A stretch of DNA of 48,299 nt. Source: Halioglobus sp. (GTDB taxonomy: Bacteria; Pseudomonadota; Gammaproteobacteria; Pseudomonadales; Halieaceae). Below are positions 1 through 48,299 of this stretch, in pieces. The stretch lies in assembly GCA_020443425.1 (NCBI GenBank), contig JAGRIE010000029.1:1-48299 (forward strand), written 5' to 3'. Every line of letters begins with the position of its first letter. The stretch's first letter is position 1. A program made the translations under genes and the position numbers. The notes under the pieces were generated by a model. The model was not told the origin of the DNA. It saw only the letters and a program-made list of their open reading frames with translations, and did not search any database.

Positions 1-68
1 GGTGTTCTCTCCATTAAACGATCTTCGCAAAATCAGTTTAATGAATGCCGGTGTCCCCCGTTAATGAT

Positions 69-88
69 GAAGAGCCGTGATGCTCTTC
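69..88. other. Small inverted repeat upstream of the mrr-like gene
   Basis: GAAGAGC and GCTCTTC form a perfect 7-bp stem around a 6-base loop. There is no T-run, so it is not a convincing terminator. It could be the tail of a gene outside the window or a boundary of the accessory island. Nothing else is recognisable in bases 1-184. Confidence 0.3.
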
Positions 89-184
89 GTGAGCAGCGAG
101 TCCCATTTTCTAGCGCCCTGTCGCCTCCCCACTGAATATCCGTTATTCTCACGCGGGACAAAATGTTGGACAAAGGGGCAATGG

Positions 185-1093
185 ATGGCAATTCCAGATT
201 ATCAAACCTTAATGCTACCGCTTCTCAAGCTGTCGGCCGATGGTCTGGAGCATAAGAAACGAGACGCGGTTGAGGTACTTTCAAACCAGTTCGAGTTAAC
301 CGAGGACGAGCGATCGGAATTGCTGCCTAGCGGCGGAAGCCCCGTAATGAACAACCGAGTTGGATGGGCGAGTACTTATCTAAAGAAGGCCGGACTGATC
401 GAGAGCGTAAAACATGGATACTTCCAAATAACACCAGATGGTCAAGACTTATTAGCGACAAACCCTACCTCGATTAGTAACGAAACCCTCCAGAGCTATA
501 AATCTTTTCAAGATTTCAAAAACACCAAGAAGTTCATACCTGAGGAGCACTCCCCTCCACTCGAGCTCGACTCACACTACACCCCAGAGGACGCGTTAAG
601 CGCCGCGTACAAGCAATTACGGGGAAGTATCGAGGACGAGGTTCTGTCGATCGTCAAATCGAACTCTTCGGCGTTCTTTGAACGCATTGTAGTCGACCTT
701 CTGGTAAAGATGGGCTACGGCGGCAATCGCCAGGACGCAGCGCGCGCGGTCGGGAAGTCAGGCGACGAGGGTATCGACGGGATCATAAACGAGGACAAGC
801 TCGGTCTCGACGTGATCTATATTCAGGCCAAGCGATGGGAAAACACCGTCGGCCGTCCCGAAATTCAAAAGTTTGCCGGAGCGTTACAGGGTAAGCGCGC
901 GAAGAAGGGAATATTTATCACGACTTCGAATTATTCGAAGGAGGCACTCAGCTATGCGTCCAGTATTGACTCGCGAATAATTCTGATCGATGGCGCTCGG
1001 CTTTCGGCTCTGTTGGTGGACTATAACGTCGGCGTGACTGTTTCTGGTTGTTACGAAATCAAGCAAATCGACTCGGATTATTTCGACGAGTAG
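185..1093 (+). CDS. Mrr-family restriction endonuclease (type IV-like)
   Basis: Two-domain protein of 302 residues. Residues 1-95 form a winged-helix Mrr N-terminal domain (SDGLEHKKRDAVEVL, then LKKAGLIESVKHGYFQIT), which in this family recognises DNA. Residues 160-300 form the PD-(D/E)XK nuclease domain, with GDEGIDGII (Asp198) and the QAK motif (Gln214, Lys216) typical of Mrr, where Gln replaces the usual Glu. The family cleaves methylated foreign DNA. The frame is open from 77, but I chose ATG 185: AAAGGGG lies just upstream and the Mrr domain begins exactly there, while the preceding 36 codons look non-coding. No methyltransferase is adjacent, which fits a type IV enzyme. A KAP NTPase lies 1.1 kb downstream, suggesting a defence island. 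Confidence 0.88.
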   Translation: MAIPDYQTLMLPLLKLSADGLEHKKRDAVEVLSNQFELTEDERSELLPSGGSPVMNNRVGWASTYLKKAGLIESVKHGYFQITPDGQDLLATNPTSISNETLQSYKSFQDFKNTKKFIPEEHSPPLELDSHYTPEDALSAAYKQLRGSIEDEVLSIVKSNSSAFFERIVVDLLVKMGYGGNRQDAARAVGKSGDEGIDGIINEDKLGLDVIYIQAKRWENTVGRPEIQKFAGALQGKRAKKGIFITTSNYSKEALSYASSIDSRIILIDGARLSALLVDYNVGVTVSGCYEIKQIDSDYFDE

Positions 1094-1103
1094 CCCCAAT
1101 TTT

Positions 1104-1541
1104 ATGAAATTAGCCCTACAAATCGCCCTCGGAATAATCTTAGCCACCGCAATCCTTTCGTTCGGCGGCCTGGCAACAACTGCGGGCGTAGCATGGTGGG
1201 CAAACAAGCAGATCGAACGGACGCTAACCGAGCAGCGAGAGCAACAGGCGGAACGCGATCGAGCGGCGATCGAGGCTCGACGCGCAGAGGTCGAGAGAGA
1301 GCGACTCGCGGCGATACAGGCGCAGCAGGCGCGCAAGGCGTCGGAGGCGCGAAGGCTAGAACAAAACAGCATTGCTAACGCTTTCGAAGATCAGTACCGG
1401 CCTCCGCCAGGTTGCACTAATCCGCAATCGGATACTCGCTGGGTGGAATGCGTCGATATACGCGCGAGAGCTAAGGCGGAGTTTATGGGAAAGCAGCGGC
1501 TTTTCAAGGAGTCGCGCGAGGAAATTCGAATAGCGGATTAG
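1104..1541 (+). CDS. Small membrane-anchored coiled-coil protein
   Basis: A 145-residue protein of unknown function starting 10 bases after the mrr-like stop, so probably co-transcribed with it. Residues 3-33 form one hydrophobic segment (ALQIALGIILATAILSFGGL) that would act as a signal anchor. Residues 36-95 are strongly charged, rich in Glu, Arg, Ala and Gln, and should form a long helix or coiled coil. The C-terminal third has two cysteines in a PPPGC/VEC arrangement that could pair in the periplasm. Anchor plus coiled coil recalls phage spanin-like or envelope-spanning proteins, but I do not recognise the family. No clear ribosome-binding site is visible, so translational coupling to the upstream gene is possible. 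Confidence 0.6.
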   Translation: MKLALQIALGIILATAILSFGGLATTAGVAWWANKQIERTLTEQREQQAERDRAAIEARRAEVERERLAAIQAQQARKASEARRLEQNSIANAFEDQYRPPPGCTNPQSDTRWVECVDIRARAKAEFMGKQRLFKESREEIRIAD

Positions 1542-1593
1542 CCCCCGGCCCGCACCCGAACCCCGAGCGTTTTCGCCGCCTCGCCAAGCGCCA

Positions 1594-1911
1594 CTACGCG
1601 CCGCTCGGGTCGAGCCTCGCGCGCTTGGCCAGCGCCGCGAACGACTTAAGTACGCTGCTACCGATTTCCCCATTTACCGCACATGCCGATGCAAAGCCGA
1701 GCGCGAGTTCCTGTAGCCCCGTACCGTCGCCCTGGCGCCTCTCAGCGATCTTTTGTCCGACCCTGGCGTATATACAGACGCCGGAATCGTAAAGCCGCTA
1801 ACGGCCGTTTGTGCGAACGCTGGGCAGACCCCAGGCTCGAAAAGCGTTCACGCTCACACCGAAGTGCTCGGCCATTTCGCGCTGCTTGAGAAGTTGTGCG
1901 CCTGTTTCCAT
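1594..1911 (-). pseudogene. Terminase-small-subunit-like HTH gene with an in-frame TAG
   Basis: Read on the minus strand from ATG 1911, with GAGGT five bases upstream, this frame gives 105 residues interrupted by one TAG at codon 38 (1798-1800). Residues 10-30 (QREMAEHFGVSVNAFRAWGL) are a helix-turn-helix of the kind found in phage small terminase (Nu1-type) proteins. The sequence after the stop continues sensibly (RLYDSGVCIYARVGQKIAERRQGDG) and ends at a proper TAG in the same frame. A single nonsense mutation in a recent prophage relic is the simplest reading. Readthrough or a 37-residue truncated HTH peptide cannot be excluded. It runs opposite to the flanking defence genes. Confidence 0.55.
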
Positions 1912-2192
1912 TAACGACCTCGATAATAAATCAACAACTGCTAGTCAGAAATTCTTCATAAATAGTTTTTCCCCGAGCCTCTGCGCCCCCGTATGCCTCA
2001 AGCGTTTGGGAGTTCTTTCGATTTGACCGATGCGAATGTTAGTACCCACTTACACTTATACATTCAAATAACTGTAGCAGTAGAAAAGTCTATACAAGCG
2101 ATCGAGAATTCCACAGAATCATTTGCTGGAAAAAATCGGGTAGTTCTTATTCAACGAATCTACCCTACAACCGATGGGGAAAATATCCAAGG

Positions 2193-4583
2193 ATGGGAAT
2201 AAGGCAGTGCATTAGCGAGTTTTTAATATCTCACCCCCGGAAATCAAAGCTCATATATGCAGCCGCGCTCACGGCTTTTGTATATGCGGCCACAAGCTTT
2301 TTTAGCGGCGATTCGTTCATTACCAAACTTCCAACGCTACTCCTTTCTATGGCAATAGAATGGCCTTGGCTAATCCTCTATTTCGTAATTCTCTGTATCA
2401 TATCGTCATACTATCCAGTATTTAGGCGGCCATTTTTTTCTAGGCTTCAGAACGAGAATAGTGACAATACTGCCCACCATATTCTTATAGAATCCGACAC
2501 TCTCTCCCTAGCCGATGACCTTCTCAAGAGAAAAGAAATTGCTGAAGGCTTAGCTAGTGTGCTTACTAAACACGTTGCCCGAGAAAGCCTTGTAATCGGT
2601 ATCTCAGGTGAATGGGGAACAGGTAAAAGCACACTAATTAATTACGTTAAAGAGACTATACGAAATACTGAACCAACATCAGTCATTATCGAATTCAATC
2701 CATGGACAGCTCCGAACTCAATCTCCCTAAGCACAGAGTTAATAAACAAAATCGCACTAGAACTTGCTGAAAAGGAAGTGTTTATCGATTATCAGGCTCT
2801 TGCCAAGTCACTAATCGAATTCTCCAATCTGGTACTTAACATTGCTGGAAAGTCTAGCCTCACTAAAGAGAGCTGGTTCTCCAGTAGGATGTCTGACCCA
2901 TCTGAGTTAGTCCAAACTAGCAGCATCCACATAAAGCAAAAAATTGAATCCCAAATTTGCCACGTGGGTGCCCCGATCGTTGTGGTAATCGATGATATTG
3001 ATCGCCTTTCACCAGAAGACACTAGAACGATGTTCCAAATCATCAAAGGAGTATGCAATTTTCGAGGTATAAACTATATGGTTGCATATGACAGAGAGCA
3101 AGCATCCAAGTCGCTTTCCTACAACGGTGTATATGATGGGAGTCGGTATATAGAGAAGATAATTCAGATAGAGATACCCCTACCTACCCCTCTGCCTTCA
3201 GAGCGCTCAGCCCTTCTAGCAAGCTTTCTCAAGGAGTTTGTATCATACAATCCAGTTGATAGCGCAGCCCTTAGTAAAGGTGATAAGGAACGATCACAAG
3301 AAGCCCTAAATATCATTGCAAGCAGAATGAGCAATGTTCGGGACATTAAGCGCTTGGTAAATCGATTAGTTTTTAAGCTGGGTGCTATAAATAAAGGTAT
3401 AGACTTCTATGACGTCCTACTCTTTAGCTATTTGCAGCAAAAGTTTCCAGAGGTTTGCTCATATGTCGAGGCAAATGTACTTACATTCATTGCATTAATC
3501 GATCCGGATTTCGATTATTACCCTGGAATTGAGCACTACGTTGATCTATCTGATTACAAATCCAATTCAAAAGAAGATCGATCCGTCTCTCATTCTCGGG
3601 AAACTGAAGACAGGAAAATGGAGAAAATGCTTAGGAGAGTTTCTCTCGACGAACCAGATATTCAGCATGTCGAGGATGTGTTAACAACCCTATTTCCAGC
3701 CTTCGCTGGTGTTGACGGTGATCAAACAATCGCAGAGTACAGACTCGGCACGATGAGAAATTTCGCTGCCTTTTCATATGACAGCGATTTAATTGCCCTC
3801 ACCAAGGAAGATGTCAAAAGCTTCCTGGTATCAAGACAACTATCAACAGATATGATTGAAAAGGCGGCAAATGATGAACAACTAAGCAACCTCTACTACC
3901 TTGCCATCAGGGAGCTGCAAGTCAGTAAAGACGCATGCTCCAGCCCCTTGGAAGTTATCCAAAGCATAAATGACTCCAAGCGATCACTCGAGATTGCAGA
4001 TTCAACCAATATCCCGGTTCTTCTGACCACTTTTATTGATACATGTAAATACGAAGACACCCAAGAGAAGCTTCTTGAATTTATTGTCTATAATTCGAAA
4101 ATGCTTACCTGGTCAGAACGAGTGCTACTGCACTATTTAAAGGAAGCAAACCTTTGGGACTCGGGTCATGCCAACTGGCAGGCAACCACTCAGAAAAGGC
4201 AACCATTTACGCGCGACTTTCTTATTAGATGCAAGAATATTTGGTTGGAGCAGGTCAAATCTCGAAAGACTGACTTGCTAGACGAACCTGAGTTCATATC
4301 CGTGATGTTTAGATGGGGACAACTAGAAGAACCTCCATATAGCACTGCTCGGGCTGAAATCGATCAATTGCTCAGTAATGAGGCAGCTTTTAGAAGATTC
4401 TCTGGTCGGCTGAACGAGCGTGCGAGAGGCTATTCCCTAGAGGGAATGGAGGAGTTGTTCTCGTATAACACTTTTGAGAAGTTCGAAGACTCAGTCGGGA
4501 ACGAACCCAATTCAGTGATTGTTAAATTGATTGAAAGGTTGAAGAAACAATCTGGACATGAGACAAGTGTAATGACCCAGTGA
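2193..4583 (+). CDS. KAP-family P-loop NTPase with N-terminal membrane segments
   Basis: A 796-residue protein. Two predicted membrane helices (about 19-37 and 55-74) precede a KAP-type STAND-related NTPase domain. The Walker A is GEWGTGKST (139-147) and the Walker B is VVVIDDIDRLS (around 265-275), followed by YMVAYDREQ, characteristic of the KAP group. The C-terminal 450 residues are helical and unrecognised. KAP NTPases are membrane-associated; phage T7 exclusion protein PifA belongs to this group, so a defence role is an inference. The gene is clearly richer in A/T than its neighbours, and codon usage also differs, a sign of recent transfer. The chosen ATG has GGGGA about 12 bases upstream. 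The 280 bases before it are AT-rich and hold no recognisable gene. Confidence 0.85.
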   Translation: MGIRQCISEFLISHPRKSKLIYAAALTAFVYAATSFFSGDSFITKLPTLLLSMAIEWPWLILYFVILCIISSYYPVFRRPFFSRLQNENSDNTAHHILIESDTLSLADDLLKRKEIAEGLASVLTKHVARESLVIGISGEWGTGKSTLINYVKETIRNTEPTSVIIEFNPWTAPNSISLSTELINKIALELAEKEVFIDYQALAKSLIEFSNLVLNIAGKSSLTKESWFSSRMSDPSELVQTSSIHIKQKIESQICHVGAPIVVVIDDIDRLSPEDTRTMFQIIKGVCNFRGINYMVAYDREQASKSLSYNGVYDGSRYIEKIIQIEIPLPTPLPSERSALLASFLKEFVSYNPVDSAALSKGDKERSQEALNIIASRMSNVRDIKRLVNRLVFKLGAINKGIDFYDVLLFSYLQQKFPEVCSYVEANVLTFIALIDPDFDYYPGIEHYVDLSDYKSNSKEDRSVSHSRETEDRKMEKMLRRVSLDEPDIQHVEDVLTTLFPAFAGVDGDQTIAEYRLGTMRNFAAFSYDSDLIALTKEDVKSFLVSRQLSTDMIEKAANDEQLSNLYYLAIRELQVSKDACSSPLEVIQSINDSKRSLEIADSTNIPVLLTTFIDTCKYEDTQEKLLEFIVYNSKMLTWSERVLLHYLKEANLWDSGHANWQATTQKRQPFTRDFLIRCKNIWLEQVKSRKTDLLDEPEFISVMFRWGQLEEPPYSTARAEIDQLLSNEAAFRRFSGRLNERARGYSLEGMEELFSYNTFEKFEDSVGNEPNSVIVKLIERLKKQSGHETSVMTQ

Positions 4584-4808
4584 ATAACTGCACAGGCAAA
4601 CGCAGGTTGCAGTCCATCAACACCCGGAAGACAAGGGAGGACAAGGAAGGCGTTATCGCCCATCTTGCCGGTAGCAATAATCGCGTGCTGCAAACGCTCT
4701 ACGCAACCACTGCCGAGCGTCCGGATTGGCGCAACACCCCGCTCATCCATTCGGGTGTAACCAAGTCTGGTCGCGCGACATTATCAACCACCGGAAGTAC
4801 CCCGCCTG
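4584..4808. other. Gene-free junction, possible transposase scrap
   Basis: This 225-base stretch separates the AT-rich KAP gene from the GC-rich catabolic cluster. Near 4757-4807 one frame reads NQVWSRDIINHRKYPAC then stop. That resembles the start of the integrase core of IS3-type transposases (usual form NQVWSWDIT), but the match is only about eight residues. No other coding signal or inverted repeat is visible. It may mark the right edge of the acquired island. Confidence 0.25.
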
Positions 4809-5855
4809 TTAACCCCTGATCGTACGATACGCGTCAATTACCGGGCAGAACTCATCGGGTGTCGATCCGTGAATACAGACTTCATCCGCACCACCCTCCA
4901 GTTCCTGGGCAATACGCGCAGCACAGTCTTCAGCGCTGCCGACAGCCGCCGCAGACAGCCATTCCTCGGGGATCAGTTTTTCAATTTCTTCCAGCTGTTC
5001 GAGCGTGGCGACACTGTCGATACCCCCCATCATCGAGGTGACGACGGGCTGCGCACGGAAGTTATCCAATACTTTGGGATCCCACTCATTGAGTGCTACC
5101 AGCATTTCCGCATAGCCCGGCGCCTGCATATAGGTCGCCATCCGCCCTACCAGCTTTCTCAGGTAGTCTTCGCGGTCCGGTTGCAAGACCGTCGCCATCA
5201 CACTGCAGATACGGATATCGCCCGCCGCGCGACCGGCCCTGTGAGCCCCTTCTTCCACCGCCGCGCGGGCCCGTTGCAGGCCACGCGGTGTGATAAAGGT
5301 ATGCAGGTGTACGCCATCAAAGTGCTCGCCGGCAAACGCCAGGCTGCGGCTGCCAAATCCGACAAAGTAGACGGGGATATCGGCATCCAGCCAGTCGCCA
5401 CTGCTGAGATAGGGCAGATTCCCCATGGGACCGTCGTAACCCATGACCTTCTCCCCGCGCCATAACGTGCGCAGGATATCCAGGCCGTCAGCCATTTGCT
5501 TGTTCCCCACCGGTGCAAGCCCCATCAATTGGTTACGGATGGCAACCCCGCGGGCAAGGCCCAGGGTGAAGCGTCCCCCGGACAGGTAATGCAGGGAACT
5601 GCACATGGTAGCCAGGACATGGGGGTGGCGGGTATGGATATTGGTCGCCGCAGTGGCCACTTCAATACTGTCCGTGACGGCCAGGGCCGCAGAGCAGATT
5701 ACACCCGCGTCTTTGACATCAAAGCGCTCCGAAAGCCAGACCTTGCCCAGACCCAGTTCCTCGGCGCGCCGCGCTTCGTGTTTTGCATCAGCGGGTGTTT
5801 GTGTATGGCCCGGCAACAGATAGCAACCAAGCTCGGGGAATTCCTGTGTCGCCAT
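4809..5855 (-). CDS. LLM-class flavin/F420-dependent oxidoreductase
   Basis: A 348-residue luciferase-like TIM-barrel protein resembling the TIGR03857 group of probable F420-dependent oxidoreductases. Typical features are the N-terminal LLPGHTQTPADAKHEARRAE, AATNIHTRHPHVLA, and LSGGRFTLGLARG in the first half of the barrel. Such enzymes transfer hydride between a deazaflavin or FMN and an alcohol, ketone or alkene-type substrate. It is the last gene of a minus-strand run of beta-hydroxyacid dehydrogenase, aldehyde dehydrogenase and SDR, so it probably works in the same oxidation pathway. A hairpin occupies part of the 47-base gap to the upstream SDR. Cofactor identity (F420 or FMN) cannot be decided from sequence alone. 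Confidence 0.85.
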   Translation of the reverse strand: MATQEFPELGCYLLPGHTQTPADAKHEARRAEELGLGKVWLSERFDVKDAGVICSAALAVTDSIEVATAATNIHTRHPHVLATMCSSLHYLSGGRFTLGLARGVAIRNQLMGLAPVGNKQMADGLDILRTLWRGEKVMGYDGPMGNLPYLSSGDWLDADIPVYFVGFGSRSLAFAGEHFDGVHLHTFITPRGLQRARAAVEEGAHRAGRAAGDIRICSVMATVLQPDREDYLRKLVGRMATYMQAPGYAEMLVALNEWDPKVLDNFRAQPVVTSMMGGIDSVATLEQLEEIEKLIPEEWLSAAAVGSAEDCAARIAQELEGGADEVCIHGSTPDEFCPVIDAYRTIRG

Positions 5856-5876
5856 TTTCAGATTCCGATAATGTAT

Positions 5877-5895
5877 CTACCGCAGACGGCGGTAG
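5877..5895 (-). other. Intercistronic stem-loop
   Basis: CTACCGC and GCGGTAG make a perfect 7-bp stem with a 5-base loop in the gap between the SDR stop (5903) and the LLM-oxidoreductase start (5855). No T-run follows. It may act in mRNA processing or differential stability within the operon rather than as a terminator. Confidence 0.4.
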
Positions 5896-5902
5896 GTTGA
5901 GG

Positions 5903-6727
5903 TTAGAGAGAGATGTTCAGCAAATTATCACGCTGACCCGCTGTGATTTCTGCGGTATACCCCCAGTCCACTGGTATCAGGCAGCCACTGACAAAGCGGA
6001 ACAGGTTGCTGTTGATAGCCACCAGTGCATCACCCATATCGCTGCCCGTAGCATACAGGCCGTTGGGCGGGGTAAAAAAATCAGTGATATCCCTACCCAG
6101 CCCGATTTCAGCCATCTGCTCCGTGAAAGCCGACTCAGTCGGCGAGGGGCAGATGGTGTTGATGCGAATGTGTCTCCTGGCCAATTCTGCGGCGTTGTTA
6201 AACATGTACACAATCATGCTCTGCTTGGAAAAGGCGTAGGCATCTGCGCTGATTGCACTACCCTCCTCCGTCTGCAACCATGCAGCGGCTGATTCAAAGG
6301 AGTCATTGGCCAGGAATGTGTCGACGTTGCCCCTGTTTGAGCGCCAGGCCATTCCTGCGGTGGAGGAGACGGATGCAATGCTGCTGTTTTTCTTCATCCG
6401 GGGCAGCAGTTGCCGCGTGAGCTCTCGCATACCCACAAAGTTGATCATCATCGTATTGTAGGTGGGTGCTGGTGGACACGGCACGCCAGCGCAGTTGAAC
6501 AGGGAAAAAATCTCGCCAGGTAATTCGGCAACCGCCGCGGTGATCGACTCCTTGTCCATGATGTTAACTTTAATGGATTTCGAGACCGGTGCATCTACGT
6601 CATTGATGTCCAGCGCGTATACATTGGCCCCGACTTCCAGCAGGCGTTGCACACAGCCGGCACCCATGCCGGAAGCAGCACCGGTGACTACAACATTCTC
6701 GTTCTGGTAGCCCAGAATATTATTCAT
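5903..6727 (-). CDS. SDR-family NAD(P)-dependent oxidoreductase (3-alpha-hydroxysteroid-dehydrogenase-like)
   Basis: A classical Rossmann-fold SDR of about 274 residues. It has a VVVTGAASGMGAG nucleotide-binding loop, NCAG in the fourth strand, a catalytic Ser in SVSSTAGM, and YAFSK carrying the catalytic Tyr and Lys. A 40-residue insert before the catalytic Tyr (WRSNRGNVDTFLANDSFESA region) and the short D-box recall bacterial 3-alpha-hydroxysteroid/carbonyl reductases. The frame has two ATGs, at 6733 and 6727. AGAGG sits eight bases from the second but only two from the first, so 6727 is preferred. It lies between the aldehyde dehydrogenase (21-28 bases upstream) and the LLM oxidoreductase. 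It should interconvert a hydroxyl and keto group; the substrate is unknown. Confidence 0.88.
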   Translation of the reverse strand: MNNILGYQNENVVVTGAASGMGAGCVQRLLEVGANVYALDINDVDAPVSKSIKVNIMDKESITAAVAELPGEIFSLFNCAGVPCPPAPTYNTMMINFVGMRELTRQLLPRMKKNSSIASVSSTAGMAWRSNRGNVDTFLANDSFESAAAWLQTEEGSAISADAYAFSKQSMIVYMFNNAAELARRHIRINTICPSPTESAFTEQMAEIGLGRDITDFFTPPNGLYATGSDMGDALVAINSNLFRFVSGCLIPVDWGYTAEITAGQRDNLLNISL

Positions 6728-6754
6728 CTCCATGTCCTCTTATAAGGCTGGGTG

Positions 6755-8221
6755 TTATACCGGGTAGGCGATGGTCTTTGTTTCGAGGTATTCATCGAAC
6801 CCCTCCGGGCCCATCTCCCGACCTATACCACTTTGCTTGTAGCCACCAAAGGGGGCATCGCCGCCCAACCAGGCAGCCCCATTAATGCCTATCGTTCCGG
6901 TGCGAATACGACGCGCAACCGCCGTAGCGCGCTCTTCATCGGCGGAATACACCGCGCCGGAAAGGCCGTAAATGGAATCATTGGCGATGCGCACCGCATC
7001 GTCTTCATCCTCATAGGGAATGATCACCAGCACAGGGCCAAAAACCTCCTCCTGGGCTATGGTCATGTCGTTCGTCACATCAGAGAAGACGGTGGGCTCC
7101 ACAAACCAGCCCTTTTTCAGATGTGCGGGACGACCGCCACCCAAAATCAGTCTCGCCCCTTCCTTCTTCGCATCCTCAATCATGCCCAGTACTCTTGACT
7201 GCTGCCGCTTGCTGATCAGCGGCCCCATCAATTCGCCACTGGTGTCCGGACTGCCGTAGGTGACGCCACCGAGGTAGGCCTTGACCAGTTCCTCCGCTTC
7301 AGCCAGCCTCGATCGGGGTACCAGCAGGCGCGTGGTGATAGCGCAGCCCTGGCCCGCGTGGGCGCAGACGCTGAACACACCGAACAGCGCTGTACCCAGG
7401 TCGGCGTCCTCCAGCACGATCATTGCGGATTTTCCGCCCAGTTCCAGGAACACCCGCTTGATGGTATCGGCACTGTTCTTCACGATATGGCGACCCACGG
7501 CAGTGGAGCCTGTGAAGGACACGACATCGACACGGGGATCGGTCGTCAGGAAATTGCCAATTTCGGCTGGGTCCTGCGCGGTCAGAACGTTGAGAACACC
7601 GGCGGGGAAACCCGCCTCTTTGGCGTAGCGTCCGAGAAGTGCCGCCGTCCAGGGCGTATCGGGGGCCGATTTCAGCACCACGGTGCAGCCCGCTGCCAGC
7701 GCCGGCATGCATTTGGCGAGATTGATCTGGATAGGAAAGTTCCACGGTGAAATTGCGGCGACTACACCCGCGGCTTCTTTTTCTACCACCCGGCGACTGA
7801 CAGTGCCCATCACTTCGTTGTTACCTATGTCGCGTCGCCACTCAAAGTTTTCCAGGTAGTCGATCACCCAGCTTGCCTCTTTTACCGGGCCCACTGCCTG
7901 TGGCCCTTCGGCGAAGAACTGGGTGGCCCCCACTTCCGCCATGGCGGCCTGCTTTAATTCTGCAATATTGTCCCTCATAATCTGTACAAAGCGGCGCAGC
8001 ACCTCAATGCGGGCGCGGTGGTTGGTGGACCAGTCGCTGTTATCGAAAGCATTGCGCGCCGCAGCCAACGCATCCTCGGCATCGGCCAGGGTAGCGTCCG
8101 CCGCCTCCCCGATCTTTTCCTCTGTCAGCGGCGAAAAGTTATCATAGCGGCGTCCGCCTTCGGCGTTGCGCAGTTCACCATTGATATACAAGCGGTCTTC
8201 ACCGTAGCTGGGCTGGCTCAT
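6755..8221 (-). CDS. NAD(P)-dependent aldehyde dehydrogenase
   Basis: Full-length ALDH-superfamily protein (488 residues). Visible landmarks are SPWNFPI, the nucleotide loop FTGSTAVG, the general base in LELGGKSAMIVLEDADL (Glu near 259), and the nucleophile Cys293 in GQGCAITTRL. The late EEVFGPVLVI and the C-terminal GFDEYLETKTIA are also typical. It oxidises an aldehyde to an acid with NAD(P). It sits 24 bases downstream of the beta-hydroxyacid dehydrogenase and 21 bases before the SDR, so the three are one transcription unit. Its last 30 codons are closely matched by a gene remnant at 20576-20645, showing that a paralogue once stood beside the other MarR-controlled promoter. Confidence 0.93.
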   Translation of the reverse strand: MSQPSYGEDRLYINGELRNAEGGRRYDNFSPLTEEKIGEAADATLADAEDALAAARNAFDNSDWSTNHRARIEVLRRFVQIMRDNIAELKQAAMAEVGATQFFAEGPQAVGPVKEASWVIDYLENFEWRRDIGNNEVMGTVSRRVVEKEAAGVVAAISPWNFPIQINLAKCMPALAAGCTVVLKSAPDTPWTAALLGRYAKEAGFPAGVLNVLTAQDPAEIGNFLTTDPRVDVVSFTGSTAVGRHIVKNSADTIKRVFLELGGKSAMIVLEDADLGTALFGVFSVCAHAGQGCAITTRLLVPRSRLAEAEELVKAYLGGVTYGSPDTSGELMGPLISKRQQSRVLGMIEDAKKEGARLILGGGRPAHLKKGWFVEPTVFSDVTNDMTIAQEEVFGPVLVIIPYEDEDDAVRIANDSIYGLSGAVYSADEERATAVARRIRTGTIGINGAAWLGGDAPFGGYKQSGIGREMGPEGFDEYLETKTIAYPV

Positions 8222-8245
8222 GTTACCTGTCCTCGTAGGGGTGCT

Positions 8246-9142
8246 TTAATTCTGGTGGGGCATGTCTTGCCTGGGTGGTCGGGACTCGTCCCGGGCCAGA
8301 AATACATTTTCTATGCGATCACGCACGTAAACCGCCGTGGGCAGCACAACACCATGATCCGCTGCTGTATCCAGAGCGCACTGCAGGTCCTTGCGCCCCA
8401 GAGCGCCCAGAGCGCCGAAGAATTGCTCCATCTCCTCTTCAGAGCAGGACCGGGCAAGGCCATTGCGGCCGGAGACAAACATGTGCATCTGTTCGTTGAC
8501 CACACCATTGGACAGGCCTACTTCCCTGAGCACATCCACAGACAGGCCGCAGGCTTCCGCCAGGCGAGTCGCCTCAGCCATCGCGACAAACTCAGTGTAT
8601 TGAATGAAGTTATTGCAGAGCTTGAGGGCAATGCCCGAGCCGAGTGATCCAGCGTGCACCACTTTTTCTGCGGAAGTCATGAAGACTGGGCGGCAGCGCT
8701 CGACAATTTCCTTGTCGCCACCAACCATATAGCAGAGCGTACCCTCAGCAGCACGATGGGCCCCACCCGTAATAGGCGCATCCAGCAGGTGAATACCTTT
8801 CTCACCGGCCTCTTCAGCCCACTTGAGAACACTGGCCTGTGTCACCGTACTATGAATGGCAACAATCGAGCCTTTAGCCGCATTGGCGAGGACACCACCT
8901 TCCCCGTACAACAACTCTTCCACTTGTTGATCATCGCGCACGCAAATACCGATGTGCACGCACTTACCGGCTAATTCCGCGACAGATTGGCAGCCTGTTG
9001 CCCCCTTTTCTACCAGCTCATCAACTGCCGGTTGGAAGACATCGAAGACATGTACTGCCAGCTGGTCAGTGATCAGGCGTTCAGCGGATGGCTTGCCGAT
9101 ATTACCCAAGCCAATATAGCCGACGTTTGCTTTTGCTGTCAT
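8246..9142 (-). CDS. Beta-hydroxyacid dehydrogenase (3-hydroxyisobutyrate dehydrogenase family)
   Basis: Begins with the Rossmann motif VGYIGLGNIGKPSAERL. It contains the substrate-binding DAPITGGAHRAAEGTL segment and the catalytic Lys in GSGIALKLCNN, all hallmarks of the 6-phosphogluconate/3-hydroxyisobutyrate dehydrogenase family. It oxidises a beta-hydroxy acid with NAD(P). The frame is open to 9226, but I chose ATG 9142: GGAAAG precedes it, the domain starts five residues later, and the longer version would run through the promoter module at 9176-9217. The protein is 298 residues, normal for the family. It is the first gene of the operon continuing with aldehyde dehydrogenase, SDR and LLM oxidoreductase. 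Confidence 0.9.
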   Translation of the reverse strand: MTAKANVGYIGLGNIGKPSAERLITDQLAVHVFDVFQPAVDELVEKGATGCQSVAELAGKCVHIGICVRDDQQVEELLYGEGGVLANAAKGSIVAIHSTVTQASVLKWAEEAGEKGIHLLDAPITGGAHRAAEGTLCYMVGGDKEIVERCRPVFMTSAEKVVHAGSLGSGIALKLCNNFIQYTEFVAMAEATRLAEACGLSVDVLREVGLSNGVVNEQMHMFVSGRNGLARSCSEEEMEQFFGALGALGRKDLQCALDTAADHGVVLPTAVYVRDRIENVFLARDESRPPRQDMPHQN

Positions 9143-9175
9143 AGCGCTTTCCGCTGCGGGTGGCGAGAGTTGGGC

Positions 9176-9250
9176 AGTATAGGGCGCGGGAAAACTATAG
9201 GTCAAGCTATATTGACTATTAGACAAGTGCCCTTTACTTTATTTGCCGTG
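9176..9250. promoter_or_regulatory. Bidirectional promoter with MarR-type operator (module A)
   Basis: On the minus strand, TTGACC (9205-9200) and TATACT (9181-9176), 18 bases apart, drive the dehydrogenase operon, with a predicted start about 27 bases before ATG 9142. On the plus strand, TTGACT (9212-9217) and TACTTT (9235-9240) are 17 bases apart. The two -35 boxes form GTCAA-N6-TTGAC. TTGACTATTAGACAA (9212-9226) is a near palindrome matching the MarR-gene operator at 20712-20726 in 13 of 15 bases. The plus-strand promoter faces only GTG 9248 and nine codons before a stop. Bases 9251-9399 hold no recognisable gene. Binding by the tandem MarR at 20747 is inferred from the shared sequence. 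Confidence 0.7.
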
Positions 9251-9399
9251 ACTACAGCGCAACCGAAACAACCATAACCAGTGCTCCGACACACTGCAGA
9301 CAGATCGCGACAATTTGACTCGGTACGTTCCCGCGCAGTGTTGTGCTCGCCGGCTGCCTGACCTGATCGAGGTCATCTTGTTAGAAGAAAGGCCCTACG

Positions 9400-11556
9400 C
9401 TATACCCGGGCCACATCGGCAATCACACCATTCATATGTGACATACCCGATCCGGGCTCGATAGACTCAGGGCCATCGGGAATGATTCTGTTGACGTTGG
9501 CGCCCTCGGTATTCCGAGCGACGCTTAGCCCATCGGCCTGCTGATGCCCCCAGCCGTGAGGCACTGAGATTGTTCCCGGCAGCATGTCTTCATCCAGTTG
9601 GACAGGCACTTCAACGGATTTGTTACCCACACTGATTCGCGCTATATCGCCAGTGGACAGGTTTCTCACTTGCGCGTCCTGGGGATGAATGAAGAGATAG
9701 TTGGTATTGCGCTTGCCTTTTACGAATGCCTCAACATTGTGCGCCCAACTGTTATGGGTGAAACGTTCGCGCTTTTGTATCAGTTTTAGCGCGCAGGCAT
9801 TCTGTCGTTCCATGTCAAAGACCTTGTCCAGACCTTTCGCGCGCTCTACCAGATCCGGCGGTGCAAGCTCAACCTTGCCGGACTGTGTATTAACCCTTTT
9901 GCCCAGAAAATCACCAGGCTGGTTTGGTTCCAGGAGAATACCGTCAGGGTGCTTGCGCAACTTGCGCAGACCACCGAGCCTTCCTGAAAGCGTCAACAGT
10001 GAAATAAACAGACGGTCGAAGGATGTTTTCCTGCCCGGAAACGGAATCCTGTCAATTGCCTCGGCCGCATTACTGAGCAATTGAAATAGTCTTGATCCCG
10101 CTATCGGCTTCCCGGCCACCCGACACAATTGACGAAAAATCAAACCCTCATCTCGGGATTCGCCGGCAGGGGAAAGCATGGGCTCAGTGTAGGTGAAACT
10201 GCGAACAGGCATCAGTCCCATAAAAGTAAAAAAGTAAAATGGAACATCAGGCCGCTCCAGACTATGCAGCCCGGGGAGTATGTAGTCCGCATACCCGGCG
10301 GTTTCGTTGCGCACTATATCGATACAGACCAGCAGTTCCAGGTCATCGAAGGCACTGGCCAGCCGATCACTTCCAGCGCAGCTCAGCAGGGGGTTCCCCG
10401 CCATATTGAACATGGCACGGACCTTACCGGGCCCGGGCGTCAGGATTTCGTCCGCCATAATGCCCGCCGGAATGGTGCTGTTCACGTAAGGGATATTATT
10501 GATCCGGGATCTTGGCACCTCAGACACTCGAGGCGGCGATGGAAATACCCCCTTACCTGCCAGTACTCCTCCCTTTTTATCGAGATTACCGGTGATGGCA
10601 TTGATGGACTCCTGCAACCAATAAGCCATAAGCCCCTGACTTCCCTGATTCACCCCGGTAGAGGAGTAGATCGCAGCCCCATCAGCTGCCAGGTAGTCAT
10701 CTACCATCTTTCTCAGTGTGGAAGCAGACATCTGCGTTACTTCAGCAACCCGTTCCGGCGTCCACGGCTTTGCAATCTCCACCAGTGTTTCATACCCATT
10801 CATGTACCGCTGCACACGCTCTTCATCCACGGCAGCCCGGCGAATCACTTCGTGCAGGAAGCCCAGCAGGAAAAACACGTCGGTATCAGGACGAATAGGC
10901 ACATGTTCGCCAAATCGCTTGGCAGACTCGGTATATCGGGGGTTGACCCAATAAACCTTACCCCCTTTGCGCTCGATGTCCATCAGCCTCTCCATCGGAT
11001 GGGGCATGGTGATGAAACTCATCTTTGAAATGACGGGATTGGTACCGACAGCAATCAGGAGGCGCGTATGATCAATGTCGGGGAAGACCTGATCGTTAGG
11101 ACTGCCAAACAGGCGCTCCCCACCGGCAAACTTGTTAGCGCAATCCTGGGTGCCTGGCGTAAACAGCTTTCTGGCGCCGAACGCCTGGAGAAACAATGTC
11201 ATCATTGTCGTCGGCCAGATACTGAAACCGATCGGATTACCCATGTAGGCCGCTATCGATTCCCCCCCATGCTGGCGATGGATTGCCTTGAGCTTACCGC
11301 CAATTTCCTCGAGTGCCTGGTCCCAACTGATAGGGACGAAGTTCCCGTCCACTTTCTTCAGAGGCTGCTTGAGGCGATCGGGATTGTGTACGAAATCCCC
11401 CATTCTCAAGCCCTTGATACACGCGTAGCCTTTACTCGCGACATGATCCTCATTCGGCTTTATATCAACAATCCGGTTATCCCGGGTACTGACAACAAGA
11501 CCACACTGTGCCTCACAGATTCGGCAGATGGTTTTCCCCTGTTTCACGCTATTCAT
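9400..11556 (-). CDS. Cytoplasmic molybdopterin-dependent oxidoreductase
   Basis: A 718-residue DMSO-reductase-superfamily protein. The N-terminal CRICEAQCGL with Cys11, 14, 18 and 46 forms the [4Fe-4S] site. It is followed by molybdopterin-oxidoreductase domains and a C-terminal molydopterin-dinucleotide-binding domain (HPQDAQVRNLSTGDIARIS onward). Cys139 (GTQDCANKFAGGERLFGS) aligns with the position that ligates molybdenum in nitrate reductases such as NapA, by my eye. There is no twin-arginine signal, so it should be cytoplasmic. No electron-transfer subunit or chaperone gene is adjacent. It is probably transcribed with the sulfotransferase 111 bases upstream. Its substrate is unknown. AGGAG lies about 11 bases before the ATG. 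Confidence 0.88.
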   Translation of the reverse strand: MNSVKQGKTICRICEAQCGLVVSTRDNRIVDIKPNEDHVASKGYACIKGLRMGDFVHNPDRLKQPLKKVDGNFVPISWDQALEEIGGKLKAIHRQHGGESIAAYMGNPIGFSIWPTTMMTLFLQAFGARKLFTPGTQDCANKFAGGERLFGSPNDQVFPDIDHTRLLIAVGTNPVISKMSFITMPHPMERLMDIERKGGKVYWVNPRYTESAKRFGEHVPIRPDTDVFFLLGFLHEVIRRAAVDEERVQRYMNGYETLVEIAKPWTPERVAEVTQMSASTLRKMVDDYLAADGAAIYSSTGVNQGSQGLMAYWLQESINAITGNLDKKGGVLAGKGVFPSPPRVSEVPRSRINNIPYVNSTIPAGIMADEILTPGPGKVRAMFNMAGNPLLSCAGSDRLASAFDDLELLVCIDIVRNETAGYADYILPGLHSLERPDVPFYFFTFMGLMPVRSFTYTEPMLSPAGESRDEGLIFRQLCRVAGKPIAGSRLFQLLSNAAEAIDRIPFPGRKTSFDRLFISLLTLSGRLGGLRKLRKHPDGILLEPNQPGDFLGKRVNTQSGKVELAPPDLVERAKGLDKVFDMERQNACALKLIQKRERFTHNSWAHNVEAFVKGKRNTNYLFIHPQDAQVRNLSTGDIARISVGNKSVEVPVQLDEDMLPGTISVPHGWGHQQADGLSVARNTEGANVNRIIPDGPESIEPGSGMSHMNGVIADVARV

Positions 11557-11667
11557 GCTACCGATGACTCCTGGTTTTTCGGCCCCGGTTCAGGGCATGC
11601 TTGAGGTACTTCCGCAGACTCGCCCGACGCTGCTGTGGAAACTGGTTGAAGAGGACAACCTCGTCCA

Positions 11668-12903
11668 TCAAAGGCCAAAGCGCTTGCAATAATCGGCAAA
11701 AAGCTCACCGTGTTGCCGCTGGCTTAAACCGAATTGTTCCAGCGAGTAGTGATGGCTTCCATGTTTGTCCCGTGGTCGACTCTCCAGATACGCCTGCATG
11801 GCCTGACGTACCTCATCACTGAAGTCAAAATCGAAATGTTTGTACAGGCTTTCGCACACGGCAATCGGGTCGGACAACATATCGTCAAACTGTACATCAT
11901 AGATCCGGCTGCTTTCATCGGCCATGCCCGCCCTTTTCTCCATACCCTGCGCCAACATCGCAGAAAAATAATCCACTTCGGCCTGCGCTATTGCGATCGG
12001 ATCAATGTCGTCGCTGAAAGCGCTGTGTAACGTACACGATAAGCTGGAAATTGAACCCAACACATCCATCGGAGCCCTGTGAGTCTGCACGATCGCAGCG
12101 TCGGGATACTGCTGTATCAGCGTATCGAGATACGCGAGGTGTGGCGGCGTTTTCAGCACCCACCGCTGCTCCCTATAATCCACCTGCAGGTGCTGTAAAA
12201 ACTGGTGATGCCACTGGTAAGCGGCCGTCATGTCCTGCGCTAATGTCCAGTGCCGGTACTCCGGGATATAGAAACTGACGCCGAACTGGTCAGAGATAAA
12301 ATGCGGTGCTAACAGAGCTACGCACTCCTGCGGCAACTCCGCACCCATGGCGTGAATCGCCTGGAACCCCGGCGCGAGTAACTCCATTTTCTGGACATGC
12401 TTTTCAACGTCGGGAATTCGTGGATCCGTGTGAAAACTGTGCCGCTGCGCAGGCGGAATCGGCTGTGCGACCTCCCATGTGGCCGGAGCCCGGTGTGCCG
12501 GATCCTGGGCCAGCAGCTCATATAGAATAGTGGTGCCAGTGCGCGGCAAACCCAGCACGAACAGGGGCCGTGTGATTTTCTGCTGCGCAACCTCTGGCCG
12601 CCGCTTTCTATATTCTGTCAGGTGCAGCCGCAGCTTGAGGTTATCCAGCAGCATACCGCGCACCGCAATGCGCCCCAACTGCGAAAGCCTGGCTTCACGC
12701 TCCAGCGCAAATGTAAGCTTTTCCAATGCCGGGATAAAGCTCTCGTCACCAAAGTCGCCCAGCCCTGTCTGCTTTTCTGCGTTGCGAATCAAAGCTTCAG
12801 CAGGCAGCAATGACGGCCTTTCTATCCGAAGCTTTCTCAATCCGCGCCCGATACGGTTTATAACTTTAATCCCCGCAGGCTGATTCGGAGAGGGGTATTG
12901 CAT
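11668..12903 (-). CDS. Sulfotransferase-family protein
   Basis: A 411-residue protein with the PAPS-binding 5'-phosphosulfate loop LFVLGLPRTGTT (roughly residues 111-122). The 3'-phosphate motif is in VQTHRAPMDVLGSISSL, and the intervening helices are typical of bacterial sulfotransferase-3-type proteins. It would move sulfate from PAPS to a hydroxyl group on a small molecule or lipid; the acceptor is unknown. In Cellvibrionales genomes such proteins are often found in large paralogous sets near steroid or lipid catabolism genes (general knowledge, not shown here). GGGGAA lies six bases before ATG 12903. It lies 72 bases after the DUF3604 gene on the same strand. Confidence 0.88.
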   Translation of the reverse strand: MQYPSPNQPAGIKVINRIGRGLRKLRIERPSLLPAEALIRNAEKQTGLGDFGDESFIPALEKLTFALEREARLSQLGRIAVRGMLLDNLKLRLHLTEYRKRRPEVAQQKITRPLFVLGLPRTGTTILYELLAQDPAHRAPATWEVAQPIPPAQRHSFHTDPRIPDVEKHVQKMELLAPGFQAIHAMGAELPQECVALLAPHFISDQFGVSFYIPEYRHWTLAQDMTAAYQWHHQFLQHLQVDYREQRWVLKTPPHLAYLDTLIQQYPDAAIVQTHRAPMDVLGSISSLSCTLHSAFSDDIDPIAIAQAEVDYFSAMLAQGMEKRAGMADESSRIYDVQFDDMLSDPIAVCESLYKHFDFDFSDEVRQAMQAYLESRPRDKHGSHHYSLEQFGLSQRQHGELFADYCKRFGL

Positions 12904-12975
12904 ATACGTTCCCCTTGGCTACTGACCGCCAATCAATGAACATTGCGGTATGGGCACTACCTGGCGCTTGCCCTG

Positions 12976-14850
12976 CTACGAGCCGGGATTGACCCAGATC
13001 GCCGAACTCACCGCTCGCTCCTGAAGAGTCTGGGGCGCGGGCGCTTCGACGCCCAGCGACTTGGCGTCGTAGGTGCTGTAGCGCGGCGTGGGTATCTCGA
13101 TCGCCCTGGCATAGTAAAACGCCTGCTGTGTGGGTTCGTATTCCGGATCTGTCCAGATGGCAGACAATTCAGGACTGCCGATAGTATTGGTGTAACTCGC
13201 CTCTGCAACATTCACCGTACTCCCTACATCGGCAATCTCCCCCTTGCGACCACGCTGCATACGCTCGCCTGACGCGGCAACATCAATCACTCTTTCATGG
13301 CTGAGGCCTGCTTCATCAACCCATGCCTTGATCACCTGCAACCGATCCAGGTTTGCGCCCAGTGGATCTTTGCTCGCGGCGAGGATAAAAGTCGGTGAGG
13401 CCCCATCACGGGCTGCCAATTCCCCTCCCATGGGCACACCATTTGCGTAGGCCTGCTGCAACCATTCACTTCCCCGCAGCGTGTCAGGATAATCCCACCC
13501 CGCAAAGAAACGTAGTGATATCCGCGGCCCCGAAGTGGCATAGGTCTCCCGGCGACGCATCGCATCGAAAATCGATGCCCTGGTATTCTCCGGCGCCCAT
13601 ACAGCAACCAGCCCCGCCGCTCCATACACTTTCGCAACAGCCATTCTGTCATCGATAAATGCAACACCAAGCCGCTGGGCGGCCGTTCCGTCCAGCAACG
13701 GCAACTTGCCGTGGAAATTATCTTCCTCCACAGGGTCGCTCGCGTTGTGGCTGTCAGTGCTGGCGATTACACCAAATCGGTAGGGATTGAAGCCTTCGCG
13801 ATGAGCAAACTCCAGACCTGTTCTCAGTGCATCCCGTGCATAGCTGCCTTTGGGCTCGCTGGGTGGGGAACTTGCCGTCATCAGTGTATCCATCAGCTCA
13901 AAGTCTGCGAACTGATCCTCCGGGGAAAGTTCCGGGTGTGTTTCTGATGTCCCCTTCACCTGGAAGATCTCCACCAGCGATTCGTTACGCGAGCGCAGCT
14001 CGCTATATTCCTCAGTCAGGGGTTGACCATTGAATGTCGTCGTCTCGAACATCCTGCCGCCGCTGACATTGCTGTTGTGTGGAATCGACATTACCTCCAT
14101 TCCGAGCGCACGTTGCTCATCCAACACACGCCACAGGTCTTCGGGGTTTTCAGAATCCGAAGAGCTATAGGGGAAATCTGGCACCTTGTCTGAACGGTAG
14201 ATCACATTGCGGTGCAGGTTACGCTCGTCCGGCATCGAGCTGTATTCATAGCCAACAAATGCCGTGAACCTGCCAGGGTCATTATGTCGCTGTGCAGACG
14301 CACGAATTTCATTCCAGGCGCTGAGGGACACATCGTGAAAATTATCCCCCCCAAAATTCTCCTCCCTCTTCTCCCGCGATCTCATAGTGAAGAAAGCGCG
14401 GTAGATAAAAAGCGCATTGAACCTTGGCACACTGCCACTTTTCAGCGCATTGATCAGGTTAGCATCAGGCCTGTCCTTATCGTCCCCTGCGAGATAGCGG
14501 GGAACACCAAGGTACTCAGCGTGGTCCGTGACGGCGCCGAAATCGAGTGGGCGGTCCGCGCGAATGGGATAGCCCAGTCCATGCTGGATGGTGCCACCTT
14601 TCATGAACGTATAGGCATCATCAGGCAGCGATCGCGTACCCATGGTGAATGCATCGTAGGACAGCGCCGTATGCACGTGTAGATCACCCCAGAGTAAATT
14701 ACCCGTCGGGTTGTATGGGACCATCTCCCGGTTCGGCGGGGGCGCTGCTGTGGCCTCATCAAACGGTACCGCGAGGATTGGTTCCTCGAACCTTGAACAA
14801 GCGGTCATCACCACCACAAGCGCGACCAGGGAATAGCGCAGCGTCCTCAT
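12976..14850 (-). CDS. DUF3604 (PHP-like) lipoprotein
   Basis: A 624-residue protein with a lipoprotein signal ([13 protein letters not shown], lipobox Cys near residue 19). It should therefore be an exported, lipid-anchored protein. The body is DUF3604: [17 protein letters not shown] near residue 55, then [12 protein letters not shown] and [11 protein letters not shown], giving His and Asp clusters like the metal sites of PHP phosphoesterases. No activity is established for this family to my knowledge. The frame is open to 14889, but ATG 14850 puts the charged n-region MRTLR directly before the hydrophobic core; GGAGG and GAAGAA lie upstream. A good minus-strand promoter with an operator-like repeat precedes it. 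Confidence 0.85.
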
Positions 14851-14973
14851 TTCTTCACGTCTCCCTCCGGGTTTTCGATGCCTGCCCACTGACGATTTGG
14901 CCTCCTCGGCCAGACTCCGGCTCCGTATCGTGTGCTTCCCAGAATTGGACCGGGGCGGCCCACTGCTTACGTT

Positions 14974-15019
14974 ATAGTTTCGACTATTTTTTTATATACT
15001 TACACACTACGCCTTTGAA
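14974..15019 (-). promoter_or_regulatory. Promoter of the DUF3604 gene with start-site inverted repeat
   Basis: On the minus strand TTCAAA (15019-15014) and TATAAA (14996-14991) are 17 bases apart, a good sigma-70 promoter. Immediately downstream, ATAGT-TTCG-ACTAT (14974-14987) forms an inverted repeat covering the predicted start site, a usual place for a repressor operator. The rest of 14851-15189 contains no gene that I can support. Confidence 0.5.
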
Positions 15020-15189
15020 TAAAAGCGATTCAGGCAACCACACTGTTCAAGACTTCGGTCGCTGCGGCACTGCCAGAGACAGGGACTTTTTGCATGTCTC
15101 GCGCTGGCCTGCGCGGCTTTTGCCTCGGGAGATTTTTCGCGCGCTCGACCCCGTCAGCGTTATGGCGATGCACGCTACGGGCGGCAGTA

Positions 15190-15729
15190 TCAGGCCTCTT
15201 TGGTATCCGGTTTGCTGTTGCGTTTGTAGCGCAGCGCCCGGTCGAACACCGCATCGTCGCGACGCGACCCGACGAGGCCATCCGGTGCGAGTTGGAAGTA
15301 CGGATCATTGCAGGGGCGACTATGGCTCCAGTCCACGCGCTCGGAGCGATAGGCAAACTTCCACTCGCCATCGCGGCGTTCATAGCGGTCGAGGTAGCGC
15401 CCGGCGATGATGATATCTTCAAAGCCGCCCTCCCCGGCCACTTTGTGGTAGGCATTGAAGTACACCTCGCCAAACGCCTCATCACCTGCGACATCGATCA
15501 GGATATTGCCGACGAAGTGGTGGTTTGCCTGATGGCTCGCCAGCGCCTGCATACAGTAGTCGACAAAGTTGTTTGCGCCGCAGTTGATGAAGCCGTATTC
15601 GCACCAGGCGTCGTCGTGGAACAGCGAGCGCATCAGCGGCTCATCCCATCGGTCGAGCGCGCGCATGTACAGGTACACCAGCTCGGTGATGTCCTGTTTC
15701 GCAATCAGGGTATCCAGTGTGTTCGCCAT
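15190..15729 (-). CDS. SnoaL-like (NTF2-fold) protein 1
   Basis: A 179-residue NTF2-fold protein (SnoaL-like family). LIAKQDITELVYLYMRALDRWDEPLMRSLFHDDA is the standard N-terminal helix-turn, and AGRYLDRYERRDGEWKFAYRSERVDWS forms the closing sheet. Family members include polyketide cyclases, ketosteroid isomerase relatives and small subunits of ring dioxygenases. Residues 20-25 (ALDRWD) and the C-terminal VDWS pattern are shared with the next gene, so the pair arose by duplication. ATG 15729 was chosen over the upstream start because GGGAGG lies five bases before it. It starts 11 bases after the stop of the upstream paralogue and is its operon partner. Confidence 0.82.
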   Translation of the reverse strand: MANTLDTLIAKQDITELVYLYMRALDRWDEPLMRSLFHDDAWCEYGFINCGANNFVDYCMQALASHQANHHFVGNILIDVAGDEAFGEVYFNAYHKVAGEGGFEDIIIAGRYLDRYERRDGEWKFAYRSERVDWSHSRPCNDPYFQLAPDGLVGSRRDDAVFDRALRYKRNSKPDTKEA

Positions 15730-15739
15730 CGCGGCCTCC

Positions 15740-16267
15740 CTAGTTGACTGGAAACAGTGCATGCGCGGGATCACTGCGATCGCAGCGACCCTTTGAGAGC
15801 GCCGCGTAGGCGTCGCCGTTGCGCTCGTCCTGCACCGCCACCCGCAGGCTCCAGTCCATCACCACCTGGCGATGCAGGATTTTCCACTGCTGTTCACGCT
15901 GTTCCAGCGTATCCAGGTAGCGACCGGCAAAGGCCAGTTCCTCCTCAGCGCCGCGCAGCAGGTGACGGGCGTAGACATAGGTCTCCGCGCGCGCCTGATC
16001 GCCGTCCAGTGCGATGAATGTCTGCCCCAGCAAGTGCTGGGTGAGCTCGTAGGCCTCCGCCAGGGCCGGCCCTATCAGCTCGGCAAACTGATACGCCGGG
16101 CCCTTGAATGCACCGTAGTCCACCCGCGCCTGCGGCCAGTACGCCGCCTTCAGCAGGTCGGGCTCATTGCGATCCAGCCCCCGGCTGTGCACTGCCAACA
16201 CCTCCCGGATGGCCTCGCGACGGGCTGTGTCCTGCGCATCTGGTACGACGCCGATACGTCCTGTCAT
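15740..16267 (-). CDS. SnoaL-like (NTF2-fold) protein 2
   Basis: A 175-residue SnoaL-like protein. AIREVLAVHSRGLDRNEPDLLKAAYWPQARVDYG is the family's N-terminal part, and FAGRYLDTLEQREQQWKILHRQVVMDWS the C-terminal strands. It is paralogous to the next gene downstream. It is transcribed divergently from the Rieske oxygenase, with a 153-base shared control region. Small NTF2-fold proteins are the beta subunits of some ring-hydroxylating dioxygenases, so this pair could assist the divergently encoded oxygenase, as subunits, isomerases or dehydratases. That link rests only on position. Confidence 0.82.
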   Translation of the reverse strand: MTGRIGVVPDAQDTARREAIREVLAVHSRGLDRNEPDLLKAAYWPQARVDYGAFKGPAYQFAELIGPALAEAYELTQHLLGQTFIALDGDQARAETYVYARHLLRGAEEELAFAGRYLDTLEQREQQWKILHRQVVMDWSLRVAVQDERNGDAYAALSKGRCDRSDPAHALFPVN

Positions 16268-16347
16268 ACGGTTTCTCCCCCGACGGCTTTTCCAATCGAG
16301 GCTCCGGCACTTGCCATCGGCGCACGATTAGGGTCAAATTGATAAAA

Positions 16348-16365
16348 AAACAGTCAAAGCTGTTT
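16348..16365. promoter_or_regulatory. Operator-like inverted repeat in divergent control region
   Basis: AAACAG-TCAAAG-CTGTTT is a perfect 6-bp inverted repeat with a 6-base spacer, midway between the divergent SnoaL-like and Rieske-oxygenase genes. TTGATA (16339-16344) lies just to the left. A -10 box at ideal spacing is not obvious on either strand. A TetR- or MarR-type regulator could bind here; no regulator gene is adjacent. Confidence 0.4.
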
Positions 16366-16420
16366 GTAACATTAAACACCGGCCATCGTCGATCAGCAAG
16401 GCCGTAACCACAGGACGCCT

Positions 16421-17809
16421 ATGACTGCCAGCCATGCACCCCGACCCGGCGACGCACGGGCCCAGGGCCCGACCGTCGCAGACGCCCTCCAGCAGGACAG
16501 CCGCAGCGTACCCGAGGCTCTGCTTGAGCAGTGCTATGCGTTCCTCGGGGACGAGGACCTGCCCGTCGAGCGCTATATCAGCCGCGAATTCTTCCAGCGG
16601 GAAATCGAGTACCTGTGGCCGAATGCCTGGCAGTGGGCGTGCCGTGAAGAACATGTGCCCGACGCCGGTGACAGCTATGTGTACGACATCGGCCCCTACT
16701 CGGTGCTGATAGCACGCATGGAGGACGGCAGCGTAAAGGCCTTTCTCAACGTCTGCACACACCGGGGCACACGGCTGGTCGATGCCGAGGGCTGCACGTA
16801 TACGCAGGGACTCACCTGTCCTTTCCACGGCTGGTCCTGGCACCTCGACGGCTCCGTGCGCAATATCCCGGGCCAGTGGGATTTCCCCCACACGGTCGGC
16901 GACAGCCATCGGCTGGCAGACGTACGCTGCGAGCGGTGGGGCGGGTTCATCTTCATCAACCTCGACCCCGAGGCGCGGCCACTGGAAGACTATCTCGGGG
17001 TGATGAAAGAGCACTTCCAACAGTTCCCACTGGAGCAGCGGCGCATCCGCGCGCATGTGCAGAAGCTACTACCGGCCAACTGGAAGACCGCGCAGGAGGC
17101 CTTCATGGAGGCCTACCATAATTTCGAGACACACGACTCGCCCCACGGCGCCAACGCCCAGTACGATGTGTTCAGCGAGTATGTCAGCCGCTTTATTCAC
17201 ACTATCGGCAGCTACAGCACCGCCGCGCTGTCGGACTACCCCGGCGATAAATGGCGCAAGCCGCCCATGACCGAGCAGGAGATCCTCGCCGGCCTGTCGA
17301 TGGACGATCGCGAACTGGGTGCCGGTGAAACCGCCAGGCAGGTTGCGGCACAGGCACTGCGCGAGCAGTTCCGGGAACAGCTGGGCGTGGATCTCGATCA
17401 CTGCAGCGACAGCCTGATGCTGGATTCCATCGAGTACCACCTGTTCCCCAATATGTTCTTCTTTCCGGGCATCATGATTCCGATGGTTTACCGGTTCCGG
17501 CCCAACGGCGACGATATCGACAGCTGTATCTTTGATGTGCTGGTACTGGAACCCCTGCCGGAGGGAGCGGACCACCCGGAGCCGCCGGAGCCGACACAAT
17601 TGGGTATCGAGCAGTCCTATACCGAGGCGCCCGAGCTCGGCTGGCTGGCCCCCGTCTACGATGAGGACACGGGCAATCTCGACCTGCTGACCCGGGGGCT
17701 CAAAACCAGCCGCAAGGGCGTCACACTGGGCAACTACCAGGAGGCCCGAATCCGGCGGGTACATCTCACCCTCGAGCAGTTCATGGCGCGAGGCAAGGCA
17801 TTCCGATGA
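16421..17809 (+). CDS. Rieske non-heme iron oxygenase, alpha subunit
   Basis: A 462-residue ring-hydroxylating-dioxygenase-type alpha subunit. The Rieske centre is Cys112/His114 and Cys133/His136 (CTHRG then CPFHGWSW). The mononuclear iron site is in NWKTAQEAFMEAYHNFETH, with His233 and His238. The residue that bridges electron flow between subunits, Asp in naphthalene dioxygenase, is Glu230 here, as in carnitine monooxygenase CntA. The enzyme hydroxylates, demethylates or otherwise oxidises an organic substrate with O2. Electrons probably come through the ferredoxin encoded next, whose ATGA overlap indicates coupling. No reductase gene is nearby. AGGA lies six bases before ATG 16421. The substrate is not predictable. 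Confidence 0.9.
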   Translation: MTASHAPRPGDARAQGPTVADALQQDSRSVPEALLEQCYAFLGDEDLPVERYISREFFQREIEYLWPNAWQWACREEHVPDAGDSYVYDIGPYSVLIARMEDGSVKAFLNVCTHRGTRLVDAEGCTYTQGLTCPFHGWSWHLDGSVRNIPGQWDFPHTVGDSHRLADVRCERWGGFIFINLDPEARPLEDYLGVMKEHFQQFPLEQRRIRAHVQKLLPANWKTAQEAFMEAYHNFETHDSPHGANAQYDVFSEYVSRFIHTIGSYSTAALSDYPGDKWRKPPMTEQEILAGLSMDDRELGAGETARQVAAQALREQFREQLGVDLDHCSDSLMLDSIEYHLFPNMFFFPGIMIPMVYRFRPNGDDIDSCIFDVLVLEPLPEGADHPEPPEPTQLGIEQSYTEAPELGWLAPVYDEDTGNLDLLTRGLKTSRKGVTLGNYQEARIRRVHLTLEQFMARGKAFR

Positions 17810-18123
17810 GCGACAACAGGTTTACACGTGTCGCCAGCGTGGCGGAGATAGCCCGGGGCAAGACCCACTGTATTACCCATGGCGATACCGAGTTGCTGCT
17901 GTGTCACACCCCCGAGGGTTTCTTCGCGGTGGACAACCTCTGCACGCACGCGGCGGCCCGCATGAGCGAGGGAAAGCTGAAGGGCTGCAGGATCCTCTGC
18001 CCGCTGCACGGCGCCGCCTTTGATGTCCGCGACGGCGCTGTGCTCAGCCGCCCGGCACGCGAGCCCCTGCGCAGCTATGCAGTCAAGGTGGAGGGAGACG
18101 ACATCTACATCGCGCTGGCTTAA
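17806..18123 (+). CDS. Rieske-type [2Fe-2S] ferredoxin
   Basis: A 105-residue Rieske ferredoxin. NLCTHAAARM (Cys-x-His) and CPLHGAAFDV (Cys-x2-His), 17 residues apart, bind the cluster. The start overlaps the oxygenase stop in an ATGA arrangement, so the two proteins are made together. Its role is almost certainly to pass electrons from an unseen NAD(P)H-dependent reductase to the Rieske centre of the alpha subunit. The length is normal for BphA3/NirD-like ferredoxins. Confidence 0.9.
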   Translation: MSDNRFTRVASVAEIARGKTHCITHGDTELLLCHTPEGFFAVDNLCTHAAARMSEGKLKGCRILCPLHGAAFDVRDGAVLSRPAREPLRSYAVKVEGDDIYIALA

Positions 18124-18310
18124 GCCGGCGATATATACGCTTTGACCATCTCCCGCCAGCGGCCAGTCGCGGCAGTGTTGCACAACTCTCCCACCCTTCC
18201 AACAGCCGGCCTCACCCATCCGGGCAAACCTCCCCTCACTTCAGGGCGACTCTGCGCTATGATGCACAGCGTAGTCACGCGAGCAATGATTCCTGAAGGA
18301 GATCGACACT

Positions 18311-18559
18311 ATGATGGTCACGGTTGACATCAGTATGTATCCACTGAATGTGGATTTCAGCGGGCGGGTACAGGGCTTTATTGACGAAGTGGCGACACGC
18401 CAGGGGTTGCGGGTGAGCCCGGGCTCGACATCGACGGTCATTATCGGCGAATACCTGCACGTCATGAACACCCTCACTGAACTGCTCGCCTGGAGCCACC
18501 GCGAGCACGGTCAATCCGTATTCGTCACCAAATTCATCCTCGACTACGAGGCCGGGTGA
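18311..18559 (+). CDS. YkoF/MTH1187-like small protein (thiamine-binding fold)
   Basis: An 82-residue protein starting VTVDISMYPL and ending EHGQSVFVTKFILDYEAG, the signature of small proteins with the YkoF/MTH1187 (DUF77-like) ferredoxin-like fold. Some relatives bind thiamine or pyrimidine moieties. AAGGAG lies nine bases before the first of two adjacent ATGs. It follows the ferredoxin after a 187-base gap, so it may have its own promoter. The link to the oxygenase is unknown. It might be a general ligand-binding or chaperone-like protein. Confidence 0.7.
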   Translation: MMVTVDISMYPLNVDFSGRVQGFIDEVATRQGLRVSPGSTSTVIIGEYLHVMNTLTELLAWSHREHGQSVFVTKFILDYEAG

Positions 18560-18635
18560 GCGCGGTCACCAGAGGTAACTGGCGAATGAAAGCGGTCGCA
18601 AAATAAAATGCCTCCGTCCCCATTATTGGTCCCCA

Positions 18636-19049
18636 TTATGGTGATTCAGCGGGTGCGCGGGTGGTGCGAGCGGGGAAAATTTCCGCGGTGAGCTGATAGA
18701 GTGCGGCGTCAAAACTGTGCTCGGGATTGTCGAGGCAGTATTTCTCCAGCCACACCATCAGGGTCTTGCTGTTCTTCCTGCCACCGATATCGTAGGTGTC
18801 AGACGCGAGCCGGTTGATGCCGGTCAGGTAGCCCATGGTGTACAGTGAAAACCCGTACAGGGCACCCCAGTCATCCTCCTTCTTGGCGCTGTTCACCGCG
18901 CGGTTCAGCGCATAGCAGGTTTCGACCTTGCCGAAGGCCCGCACCTTGTACTGCCCGCCCTCATCAGCAGCCCTTGCGACCTGCTGCACGGCACCCGCCA
19001 CCAGCGCCACGGCCACAGCCGCGGCCAACACTGCACGCTTGCTACCCAT
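18636..19049 (-). CDS. Exported Rap1a/Tai-like or HdeA-like small protein
   Basis: A 137-residue protein with a signal peptide (KRAVLAAAVAVALVAGAVQQVARAADE, cleavage after ARA). The mature part has two cysteines (VETCYALN and EKYCLDN), an aromatic GALYGFSLYTMGYLTGINR segment and DNPEHSFDAALYQL. That layout recalls the Rap1a/Tai immunity family and HdeA-like periplasmic proteins. No type VI effector is nearby, so an immunity function is not supported by context. I chose ATG 19049, with GAGG five bases upstream. ATG 19064 is an alternative and gives five more residues. The long open frame further upstream is not protein-like. Confidence 0.65.
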   Translation of the reverse strand: MGSKRAVLAAAVAVALVAGAVQQVARAADEGGQYKVRAFGKVETCYALNRAVNSAKKEDDWGALYGFSLYTMGYLTGINRLASDTYDIGGRKNSKTLMVWLEKYCLDNPEHSFDAALYQLTAEIFPARTTRAPAESP

Positions 19050-19180
19050 AGCCTCCTCTCGCATAACCCCTGTTATCAATTGCCGTCCGCCGGCGGGCGG
19101 CACAGCCACCCCGCACGGCGCTCCACATCGCTTGGCGGACGTGGAAAACGGGGGATATTGACAGCAATCTCTGACGGGCG

Positions 19181-19708
19181 CTAGCGGTTGTGGGCAAGTT
19201 GCGTCTGGAGCTTCTGTTTCATCGGCAACACCCACTGCGCCTTGAGCTGGGGAGACAGCAGGCCGGCGTCCTCGAGGTCATCGCACAGTTTCATCTGGTG
19301 GGCGAGATCAAACATGTCGAACTGGCGACAGATCCGGCCCTCCCCGTCCAGCGCCAGGAAGGAGATCCCCGGCGTTTCGAAATAGCTGCCATCCGCACGC
19401 CTGCCCGGGCCCCGGTTCATCCAGTGGGTGATCAGCTGGTTGTCCGCCCCGATGTACACACCGAGGTAGGGGAAGGTCCAGCCCTCCCAGCCCACGTTCA
19501 TATCGCGGCCGTAATGTGTGGCCTTGATCTCCTCGATGCCATTCGCCGTGACGTCCATCACACCCGCGTACTGGCAGGTATACACGCAGTCCCGGGCGTA
19601 GATCTCATCGACGAAAAACAGCCAGTCATTGCTGCGCGAGGCCTCCTCATGGGCTGCGATCAGTTTGTCGGCTGTGGCACGCAGCACATCGTCACTTAAG
19701 CTGGTCAT
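19181..19708 (-). CDS. SnoaL-like (NTF2-fold) protein 3
   Basis: A 175-residue protein with an NTF2-like layout: LIAAHEEASRSNDWLFFVDEIYARDCVYTCQYAG, then HYGRDMNVGWEGWTFPYLGVYIGADNQLITHWMNRGPG and a C-terminal helical tail. Relatives include SnoaL-type cyclases and isomerase-like proteins. It is more distant from the pair at 15.2-16.3 kb than those are from each other. It follows the SDR and SDR-remnant on the same strand with a 13-base gap from the remnant stop, so it belongs to the SDR transcription unit controlled from 20.7 kb. Confidence 0.75.
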   Translation of the reverse strand: MTSLSDDVLRATADKLIAAHEEASRSNDWLFFVDEIYARDCVYTCQYAGVMDVTANGIEEIKATHYGRDMNVGWEGWTFPYLGVYIGADNQLITHWMNRGPGRRADGSYFETPGISFLALDGEGRICRQFDMFDLAHQMKLCDDLEDAGLLSPQLKAQWVLPMKQKLQTQLAHNR

Positions 19709-19720
19709 CTGTGGTCTCCG

Positions 19721-19798
19721 TTACCCGCGCATGAACTGGCCGCCATCGACATCCAGAATATGCCCGGTGATTACTAGGGTCCTGTTGTAATAATCCAT
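19721..19798 (-). pseudogene. Remnant of an SDR gene (C-terminal end only)
   Basis: Twenty-five codons from ATG 19798 to TAA 19721 encode VITGHILDVDGGQFMRG at the end. This is the classical C-terminus of short-chain dehydrogenases (usual form ITGQVIxVDGG). The rest of the gene is missing: the intact SDR at 19809-20576 stops ten bases upstream. It is most simply the tail of a second SDR left by a deletion. It might be translated as a 25-residue peptide but is not expected to function. Confidence 0.6.
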
Positions 19799-19808
19799 CG
19801 CAGCGCCC

Positions 19809-20576
19809 TCATTGGAGCAGGGTTTTCGGCGTCGGGGTGTTGGGGCGTATTTCGAGCAGGTCCACACCGACACCGGGCGGTTGTGACAGTGCATACAGCA
19901 CCGCGCCGGCAACGTGGTCGACGTCCATGCCGGTGTCGAGGTGGGTGCCCGCCTCTTTCCAGGCCGCCAGCGCGGACGCAAACGCCGCCGGGTCCCAACC
20001 GGCGGCGAAATCTGTCCAGGCACCGCCGGGGCGGATGCAGGTCACACCGATGCCGTCGCCCTGCACTTCCACGCGCAAATCCCGGGTGAAGCGCTCCACA
20101 GCGGCCTTGGTCGAGGCGTAGATCGACAGGTGGCTCATCTCGTCATAATGCCAGGCACTGGCAGAGGAGATAGTGAGAATGCGCGGATTGTCGCCACCGC
20201 GCAGCAGCGGTATCGCCGCCTGCGAACAGAACACTGTGCCCAGGAAATTGGTCTGTACCTGCGCCAGGACCTCGGTCTCGACCAAATGCTCAATGCGATT
20301 CGGTGTCGCCATTCCGGCGTTGTTGACCAGTCCGTCCAGGCGCCCGTAATGACTGTGGATTGCATCGAATGCAGCGACCACCTCAGCCCGCACGCCGACA
20401 TCGGCCGCCACGCCGAACGCGCGCTCCGGCCCGATCTCCGCCACAGCGCGATCGAGCAGCGCCGGGGTGCGGCTGACCAGCCCCACCCGCGCGCCGTTTT
20501 GAACCAGCGTGCTGGCCATCGCGAGCCCAAAGCCCCTGGAGGCACCGGTAACAATATAGACCCTGTCCTGCAGCAT
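19809..20576 (-). CDS. SDR-family oxidoreductase
   Basis: A 255-residue classical SDR: YIVTGASRGFGLAMA nucleotide loop, NNAG, the catalytic Ser in ILTISSASAW, and YASTK with the catalytic Tyr and Lys. It should reduce or oxidise an alcohol/ketone with NAD(P)(H). ATG 20576 overlaps the stop of an aldehyde-dehydrogenase remnant by one base (TGATG), the arrangement expected for coupled genes, so it once sat behind a full ALDH gene. It is divergent from the tandem MarR gene and read from the shared promoter at 20.68-20.75 kb, which makes it a likely MarR target. Confidence 0.88.
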   Translation of the reverse strand: MLQDRVYIVTGASRGFGLAMASTLVQNGARVGLVSRTPALLDRAVAEIGPERAFGVAADVGVRAEVVAAFDAIHSHYGRLDGLVNNAGMATPNRIEHLVETEVLAQVQTNFLGTVFCSQAAIPLLRGGDNPRILTISSASAWHYDEMSHLSIYASTKAAVERFTRDLRVEVQGDGIGVTCIRPGGAWTDFAAGWDPAAFASALAAWKEAGTHLDTGMDVDHVAGAVLYALSQPPGVGVDLLEIRPNTPTPKTLLQ

Positions 20577-20645
20577 CACGGCACTCCGGTGGCGATGGTC
20601 CTGGTTTCGAGGTATTCGGCAAAGCCCCGGCTACCCGATAGACCG
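20576..20645 (-). pseudogene. Remnant of an aldehyde dehydrogenase gene (3' end)
   Basis: The frame ending at TGA 20576 reads GFAEYLETRTIATGVP, the C-terminus of an aldehyde dehydrogenase. The intact ALDH at 6755 ends GFDEYLETKTIAYPV, and the two DNA segments agree in nearly all of about 28 aligned bases around the EYLET codons. Homology fades upstream of about 20645, and the promoter follows within 35 bases, so nearly the whole gene has been deleted. The TGATG junction to the SDR is preserved. Confidence 0.72.
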
Positions 20646-20677
20646 CGGGGCGACGCCCTCAAATTACTAGCCGTCAA

Positions 20678-20746
20678 AGTGTAGCGAGCCGGCGGCTTAA
20701 GTCAATATCAATTGACTAGTAGTCAATTGCAATTTACTATTTTGCC
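20678..20746. promoter_or_regulatory. Bidirectional promoter with MarR-type operator (module B)
   Basis: On the plus strand TTGACT (20712-20717) and TACTAT (20735-20740) are 17 bases apart, placing the start at about ATG 20747 itself, which implies a leaderless mRNA. On the minus strand TTGACT (20705-20700) and TACACT (20683-20678) are 16 bases apart. The two -35 boxes form GTCAA-N6-TTGAC. TTGACTAGTAGTCAA (20712-20726) is a perfect 7+1+7 palindrome over the plus -35 box and spacer. A dimeric MarR protein bound there would block both promoters, so autoregulation by the adjacent tandem MarR is the natural inference. A nearly identical module lies at 9176-9250. Confidence 0.78.
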
Positions 20747-21802
20747 ATGCCGGCATTGAACACAGACACCATCGACACCGATCTCCTCTGGAACCGGTAT
20801 CGCAATAATTTCTCCAGACACATGCTGGGCGTGGCGCGTTATGTGCAGCACAGCGTGATGAATACCCTGCAGGAACAGTGCGGACACCGGGACCTGAGGC
20901 TTAGCTTCTCACCCTATATCCATCTGCTGCGACAGGGTGATATGCGGCTGTCTGAGCTCGCCGACATCCTGGGCATCTCCCGCCAGGCCTGCAACCAGGC
21001 AGTCAAACAGGTGGAAGCCGCCGGCTATATCACGCGCACAGCTGATCCGGATGACGGCCGCGCGAAACAGCTCACGCTGTCGAAAAGCGGCCGAAAACTG
21101 AGTCGCGATGGCGAGCGCATCGTGACCCGACTGGACCAGCACTTCGCCCAGCTCGTCGGTAAACCAGAACTGGCCGATACCGGAAAATCACTGGACAGCT
21201 TAACCCGCCAGCTGTCGCCGCGCACCAATCGCCCCCACAGCCACTCACAACACGCGCAGGTGGGTGCCCTGCTAGCGCGACTGTCCGATTACATCATGCG
21301 TCGCTTAATGGAGTTGAACTACGCCAAAGGGCATACCGGGCTCAAGCTGTCTTTCGCCCAGGTGCTGACAATGATCGGGCCGCAGGGCGGGCGTATCCAG
21401 CAGATGGCAGCCGCACACGACGTCAGCAAACAGGCCATCAGCGCCATCGCCACCGAACTGGAAGCGCTGGGCTATCTGCAGCGACAGGCGGACCCGCTGG
21501 ACGCGCGCCAACTGGTTCTGCAGTTCACACCGCGGGGACAGGCGCTGATTGCCGATTCCGTGGCCAGCGTCGACCAGTTGGAACAGGAGTTTGGCGCCAT
21601 CATTGGCAGCGCGGCACTGAAGCAGATGAAAGATACGCTGTATGCGCTGTACCGCGCGCTGCAGCTTGAACAGGATATTTTCGATCTCAGCGGCACGGTG
21701 GATATCGCACTGCTGGCCCGGCAACTACGCCAGCAACTGGGCACCGACAACAGCCGCGCACTGGCAGAGCTGCTGCTGCAGCCCGCCACTAACCCGAGGT
21801 AG
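20747..21802 (+). CDS. Tandem MarR-domain transcriptional regulator (single-chain dimer)
   Basis: A 351-residue protein holding two complete MarR modules. The first spans about 15-150, with its winged helix at 66-118 (MRLSELADILGISRQACNQA, wing TADPDDGRAKQL). The second spans about 175-310, with its winged helix at 216-268 (RIQQMAAAHDVSKQAISAI, wing QADPLDARQLVL). A His/Ser/Arg linker (159-172) joins them. MarR proteins are normally about 150 residues and work as dimers; this is a covalent one, whose halves have diverged. No ribosome-binding site precedes the ATG, consistent with leaderless translation. The gene leads an operon with the membrane hydroxylase (6-base gap) and the CMD-fold protein. 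The ligand is unknown. Confidence 0.9.
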   Translation: MPALNTDTIDTDLLWNRYRNNFSRHMLGVARYVQHSVMNTLQEQCGHRDLRLSFSPYIHLLRQGDMRLSELADILGISRQACNQAVKQVEAAGYITRTADPDDGRAKQLTLSKSGRKLSRDGERIVTRLDQHFAQLVGKPELADTGKSLDSLTRQLSPRTNRPHSHSQHAQVGALLARLSDYIMRRLMELNYAKGHTGLKLSFAQVLTMIGPQGGRIQQMAAAHDVSKQAISAIATELEALGYLQRQADPLDARQLVLQFTPRGQALIADSVASVDQLEQEFGAIIGSAALKQMKDTLYALYRALQLEQDIFDLSGTVDIALLARQLRQQLGTDNSRALAELLLQPATNPR

Positions 21803-21808
21803 CAAACC

Positions 21809-22537
21809 ATGAATAACGACTGGCTTTCCACTGTGTGGCAACACTACGACATCGTGGCATCCATGCTGGCGCTGGCGTGTATTGTCGGCATCACCGTAGT
21901 GGGGAAGAAGCTGCTGTTCCGCGTACCGGCGCTGGGTGAGATGCGCGCACTCAACAAGCAGAAAGACAAGCCGAAATGGGCGCTGGAGAAATACCCTCCG
22001 GTGGTGCGCGCGACACAGAAAACCGGTATGTACTGCAACCTGGTGTTCTTTCTTTTCCTGCTGCCCTTTTGCATTACGCTCGAGAGCCAGTCGGTATGGA
22101 AGGTATTGCTGGATATTTTTATTATCCTGATGTTCTACGACTTCTTCTATTACCTCGCGCACCGCTTCTGGTTCCACGGCCAGGGGCGCATGCGCAAGAT
22201 TCACGCGGTGCATCACCAGGCGCGCAACCCCACCTATCTGGACGCCCATTATGTACACCCGCTGGAGACCTTCGTCGGCCTGGGTATGTTCCTGATGTCC
22301 ATCGTGCTGTTGTCCGCAGTGCTGGGCCCTTTCCAGATCACCACTATCGTCGTGACCTACCTGATTTTCACCAATATCAACCAGATCAACCATGTGTTTC
22401 TCGACCTGCCCTACTTCCCATACAAAAGCATGAACTGGGTGGTCGCCAAACACCATGTACACCACGAGAACATGCACAAGGGCAATTACGCCACCATTAC
22501 ACTGTTCTATGACAAGCTTTTCGGCACACTGGACTAG
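21809..22537 (+). CDS. Fatty acid hydroxylase/sterol desaturase-family membrane enzyme
   Basis: A 242-residue integral membrane protein with the histidine boxes of the di-iron hydroxylase superfamily: HRFWFH (118-123), HAVHH (132-136), and HHVHHENMH near the C-terminus. Hydrophobic segments lie at about 13-31, 75-92, 99-115, 152-172 and 175-190. Such enzymes hydroxylate or desaturate lipid substrates using O2. It starts six bases after the MarR gene, so it is in the same operon and probably induced when the regulator is released. The electron donor is not encoded here. Whether it acts on sterols, fatty acids or a xenobiotic is not known. Confidence 0.87.
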   Translation: MNNDWLSTVWQHYDIVASMLALACIVGITVVGKKLLFRVPALGEMRALNKQKDKPKWALEKYPPVVRATQKTGMYCNLVFFLFLLPFCITLESQSVWKVLLDIFIILMFYDFFYYLAHRFWFHGQGRMRKIHAVHHQARNPTYLDAHYVHPLETFVGLGMFLMSIVLLSAVLGPFQITTIVVTYLIFTNINQINHVFLDLPYFPYKSMNWVVAKHHVHHENMHKGNYATITLFYDKLFGTLD

Positions 22538-22547
22538 GAGACAGACC

Positions 22548-22928
22548 ATGAACGACAAGGAACGGCGCGCGCTGGGTGAAGCCACAATAAAGGACGTGTA
22601 CGCCGGCGATGTCGTAGTGCCGCCCGAGGGCTACGCCTTCTCCGACATCATGCTCAAACAGCTGTTCGCCGAACTGTGGACGCGCGAGACGCTGTCCATG
22701 CGCGACAAGCGCATCCTGCTGCTCGGGATCATCGCCGAAAAAGGCGAGGCCGCGACGTTTAAAATCCAGATCAGGGCCTCACTCAAACGCGGCGAGATCA
22801 ACGCCGAGGAAGCGCGCGAGCTCCTGCTGTTCATCGCACAGTATGCCGGGTATCCGCGGGCAGCCGCCATGCTGGGCCCCCTCGAGGAGGCCATTGCGGA
22901 GTTTGAAGGGGGTAGCGGTGACCAGTGA
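22548..22928 (+). CDS. Carboxymuconolactone decarboxylase-family protein
   Basis: A 126-residue all-helical protein of the CMD/AhpD superfamily. LFAELWTRETLSMRDKRILLLGIIAEKGEAATFKIQIRASLKRGEI and LLLFIAQYAGYPRAAAMLGPLEEA are typical of the gamma-carboxymuconolactone decarboxylase branch. The redox CxxC of AhpD is absent, so peroxidase activity is unlikely. The AGGAG ten bases upstream and the short gap to the hydroxylase select ATG 22548 over the longer open frame. It is the third gene of the MarR operon and may process a product of the hydroxylase; the substrate is unknown. Confidence 0.85.
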   Translation: MNDKERRALGEATIKDVYAGDVVVPPEGYAFSDIMLKQLFAELWTRETLSMRDKRILLLGIIAEKGEAATFKIQIRASLKRGEINAEEARELLLFIAQYAGYPRAAAMLGPLEEAIAEFEGGSGDQ

Positions 22929-23016
22929 ACCCCTGACCGCACCCCAGTCCTGGATTGACGCCAGCAACGCCATCTGAGCCCGCCAAGCATTTGCGTCGGT
23001 CACGTTTCCATTGGGC

Positions 23017-23047
23017 AAAAAAAACCCCGGAGAGACTATCGCCGGGG
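23017..23047 (-). terminator. Rho-independent terminator of the P450 gene
   Basis: On the minus strand CCCCGG and CCGGGG form a 6-bp GC stem with an 11-base loop, followed by eight T's. It lies 22 bases past the P450 stop and ends the flippase-ligase-P450 run. Confidence 0.85.
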
Positions 23048-23069
23048 CCGTGGGTTCACCTCTCGAGCG

Positions 23070-24338
23070 TCAGGCTACCTGCTCTGCTGCCTTTGTCTCC
23101 GGGTCGAAGGTGATATGCATACGCTTGATGCCGTTGACCAGGTTTGAGCGGGTGTAGGCCACTTCGCCCACCAGTTTGGGATTGCGCAGACGCGGGATAA
23201 TCTCCTCAAACATCACGCGCATCTCGAGCCGGGCGAGGTGCGTGCCGAGACAGAAATGCTGGCCGACACCGAACGCGCGGTGCTGGTTGTACAGGTCGGG
23301 CATACGCTCGGCACGGCGCACATCGAACTGCATCGCATCCTCACCGAAAATGCTCTCGTCGTGGTTCACCGTGTGGTAGTGCATGATAATTTTGTCGCCC
23401 TTCTTGATCTGGTAGCCACCGACTTCGGTGTCTTCCATGCAGGTGCGACGCATCAGGGTGAACGCGGTGTTGTAGCGCAGCATTTCCTCGCAGGCGCCGG
23501 GAATCTTGTCGGGGTTATCCACCAGGTATTGCAGCTGGTCGGGGTTCTCCATCAGCATGCGCATGCCCTGGGTGGTAACGGTGCGTGTGGACTCGTTACC
23601 CGCCGCGATCAGCATCAGGAAGAACCAGACAAACTCGTCGTCGCTGAGGCCATCATCCTTGCCGTTGCCTTCAATCAGCGCGCCGATAATGTCTTTCTTC
23701 GGGTTCGTCTTGTGCTGCTCCATCAGTTTCATCGCGTATTCGATGACTTTAAACGAGGCTTCCTGTGTCTCCTCCTCGGTTGCGGCCATCTCCGGATCCT
23801 GGTTGAACATCATCTTGTTGGTCCACTCGAAGAAGTCCTTGCGATCCTCCGGCGGAATACCACAGAGCTCAAGGATCGCCAGCAGCGGCAACTCCGCCGC
23901 CACTTCCTCGACAAACTCACACTCACCGCGCGATGCAACCCTGTCGACGATGTTCTTGGCGTGCTGGCGGAAGCTCTGTTCGTAGGACTCCACCGCGGCG
24001 GGCGTGAAGGTGGCGCGCACAATCTTGCGCGACTTCATCTGGCCAGGGGGATCCTGGTTGATGGTCATATTGCGATGGATCAGCACCAGTTCCTCTTCCG
24101 GATACTCCTCCGCCAGCGCCGAGCGCGCCTCGCTGGAAAACAGCTTGGGGTGCTTTGAAATAAAGTCGATCTCATCGCGGCCGGTAATCAGCCAGTAGGG
24201 CACACCCTGGTAGGAACCGTCCATGTAGTGTACAGGGCCGGAGCGACGGATCTCAGCCAGTGTCTCGTAGGGCATGCCATTGACATAGGTTTCGGGATCG
24301 ATCAGGTTGGGGAAATTAGCAAAAGGACATTGACTCAT
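23070..24338 (-). CDS. Cytochrome P450
   Basis: A 422-residue soluble bacterial P450. The I-helix oxygen-binding segment is LMLIAAGNESTRT, the K-helix EEMLR, and the heme-binding loop FGVGQHFCLG with Cys363 as thiolate ligand. Overall it resembles the CYP125/CYP142-like steroid-side-chain hydroxylases (HRNMTINQDPPGQMKSRKIVRATFTP), but exact family assignment needs alignment. It hydroxylates a hydrophobic compound using O2 and electrons from a ferredoxin and reductase not encoded next to it. It has its own promoter (TTGACA and TAGTCT) in the 114-base gap after the acyl-CoA-ligase gene, and a strong terminator. Confidence 0.92.
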   Translation of the reverse strand: MSQCPFANFPNLIDPETYVNGMPYETLAEIRRSGPVHYMDGSYQGVPYWLITGRDEIDFISKHPKLFSSEARSALAEEYPEEELVLIHRNMTINQDPPGQMKSRKIVRATFTPAAVESYEQSFRQHAKNIVDRVASRGECEFVEEVAAELPLLAILELCGIPPEDRKDFFEWTNKMMFNQDPEMAATEEETQEASFKVIEYAMKLMEQHKTNPKKDIIGALIEGNGKDDGLSDDEFVWFFLMLIAAGNESTRTVTTQGMRMLMENPDQLQYLVDNPDKIPGACEEMLRYNTAFTLMRRTCMEDTEVGGYQIKKGDKIIMHYHTVNHDESIFGEDAMQFDVRRAERMPDLYNQHRAFGVGQHFCLGTHLARLEMRVMFEEIIPRLRNPKLVGEVAYTRSNLVNGIKRMHITFDPETKAAEQVA

Positions 24339-24378
24339 TGGACGCCTCTCCAGATTGGTTTATTAGACCGGATAGCTA

Positions 24379-24408
24379 GAGACTACTAGGCATTAGTTAA
24401 TCTGTCAA
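24379..24408 (-). promoter_or_regulatory. P450 promoter with MarR-operator-like element
   Basis: On the minus strand TTGACA (24408-24403) and TAGTCT (24385-24380) are 17 bases apart. The stretch at 24393-24379 reads ATGCCTAGTAGTCTC and matches the tandem-MarR palindrome in 11 of 15 positions, including an unbroken CTAGTAGTC. It overlaps the -10 box and spacer. Regulation by the tandem MarR is possible but the right half of the palindrome is degraded. Confidence 0.45.
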
Positions 24409-24452
24409 TCACCTGTTTCCGGGGCCGCGAACCGGGGCGGACGTGACGGCGA

Positions 24453-26060
24453 CTAGCGCTCCGCCGTGAATCCCGCGGCCCGGGCATCCCAGGTCATCGG
24501 CGTGACACCGCGCTCCCGCAGCCGGAACTTCTGCACTTTATTGGTCGGCGTATACGGCAGTGAGTCGACGAACTGGATATACCTCGGCACGAAGAAATAC
24601 GGCGCGTTGTCATTGATGAACCTGGCCAGCTCCAGCGCCTCCAGCACCTGCCCTGGTTTCAGGATGACATCGAGCATGATCTCCTGTTCCGACTCCAGTT
24701 CTTCACTGGGTATCCCGAATGCGGCGCAATCGGCAATCGCCGGGTGCTGACGGGCTGCCAGTTCAACTTCAAACGTGGAGATATTCCGCCCCTTGTAGCG
24801 CACTGCGTCCTTCTTGCGATCGGCGAAAAAGTAAAAGCCGTCCTCATTGCATCTCAGCATATCGCCGGTCTTGTACCACTCCCCTGCAAACGCGTCTGCC
24901 GTCGCCTGCGGGTTATCAAAATAGCCGTTGAAAATAAAGTGCGGCTGCAGCGGTTTGACCCAGAGTTCCCCGGCCTCGCCTACCGCAACATCGCGGCCGT
25001 CATCGTCGACGAGTCGCACCTGGATGCCGGGCACCACACTGCCACAACTGCCCGGTGGCTGGGTGCGTCCGGCGACTGGCGCCAGCAGCCGCATCGCCTC
25101 ACTCTGTCCGAGCCCCTGCGCCACGAGTTCAAGATTGAAGCGCTTGCAAAAAGGCCCCGCTACCGCGGGTGGCATCGGAATGGCCATCAATTTTCGCAGA
25201 CTGTGATCGGCGTCGTCGTCGCGCGGCGGCGCATCCCACAGGAACATATGCATCGCCCCCAGGGTAAAGCACTGCGTCGCCCTGTAGTGATCGACACGCT
25301 GCCAGAACGTCTTTACCGAAAAGCTGGCATCGACAGCCAGCGGAACACCGGCGAGCAGCGCCCGAAAAATGGCTGTGACCCATACCGCTGAGTTATACAT
25401 GGGCAGCACGGTGAAAATAATATCGTCCTCACGGAGGCCAAACTGACAGTCCTCATTGGTCGCCAGTGAGGCGTTGAACCACACGTTGTGGCTTTGCATC
25501 ACACCCTTGGCCTTGCCGGTGGTACCGGACGTCCACAACACGGAACAGGTATCCCCTGTGCGCAGCGCCGACATGTCCGGCTCGCCCGCCCCCGCCACAT
25601 ACAGTGACGCCAGGCTGACGGCGCCGGCCAGCTGCTCCTGCCCACCGTGCATCACGATGGACTGGACACGCAGGGCGTCCCTCACCTCCCGCAGCCGCGC
25701 TGCATGGGCGGCATCACTGACAATGACCGTCGGGCGACTGCCATTGATGGTATCGAGCAGCCAGCCGCCCTTGTAATCGGTATTGACAGGCACCCACACC
25801 GCGCCGAGTTTGTTGACAGCCAGCACCAGGAAAATCACCTCGGGCGCACTGTGCATATAAAAAGCGAGGCGATCTCCCGACTGCAAGCCGAGCGCGGACA
25901 AACCCGCCGCCAGTTCGTTGACCCGCTGGTTGACGTCGGCAAAGGTGTAGACATCGTCCGAGAACAGCAGGAACGGTTTGTCCCCGTGCTGTTGCGCCTG
26001 CACCTGTATCGCACGGCCCAGGTGGCGTTCGCCGGGCTCGTTGAGTTGTAGAATATTCAT
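24453..26060 (-). CDS. AMP-dependent synthetase/ligase (acyl-CoA synthetase type)
   Basis: A 535-residue adenylate-forming enzyme. The phosphate-binding loop is LWTSGTTGKAKGVMQSH, and GLGQSEA, YKTGDMLRCNEDGFYFFADRKKDAVRYKGRNIS and PTNKVQKFRLRE supply the remaining core motifs, including the late catalytic Lys. It should activate a carboxylic acid as its CoA thioester. The frame continues to 26402, but that part overlaps the flippase gene; ATG 26060, 62 bases after the flippase stop and with a GGGGGAGA upstream, gives the normal length and domain start. Between the flippase and P450, it may activate the acid formed by P450 and aldehyde dehydrogenase oxidation. Confidence 0.9.
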   Translation of the reverse strand: MNILQLNEPGERHLGRAIQVQAQQHGDKPFLLFSDDVYTFADVNQRVNELAAGLSALGLQSGDRLAFYMHSAPEVIFLVLAVNKLGAVWVPVNTDYKGGWLLDTINGSRPTVIVSDAAHAARLREVRDALRVQSIVMHGGQEQLAGAVSLASLYVAGAGEPDMSALRTGDTCSVLWTSGTTGKAKGVMQSHNVWFNASLATNEDCQFGLREDDIIFTVLPMYNSAVWVTAIFRALLAGVPLAVDASFSVKTFWQRVDHYRATQCFTLGAMHMFLWDAPPRDDDADHSLRKLMAIPMPPAVAGPFCKRFNLELVAQGLGQSEAMRLLAPVAGRTQPPGSCGSVVPGIQVRLVDDDGRDVAVGEAGELWVKPLQPHFIFNGYFDNPQATADAFAGEWYKTGDMLRCNEDGFYFFADRKKDAVRYKGRNISTFEVELAARQHPAIADCAAFGIPSEELESEQEIMLDVILKPGQVLEALELARFINDNAPYFFVPRYIQFVDSLPYTPTNKVQKFRLRERGVTPMTWDARAAGFTAER

Positions 26061-26122
26061 GCGTTGAGCAGTCTCCCCCAATATCCGTCGAGCAATCCCT
26101 TCACGCGCCAGGGCTGCGCTGG

Positions 26123-27562
26123 CTAGCTGCGGATCAACTGCAGCGTCTCCACAACGCCGCGACGGTCGATCAGCAGCATAGCCACCGCATAGGCCACCGC
26201 CCCGATACAAACCAGTTGCAGCAAATATACCCAGTCGCCGACTGTGCCATAAACGAAGCCCTGCAGAAAATACACAGTGGCATACATTGTCAGCCCCGCG
26301 ACAACGGGCCGCAGCATCTGCAGCAAATAGCTGGCAATACCCAGGCCGACCTTGCGACAGGTTCGAATTGCCGTGACCAGAAAGACCACCGGATAGGCAC
26401 ACAGCCAGGCGTAAGCGAGCCCGAGCACACCCCAGTCAGCGCCGATATAGAAGGCCACGGGCATCAGCAGCGCTGCCACCAGGAAGTTGGAAGCGCTGGT
26501 CGCCGGGCTGCCCACACCCCAGAGCAGCGGCGGGAAAATATTACTCAGCAGGCGAAACGGCATCACCACACCCAGCAGTTGCAGCAGCGGTGCGGCAGGC
26601 AGCCACTTTTCCCCCAGCAGGGACGCAATCAGGGGCTGCGCGGTGCAACTCATACCGAAAAACACCGGGAACGCGGCGATGCCGAGCACCCGCGTCGCCT
26701 TCAGCAGATAGCCCTGCACAGTCGCGGCATCGGTGTGCGCGTGCGCGTGGGAGAAAGCCGGGAACGCAACTGAATTGAGCAGGCCGCTGATCTTGTGAAT
26801 CGGCAGTGAGGCCAGTTGGCTGGCAACGGCGTAATACCCGAGCAGGTGATTGCCCAGCAATTTGCCGCCGATGAATTTATCCGACTCGCTGAACAGGAAC
26901 CACAGGCCCCTGTCCGTGGTGACAAACCCGCCAAACGCAAAGTGCCGGCGCATACCGCGCAGCGAAAAACTCGGCCGGACCAGGTTGCGGGCGATCAGGT
27001 TGAGCCCGATCACCCGCGTTGCGTTGGTGGCCAACATGCCCCAGATAAGCGCCCACACGCCAAAGCCCGCCAGCGCCATGACCAGCGTGACGACACTGCC
27101 GATGACCAGCGTGGCGAAATCGACAATCGAGCGCTGGGCAAACTCGATCTCCCGCTCCAGCCGGGACTGCGGCAGTGTCTCAAAGATCAGCAGCAGGAAC
27201 TGCAGCGACAGCACCTGCACAATCAGTTCCAGTGCCGGGTCGCCGTAAAATGCCGCCACCGTGCCAGCACCGAAGAACAACAGCGCAAAGAACAGCGTGT
27301 TGACCACAATCACCACGCCGAAAATCTGCCGTGTCATCTGCTCGTCAAGTTCCTTGTCCTGCACCAGCACCGCGTCCAGCCCCACGGTATTGAGCAGCAC
27401 CAGGAAGGACACCAGCACCATCGCCATCGCCATCAGGCCGTAGTCACCCGGTGACAGCAGGCGGATCACCATGATGGTAATGCCCCAGGACACCGCCTGG
27501 CCCAGGAAGCGGGCCGCTGCGCTCCATCGCAATGCCGACATGACCTTGCTGCGAATATCCAT
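26123..27562 (-). CDS. Polysaccharide/lipid flippase-type membrane protein (MOP superfamily)
   Basis: A 479-residue membrane protein with about 12-14 hydrophobic segments throughout, resembling the Wzx/LpsB-type lipopolysaccharide biosynthesis transporters of the MATE/MOP superfamily (ARFLGQAVSWGITIMVIRLLSPGDYGLMAMAMVLVSFL at the N-terminus). These flip lipid-linked oligosaccharides across the inner membrane. No glycosyltransferases lie nearby, so its substrate may not be a polysaccharide. ATG 27562 is preferred because the longer frame starts from a TTG and adds a non-hydrophobic stretch. It is divergent from the CYP153-like gene and heads the ligase transcription unit. Confidence 0.82.
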   Translation of the reverse strand: MDIRSKVMSALRWSAAARFLGQAVSWGITIMVIRLLSPGDYGLMAMAMVLVSFLVLLNTVGLDAVLVQDKELDEQMTRQIFGVVIVVNTLFFALLFFGAGTVAAFYGDPALELIVQVLSLQFLLLIFETLPQSRLEREIEFAQRSIVDFATLVIGSVVTLVMALAGFGVWALIWGMLATNATRVIGLNLIARNLVRPSFSLRGMRRHFAFGGFVTTDRGLWFLFSESDKFIGGKLLGNHLLGYYAVASQLASLPIHKISGLLNSVAFPAFSHAHAHTDAATVQGYLLKATRVLGIAAFPVFFGMSCTAQPLIASLLGEKWLPAAPLLQLLGVVMPFRLLSNIFPPLLWGVGSPATSASNFLVAALLMPVAFYIGADWGVLGLAYAWLCAYPVVFLVTAIRTCRKVGLGIASYLLQMLRPVVAGLTMYATVYFLQGFVYGTVGDWVYLLQLVCIGAVAYAVAMLLIDRRGVVETLQLIRS

Positions 27563-27703
27563 CCTCTGACTCTCGAGCTGATTACAGGGCAACAGGATAC
27601 GGCAAGCCCGTGCCTACCCAAAGCCCGGATGTCCCAAGTGTTTGGCCATTTCACACAATTGGCCTAGACTGGCGCAGACCAACGCCTGGGAGTTGCCTGT
27701 ATT

Positions 27704-28975
27704 ATGGAATTATCCGATCTGCTGTTAGACGCCGCCGAGCGCGCCGACCAAGACCCTTACACACTGCCGCTGGAGAAGATCAATATCGCCAACCCCTTCC
27801 TGTTCGCGCGCGATTCTCACGGCCCCTGGTTCCGGCGCCTGCGCGACGAGGCGCCGGTCCACCTGTGCCCCGAGAGCTTTTTCGGTCCGTACTGGTCTGT
27901 CACCCGCTACGAGGACATTATAAAGGTCGATACCTCACACGAAATTTTCTCCTCGGAACCGGCAATCACCATCGGCGACACCCAGGACACCTTCCCGCTG
28001 CCGATGTTTATCGCTATGGACAGGCCGAAACACGACGAGCAGCGCCGCGTGGTGAGCCCGGTCACCGGCGCGGACAACCTGCGCACTTTCGAACCCATTA
28101 TCCGCGAGCGGACCATCGACGTACTGGAAAACCTGCCCGTGGGAGAAACCTTCGACTGGGTGGAACGCGTGTCCATTGAGCTGACCACACGCATGCTGGC
28201 CACGCTGTTTGATTTCCCGTTTGAGGAGCGCAGCAAGCTGACACGCTGGTCTGATGTCGCCACCGCGATTCCCGGCATCGGTATTATTGATTCGGACGAG
28301 CAGCGTTACGAGGAGTTGATGGGCTGCCTGGCGTATTTCACCGAGCTGTGGAATGAGCGCGTCAAACTGCCGGTGAAACCCGATCTGGTCTCCATGCTGG
28401 CCCACGGTGAGGCGACCCGCAATATGCCGCCGATGGAATACCTGGGGAATCTGGTGCTGCTGATCGTCGGGGGCAATGACACCACCCGCTCCACAATGAC
28501 AGCCAGTGCCCTGGCCCTGCACCAGCACCCCGAACAGTTTGCCAAGCTGGTGGCAAACCCGGAACTGATCGACTCCATGGTCGCTGAAACAATTCGCTGG
28601 CAGACGCCGCTGGCACATATGCGACGCCTGGCCAAAGTGGATACAGAGCTGGGCGGGCAACAGATCAAGGCCGGTGACAAGGTGATCATGTGGTATGTCT
28701 CGGGCAACCGCGACGAGCGCTTTTTCGACAATCCGGACGATTACATAATTGACCGGGCCGATGTCAGGAAGCACCTGTCCTTTGGCTTCGGCATCCACCG
28801 CTGCATGGGCAACCGGCTGGCAGAACTGCAACTGCGGGTGCTGTGGGAAGAGATACTGAAACGGTACGAACGAATAGAGGTGGTGGGCGAGCCGGTGCGC
28901 ACGGTGTCTTCATTCGTGCACGGCTTCACCGCAATGCCGGTGCAACTGCACCCGCTCGCACAGCCGCGGGATTAG
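27704..28975 (+). CDS. Cytochrome P450, CYP153-like (alkane/fatty-acid omega-hydroxylase type)
   Basis: A 423-residue P450 whose motifs fit CYP153: FIAMDRPKHDEQRRVVSPVT, FDWVERVSIELTTRMLATLFDFP, I-helix LIVGGNDTTRS, and heme loop FGFGIHRCMGNRLAELQLR with Cys367. CYP153 enzymes hydroxylate terminal carbons of alkanes, cycloalkanes and fatty acids. The usual partner ferredoxin and reductase genes are absent. It is convergent with the SDR at 29.06-29.93 kb. Aldehyde dehydrogenase and acyl-CoA ligase in this window could complete oxidation of the terminal alcohol to an acyl-CoA. Confidence 0.9.
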   Translation: MELSDLLLDAAERADQDPYTLPLEKINIANPFLFARDSHGPWFRRLRDEAPVHLCPESFFGPYWSVTRYEDIIKVDTSHEIFSSEPAITIGDTQDTFPLPMFIAMDRPKHDEQRRVVSPVTGADNLRTFEPIIRERTIDVLENLPVGETFDWVERVSIELTTRMLATLFDFPFEERSKLTRWSDVATAIPGIGIIDSDEQRYEELMGCLAYFTELWNERVKLPVKPDLVSMLAHGEATRNMPPMEYLGNLVLLIVGGNDTTRSTMTASALALHQHPEQFAKLVANPELIDSMVAETIRWQTPLAHMRRLAKVDTELGGQQIKAGDKVIMWYVSGNRDERFFDNPDDYIIDRADVRKHLSFGFGIHRCMGNRLAELQLRVLWEEILKRYERIEVVGEPVRTVSSFVHGFTAMPVQLHPLAQPRD

Positions 28976-29012
28976 CTACCTGCTGGCCGCACGCAGGGCT
29001 GGACCAGGGCGA

Positions 29013-29046
29013 CGATGAACCCCCCGATCGCCGCGGGGGTTCATCG
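29013..29046. terminator. Convergent stem-loop terminator
   Basis: CGATGAACCCCC and GGGGGTTCATCG form a perfect 12-bp stem with a 10-base loop between the CYP153-like gene (plus) and the SDR (minus). No T-run follows on either strand, so it may act as a bidirectional barrier or mRNA 3'-end stabiliser rather than a classical terminator. Confidence 0.55.
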
Positions 29047-29056
29047 CAATCACACA

Positions 29057-29932
29057 CTATAGCTGGGGAATTTCCGCCTGGTCGATCGGCACTTCACAGC
29101 GGCCGATACGCGCCGCCCGATCCAGCAGTGTGGCCTCCGCCTCCTCGACCCGGATCATGATCACAAAGCGCTTCTCAAGCACACCCTGCAGGCAGTAGCG
29201 GGCCAACTCATCCAGGTCCTGGAACTCCAGCTCCCAACCGGCTTTCTCCGCCGCCACCTTGAAGTCCTCTACCGTGGGCACCGGTGCATAGGGTTTCTCG
29301 CGCGCCAGTTCCTTCGGGCGGTTGCGGTCGGTGGTCCAGATTCCGGTATCCAGCAGCCCACCCGAGGGATAGAACACGGAGGCTGCCAGGTTCGTTCCCT
29401 CGCTCTGCAACTGCGCCGCCAGGCACTCGCTGATACACGACACAGCGGCCTTACTGGAAGCGTACACCGACTGGTACGGCAGCGGCGAGATACCGCCATC
29501 ACCCGAGGAGGTGTTAATGACATGCCCCTCTTCGCCCGACGCGATCATGCGCGGCACAAAGGCCTGTATGCCGTGCACCACACCCAGTACATTGACGCCG
29601 TGCACCCATTTCCAGTCGTTGTCTGTGGTCTCCCAGACGTTGGCCGACGGTGCGGCGACACCCGCATTGTTGAACAGCAGGTGACAGGCACCGTGGGTAT
29701 CAAACACCTTGTCCGCGAGGGCGTTGACAGAATCCGCGCTGGAGACATCGGTCACCACGCCCATCACTTCGCCAGCGCCGGCGAATTCCGCCAGCACACG
29801 GTCCAGTGCTTTCTGCTCGACATCACCGATGACGACCTTGGCGCCCGCGGCCAGCAGTTCCTTGACCAGTGAGCGGCCTATACCGCTGGCGCCGCCGGTG
29901 ACGACCGCAACCTTGCCGTTAAAATCTTTCAT
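29057..29932 (-). CDS. SDR-family oxidoreductase
   Basis: A 291-residue classical SDR: VAVVTGGASGIGRSL, NNAG in LLFNNAGVA, the catalytic Ser in VINTSSGDGG, and YASSK with Tyr and Lys. After the core it has a C-terminal extension of about 70 residues (EDFKVAAEKAGWELEF to the end), longer than minimal SDRs and possibly lid-forming. It interconverts an alcohol and ketone with NAD(P). AAGGGAG lies about 11 bases before ATG. It stands alone between terminators, with its own promoter region in the 267-base gap to fusA2. Confidence 0.88.
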   Translation of the reverse strand: MKDFNGKVAVVTGGASGIGRSLVKELLAAGAKVVIGDVEQKALDRVLAEFAGAGEVMGVVTDVSSADSVNALADKVFDTHGACHLLFNNAGVAAPSANVWETTDNDWKWVHGVNVLGVVHGIQAFVPRMIASGEEGHVINTSSGDGGISPLPYQSVYASSKAAVSCISECLAAQLQSEGTNLAASVFYPSGGLLDTGIWTTDRNRPKELAREKPYAPVPTVEDFKVAAEKAGWELEFQDLDELARYCLQGVLEKRFVIMIRVEEAEATLLDRAARIGRCEVPIDQAEIPQL

Positions 29933-30155
29933 CGTGCTGGACTCCCTTATTTGAGTGGGCTGCTGTTATGCCACACTTTCATAGGCGACTCCACCCCGCC
30001 ACGGGGGTTTGCACGACGCAGTTGCCGGTTTGGGACCAAGGCGATCAGATCGGGCTAAATGGCTGAACCGGCAGGTCGTAAATCCCGCGGCCAGGTCTGC
30101 GCCAGCGGCACGCTTTCGCGGCGGGTACAGCGGCCGACCGGGAAGTCGCAGGCAT

Positions 30156-30184
30156 AAAAAAACCCGGCGTCAGCCGGGTTTTTT
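30156..30184. terminator. Bidirectional rho-independent terminator
   Basis: AACCCGGC-GTCA-GCCGGGTT is a perfect 8-bp hairpin flanked by seven A's on the left and six T's on the right. It can end transcription of the EF-G gene (minus strand, stop at 30200) and protect the SDR promoter beyond it. Confidence 0.9.
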
Positions 30185-30199
30185 AAACGGGGCTTACGC

Positions 30200-32284
30200 T
30201 CAGCCTGCGGCCTTGCGTGCCTTGACCTCTTCAATCACCGTCTCGGCGACGTTCTGCGGACACGGCAGGTAGTGCGAGAACTCCATGGAGAACTGGCCGC
30301 GGCCAGAGGTCATGGTGCGCAGGTGGCCGATATAGCCGAACATTTCCGACAGCGGCACGTCCGCCTTGATGCGAACACCGGTGGCGCCGGCATCCTGGTC
30401 CTTGATCATACCGCGGCGACGGTTGAGGTCACCGATAACATCACCCACGTGATCCTCAGGCGTGAACACGTCGACTTTCATGATCGGTTCGATCAACTGG
30501 GCACCGGCTTTCGGCATGGACTGGCGGAATGCGCCACGGGCTGCGAGCTCGAACGCGATGGCCGAGGAGTCAACGGCGTGGAAGCCACCGTCGTACAGTT
30601 CGACTTCAACATCCAGCACCGGGAAGCCCGCGACCGGGCCCTGGCCCATCATGGTCCTGAAGCCCTTCTCGATGGCCGGGAAGAATTCCTTGGGCACGTT
30701 ACCACCCACAACAGAGGAGGCGAAAACGAATCCGCTGCCCGGCTCGCCCGGCTTGATGCGGTAGTCGATCTTACCGAACTGGCCTGAACCACCGGACTGC
30801 TTCTTGTGGGTATAGGAATCGTCCACTTCCTGGGTGATGGTTTCACGGTAAGCCACCTGTGGCTTGCCGACGATCAGGTCAACGCCATAGGTGCGGCGCA
30901 AAATATCGACCTTGATATCGAGGTGAAGCTCGCCCATACCCTTGAGGATGGTCTCACCGGAATCGACATCAGTCTCAACGCGGAACGACGGGTCTTCCGC
31001 CACCATCTTACCGATGGCGATACCCATTTTTTCAGAGCCGCCCTTGTCTTTCGGCGCTACCGCTATCGAAATAACAGGCTCGGGGAAGACCATCGCCTCC
31101 AGTGTGCAGGGGTGCTTGGGATCACACAGCGTGTGGCCTGTCTGCACATTCTTCATACCGACAATCGCGACGATATCACCCGCCTGCGCCTTCTCCAGCT
31201 CAGAGCGGTCGTTCGCGTGCATTTCAACCATACGGCCGATACGCTCGGTCTTTCCGGTAAAGGAGTTCAGGATGGTGTCACCGCGGTTCAGCTTGCCCGA
31301 GTAGATACGCACAAAGGTCAGTGCGCCGAAGCGGTCATCCATGATCTTGAATGCCAGCGCGCGCAGCGGCTCATCCAGTGACACCGTTGCCACCTTGCCA
31401 GTGGGTTCACCGAACTCATCGGTGAGATCCTGCGGATCGACCTCTGTGGGGTCAGGCAGGTAGTCCACCACAGCGTCCAGCACCAGTTGTACGCCTTTGT
31501 CCTTGAACGCCGAACCACAGTAGGTAGGGAAGAAATCCAGCTTGCGGGTACCCTCGCGGATGCAGCGCTTGATCACATCCATCTCCGGCTCAACGCCGTC
31601 GAGGTACAGCTCCATGGCTTCGTCGTCCTGCTCGACCGCTGTCTCGATCAGCTTCTCGCGCCACTCCTCGACCTCGTCGACCATATCCTCAGGCACATCA
31701 GTGATATCAAAGGCGTCCGGGTTGCTGGGATCAGTCCACACGTGGGCCTTACGGGTCAGCAGGTCCACGATACCGGTGAAGGTATCTTCACGGCCGATTG
31801 GCAACACCATTACCAGCGGGTTGGCACCGAGGACAGTCTCGACCTGTTTGACAACGCGCAGGAAGTCGGCGCCGATGCGGTCGAGTTTGTTGACAAAAAT
31901 GATGCGGGATACTTCCGACTCATTGGCATAGCGCCAGTTGGTTTCCGACTGGGGCTCCACACCGCCGGAGCCACAGAACACACCGATACCGCCATCGAGC
32001 ACTTTCAGCGAGCGGTACACTTCCACCGTGAAGTCCACGTGCCCCGGAGTATCGATAACGTTCAGACGGTGGTTCCTCCAGAAACAGGTGGTGGCCGCAG
32101 ACTGGATGGTGATGCCGCGTTCCTGTTCCTGCTCCATGAAGTCGGTAGTGGCCGCACCATCGTGCACCTCACCGGCTTTGTGGATCTTACCGGTCAGCTT
32201 GAGGATACGCTCGGTAGTGGTGGTTTTGCCGGCGTCGACGTGGGCGAAGATACCGATGTTTCTGTACAGGGATAAATCAGACAT
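30200..32284 (-). CDS. Elongation factor G, type 2
   Basis: A 694-residue translational GTPase with G1 [13 protein letters not shown], the switch RGITI, G3 DTPGH and G4 NKLDRIG, followed by EF-G domains II-V. It promotes translocation or ribosome recycling. It is not in a str operon (no rpsL, rpsG or tuf beside it) and has the shorter [16 protein letters not shown] effector segment seen in second EF-G copies of Gammaproteobacteria, so it is probably a paralogue of the main fusA elsewhere. ATG 32284 matches the conserved start ([20 protein letters not shown]); the longer open frame is not protein-like. Divergent from glcD. Confidence 0.92.
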
Positions 32285-32435
32285 GGTGATTCTCAATCGG
32301 TTAAGTGAAATGAGGCGTAATTTAAGGTGCGCGAGGGTACAGGAAAACGGGACAGAATGGGAGTGGTGAAATTGCCTAATTCGACACATAAATGTGACAG
32401 TACGGGGTACCGGGGAGCCGGAGCCCCTGAGAATC

Positions 32436-32524
32436 TGCTATTATCACCCCCGCTTCCGCCACCCCGGGGGCCGCTCCACTGCACGGCGGCTCAGGGCGCG
32501 GGGGGCGAGCGCCCTGAGCCGCCG
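32436..32524 (+). promoter_or_regulatory. Extended -10 promoter and long inverted repeat upstream of glcD
   Basis: TGCTATTAT (32436-32444) is an extended -10 element with no good -35. About 40 bases downstream, CGGCGGCTCAGGGCGC (32484-32499) and its exact reverse complement (32509-32524) form a 16-bp stem around a 9-base G-rich loop. The transcript leader to GTG 32650 would be about 200 bases. The hairpin has no T-run in either direction. It may be a leader structure, a small RNA, or a protein-binding site. The rest of 32285-32649 holds no gene that I recognise. Confidence 0.5.
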
Positions 32525-32649
32525 CCAGCCACCGTTCGGAACCTGTGTAAAATGTTGAATTCTATGACAATTCTGGTGCCATACCCGCGAGCCGCCGGGG
32601 CCGTCCCGACACCCCGCTGCAGCGCGGCAGCGCGACCACAGGGGCGACG

Positions 32650-34113
32650 GTGAACCGGGCCGATACCGCACTGGCTGATTCCCCGGCGGGGCGGGAACTG
32701 AGCCGCCGTCTGCGCGCCTGCCTCGGCGCCGATTGCATCATTGAGGAGGTCGAGTCGCAGCGCCCCTTTGAGTGCGACGGGCTGACACTGTACCGCGACC
32801 TGCCGCGCGCAGTAGTACTGCCCGAGACCGCGAGCCAGGTGCAACAGGTGTTGCAGATCTGCGATGCCCTCGATGTGCCGGTGGTCGCACGGGGCGCCGG
32901 CACCGGGCTGTGTGCCGGTGCCATGCCCCACCCCGAGGGGGTGCTGCTGGTCATGACCAAGCTGGACAAGATCGTGGAGATCGACCCACTGGCGCGCACA
33001 GCGCGGGTCCAGCCCGGCGTCAGCAACCTGTCGATCAGCGAGGCCGCCGCGCGCTACGGGCTGTACTATGCCCCCGACCCCTCCTCCCAGATTGCCTGCT
33101 CCATCGGCGGCAACGTATCGGAGAATTCCGGCGGCGTGCACTGCCTGAAGTACGGGTTGACGGTACACAATATCCTGTCGATGAAGGTGATGACGGTCGC
33201 TGGTGAGGAATTGACCCTCGGCAGCCTGGGGCTGGACAGCCCGGGCTACGACCTGATGGCACTGTTCACCGGCTCCGAGGGACTGTTGGGTGTGGTCACG
33301 GAAGTGACGGTAAGGCTGCTGCCGTCGCCCGAGGTCGCGCGCGTGGTGATGGCCGCGTTCGACAGTATCACCGCGGCCGGCGATGCCGTGGGCGCGGTGA
33401 TCGGCGCCGGCATTATCCCCGCCGGCCTGGAGATGATGGACCGGCTGGCGGTGCAGGCGGCGGAGGATTTCGCCCACGCCGGCTACCCCAGGGACGCGGC
33501 GGCCATACTGCTGTGTGAGATGGACGGCACGCGCGAAGAGGTCGCGCAGCACGTCGATACCGTGGCGACCCTGTTCCAGGCACTGGGGGCGACCGCGGTG
33601 ACCATTTCACGCGACGAAGCCCATCGCGCCCTGCTGTGGCAGGGGCGCAAGTCGGCCTTTCCCGCCGTCGGTCGCATCGCGCCGGATTACTACTGCATGG
33701 ATGGCACCATTCCGCGCGGCCAGGTGACCTTCGTGCTGAATGAGATCTATCGCCTGTCCCGGCAGTACGGCCTGCCGGTGGCGAATGTCTTCCACGCCGG
33801 CGATGGCAACCTCCACCCGCTGATCCTGTTCGATGCCAGTGACCCGGTCCAGGTGCGCAAGGTGCACGAATTCGGCGGCGACATCCTCGATCTGTCGGTG
33901 CGAGTCGGCGGTTGCCTTACCGGCGAACACGGCATCGGGGTAGAAAAACTGGGCCGCATGACGAGCCAGTTCAGCGCGCTGGAACTGGCGCAGCTTGAAG
34001 ATATCAAACACGCCTTCGACCCGTCCCTCAACCTCAACCCCGGCAAGGGCATCCCGATCCTGAAACGCTGCCAGGAATACCGTGCCCTGCCAGACCGGCA
34101 CCGACATGACTGA
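32650..34113 (+). CDS. glcD: Glycolate oxidase FAD-binding subunit GlcD
   Basis: A 487-residue FAD-linked oxidase. The FAD_binding_4 domain covers roughly residues 45-190 (VVARGAGTGLCAGAMPHPEGVLLVMTKLDKI, IGGNVSENSGGVHCLKYGLT), and the C-terminal domain ends in NVFHAGDGNLHPLILFD and GGCLTGEHGIGVEKL. It oxidises glycolate or another 2-hydroxy acid to the 2-oxo acid. It starts at GTG 32650 behind AGGGG, and overlaps glcE by eight bases. The set glcD-glcE-glcF is complete. Confidence 0.93.
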   Translation: MNRADTALADSPAGRELSRRLRACLGADCIIEEVESQRPFECDGLTLYRDLPRAVVLPETASQVQQVLQICDALDVPVVARGAGTGLCAGAMPHPEGVLLVMTKLDKIVEIDPLARTARVQPGVSNLSISEAAARYGLYYAPDPSSQIACSIGGNVSENSGGVHCLKYGLTVHNILSMKVMTVAGEELTLGSLGLDSPGYDLMALFTGSEGLLGVVTEVTVRLLPSPEVARVVMAAFDSITAAGDAVGAVIGAGIIPAGLEMMDRLAVQAAEDFAHAGYPRDAAAILLCEMDGTREEVAQHVDTVATLFQALGATAVTISRDEAHRALLWQGRKSAFPAVGRIAPDYYCMDGTIPRGQVTFVLNEIYRLSRQYGLPVANVFHAGDGNLHPLILFDASDPVQVRKVHEFGGDILDLSVRVGGCLTGEHGIGVEKLGRMTSQFSALELAQLEDIKHAFDPSLNLNPGKGIPILKRCQEYRALPDRHRHD

Positions 34114-35191
34114 GCCGACAGACACTACCGGCGTCGATACCAGCGAGGCGATTGTCGCCGCTCTGGCGCAGGCCCGCGCCAGAAAAACGCCGGTCTATAT
34201 CAGCGGTGGCGGCAGCAAGCGCCTGATGCTCGGTCGCCTTTGCGAGGCCGCCGAGCTCGATGTGTCCGCGCACCGCGGCATTGTCGACTACCAGCCCCAG
34301 GAACTGGTTATCACCGCGCGCAGCGGTACGCCCATCGCCGAGATCGAGGCCACCCTCGCCGCCGGGAACCAGATGCTCTCTTTCGAGCCGCCCTCGTTCG
34401 GGGGCAGGGCGACACTGGGAGGCACACTGGCCTGCAACCTGTGCGGACCGGGCAGGCCCTGGGGCGGATCCATCCGCGATATGGTGCTCGGCGTCGAGTT
34501 GATCAACGGCAAGTGCGAGCGCCTCAGGTTCGGCGGCAAGGTGATGAAAAACGTCGCCGGCTACGATGTATCGCGCCTGCAGGCCGGAGCGCTGGGCACA
34601 CTGGGTGTGTTGACCGAAATCAGCCTGAAGATCGCACCGCGGGCGGAGCGGGTGCTGACCCTGGCCTACACCATGAGCGCCGACCAGGCCCTGCAGACCA
34701 TGAACCGGCGCGCCGCTGAAGCCAAACCGCTTTCCGCCGCGTTCTGGCTCGACGGCCAGCTCTACCTGCGCCTGTCCGGCGCGGCCAGTGCGGTCACCAG
34801 CACCGCCGCACAGTGGGGTGGCGAGCGGCTCGAGGGCGATGCGGCACTGTGGCGTGACTTGCGCGAGATGACGCTGCCCTTCTTTGCCGGCAGCGCGCCC
34901 CTGTGGCGTTTGTCACTGCAATCCTCGGCGCCACTTTGCACCGACGCGCAGTCGACACTGATTGACTGGGGCGGTGCCCAGCGCTGGGTGTCCGGCGACC
35001 AGCCGCGCGACAGTCTCGACAGGGCTGCGGCCGACGCCGGCGGCCACGCCACCCTGTTTCGCGGCGGCGACCGGCACAGTGAGGTGCGGCCACCGCTGGA
35101 CAGCGTGCAGCGTCGCCTGCAGCAACACCTGAAACACGCTTTCGACCCGGATGGCATTCTCAATCCGGGCCGCCTGTACAGCTGGCTCTAG
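34106..35191 (+). CDS. glcE: Glycolate oxidase subunit GlcE
   Basis: A 361-residue second FAD-binding subunit. VYISGGGSKRLMLGR, PQELVITARSGTPIAEIEATLAAGNQMLSFEPP and MKNVAGYDVSRLQAGALGTLGVLTEISLKI are typical of GlcE. ATG 34106 overlaps the glcD stop by eight bases, indicating coupling. With GlcD and the iron-sulfur subunit GlcF it forms the membrane-associated glycolate dehydrogenase complex. Confidence 0.92.
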   Translation: MTEPTDTTGVDTSEAIVAALAQARARKTPVYISGGGSKRLMLGRLCEAAELDVSAHRGIVDYQPQELVITARSGTPIAEIEATLAAGNQMLSFEPPSFGGRATLGGTLACNLCGPGRPWGGSIRDMVLGVELINGKCERLRFGGKVMKNVAGYDVSRLQAGALGTLGVLTEISLKIAPRAERVLTLAYTMSADQALQTMNRRAAEAKPLSAAFWLDGQLYLRLSGAASAVTSTAAQWGGERLEGDAALWRDLREMTLPFFAGSAPLWRLSLQSSAPLCTDAQSTLIDWGGAQRWVSGDQPRDSLDRAAADAGGHATLFRGGDRHSEVRPPLDSVQRRLQQHLKHAFDPDGILNPGRLYSWL

Positions 35192-35204
35192 GAGTGAACG
35201 CCCG

Positions 35205-36416
35205 ATGCATGTAGAGCTCCATCCGCGATTTGCACAGTCCGCCGAGGGACAGGCGGCCAAGGCGCTCACCGCCGCCTGTGTGCACTGTGGTTTTTGCCTG
35301 GCCACCTGCCCCACATACCTCGACAAACGCGATGAACGCGACAGTCCACGCGGCCGTATCTACCTCATCAAGCACCTGTTGGAAAGCGGCGAGGCCACGG
35401 CGCAGACGCAGTTGCACCTCGACCGCTGCCTCACCTGCCGCAACTGCGAGACCACCTGTCCCTCTGGTATGCAGTACGGTGAACTGCTCGATATCGGTCG
35501 CGGCCTGATGGAGGTCGAGGTGCCGAGGACGGCGAGCGCCCGCGGCTTGCGCCGGCTGCTGCGGTTTGGCCTGACGCGACCGCGCCTGCTCGCCCCGGCA
35601 CTGTCGCTGGGCCAGTGGCTGAGGCCTTTGCTGCCCGGTCCGCTGCGCAAGAAAATCCCGCCACGGCAGGCCCGTACACCCGTCCCGGGGCGGCAACACG
35701 CGCGCCGGATGCTGGTGCTTGAGGGCTGTGTGCAGAGCGCTGCGACACCCAACACCAACGACGCCGCGCGGCGGGTACTGGACAGGCTCGGCATTTCACT
35801 GGTCAGCGCACCGCGAGCGGCCTGCTGTGGTGCGGTGAACTACCATCTGGCGGCACACGCCGACGGCCTCGACGACATGCGTCGCAATATCGATGCCTGG
35901 TGGCCGTATATCGAGAGCGGTGTCGAGGCGCTGGTCAGCAGCGCCAGTGGCTGCGGCGCCATGCTGGTGGATTACGCCCGCCTGCTGGCCGATGACCCGG
36001 CCTATGCGGCCAAGGCCCGGCGGGTGAGCGCGTTGACCAGGGACCTCGCACAAATCCTCGAACAGGAGGACCTGCGCAGCCTGGAGATCAATACCGACAT
36101 CGGCAAAGTGGCGGTGCACCCACCCTGTACCCTGCAGCACGCACTGCAGCAGCCGACGCTGCTGCACACGGTGTTGCAACGCGCCGGGTTTGAACTCGCC
36201 GCCAGCACCGGCAAACTCCTGTGCTGCGGCTCCGCCGGCACCTATTCCATCCTGCAGCCGGCTGCGAGCGAGCGCTTGCGGGAGACCATGCTGGACACCC
36301 TCACCACAGATCAACCGGCACTGATCGCCACCGCCAATATCGGCTGCCAGCTGCATTTGCAGGCGGCGTCAGGCGTGCCCGTGGTGCACTGGATAGAGCT
36401 GCTCGACAACCCCTGA
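35205..36416 (+). CDS. glcF: Glycolate oxidase iron-sulfur subunit GlcF
   Basis: A 403-residue protein with two ferredoxin-type clusters (CVHCGFCLATCP and CLTCRNCETTCP) and two C-terminal cysteine-rich domains of the CCG type (APRAACCGAVNYHLA and KLLCCGSAGTYS). It carries electrons from the flavin subunits to the respiratory chain. ATG 35205 gives the usual start MHVELHPRFAQ, 13 bases after the glcE stop. It completes the operon. Confidence 0.93.
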   Translation: MHVELHPRFAQSAEGQAAKALTAACVHCGFCLATCPTYLDKRDERDSPRGRIYLIKHLLESGEATAQTQLHLDRCLTCRNCETTCPSGMQYGELLDIGRGLMEVEVPRTASARGLRRLLRFGLTRPRLLAPALSLGQWLRPLLPGPLRKKIPPRQARTPVPGRQHARRMLVLEGCVQSAATPNTNDAARRVLDRLGISLVSAPRAACCGAVNYHLAAHADGLDDMRRNIDAWWPYIESGVEALVSSASGCGAMLVDYARLLADDPAYAAKARRVSALTRDLAQILEQEDLRSLEINTDIGKVAVHPPCTLQHALQQPTLLHTVLQRAGFELAASTGKLLCCGSAGTYSILQPAASERLRETMLDTLTTDQPALIATANIGCQLHLQAASGVPVVHWIELLDNP

Positions 36417-36622
36417 GGCAGGGTCTGCGCCGCAAGTGTGTCGCCCGGCGCCGCGCACTGCCCCTTTCATGCATGCGCACAGCGCCGGACCTTGCATCGG
36501 CGCGCGGCGGAATGCGCACGCGCCGGTTATATCAATTTGCCTGTTCAGAACGAAAAAACTATCGACTTATGCCTCAACATTTGTTTTTATCAAAGACGTG
36601 CCCCAGGGCACTCTTCGCTGTA

Positions 36623-36650
36623 TTGCTTCGCATTTGACCAAGCTTATACA
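36623..36650 (+). promoter_or_regulatory. Possible rmf promoter
   Basis: TTGCTT (36623-36628) and TATACA (36645-36650) are 16 bases apart, about 95 bases before the rmf start. A short GTGCCC-CA-GGGCAC hairpin lies just upstream. The rest of the 329-base gap between glcF and rmf has no gene that I can support. Confidence 0.35.
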
Positions 36651-36745
36651 TGCACACACATCGTTAATTACACATGTCGCCAGAGGCCGGGGCGCATCTG
36701 CCACGCGGTCTTTCGGGGACATAGTCTGCCACGGAGGCAAACTCT

Positions 36746-36949
36746 ATGAGAAGACAGAAGCGCGATATGAACACCAGGGCATTTGACAGGGGTTACCAGG
36801 CGGGTGTGTCGGGCCGCAGCCTCGATTTTTGTCCGCATGAAGACGAAGCCCACCGGCAGCACTGGGTTTCGGGGTGGCGCGAAGGTCGCAGTGACCAGTG
36901 GGATGGTCTCACCGGTGTCTCCGGCGTTCACAAGTTACGCGCAATCTGA
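36746..36949 (+). CDS. rmf: Ribosome modulation factor
   Basis: A 67-residue basic protein. MRRQKRDMNTRAFDRGYQAG and GRSLDFCPHEDEAHRQHWVSGWREGRSD match E. coli RMF (55 residues) almost continuously. RMF binds 70S ribosomes and turns them into inactive 100S dimers in stationary phase. The protein has about a 12-residue C-terminal extension (DGLTGVSGVHKLRAI). GGAGG lies eight to nine bases before the ATG. RMF is a gammaproteobacterial protein, so it supports the taxonomic guess. Confidence 0.93.
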   Translation: MRRQKRDMNTRAFDRGYQAGVSGRSLDFCPHEDEAHRQHWVSGWREGRSDQWDGLTGVSGVHKLRAI

Positions 36950-36963
36950 CAACTCAACGCCCC

Positions 36964-36985
36964 GCCCCGGCGCATACACCGGGGC
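36964..36985 (+). terminator. Hairpin after rmf
   Basis: GCCCCGG-CGCATACA-CCGGGGC is a perfect 7-bp stem 15 bases past the rmf stop. It has no T-run, so it may be a stabilising 3' hairpin rather than a full terminator. Confidence 0.5.
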
Positions 36986-37157
36986 ACCATTGACTTAAGC
37001 ACTGGCGCTGCGGGCTGTACCCCGCGGCGACCAACCGTACAGCGCCCGCCCAGAGCGGCAGCACGCTGCCCGTCGGCCCACTGCGACCTCGCACTGACCA
37101 ATGCCCGCCCGGTGCCGTGACTTTCACCCCTTTCACAGGCCGGGCCCGCGGTTGCCT

Positions 37158-37187
37158 TTGACCACGCCTCATTGACTCGATTACTAT
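37158..37187 (+). promoter_or_regulatory. Putative promoter of the YqhA-like gene
   Basis: TTGACC (37158-37163) and TACTAT (37182-37187) are 18 bases apart, giving a start near 37194 and a leader of about 130 bases. The remainder of 36986-37322 shows no gene. Confidence 0.5.
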
Positions 37188-37322
37188 GCGCCGAGCTTTG
37201 CGACTGCCAGCAAGCCCGCGATTCCGGGTCCCCCGCTGCGACAGCCAAAAAGCCCGACAGAGATCCGTGCGCAGCTGCGCCACAGTGAGCTATCCAGCAT
37301 AGGCGTTACACAGGAAAGACCC

Positions 37323-37880
37323 ATGTCCAAAGATACATCCCATGAATTGACCCCGCTTGCCGCCCTGATTTTCGGTTCGCGCTGGATGCAGTTACCCCTC
37401 TATCTCGGCCTGATCGTGGCCCAGGGCGTCTACGTCGTCCTGTTCATCAAGGAACTGGTGCACCTGATCGGCGGCGCCACCAGCCTGAGCGAACAGCTCA
37501 TCATGCTGGCGGTGCTCGGACTGATCGACGTGGTGATGATCTCAAACCTGCTGGTGATGGTCATTGTCGGCGGCTATGAGACCTTTGTGTCGCGGCTGAG
37601 ATTGCAGAACCACCCGGATCTGCCGGAGTGGCTGAATCACGTCAACGCCACCGTATTGAAAGTAAAGCTGGCCATGGCCATTATCGGCATCAGCTCCATC
37701 CACCTGCTAAAAACCTTTATTGCGATAGGCACCCTCGGCACCGAGGGCTCGGACTACACCGAAGCGGGCGTGATGTGGCAGACCATCATCCACGTGGTGT
37801 TCATACTCTCGGCCCTCGGTATCGCGTGGACAGACTACCTGATGTCACTGGCCGTCAAATCCGCCAAGCAGGCACACTAG
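37323..37880 (+). CDS. YqhA-like UPF0114-family membrane protein
   Basis: A 185-residue protein of the UPF0114 (YqhA/TIGR00645) family: FGSRWMQLPLYLGLIVAQGVYVVLFIKEL, LIDVVMISNLLVMVIVGGYETFVSRL, MAIIGISSIHLLKTFI. Four membrane helices are evident at about 23-43, 60-82, 117-135 and 155-172. The function is not established. AGGAAAG lies six bases before the ATG. It stands alone. Confidence 0.88.
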   Translation: MSKDTSHELTPLAALIFGSRWMQLPLYLGLIVAQGVYVVLFIKELVHLIGGATSLSEQLIMLAVLGLIDVVMISNLLVMVIVGGYETFVSRLRLQNHPDLPEWLNHVNATVLKVKLAMAIIGISSIHLLKTFIAIGTLGTEGSDYTEAGVMWQTIIHVVFILSALGIAWTDYLMSLAVKSAKQAH

Positions 37881-37898
37881 ACCGCGTCGCGCCTGGCA

Positions 37899-37918
37899 GC
37901 CCGCCCCAAGGGGCGGGC
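37899..37918. terminator. GC-rich hairpin between convergent genes
   Basis: GCCCGCCCC-AA-GGGGCGGGC is a perfect 9-bp stem, between the YqhA-like gene (plus) and the DUF167 gene (minus). There is no T-run. It probably limits read-through. Confidence 0.5.
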
Positions 37919-37939
37919 CTGTGATCGCCACAGCCGCGC

Positions 37940-38221
37940 TCAGGGCCGGGACGCCAATCTTCGCCTGACCTCACCCAGCGCCAGGCCCTGGACCTCAACC
38001 AGCTTGCGCTGGGAGGTGGCACCCGCTACCACCGAGACACGGTCGACCGGGATTTCGAGGACCTCGGCCAACAGCGCGACCACAGCCTTATTGGCCCTCC
38101 CCTTCTCCGGCTGAGCCGCGACACGGACCTTCAGGGTCTCACCCAGCCAGCCGGAGACCTCGGAGCGCGATGCGCCGGGCACCACTTTCACGGCCAGCTT
38201 TGCCACCGCGCGCGCTGTCAC
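37940..38221 (-). CDS. DUF167-family (YggU-like) protein
   Basis: A 93-residue protein matching the DUF167/YggU family: KLAVKVVPGASRSEVSGWLGETLKVRVAAQPEKGRANKAVVALLAEVLEIP, then VSVVAGATSQRKLVEVQG. The family is small, conserved and of unknown function, usually next to YggT, which is not seen here. It lies 49 bases downstream of the glutamate dehydrogenase on the same strand and may be expressed with it. Confidence 0.88.
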   Translation of the reverse strand: MTARAVAKLAVKVVPGASRSEVSGWLGETLKVRVAAQPEKGRANKAVVALLAEVLEIPVDRVSVVAGATSQRKLVEVQGLALGEVRRRLASRP

Positions 38222-38270
38222 GGCAGCTCACAACTTGTCTGCCTGCGCGCGACGCCCGCTGCCCTGGCCG

Positions 38271-41200
38271 TCACGCAATAGCCTCACCCGTGGTCGGCGA
38301 GGCACCTTTGCGCGTGCTCTGGGCCAGGTCCAGCAGCTCGCGGTTGGCCACCGCCAGCATGGCAAAGTCCGGCGCGGGTGCGGCCTGCAACTCGCCGAGC
38401 ATCTGGCGCCAGCGCTCCAGCAGGAGCGACTCCTGCGATTCCCAGCGCTCCATCGCGTGCAGCAGATTACCGTCCACCGCAAGGTGGTGCAGGACCCCGA
38501 TGGCCAGCGTGCGCTGCTGCCATTCGAGATCCTCCAGGTAGCTGTCGCGGGCCATCCCCTGCCACTCGGTATCGATCTTGGCCGCGAGAATCTGCGCGGC
38601 GAACCAGTCCAGTTGCAGTTCCTCACCGATTGCAAAATACACCTTGGCGACTTCCATCAGCGGTGCCCCCGCCAGCGCGGCTGCCTCGACGATACCCAGT
38701 GCCCGGTAGCTGTAATGCGTGCCGGCGATCACCTGCGCCATTGCCGGGTCCACGCCCTGCTCTTCATAGTGCTCACACAGGCTGTCGTAGTGGTCGAGTG
38801 TGGTGCCGCGCAACAGGGTGGGAAACTGCGATGGCAGTTGCTCCACCCCGGCGCGGAACTGTGCGATCAGGCCTGTCGGCGACAGCTGACGCCGACGGTT
38901 GCGCAGTATCCAGCGGGTCGCGCGTTTCACCAGCCCGATGAGGACCAGCAGCATGTCCATCTGGGCGCCGGCAGTGACTGTGTGGCCCAGCCCCTCGATC
39001 CGCTCCCACAGCGCGGGTATACCGTAAATCTCCATCACCGCCATGTAGGCACAGGCGACATCGTCTACCGAAGCTCCGGTCGCTTTCTGCTGGCGCAGCA
39101 CGAAGTTAAGGCCCATGCGGTTGACGATATCGTTGGCGATCTGGGTCGCCACAATTTCCTTGCGCAATCGGTGCTCCTGCACATCCTGCGGATACAGCTC
39201 GACCAGTCGGGGCGGAAACGCTGAGTGCAGCGCGCCGCTGAGGCAGGCGTCATGCTGCAGTTCCGAATGGATAAGCTGCTCTTTCAGCGCCGCCTTGCTG
39301 TAGGACACGAGCACAGAGAGTTCCGGCCGGGTCAGCGTCTTGCCCTGCGCGGCCCGCTCCACCAGCACATCGTCGTCCGGAATAAATTCCAGCGCCCTGT
39401 CGAGGCGGCCGGCGTCAGCAAAGTCCCTGATAAAACGGCGGTACTCCACAGCGCGCGATTCCGCCTGGTACTCCACCAGGCTGATGGCCTGTACCTGGCG
39501 GAAGTTGTTGTGCAACACCAGTTCGGAGACGCTGTCAGTCATTTCTACCAGCAGGGCGTTGCGATCCTGCGGCGACAACTCCCGGCGCGCGACCACCGCG
39601 TTAAGCAGTATCTTGATATTCACCTCGTGGTCGGAACAGTCCACGCCGCCGGCGTTGTCGATGAAATCGGTGTTGCAACGCCCTCCGCCGAGGCAGTATT
39701 CCACCCGACCCAGTTGCGTCATACCGAGATTACCGCCCTCGCCGACCACGCGACAGCGCAGTTCGACACCATCCACACGCAGCGCATCATTGGCCTTGTC
39801 GCCGACATCGGTGTGGGATTCATCCGCCGATTTCACATACGTGCCGATACCGCCGTTCCACAGCAGGTCGACACGCGCCCGCAACAGGTAGGAGATCAAT
39901 TCAGTAGGGGTGACGTGAGCAGCCTCGATATCAAAGCGCTGCCTGATCTCGGGTGACAGCGGGATCGATTTCGCCGAGCGCTCAAATACGCCGCCCCCGC
40001 TGGAGATCAGCCCGGTGTCATAGTCCTTCCAACTGGAGCGCGGCAGGTCGAACAGGCGCCTGCGCTCGGCGAAGCTGCTGCCGGCGTCGGGATTGGGATC
40101 GATAAATATGTGCTGGTGATTGAAGGCCGCCACCAGGCAGATATGCTCAGACAGCAGCATACCGTTGCCGAACACATCGCCCGCCATATCGCCGATGCCG
40201 ACCACGGTAAAATCAGTGGTCTGCACGTCGATATCCATCTCCCTGAAATGCCGCTGCACCGACACCCAGGCGCCGCGCGCGGTTATACCCATTTTCTTGT
40301 GATCATATCCGGCGCTGCCGCCCGACGCGAAGGCATCGCCGAGCCAGAAGGCGTACTCCGCTGCAATACCGTTGGCGATATCGGAAAACGATGCCGTGCC
40401 CTTGTCCGCCGCCACGACGAGGTAGGGATCCTCGTCGTCCTTGCACACCACCTGCGGCGGGCGGATAACACCGCTTGCGCTGCGGTTGTCGGTAATGTCC
40501 AGCAGCGCACGTATGAACAGCTGGTAGCAGGCAATGCCTTCGCTCTGCACCTCGTTGCGCGACATATCATCGCGCAGCTGCCGCGCGACAAAACCGCCCT
40601 TGGCCCCCACCGGCACGATCACCGCGTTCTTGACCTGCTGTGCCTTCACCAGGCCCAGTACCTCGGTGCGAAAATCCTCGAGCCGGTCGGACCAGCGCAG
40701 GCCGCCGCGCGCCACCTTGCCGCCGCGCAGGTGTACGCCTTCCACGCGCGGTGAGTAGACGAAAATCTCGTACAGGGGCACCGGCTGCGGCACGTCGGGA
40801 ATACGGGAGGGCTGCAGCTTGAATGAGAAGTACGGTTTCAACTCGCCGCCGGCATCGCGCTGGAAAAAATTGGTGCGCAAGGTCGCCTTCACAACACACA
40901 CAAACTGCCGGATGATGCGGTCCTGGCCGAGATTGGGCACCTGCTCCAGCGCTTCGTAAATCCGTTGCTCTATCGCGTCCTCACGCTGTTGGCGGTGTGC
41001 GTCATCACCCTGGAAATCAGTCGAGAAACGCGTCAGGAACAGCTCGACGATGGTGCCGGTAATGTGCAGGTAACTGGCCAGCGTTTCCGCGACATACTCG
41101 ACACTGAAAGGGAACTGCAACTGGCGCAGGTAGCGGGCGTAGGCGCGCAGTAACGCAATCTCACGCCAGCTCAACTGTGTGCCGATCAGCAGCTTGTTGA

Positions 41201-43142
41201 AGCAGTCGTTCTCCGCCTCACCATTCCAGATGCGCTGGAAGGCGTCCTCGAATTCGTCTTTGACTTCCGCCAGGTCAATATCGTGCGACAGGGAGTAGAT
41301 CAGGCTGAAGTCCTGCACCCAGAATACCCTGCCGTCGCGGTGGCGTATCGCATAGGGCCGCTCAGTGACGACCCGCAGGCCGAGGTTTTCCAGTATCGGC
41401 AATACGTCCGACAGCGGCAGGCTGTCTGCGGGGTGATACAGCCGCAGGCGCAGGCTGTCTTCACCCTCACCGTAGCGGTAAAAGTCCAGCCCCAGTGGCA
41501 GGCCCTGTATCAGCTCGAGGATATGCCTGATATCCGACACCGCCGCAGCCGGACTGAAATCGTCGCGATACCCCGGAGGGAAACCGCCGGCAAAATCGCG
41601 GATCAGCGGCTCACCGCGCTCGGCACCGAAGACCTGCACCAGTTCCATCGCCAGCCGGTCCGGCCAGGCCATCAGGGCCTGCACCATCGCGTGCTCCAAC
41701 GCACTGGTATCGAATGCCAGCGGCAGCGACGGGTCGACCCGCAGCACGAAATGACAGCGCACCAGGATGGACTCGGAGTAGAACGCGGTGAACTCCAGCT
41801 CCTGCGCGTTGAAGGCCTCGCCCAGAATCGCCTCAATCTTGCCGCGCTGCTCGGTGTTGTAGTGATCGCGGGGCACATAGACGATGCAGTTGACGAACTT
41901 CCGGTGCACATCCTCGCGCACAAACAGCCGTGTCTGGCGACGCTCCTGGATGGCGTTCACCGCATTGACCGTGGCGCATAACTCCTCGGTTGAAGCCAGG
42001 AACAACTCGTCGCGGGGAAAACTGTTCAGCACCCTGACCAGCTCCCTGCTCTCGTGCTCTGACCAGTGCAGGTTGGACATCGCCAGCACATGCTCCACCT
42101 TGCGCCGCAGAATCGGAATCATGCCGGGGTCCATCGTGTACACCCCGGAGGTATGCAGGCCCAGGAATCGATGCTGACCGACGACTGTTCCGCTGGCATC
42201 AAATTCCCGAATCTCTACGTAATCCGGGTAGGCGACCCGGTGCACACGCGAGCGCTTGCCGGATTTCGCGAAACTGATCTGCTCGTCGAGCAACTGCTGG
42301 CGCGAGAGCCGCGCCAGGTCGAGTTCCAGGTCCTGTACACCGCGTGTTGCCAGGTGTCGCAACAGGCCGAGGCTGCGCTCGGTCTGCACCGTGACGCGCC
42401 CATAGGGATCACCAGCGGCCACCTGCAGGTATTCGTAGCCGAGCAGGATCATGTGCTGGTCGCCCAGCCAGTGCAAAAATGCGATGGACTCGTCACGATG
42501 GTCCTTTGCCACGCAGTCACTGTCGGCAATCATGTGCGCGACATCGCGCAGGCGCTGGCTCATCGGCAGGAAATCGCGCACCACAATGGCAACCTCCTGC
42601 AGGATATCGACCAGCGTACCCTGCAATTCACCGAGTTCATCGGGCCGTGATTGGCGGCTGATCTCAAACAGCATCAGTGATTCCAGCGCCGCCGATTCAC
42701 TGTGCTCGTGCTCGATCGGCAGCACTTCAATCAACTCGCCGCCCGCCGAGCGTCGTGTCGGCAGGTTGGAACTGACGATGGTGTGAATCCCGAGATTGCG
42801 CCGATTCAACTCACCGCGCACCGACGCCGTGCAGAAGGGTATGCCCTGGCACAGCACCACCACCGTCGTGTAGCGACGGTCCCAGGGCTGATCGTCATCG
42901 TCGGGCGTAAAAATACGCACCAGCGGCCCGTCCTCCGGCCACTGGCGGATGAATGCCAGCAGGCCCTGCAGACAGGCGTAGAGGTTGTCGACGCTCCTCT
43001 GCACCAGGTCTTCCGGCTGGAAGCGCCAGAAAAAGGCAGAGGACAGGTTGTGCAGCGATTGCCTCGCCTCTCCCTCCGCCTCGGCATCGATACGCGATGC
43101 CAGTTGACCCAATAACAGCTCTTTGCGGTTCGCTATCGACAT
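38271..43142 (-). CDS. NAD-specific glutamate dehydrogenase, large (180-kDa) type
   Basis: A 1623-residue protein of the large L_180 NAD-glutamate dehydrogenase class (Bac_GDH), which converts glutamate to 2-oxoglutarate and ammonia. A long N-terminal regulatory half is followed by the catalytic part with [47 protein letters not shown], and the dinucleotide region [22 protein letters not shown]. The C-terminal about 500 residues are class-specific. The length is normal. The frame is open to 43184, but ATG 43142 matches the usual [18 protein letters not shown] start. It would let the cell use glutamate as carbon and nitrogen source. Confidence 0.94.
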   Translation of the reverse strand: [1623 protein letters not shown]

Positions 43143-43309
43143 ACCCCAGGTCCTCAACGTTGAACGGTGGAATGGCAGTGCCACTGCTTGTTATTCGAAG
43201 TGCAGTTTAACGCATCCGGGCGACGATACACCCGCTGGTGGAACTTTTCGCGACAGCGCCAGTCACAGACGTCAATCCGGCCCGCGTCGCGGGACTGACT
43301 GGACGGGCC

Positions 43310-43327
43310 GTAACCATTGGTTACAAT
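43310..43327 (+). promoter_or_regulatory. Palindromic operator over the moxR promoter
   Basis: GTAACCATTGGTTAC (43310-43324) is a perfect 7+1+7 palindrome. It overlaps TACAAT (43322-43327), a good -10 element about 50 bases before the MoxR start. The matching -35 (CTGGAC, 43299-43304) is weak. A symmetric repressor or activator at this spot could control the whole Bat operon. No regulator gene is adjacent. Confidence 0.5.
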
Positions 43328-43377
43328 GCGGGGCGCCCAGAGGGCGGTGTTATTCAATCCAAACCACAGGAGCATTC

Positions 43378-44334
43378 GTGGCGAACACAGACATCCGAGC
43401 ACTTGAGAGCTGGCTGAGCGGCCAGATCATCGGCCAGGCACACCTGGTACAGCGACTGATCATCGCCCTGCTGGCGGACGGTCACCTGCTGGTGGAGGGC
43501 GCCCCCGGACTCGCCAAGACGCGGGCTATCAAATCACTGGCCGACGGCATTGAAGGCAGCTTCCACCGCATCCAGTTCACCCCTGACCTGCTGCCCGGCG
43601 ACGTCACCGGCACGGAGATCTACCGTCCGCAGGAGGCGAGCTTCCATTTCCAGAAGGGGCCGGTGTTCCACAACCTGGTGCTGGCGGACGAAGTGAACCG
43701 GGCACCCGCCAAGGTGCAGTCGGCGCTGCTGGAGGCGATGGCAGAGCGGCAGGTCAGTGTCGGCAGCGAGACCTACCCGCTGCCAGACCTGTTCCTCGTC
43801 ATGGCGACCCAGAACCCGATTGAGCAGGAGGGTACCTACCCGCTGCCCGAGGCCCAACTCGACCGTTTCCTGATGCACGTCAACGTCGGCTACCCGGACA
43901 CCGCAGCCGAGACTGAAATCCTGCGCCTGACGCGCAATGAAGCCAGCCGTGGACTCGACAGGCCCCCTGCCCCCCTCTCGCAGCAGACCGTGTTCGGCGC
44001 GCGCCGGGAGATACTCGGCCTGCACATGTCCGATACGGTAGAGCAGTATATGGTGCAACTGGTGATTGCCACCCGCACCCCGCAGCGCTACAGCGAGAAG
44101 CTGGCCGGCTGGATTGAATACGGTGGCAGCCCGCGCGCCACCATCGCAATCGACCGCTGCGCCAGGGCACACGCCTGGCTCAAGGGCCGCGACTTCGTCA
44201 GCCCCGACGATATCCAGGCGGTGGCCGGCGATGTCCTGCGCCACCGGCTGATTCTCAGCTTTGAGGCTGAGGCCAACGGCGTGACGCCCGACCAGGTGAT
44301 TCAGGAATTACTGGCGATTGTTCCCGTAGGCTGA
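43378..44334 (+). CDS. MoxR-family AAA+ ATPase
   Basis: A 318-residue MoxR ATPase: Walker A VEGAPGLAKTR, Walker B LVLADEVNRAP, sensor MATQNPIEQEGTYPLPEAQLDRF. MoxR proteins act as chaperones for metal-insertion and VWA-protein complexes. GTG 43378 with CAGGAG upstream was chosen; the open frame continues to 43123, overlapping the glutamate dehydrogenase start on the other strand. It heads the MoxR-DUF58-DUF4381-VWA-VWA operon. All junctions in the operon are tight. Confidence 0.93.
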   Translation: MANTDIRALESWLSGQIIGQAHLVQRLIIALLADGHLLVEGAPGLAKTRAIKSLADGIEGSFHRIQFTPDLLPGDVTGTEIYRPQEASFHFQKGPVFHNLVLADEVNRAPAKVQSALLEAMAERQVSVGSETYPLPDLFLVMATQNPIEQEGTYPLPEAQLDRFLMHVNVGYPDTAAETEILRLTRNEASRGLDRPPAPLSQQTVFGARREILGLHMSDTVEQYMVQLVIATRTPQRYSEKLAGWIEYGGSPRATIAIDRCARAHAWLKGRDFVSPDDIQAVAGDVLRHRLILSFEAEANGVTPDQVIQELLAIVPVG

Positions 44335-44340
44335 AGCCCG

Positions 44341-45282
44341 ATGCCACTGGCCGACATCAACGCGCCCGCCCACGGAGCCTACGTTCAGCTCGAGCAGCTT
44401 ATCGCGCTGCGTTTCCCCGCCAGGCAACTGAAGCTGGGGCGCAGGACGCGCGCACTGAGCAATCTGGCGGGACCGATAAAATCGAATTTCCGCGGCCGCG
44501 GTATCGATTTCGAGGAAGTGCGCAACTACCAGCCCGGCGACGACATCCGTACGATTGACTGGCGAGTCACCGCCAGGACCGGCAGCGCGCACACCAAGCT
44601 GTTCCGCGAGGAGCGCGAACGGCCAGTGCTGGTGGTCGTCGACCAGCGCAACAGCATGTTTTTTGGCTCCCGCCACTGTTTCAAATCCGTGCTGGCCGGC
44701 CACCTCGCCAGCCTGCTGGCCTGGAGCGCACTCAACGGCGGCGACCGGGTGGGCGGACTGGTATTCAACGAGCGAGGACATCGGGAGATCCGGCCGCGAC
44801 GCAGCCGTAAAACCGTACTGACACTGCTGTCGCAAATCGCCAGCTACAACAGCAGCCTGCCCCTGGACACCGACAATGCGGAGGACAGTTTCGCCGATAT
44901 GCTGTCCAATCTGCGACGGATTGCACGCCCCGGCAGCAGCCTGTTCCTGATCAGTGATTTTCGCGGCGCCTCACGGCAGGGTGCGCGGGAGCATCTGTTT
45001 GAGTTGGCCAAACACACGGAGCTCACCGCGCTGGCCTGCGCCGATCCGATGGAGGCGGAGCTGCCCCGCGCCGGCACCTATGCAGTGACCAACGGCAGTG
45101 AACGCAGCGAACTGCAGACCGGCGACCGGCACTTGCGGGACAGCTACCACCAGCGCCAACTGCGGCGACAGGCGCTGCTCAGCGAGGATCTGGTTCGGCT
45201 GGGCGTGCCGCTGCTGCACGCGTCCACCGATATGCCGCCTTTTGCATTGCTGCAGACCTACTTCGGGGACAGGCGCCGGTGA
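44341..45282 (+). CDS. DUF58-domain protein
   Basis: A 313-residue protein with LGRRTRALSNLAGPIKSNFRGRGIDFEEVRNYQPGDDIRTIDWRVTARTG, the DUF58 signature, and a VWA-like fold in the remainder (VVVDQRNSMFFGS, LFLISDFRG). It belongs to the standard MoxR/Bat complex, where it is a partner of the ATPase. It starts six bases after moxR and overlaps the next gene in a GTGA. Confidence 0.91.
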   Translation: MPLADINAPAHGAYVQLEQLIALRFPARQLKLGRRTRALSNLAGPIKSNFRGRGIDFEEVRNYQPGDDIRTIDWRVTARTGSAHTKLFREERERPVLVVVDQRNSMFFGSRHCFKSVLAGHLASLLAWSALNGGDRVGGLVFNERGHREIRPRRSRKTVLTLLSQIASYNSSLPLDTDNAEDSFADMLSNLRRIARPGSSLFLISDFRGASRQGAREHLFELAKHTELTALACADPMEAELPRAGTYAVTNGSERSELQTGDRHLRDSYHQRQLRRQALLSEDLVRLGVPLLHASTDMPPFALLQTYFGDRRR

Positions 45283-45755
45283 ATCCACAGGACCCACTGG
45301 CCAACCTGCACCCGCTGCGACAGCCGGAACTGATCGGCTGGTGGCCACCGGCACCCGGCTGGTGGCTCTTGCTGGGCCTGGTTCTCATCGCCATCGGGGT
45401 GCTTGTCTACCTGCTGCGCAGGCGCCGCCGCAGGAATGCCTACCGCCGTCGCGCCCTTGCACAACTGCACACACTGCACGCGCAGTACCAGTCAGACAGC
45501 CGTGCGGTGGAGTATCTCGGCAGCGTCAATGCCCTGCTCAAAAGTGTGGCCCTGCACGCCTACCCCCGCGATACAGTGGCATCCCGGCACGGAGCGGACT
45601 GGCGCGAGTTTCTCAATGCGTCGCTGCCGCCAGAGCTGCAGTTGCACAGCGATTTTGACAATGCCGTCTACCGGAACAGCGCGCCGGAGATCGACCTGGA
45701 CCGGGTGCACGCCGCCGCGCAGCACTGGATCAAACAGCACAGGGGCACGGTATGA
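45279..45755 (+). CDS. DUF4381-domain membrane protein
   Basis: A 158-residue protein with a single membrane helix (WWLLLGLVLIAIGVLVYLL, about 28-46), followed by a basic stretch (RRRRRRN) and a helical C-terminal part. DUF4381 proteins occur in MoxR/VWA operons in Gammaproteobacteria. GTG 45279 overlaps the DUF58 stop by four bases (GTGA), and the stop overlaps the next start, so translation is coupled. Confidence 0.87.
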   Translation: MNPQDPLANLHPLRQPELIGWWPPAPGWWLLLGLVLIAIGVLVYLLRRRRRRNAYRRRALAQLHTLHAQYQSDSRAVEYLGSVNALLKSVALHAYPRDTVASRHGADWREFLNASLPPELQLHSDFDNAVYRNSAPEIDLDRVHAAAQHWIKQHRGTV

Positions 45756-46798
45756 TCGAGTGGATCTGGCCCTGGCTGTTGCTGCTGGCCCCCCTGCCCT
45801 GGCTGGTGCGGCGCCTGGTGCCGCCGGCGACCTCCCGGCAGCCCGCCGTGCGCGCGCCATTTTTCGCCGAATGGCGTCAAATCGGTGAAACACAGGGCCG
45901 CCGCACTGCCCACGGCAGTGCCACAGCCACCGTCGGCCTCTGGCTGCTGTGGCTGCTGCTGTTGGTGGCGGCGGCTCGCCCCATGTGGATAGGCGAGCCG
46001 ATCGAACTCCCCAACAGCGGCCGCGACCTGATGATGGCGGTGGATATCTCCGGCTCCATGCGTATTGAGGATATGCAGGTTCGCCAGGCGCTGGTGCCGC
46101 GAGTCGATGCGGTCAGGCAACTGGGCGCGCAATTTATCAGCCAGCGCAGCGGTGACCGGCTGGGGCTTATCCTGTTCGGCAGCAATGCCTATGTACAATC
46201 CCCGCTGAGTTTTGATACCGCCACCGTCGAGCGCTTCCTGTCGGAGGCGCAGATCGGTTTTGCAGGTGAGGAAACGGCCATCGGCGATGCCATCGGGCTG
46301 GCCGTCAAGCGTCTCAAGGAGCGCCCGGCGGAGAGTCGCGTGCTGATCCTGCTCACGGACGGCCAGGACACCGCCAGCTCAGTGAAACCGCTGGACGCGG
46401 CGAAACTGGCGGCCAAGCTCGGCATCCGTATCTACACCATCGGTATCGGCGCCGACTCACTGACCCTGCCCGGGCTGTTTGGCTCCAGTTTCGGCAGCCG
46501 CCAGGTCAACCCATCGGCCGAGCTCGACGAGGCTACATTGCAAGAAATTGCACATATCACCGGCGGCCAGTATTTCCGCGCCCGCAATCCACAGGAACTG
46601 CTCAATATCTACAGCGTACTGGATGAGTTGGAACCGGTGGAACAGGAGACGACCCTGTACCGGCCGCGCCAGGCACTGGGCTATATTCCACTGCTGGGCG
46701 CACTGCTGCTGAGCTTCCTGCTCGCGCTGCGACACTGCCGGTCGGCGTTTGACTGGCGCGACACGGCCGCGGCGCCCGAGCAACAGGAGGCACGCTGA
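45752..46798 (+). CDS. VWA-domain membrane protein (BatA-like)
   Basis: A 348-residue protein with membrane helices near both ends (about 5-22, 56-76 and 308-328). Between them is a von Willebrand A domain whose metal site is DISGSMRIED with AGEETAIGDAIG and LTDGQD. This is the BatA layout. VWA domains bind a protein partner through a metal ion. The gene overlaps its neighbours by four bases and one base. Confidence 0.91.
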   Translation: MIEWIWPWLLLLAPLPWLVRRLVPPATSRQPAVRAPFFAEWRQIGETQGRRTAHGSATATVGLWLLWLLLLVAAARPMWIGEPIELPNSGRDLMMAVDISGSMRIEDMQVRQALVPRVDAVRQLGAQFISQRSGDRLGLILFGSNAYVQSPLSFDTATVERFLSEAQIGFAGEETAIGDAIGLAVKRLKERPAESRVLILLTDGQDTASSVKPLDAAKLAAKLGIRIYTIGIGADSLTLPGLFGSSFGSRQVNPSAELDEATLQEIAHITGGQYFRARNPQELLNIYSVLDELEPVEQETTLYRPRQALGYIPLLGALLLSFLLALRHCRSAFDWRDTAAAPEQQEAR

Positions 46799-48299
46799 TG
46801 GAGCTACACTGGATGCGCCCCGAGTGGCTCTGGACCCTGTTGCCAGCGCTGGCTCTGCTGGTACTGCTGTGGCGACAGCGCACCCGCTCAGGCAGCTGGC
46901 AATCGGTGATTGCCCCGGAGTTGTTGCGACATCTGGTCAGTGACAGCAGCGTCTCGCGCGGGCGCAACCTGCTGCCTCTGGTCTTTCTCGGCTGGTTGCT
47001 CGCCGCGCTCGCGGCCGCCGGGCCCAGCTGGCAGAAAATCCCACAGCCGATCCACCAGAAACAGGATGCGCTGGTGGTGCTGCTGGATCTGAGTTTTTCC
47101 ATGAATGCAGCAGATCTCGCACCCTCCCGACTGGACCGCGCACGCCAGAAACTGCTGGACCTGCTGCAGCAGCGGCGCGAGGGCCAGACCGGACTGATCG
47201 CCTATGCCGGCGATGCCCATATCGTCACACCGCTGACGGATGACACACCCACTATCGCCAACCTGCTGCCCGCCCTCAATCCGGAGATGATGCCACTGCC
47301 GGGCAGTGAACCGGTCAGTGCTGTCACCCAGGGCCTGGACCTGCTGCGGTCCGCCGGCATCCGTGGCGGAAAAATTCTGCTGGTCACAGATGGTGTCTCC
47401 GATAAAGATCGCGCCGGTATCGCCCGCGTAATGGCCGGCAGCGATGCGAAGCTGGCCATCATGGGTGTGGGCACGGCGACCGGTGCGCCCATTCCACTGC
47501 CCGGCGGCGGCTTCATCAAGGACGCCGACGGCACCATCGTAATGCCGGGCCTGGACGAGCAGGCGCTGAGGGAGCTGGCGACAGCCACCGGCGGCAGCTA
47601 CCGGCGCATGCAGATCGACGACAGTGATCTCGAAGCCCTGTTGGCCGCGAACCCGCTGGACGACGCCGGGGAGACCCTGTCGCTGGACAGGACCGCCGAC
47701 ACCTGGGAGGACCAGGGCTATTTCCTGGTCCTTGCACTGCTGCCACTGGCGCTTGGACTGTTCCGGCGCGGCTGGTTGCTGGCACTGCTGCCTGTGGTGC
47801 TGCCGGCCCTGTTACTGGTGCAGCCCCAGCGCGCCACCGCACAAAGTTGGGACGACCTGTGGCTGACGCCGGACCAACAGGCACAGCAGGCCCTGCAACA
47901 GGGCGACGCCGAGACAGCGGCCAGCCTGTTTGAAAATCCCGAATGGGCCGGCACAGCGGCTTACCAGAGTGGCGACTACGAGGCCGCAGCGGAGAAATTT
48001 GCCAACCCGCAGAGCGCGGACAGCCTCTACAACCGCGGCAATGCCCTGGCCCGAGCCGGACAACTGGACGAGGCAATCGCCGCGTATGAAGAGTCACTGA
48101 AGCTGCAGCCTGAGCAGCCGGACGCCAGCGACAATCTGGAGTTGCTGAAGAAGCTCAAGGAACAGCAGGAACAGAACCAACAGCAGGACCAGAACCAGCA
48201 GCAGGACCAGAACCAGCAGCAGGACCAGAACCAACAGCAGGACCAGAACCAGCAGCAGGACCAGAACCAGCAGCAGGACCAGAACCAGCAGCAGGACCA
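46798..48299 (+). CDS. VWA plus TPR membrane protein (BatB/BatC-like fusion), 3' end cut by window
   Basis: At least 500 residues, running off the window. Membrane helices at about 10-22 and 58-76, then a VWA domain (LLDLSFSMNAADLAPSRLDRA, LLVTDGVSDK), a second pair of membrane helices (about 306-340), and TPR repeats (SLYNRGNALARAGQLDEAIAAYEESLKLQPEQPDASDNLELL). The MIDAS reads DLSFSMN, so a Phe stands where Gly is usual. The tail is the QQDQNQ repeat. This combines BatB and BatC. ATG 46798 overlaps the previous stop (TGATG). Confidence 0.9.
   Translation, partial: MELHWMRPEWLWTLLPALALLVLLWRQRTRSGSWQSVIAPELLRHLVSDSSVSRGRNLLPLVFLGWLLAALAAAGPSWQKIPQPIHQKQDALVVLLDLSFSMNAADLAPSRLDRARQKLLDLLQQRREGQTGLIAYAGDAHIVTPLTDDTPTIANLLPALNPEMMPLPGSEPVSAVTQGLDLLRSAGIRGGKILLVTDGVSDKDRAGIARVMAGSDAKLAIMGVGTATGAPIPLPGGGFIKDADGTIVMPGLDEQALRELATATGGSYRRMQIDDSDLEALLAANPLDDAGETLSLDRTADTWEDQGYFLVLALLPLALGLFRRGWLLALLPVVLPALLLVQPQRATAQSWDDLWLTPDQQAQQALQQGDAETAASLFENPEWAGTAAYQSGDYEAAAEKFANPQSADSLYNRGNALARAGQLDEAIAAYEESLKLQPEQPDASDNLELLKKLKEQQEQNQQQDQNQQQDQNQQQDQNQQQDQNQQQDQNQQQDQNQQQD
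48163..48299 (+). repeat. 18-bp tandem repeat coding for QQDQNQ
   Basis: The unit CAGCAGGACCAGAACCAG is repeated in register from 48163 to the window end: seven full copies and an eleven-base start of the next. The first copy has GAA for GAC (E for D), and a few copies end CAA in place of CAG. In the VWA-TPR frame this gives QQ(D/E)QNQ hexapeptides, a low-complexity, probably disordered tail after the TPR region. Copies are almost identical at DNA level, so the number is likely variable. Confidence 0.92.

Follow-up and report, generated by a model that had tools for sequence, protein, structure and literature searches.

A probable split divergon in Halioglobus sp.: two homologous operator-promoter modules and one tandem MarR regulator

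Two near-identical promoter regions, module A at 9.2 kb and module B at 20.7 kb, lie 11.5 kb apart on one contig of Halioglobus sp., within the window (the whole 48,299-nt stretch analysed here). They are probably the remains of a split divergon, that is, homologous copies of one bidirectional operator-promoter, both most likely bound by the one MarR regulator that is left. The observations behind this reading are the identity of the modules, their genome-wide rarity, their conservation, the gene order of relatives and the relic of an aldehyde dehydrogenase (ALDH) gene. The ancestral module would have stood between the gene of a fused two-domain MarR protein (marR) and a divergent operon encoding a 3-hydroxyisobutyrate-dehydrogenase-like enzyme (HIBDH), an ALDH and a short-chain dehydrogenase (SDR). 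At B the marR side would have been kept, with the native HIBDH gene and nearly all of the native ALDH gene deleted, so that SDR2 now follows the old promoter; at A it would be the operon side that persisted, with an HIBDH of a different lineage, and marR would have decayed. The homology of the modules by descent, the deletions at B and the likely marR fossil at A, all read from sequence comparison, go beyond the original prediction.

What do the modules share? Both have the form GTCAA-N6-TTGAC-N5-G(T/A)CAA, with a plus-strand -10 box at 17 bp. The core of A occupies 9201..9226 of the plus strand (GTCAAGCTATATTGACTATTAGACAA, or GTCAA-N6-TTGACTATTAGACAA), with its palindromic operator at 9212-9226, and that of B occupies 20701..20726 (GTCAATATCAATTGACTAGTAGTCAA, or GTCAA-N6-TTGACTAGTAGTCAA), with a perfect palindrome at 20712-20726. 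The same design had been proposed for both sites, and it holds: the outward -35 boxes are separated by N6 in A and B, and a -10 follows exactly 17 bases away (TACTTT at 9235-9240 in A, TACTAT at 20735-20740 in B). The two mismatches ascribed to the palindrome at 9212 need correction, as it departs from TTGACTANTAGTCAA at one position and A differs from B at two only when the central base is counted. TTGCC does precede GTG (9248) at A and ATG (20747) at B, but the GTG opens a frame of just 9 codons and relatives do not conserve TTGCC; what they conserve is the spacing from -10 to start. By this comparison, TTGCC and the GTG of module A are not conserved functional features.

The operator is rare. 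The scan of the whole genome (4,334,610 bases, 4.33 Mb; 222 contigs, 94% complete) with the 15-base motif, a check named beforehand, returned A and B only at up to two mismatches, against 12 matches on each strand for the reversed motif. Allowing three mismatches in the window gives 3 places against 0.65 expected, a count attained in 4 of 100 shuffles. Besides A and B the place is 10129, which falls within the coding region of a molybdopterin oxidoreductase gene and is probably a chance match. The 26-base composite matches this genome twice, where its reversed control matches once. Across 140 family genomes it has 50 places, spread over 43 of them, where the reversed control has 18; 45 of the 50 adjoin the marR, dehydrogenase or ALDH gene of this system. 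It is present in 37 of the 39 family genomes with the tandem marR versus 6 of the 101 without it; in one of these six, G003, the unit is cut by a contig end. Around off-locus matches in G109 and G055 the stretches compared contained none of the query genes, and further off-locus matches lie in G119:C234, G150 and G151.

How is the module arranged in relatives, among which the named ones include Halioglobus and Haliea? There are 32 units in which the fused marR and the HIBDH operon are neighbours transcribed away from each other. One such module lies between the two genes in 31 of them (the exception is G089), the operator being preceded by GTCAA at exactly N6, and 31 of 32 also have -35 and -10 boxes corresponding to the dehydrogenase-operon promoter. 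An operator between regulator and target, the hallmark of a divergent MarR regulon, is thus found in these 31 units, and the window's own unit, compared with such intact ones, is a split divergon. Where marR and HIBDH lie apart, the operator stands before HIBDH in 6 of 10 testable genomes, the window counted, and is missing in G014, G163, G067 and G090. These two counts (31/32 and 6/10) are independent comparative support for the predicted control, by the MarR protein, of both the SDR/hydroxylase genes and the dehydrogenase-ALDH-SDR-LLM operon. The split-divergon reading is also supported by G016, in which a distant second module, with the same 15-base operator as A, stands before ALDH-SDR1-LLM.

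Locus B has the regulator side. A former dehydrogenase promoter (20678..20705, minus strand; -35 TTGACT at 20700-20705, 16-base spacer, -10 TACACT at 20678-20683) now precedes SDR2 (19809..20579, minus strand; 77% to G001), a gene of the relatives' operon that has become the first behind this promoter. Between the two lies the 3' fossil of the deleted native ALDH, 18 codons at 20582..20635 on the minus strand that read GFAEYLETRTIATGVP and end in a stop. The C-terminal 60 residues of 45 of 47 ALDH rows match this stretch (E 1e-5 to 2e-3), and the two rows missing the match (G054, G046) are shortened by contig ends. On the plus strand the marR promoter (20712..20746) has its -35 TTGACT, a 17-base spacer, the -10 given above and 6 bases to the ATG; the marR mRNA is predicted to be leaderless. 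The gene for the tandem two-domain MarR regulator (20747..21802, plus strand, 351 aa) is followed by one for a fatty-acid-hydroxylase-type enzyme (FAH; 21809..22537, plus strand), whose homologue adjoins marR in 29 of the 32 relatives' units. The order right of B (SDR2, marR, FAH, P450, AMP-binding) is that of G001.

Locus A has the operon side. Its predicted dehydrogenase-operon promoter (9176..9205, minus strand) combines a -35 TTGACC (9200-9205), an 18-base spacer and a -10 TATACT (9176-9181), and is followed on the minus strand by HIBDH (8246..9142), the first gene of the operon, ALDH (6755..8221; at most 62% identity to the other 46 ALDH rows compared), SDR1 (5903..6733) and an LLM oxidoreductase (4809..5855; TIGR03857, 350.5 bits against a curated cut-off of 218.4). 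The best model for the ALDH of both the window and G001 is Rv0768 (TIGR04284), presumably aldA, at 659.9 and 676.2, below its cut-off of 775. On the plus strand a marR promoter relic (9212..9240; -35 TTGACT at 9212-9217, -10 as above) matches relatives in position. No plus-strand gene follows module A, since its GTG opens so short a frame. The likely fossil of the marR 5' end (9248..9326, plus strand) begins with the GTG and 9 codons before a stop, and in another frame 9303-9326 fits the relatives' YRDNFxRH codons. The strong result comes from a position-restricted test on the most conserved codons, a stretch picked after being seen, which ranks it 2 of 96,550 positions, behind the true marR. 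A protein HMM search gives E 0.03 over three frames, which is not significant; 1,528 control segments yielded hits of which the 12 shown all score above the fossil. Nor is a global DNA alignment significant: of 1,923 real segments, 306 reach its best score and 75 its summed score, and among 500 shuffles the figures are 68 and 8. A decayed marR start at module A is likely, and less certain than the ALDH fossil.

How would one protein act at both sites? Because the operator contains the -35 box of marR, binding should repress marR directly. The operator also lies 6 bases upstream of the -35 core of the operon promoters, so that bound protein would be expected to repress them by keeping polymerase off the paired -35 boxes, until released by a ligand. 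Is MarR instead activating the operon promoters and repressing only itself? The idea is suggested by the operator centre, which sits near -50 of the operon promoter yet over the marR -35, and MarR activators exist according to PMC5487221. The same source has most characterised MarR proteins as repressors, and the operon -35 would come within any footprint of more than 15 bp; activation is a doubtful reading.

Offered tentatively, as a possibility we would not favour, is that the whole 26-base core is the operator. Its three half-sites (TTGAC, in steps of 11 and 10 bp) would let the fused MarR, acting as one chain or as two chains paired, use its two different winged helices to lock both outward -35 boxes simultaneously, making a portable bidirectional switch repeatedly copied before new oxidoreductase genes. 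The outer GTCAA supports the three half-sites, as it is fixed at N6 in 31 of 32 units though the spacer to -10 varies from 16 to 18, beyond what a plain -35 box requires. The genes found before module copies are SDR2 (by deletion, in the window), ALDH-SDR1-LLM (G016), a luciferase-like monooxygenase (G102, G042) and a Rieske 3-ketosteroid-hydroxylase-type gene (G031). A marR fossil beside the second module of G016 looks plausible in alignment, but its score is unremarkable and it is not claimed. The copied modules of G175, G031, G102 and G042 have no evident fossil of this kind; these four genomes and G106 form one clade in the HIBDH tree and are therefore not five independent cases.

Could module A share ancestry with B and yet be a leftover, with the HIBDH operon constitutive or under another regulator? 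The operator is missing at the HIBDH of G014, the closest in sequence to the window's (79%), and also in four genomes with no tandem marR found (G119, G099, G046 and G076). The latter, 4 of 5 clean cases without tandem marR, suggest rather that operator retention reflects use, with the marR absence uncertain in G099 and G046 (60% and 70% complete). G062, where no tandem marR was found, has an operator site of 15.4 inside the HIBDH gene start. In module A itself the N6/N5 geometry is kept exactly and neither -35 box is lost, and its TAGACAA arm is a variant also used at the intact units of G011, G032, G054, G117 and G022. A leftover is unlikely.

The first idea had been that one intergenic region was duplicated when a foreign block of some 11 kb, running from the molybdopterin oxidoreductase to the Rieske gene, inserted there, so that HIBDH and marR would be the original pair. 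Both halves do share a contig and keep their original orientation to each other (HIBDH leftward, marR rightward), and the MoOR, SulfoT and DUF3604 genes between them have a G+C of 0.536-0.566 versus 0.628 right of 24.4 kb, although marR-FAH (0.578) and P450 (0.575) are low too. Such an insertion is quite unlikely and was set aside because of the ALDH fossil, which marks a separate ALDH lost at B, and the different descent of HIBDH. Module A aligns better with the modules of G054, G013 and G011 (58, 58 and 56) than with B (40), and B aligns best with those of G014 (68) and G002 (67). The window marR groups with G001 and G002 (SH-aLRT 93, quick tree), whereas constraining the window HIBDH with G001, G002 and G016 is rejected (p-AU 3e-5; clades named after the first tree, before which rows G053, G089 and G086 were dropped). 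Another lineage for this HIBDH is supported but less certain. An assembly artefact joining two distant pieces, conceivable in so fragmented an assembly, is very improbable, as the shared core is short and imperfect and would hardly give a false join, the right side retains the G001 gene order, and each module is complete at whatever distance.

The regulator on which the split divergon would depend belongs to the MarR family (PF12802, 79.5 bits over two stretches; cut-off 27). Secondary structure in its predicted model (mean pLDDT 72.8) shows two winged-helix domains. Whereas MarR proteins bind a palindrome as homodimers, the single chain here itself contains both domains. No second tandem MarR was found in this genome, the other three hits reaching at most 49 bits. 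The best Foldseek match is PDB 1p4x (E 2.5e-6, 268 alignment columns). This is the Staphylococcus aureus protein SarS, a two-domain fusion of the Sar group. The alignment exceeds one MarR domain in length, but the TM-score on the query is 0.38, the identity is 14%, and the Sar/Rot Pfam model, which marks two-domain Sar proteins, gives 22.9 bits, below its cut-off of 27. Among the papers listed for tandem or fused MarR proteins, and for MarR with Halioglobus, titles and abstract openings pointed to nothing relevant.

Known divergent MarR-type units offer a comparison. As described in PMC5487221 and PMC6391409, hucR-uricase and pecS-pecM have the regulator gene divergent to its target, an intergenic operator palindrome and autoregulation; PecS also acts on a target elsewhere in its genome, and Vibrio has a duplicated pecS-pecM. 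The ancestral unit would resemble them in the divergent pair with a palindromic operator between, and in the predicted autoregulation. The window differs from these accounts in that one chain carries two MarR domains, that the operator contains the regulator's own -35, and that the duplicated unit lost complementary halves, so that one regulator would serve both. The excerpt of PMC10470581 names the mycobacterial aldA-Rv0769-Rv0770 group together with cyp51 and cyp123; ALDH and dehydrogenase genes stand together there as in the window, and no tandem MarR is named in that excerpt. Judged from its sequence, the system appears to be a well-supported yet fairly ordinary kind of bacterial regulon in a marine bacterium. 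For these relatives it proposes a concrete regulon made up of an oxidative operon and a fused MarR that is uncharacterised, and it illustrates clearly how, in nature, complementary losses can break up a divergent regulator-target pair with both operator copies kept. The three half-sites, if true, would show a MarR protein governing two promoters simultaneously in a new manner.

Both bidirectional operator-promoter modules of the original prediction are present and can be read directly in the window, module A with its core at 9201-9226 and module B with its core at 20701-20726. In each, outward -35 boxes lie 6 bases apart, a palindrome of the form TTGAC-N5-G(T/A)CAA overlaps the plus-strand -35, and the plus-strand -10 follows 17 bases past that box. 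Scanning the 4.33 Mb genome with the 15-base palindrome, as had been proposed, matched only A and B at up to two mismatches, while its reversed control gave 12 matches on each strand. A third operator-like site (10129-10143, 3 mismatches), within a molybdopterin oxidoreductase gene, is probably due to chance. The GTG noted after module A, at 9248, opens nine codons only, so a plus-strand gene is absent behind that half of A.

Is this arrangement shared by relatives (genomes numbered G)? The tandem MarR (P0001, gene marR) and the 3-hydroxyisobutyrate-dehydrogenase-like HIBDH (P0002), first gene of operon A, were searched in two rounds, against 96 relatives and then against 140 family genomes; of those 140, 39 have a tandem MarR above 200 bits, 43 have HIBDH at E <= 1e-55 and 38 have both. 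The fetched stretches contain 32 units, from 31 genomes, in which marR and HIBDH adjoin. All 32 are divergent, with 99-414 bp separating the aligned ends, and every unit except that of G089 (31/32) has an operator with GTCAA at N6 between the genes. With some misses being contig ends, HIBDH is followed by an aldehyde dehydrogenase (ALDH) in 30 of the 32 units, a fatty-acid-hydroxylase-type gene adjoins marR in 29, and the short-chain dehydrogenases SDR2 and SDR1 are close by in 29 and 12. A DUF3604 gene lies at 12976-14889 of the window; in G053 and G105, DUF3604-like genes adjoin a tandem marR. The composite pattern GTCAAN{5,8}TTGACN{5}GNCAA occurs at 50 places spread over 43 of the 140 genomes (reversed control, 18 places); 45 of these, each with N6, fall in the fetched loci and neighbour marR, HIBDH or ALDH, and the remaining five are in G109, G055, G119:C234, G150 and G151. 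It is present in 37 of the 39 tandem-marR genomes, the exceptions being G059, whose operator has one change, and G163.

Does HIBDH keep the operator when marR is no longer beside it? Eleven genomes have the pair apart, at a distance of at least 1.2 kb or with each gene on its own contig: the window, G014, G175, G031, G102, G042, G106, G163, G067, G090 and G086. For the last four, separation was taken from positions in the MarR and HIBDH searches, and G067, G090 and G086 belong to other families. G086 was left out because its HIBDH reaches the contig end. By weight matrix, a strong operator still precedes HIBDH in six of the remaining ten (window 25.5, G175 23.9, G031 23.9, G102 24.9, G042 27.2, G106 21.9) and is missing in four (G014 -2.1, G163 7.9, G067 4.5, G090 -2.2). 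On the marR side, the window scores 27.7, G014 24.9, G102 21.2, G175 19.3, G031 19.3 (obtained as a background chunk) and G042 15.8; scores are low in G067 (12.2), G106 (7.0), G090 (4.8), G086 (1.7) and G163 (-0.3). Among 1,780 control chunks the top scores were 19.3 (that same marR operator of G031), 19.2 (window 10129) and 16.0, all others being at most 12.1. HIBDH genes of genomes without a detected tandem marR lack the operator in four of five cases (G119, G099, G046, G076), a count that sets aside G003, whose intact unit is truncated where its contig ends, and leaves out G021; G062, also without a detected tandem marR, has a site scoring 15.4 inside the HIBDH start, which was not counted as an operator. 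G053 scores 17.6 on the marR side, but a true HIBDH is absent. In G014 (fetched loci L069 9687-10544, L070 11681-15116) the HIBDH beside marR has also been lost and the operator now precedes ALDH, and the HIBDH closest to the window's (79%) sits elsewhere in the genome without an operator.

How would the regulator act? As the marR -35 lies within the operator, autorepression is what we infer most firmly. Of 36 units, 33 place the start codon of marR 6-8 bases past the -10 (window 20735-20749; 27 counted by script, six read by eye where the script chose an earlier TTG/GTG), the exceptions being G033 and the two G105 units, and the mRNA is thus probably leaderless. At the operon promoters the operator is directly upstream of the -35, where MarR is predicted more likely to repress than to activate. 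The outer GTCAA keeps a fixed distance in 31 of 32 units, in a search that had not required it, yet the spacer between it and the -10 is variable, a pattern suggesting that it belongs to the regulator's predicted site. P0001 itself has two MarR domains; its structure model, of moderate confidence, best matches SarS in the PDB.

The two units of the window probably differ in descent. Window HIBDH groups with G062, G014, G108, G110 and G027 (98/89 support; three distant rows left out of the tree); a tree constrained to join it to G001, G002 and G016 is rejected (p-AU 3e-5), as is, less strongly, one joining it to 13 members of their genus (p 0.028). The window marR groups with G001 and G002 (SH-aLRT 93), and the window ALDH (6755-8221) is an outlier whose identity to the other 46 rows does not exceed 62%, though its operon position is the same. 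These affinities argue that unit A is of other descent than unit B, through transfer or old duplication. On the minus strand, the gap from promoter B to SDR2 encodes GFAEYLETRTIATGVP-stop. Of 47 ALDH rows, 45, the window's own included, match this spot with their last 60 residues; the two missing it are cut by contig ends. Read from this remnant, the native HIBDH and nearly all of the native ALDH have been deleted at B, so that SDR2 now adjoins the promoter. Position 9303, downstream of A, ranks second of 96,550 window positions when scored for the best-conserved codons close to the start of marR, behind the real marR; its spacing from the start codon is close to the natural one, yet the frame differs. 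Two broader tests gave a weak signal, and a decayed marR 5' end there is therefore graded likely, not proven. Elsewhere in the window, a stretch of G+C 0.42 (2193-4583), unlike the rest of the contig, contains a gene for a KAP-family P-loop NTPase of 796 aa, which may be a mobile or defence gene. About 2 kb (17810-19800) separate the Rieske gene from SDR2; the two frames examined in between on the minus strand (18636-19235, 19181-19708) gave no Pfam match and may not be genes.

Copied modules also precede other genes. G016 has a second module on another contig, its 15-base operator identical to that of A, before ALDH (81% to that of G001), SDR1 and an LLM oxidoreductase gene (83% identical to the window's). 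In G102 (L089 2300-3247) and G042 (L087 6035-7031) a luciferase-like monooxygenase gene lies on the far side of the copied module; in G031 (L085 3031-4074) that place is taken by a Rieske gene ending in a 3-ketosteroid-9alpha-hydroxylase C-terminal domain, which a reading frame at the copied module of G175 resembles by eye. G102, G042 and G031 thus look as though the operator cassette were recruiting new enzymes. Together, the dehydrogenase, ALDH, SDR, LLM and fatty-acid-hydroxylase types, a nearby P450 and the ketosteroid-hydroxylase-type gene of G031 suggest that the operon enzymes oxidise a hydrophobic, perhaps steroid-like, compound.
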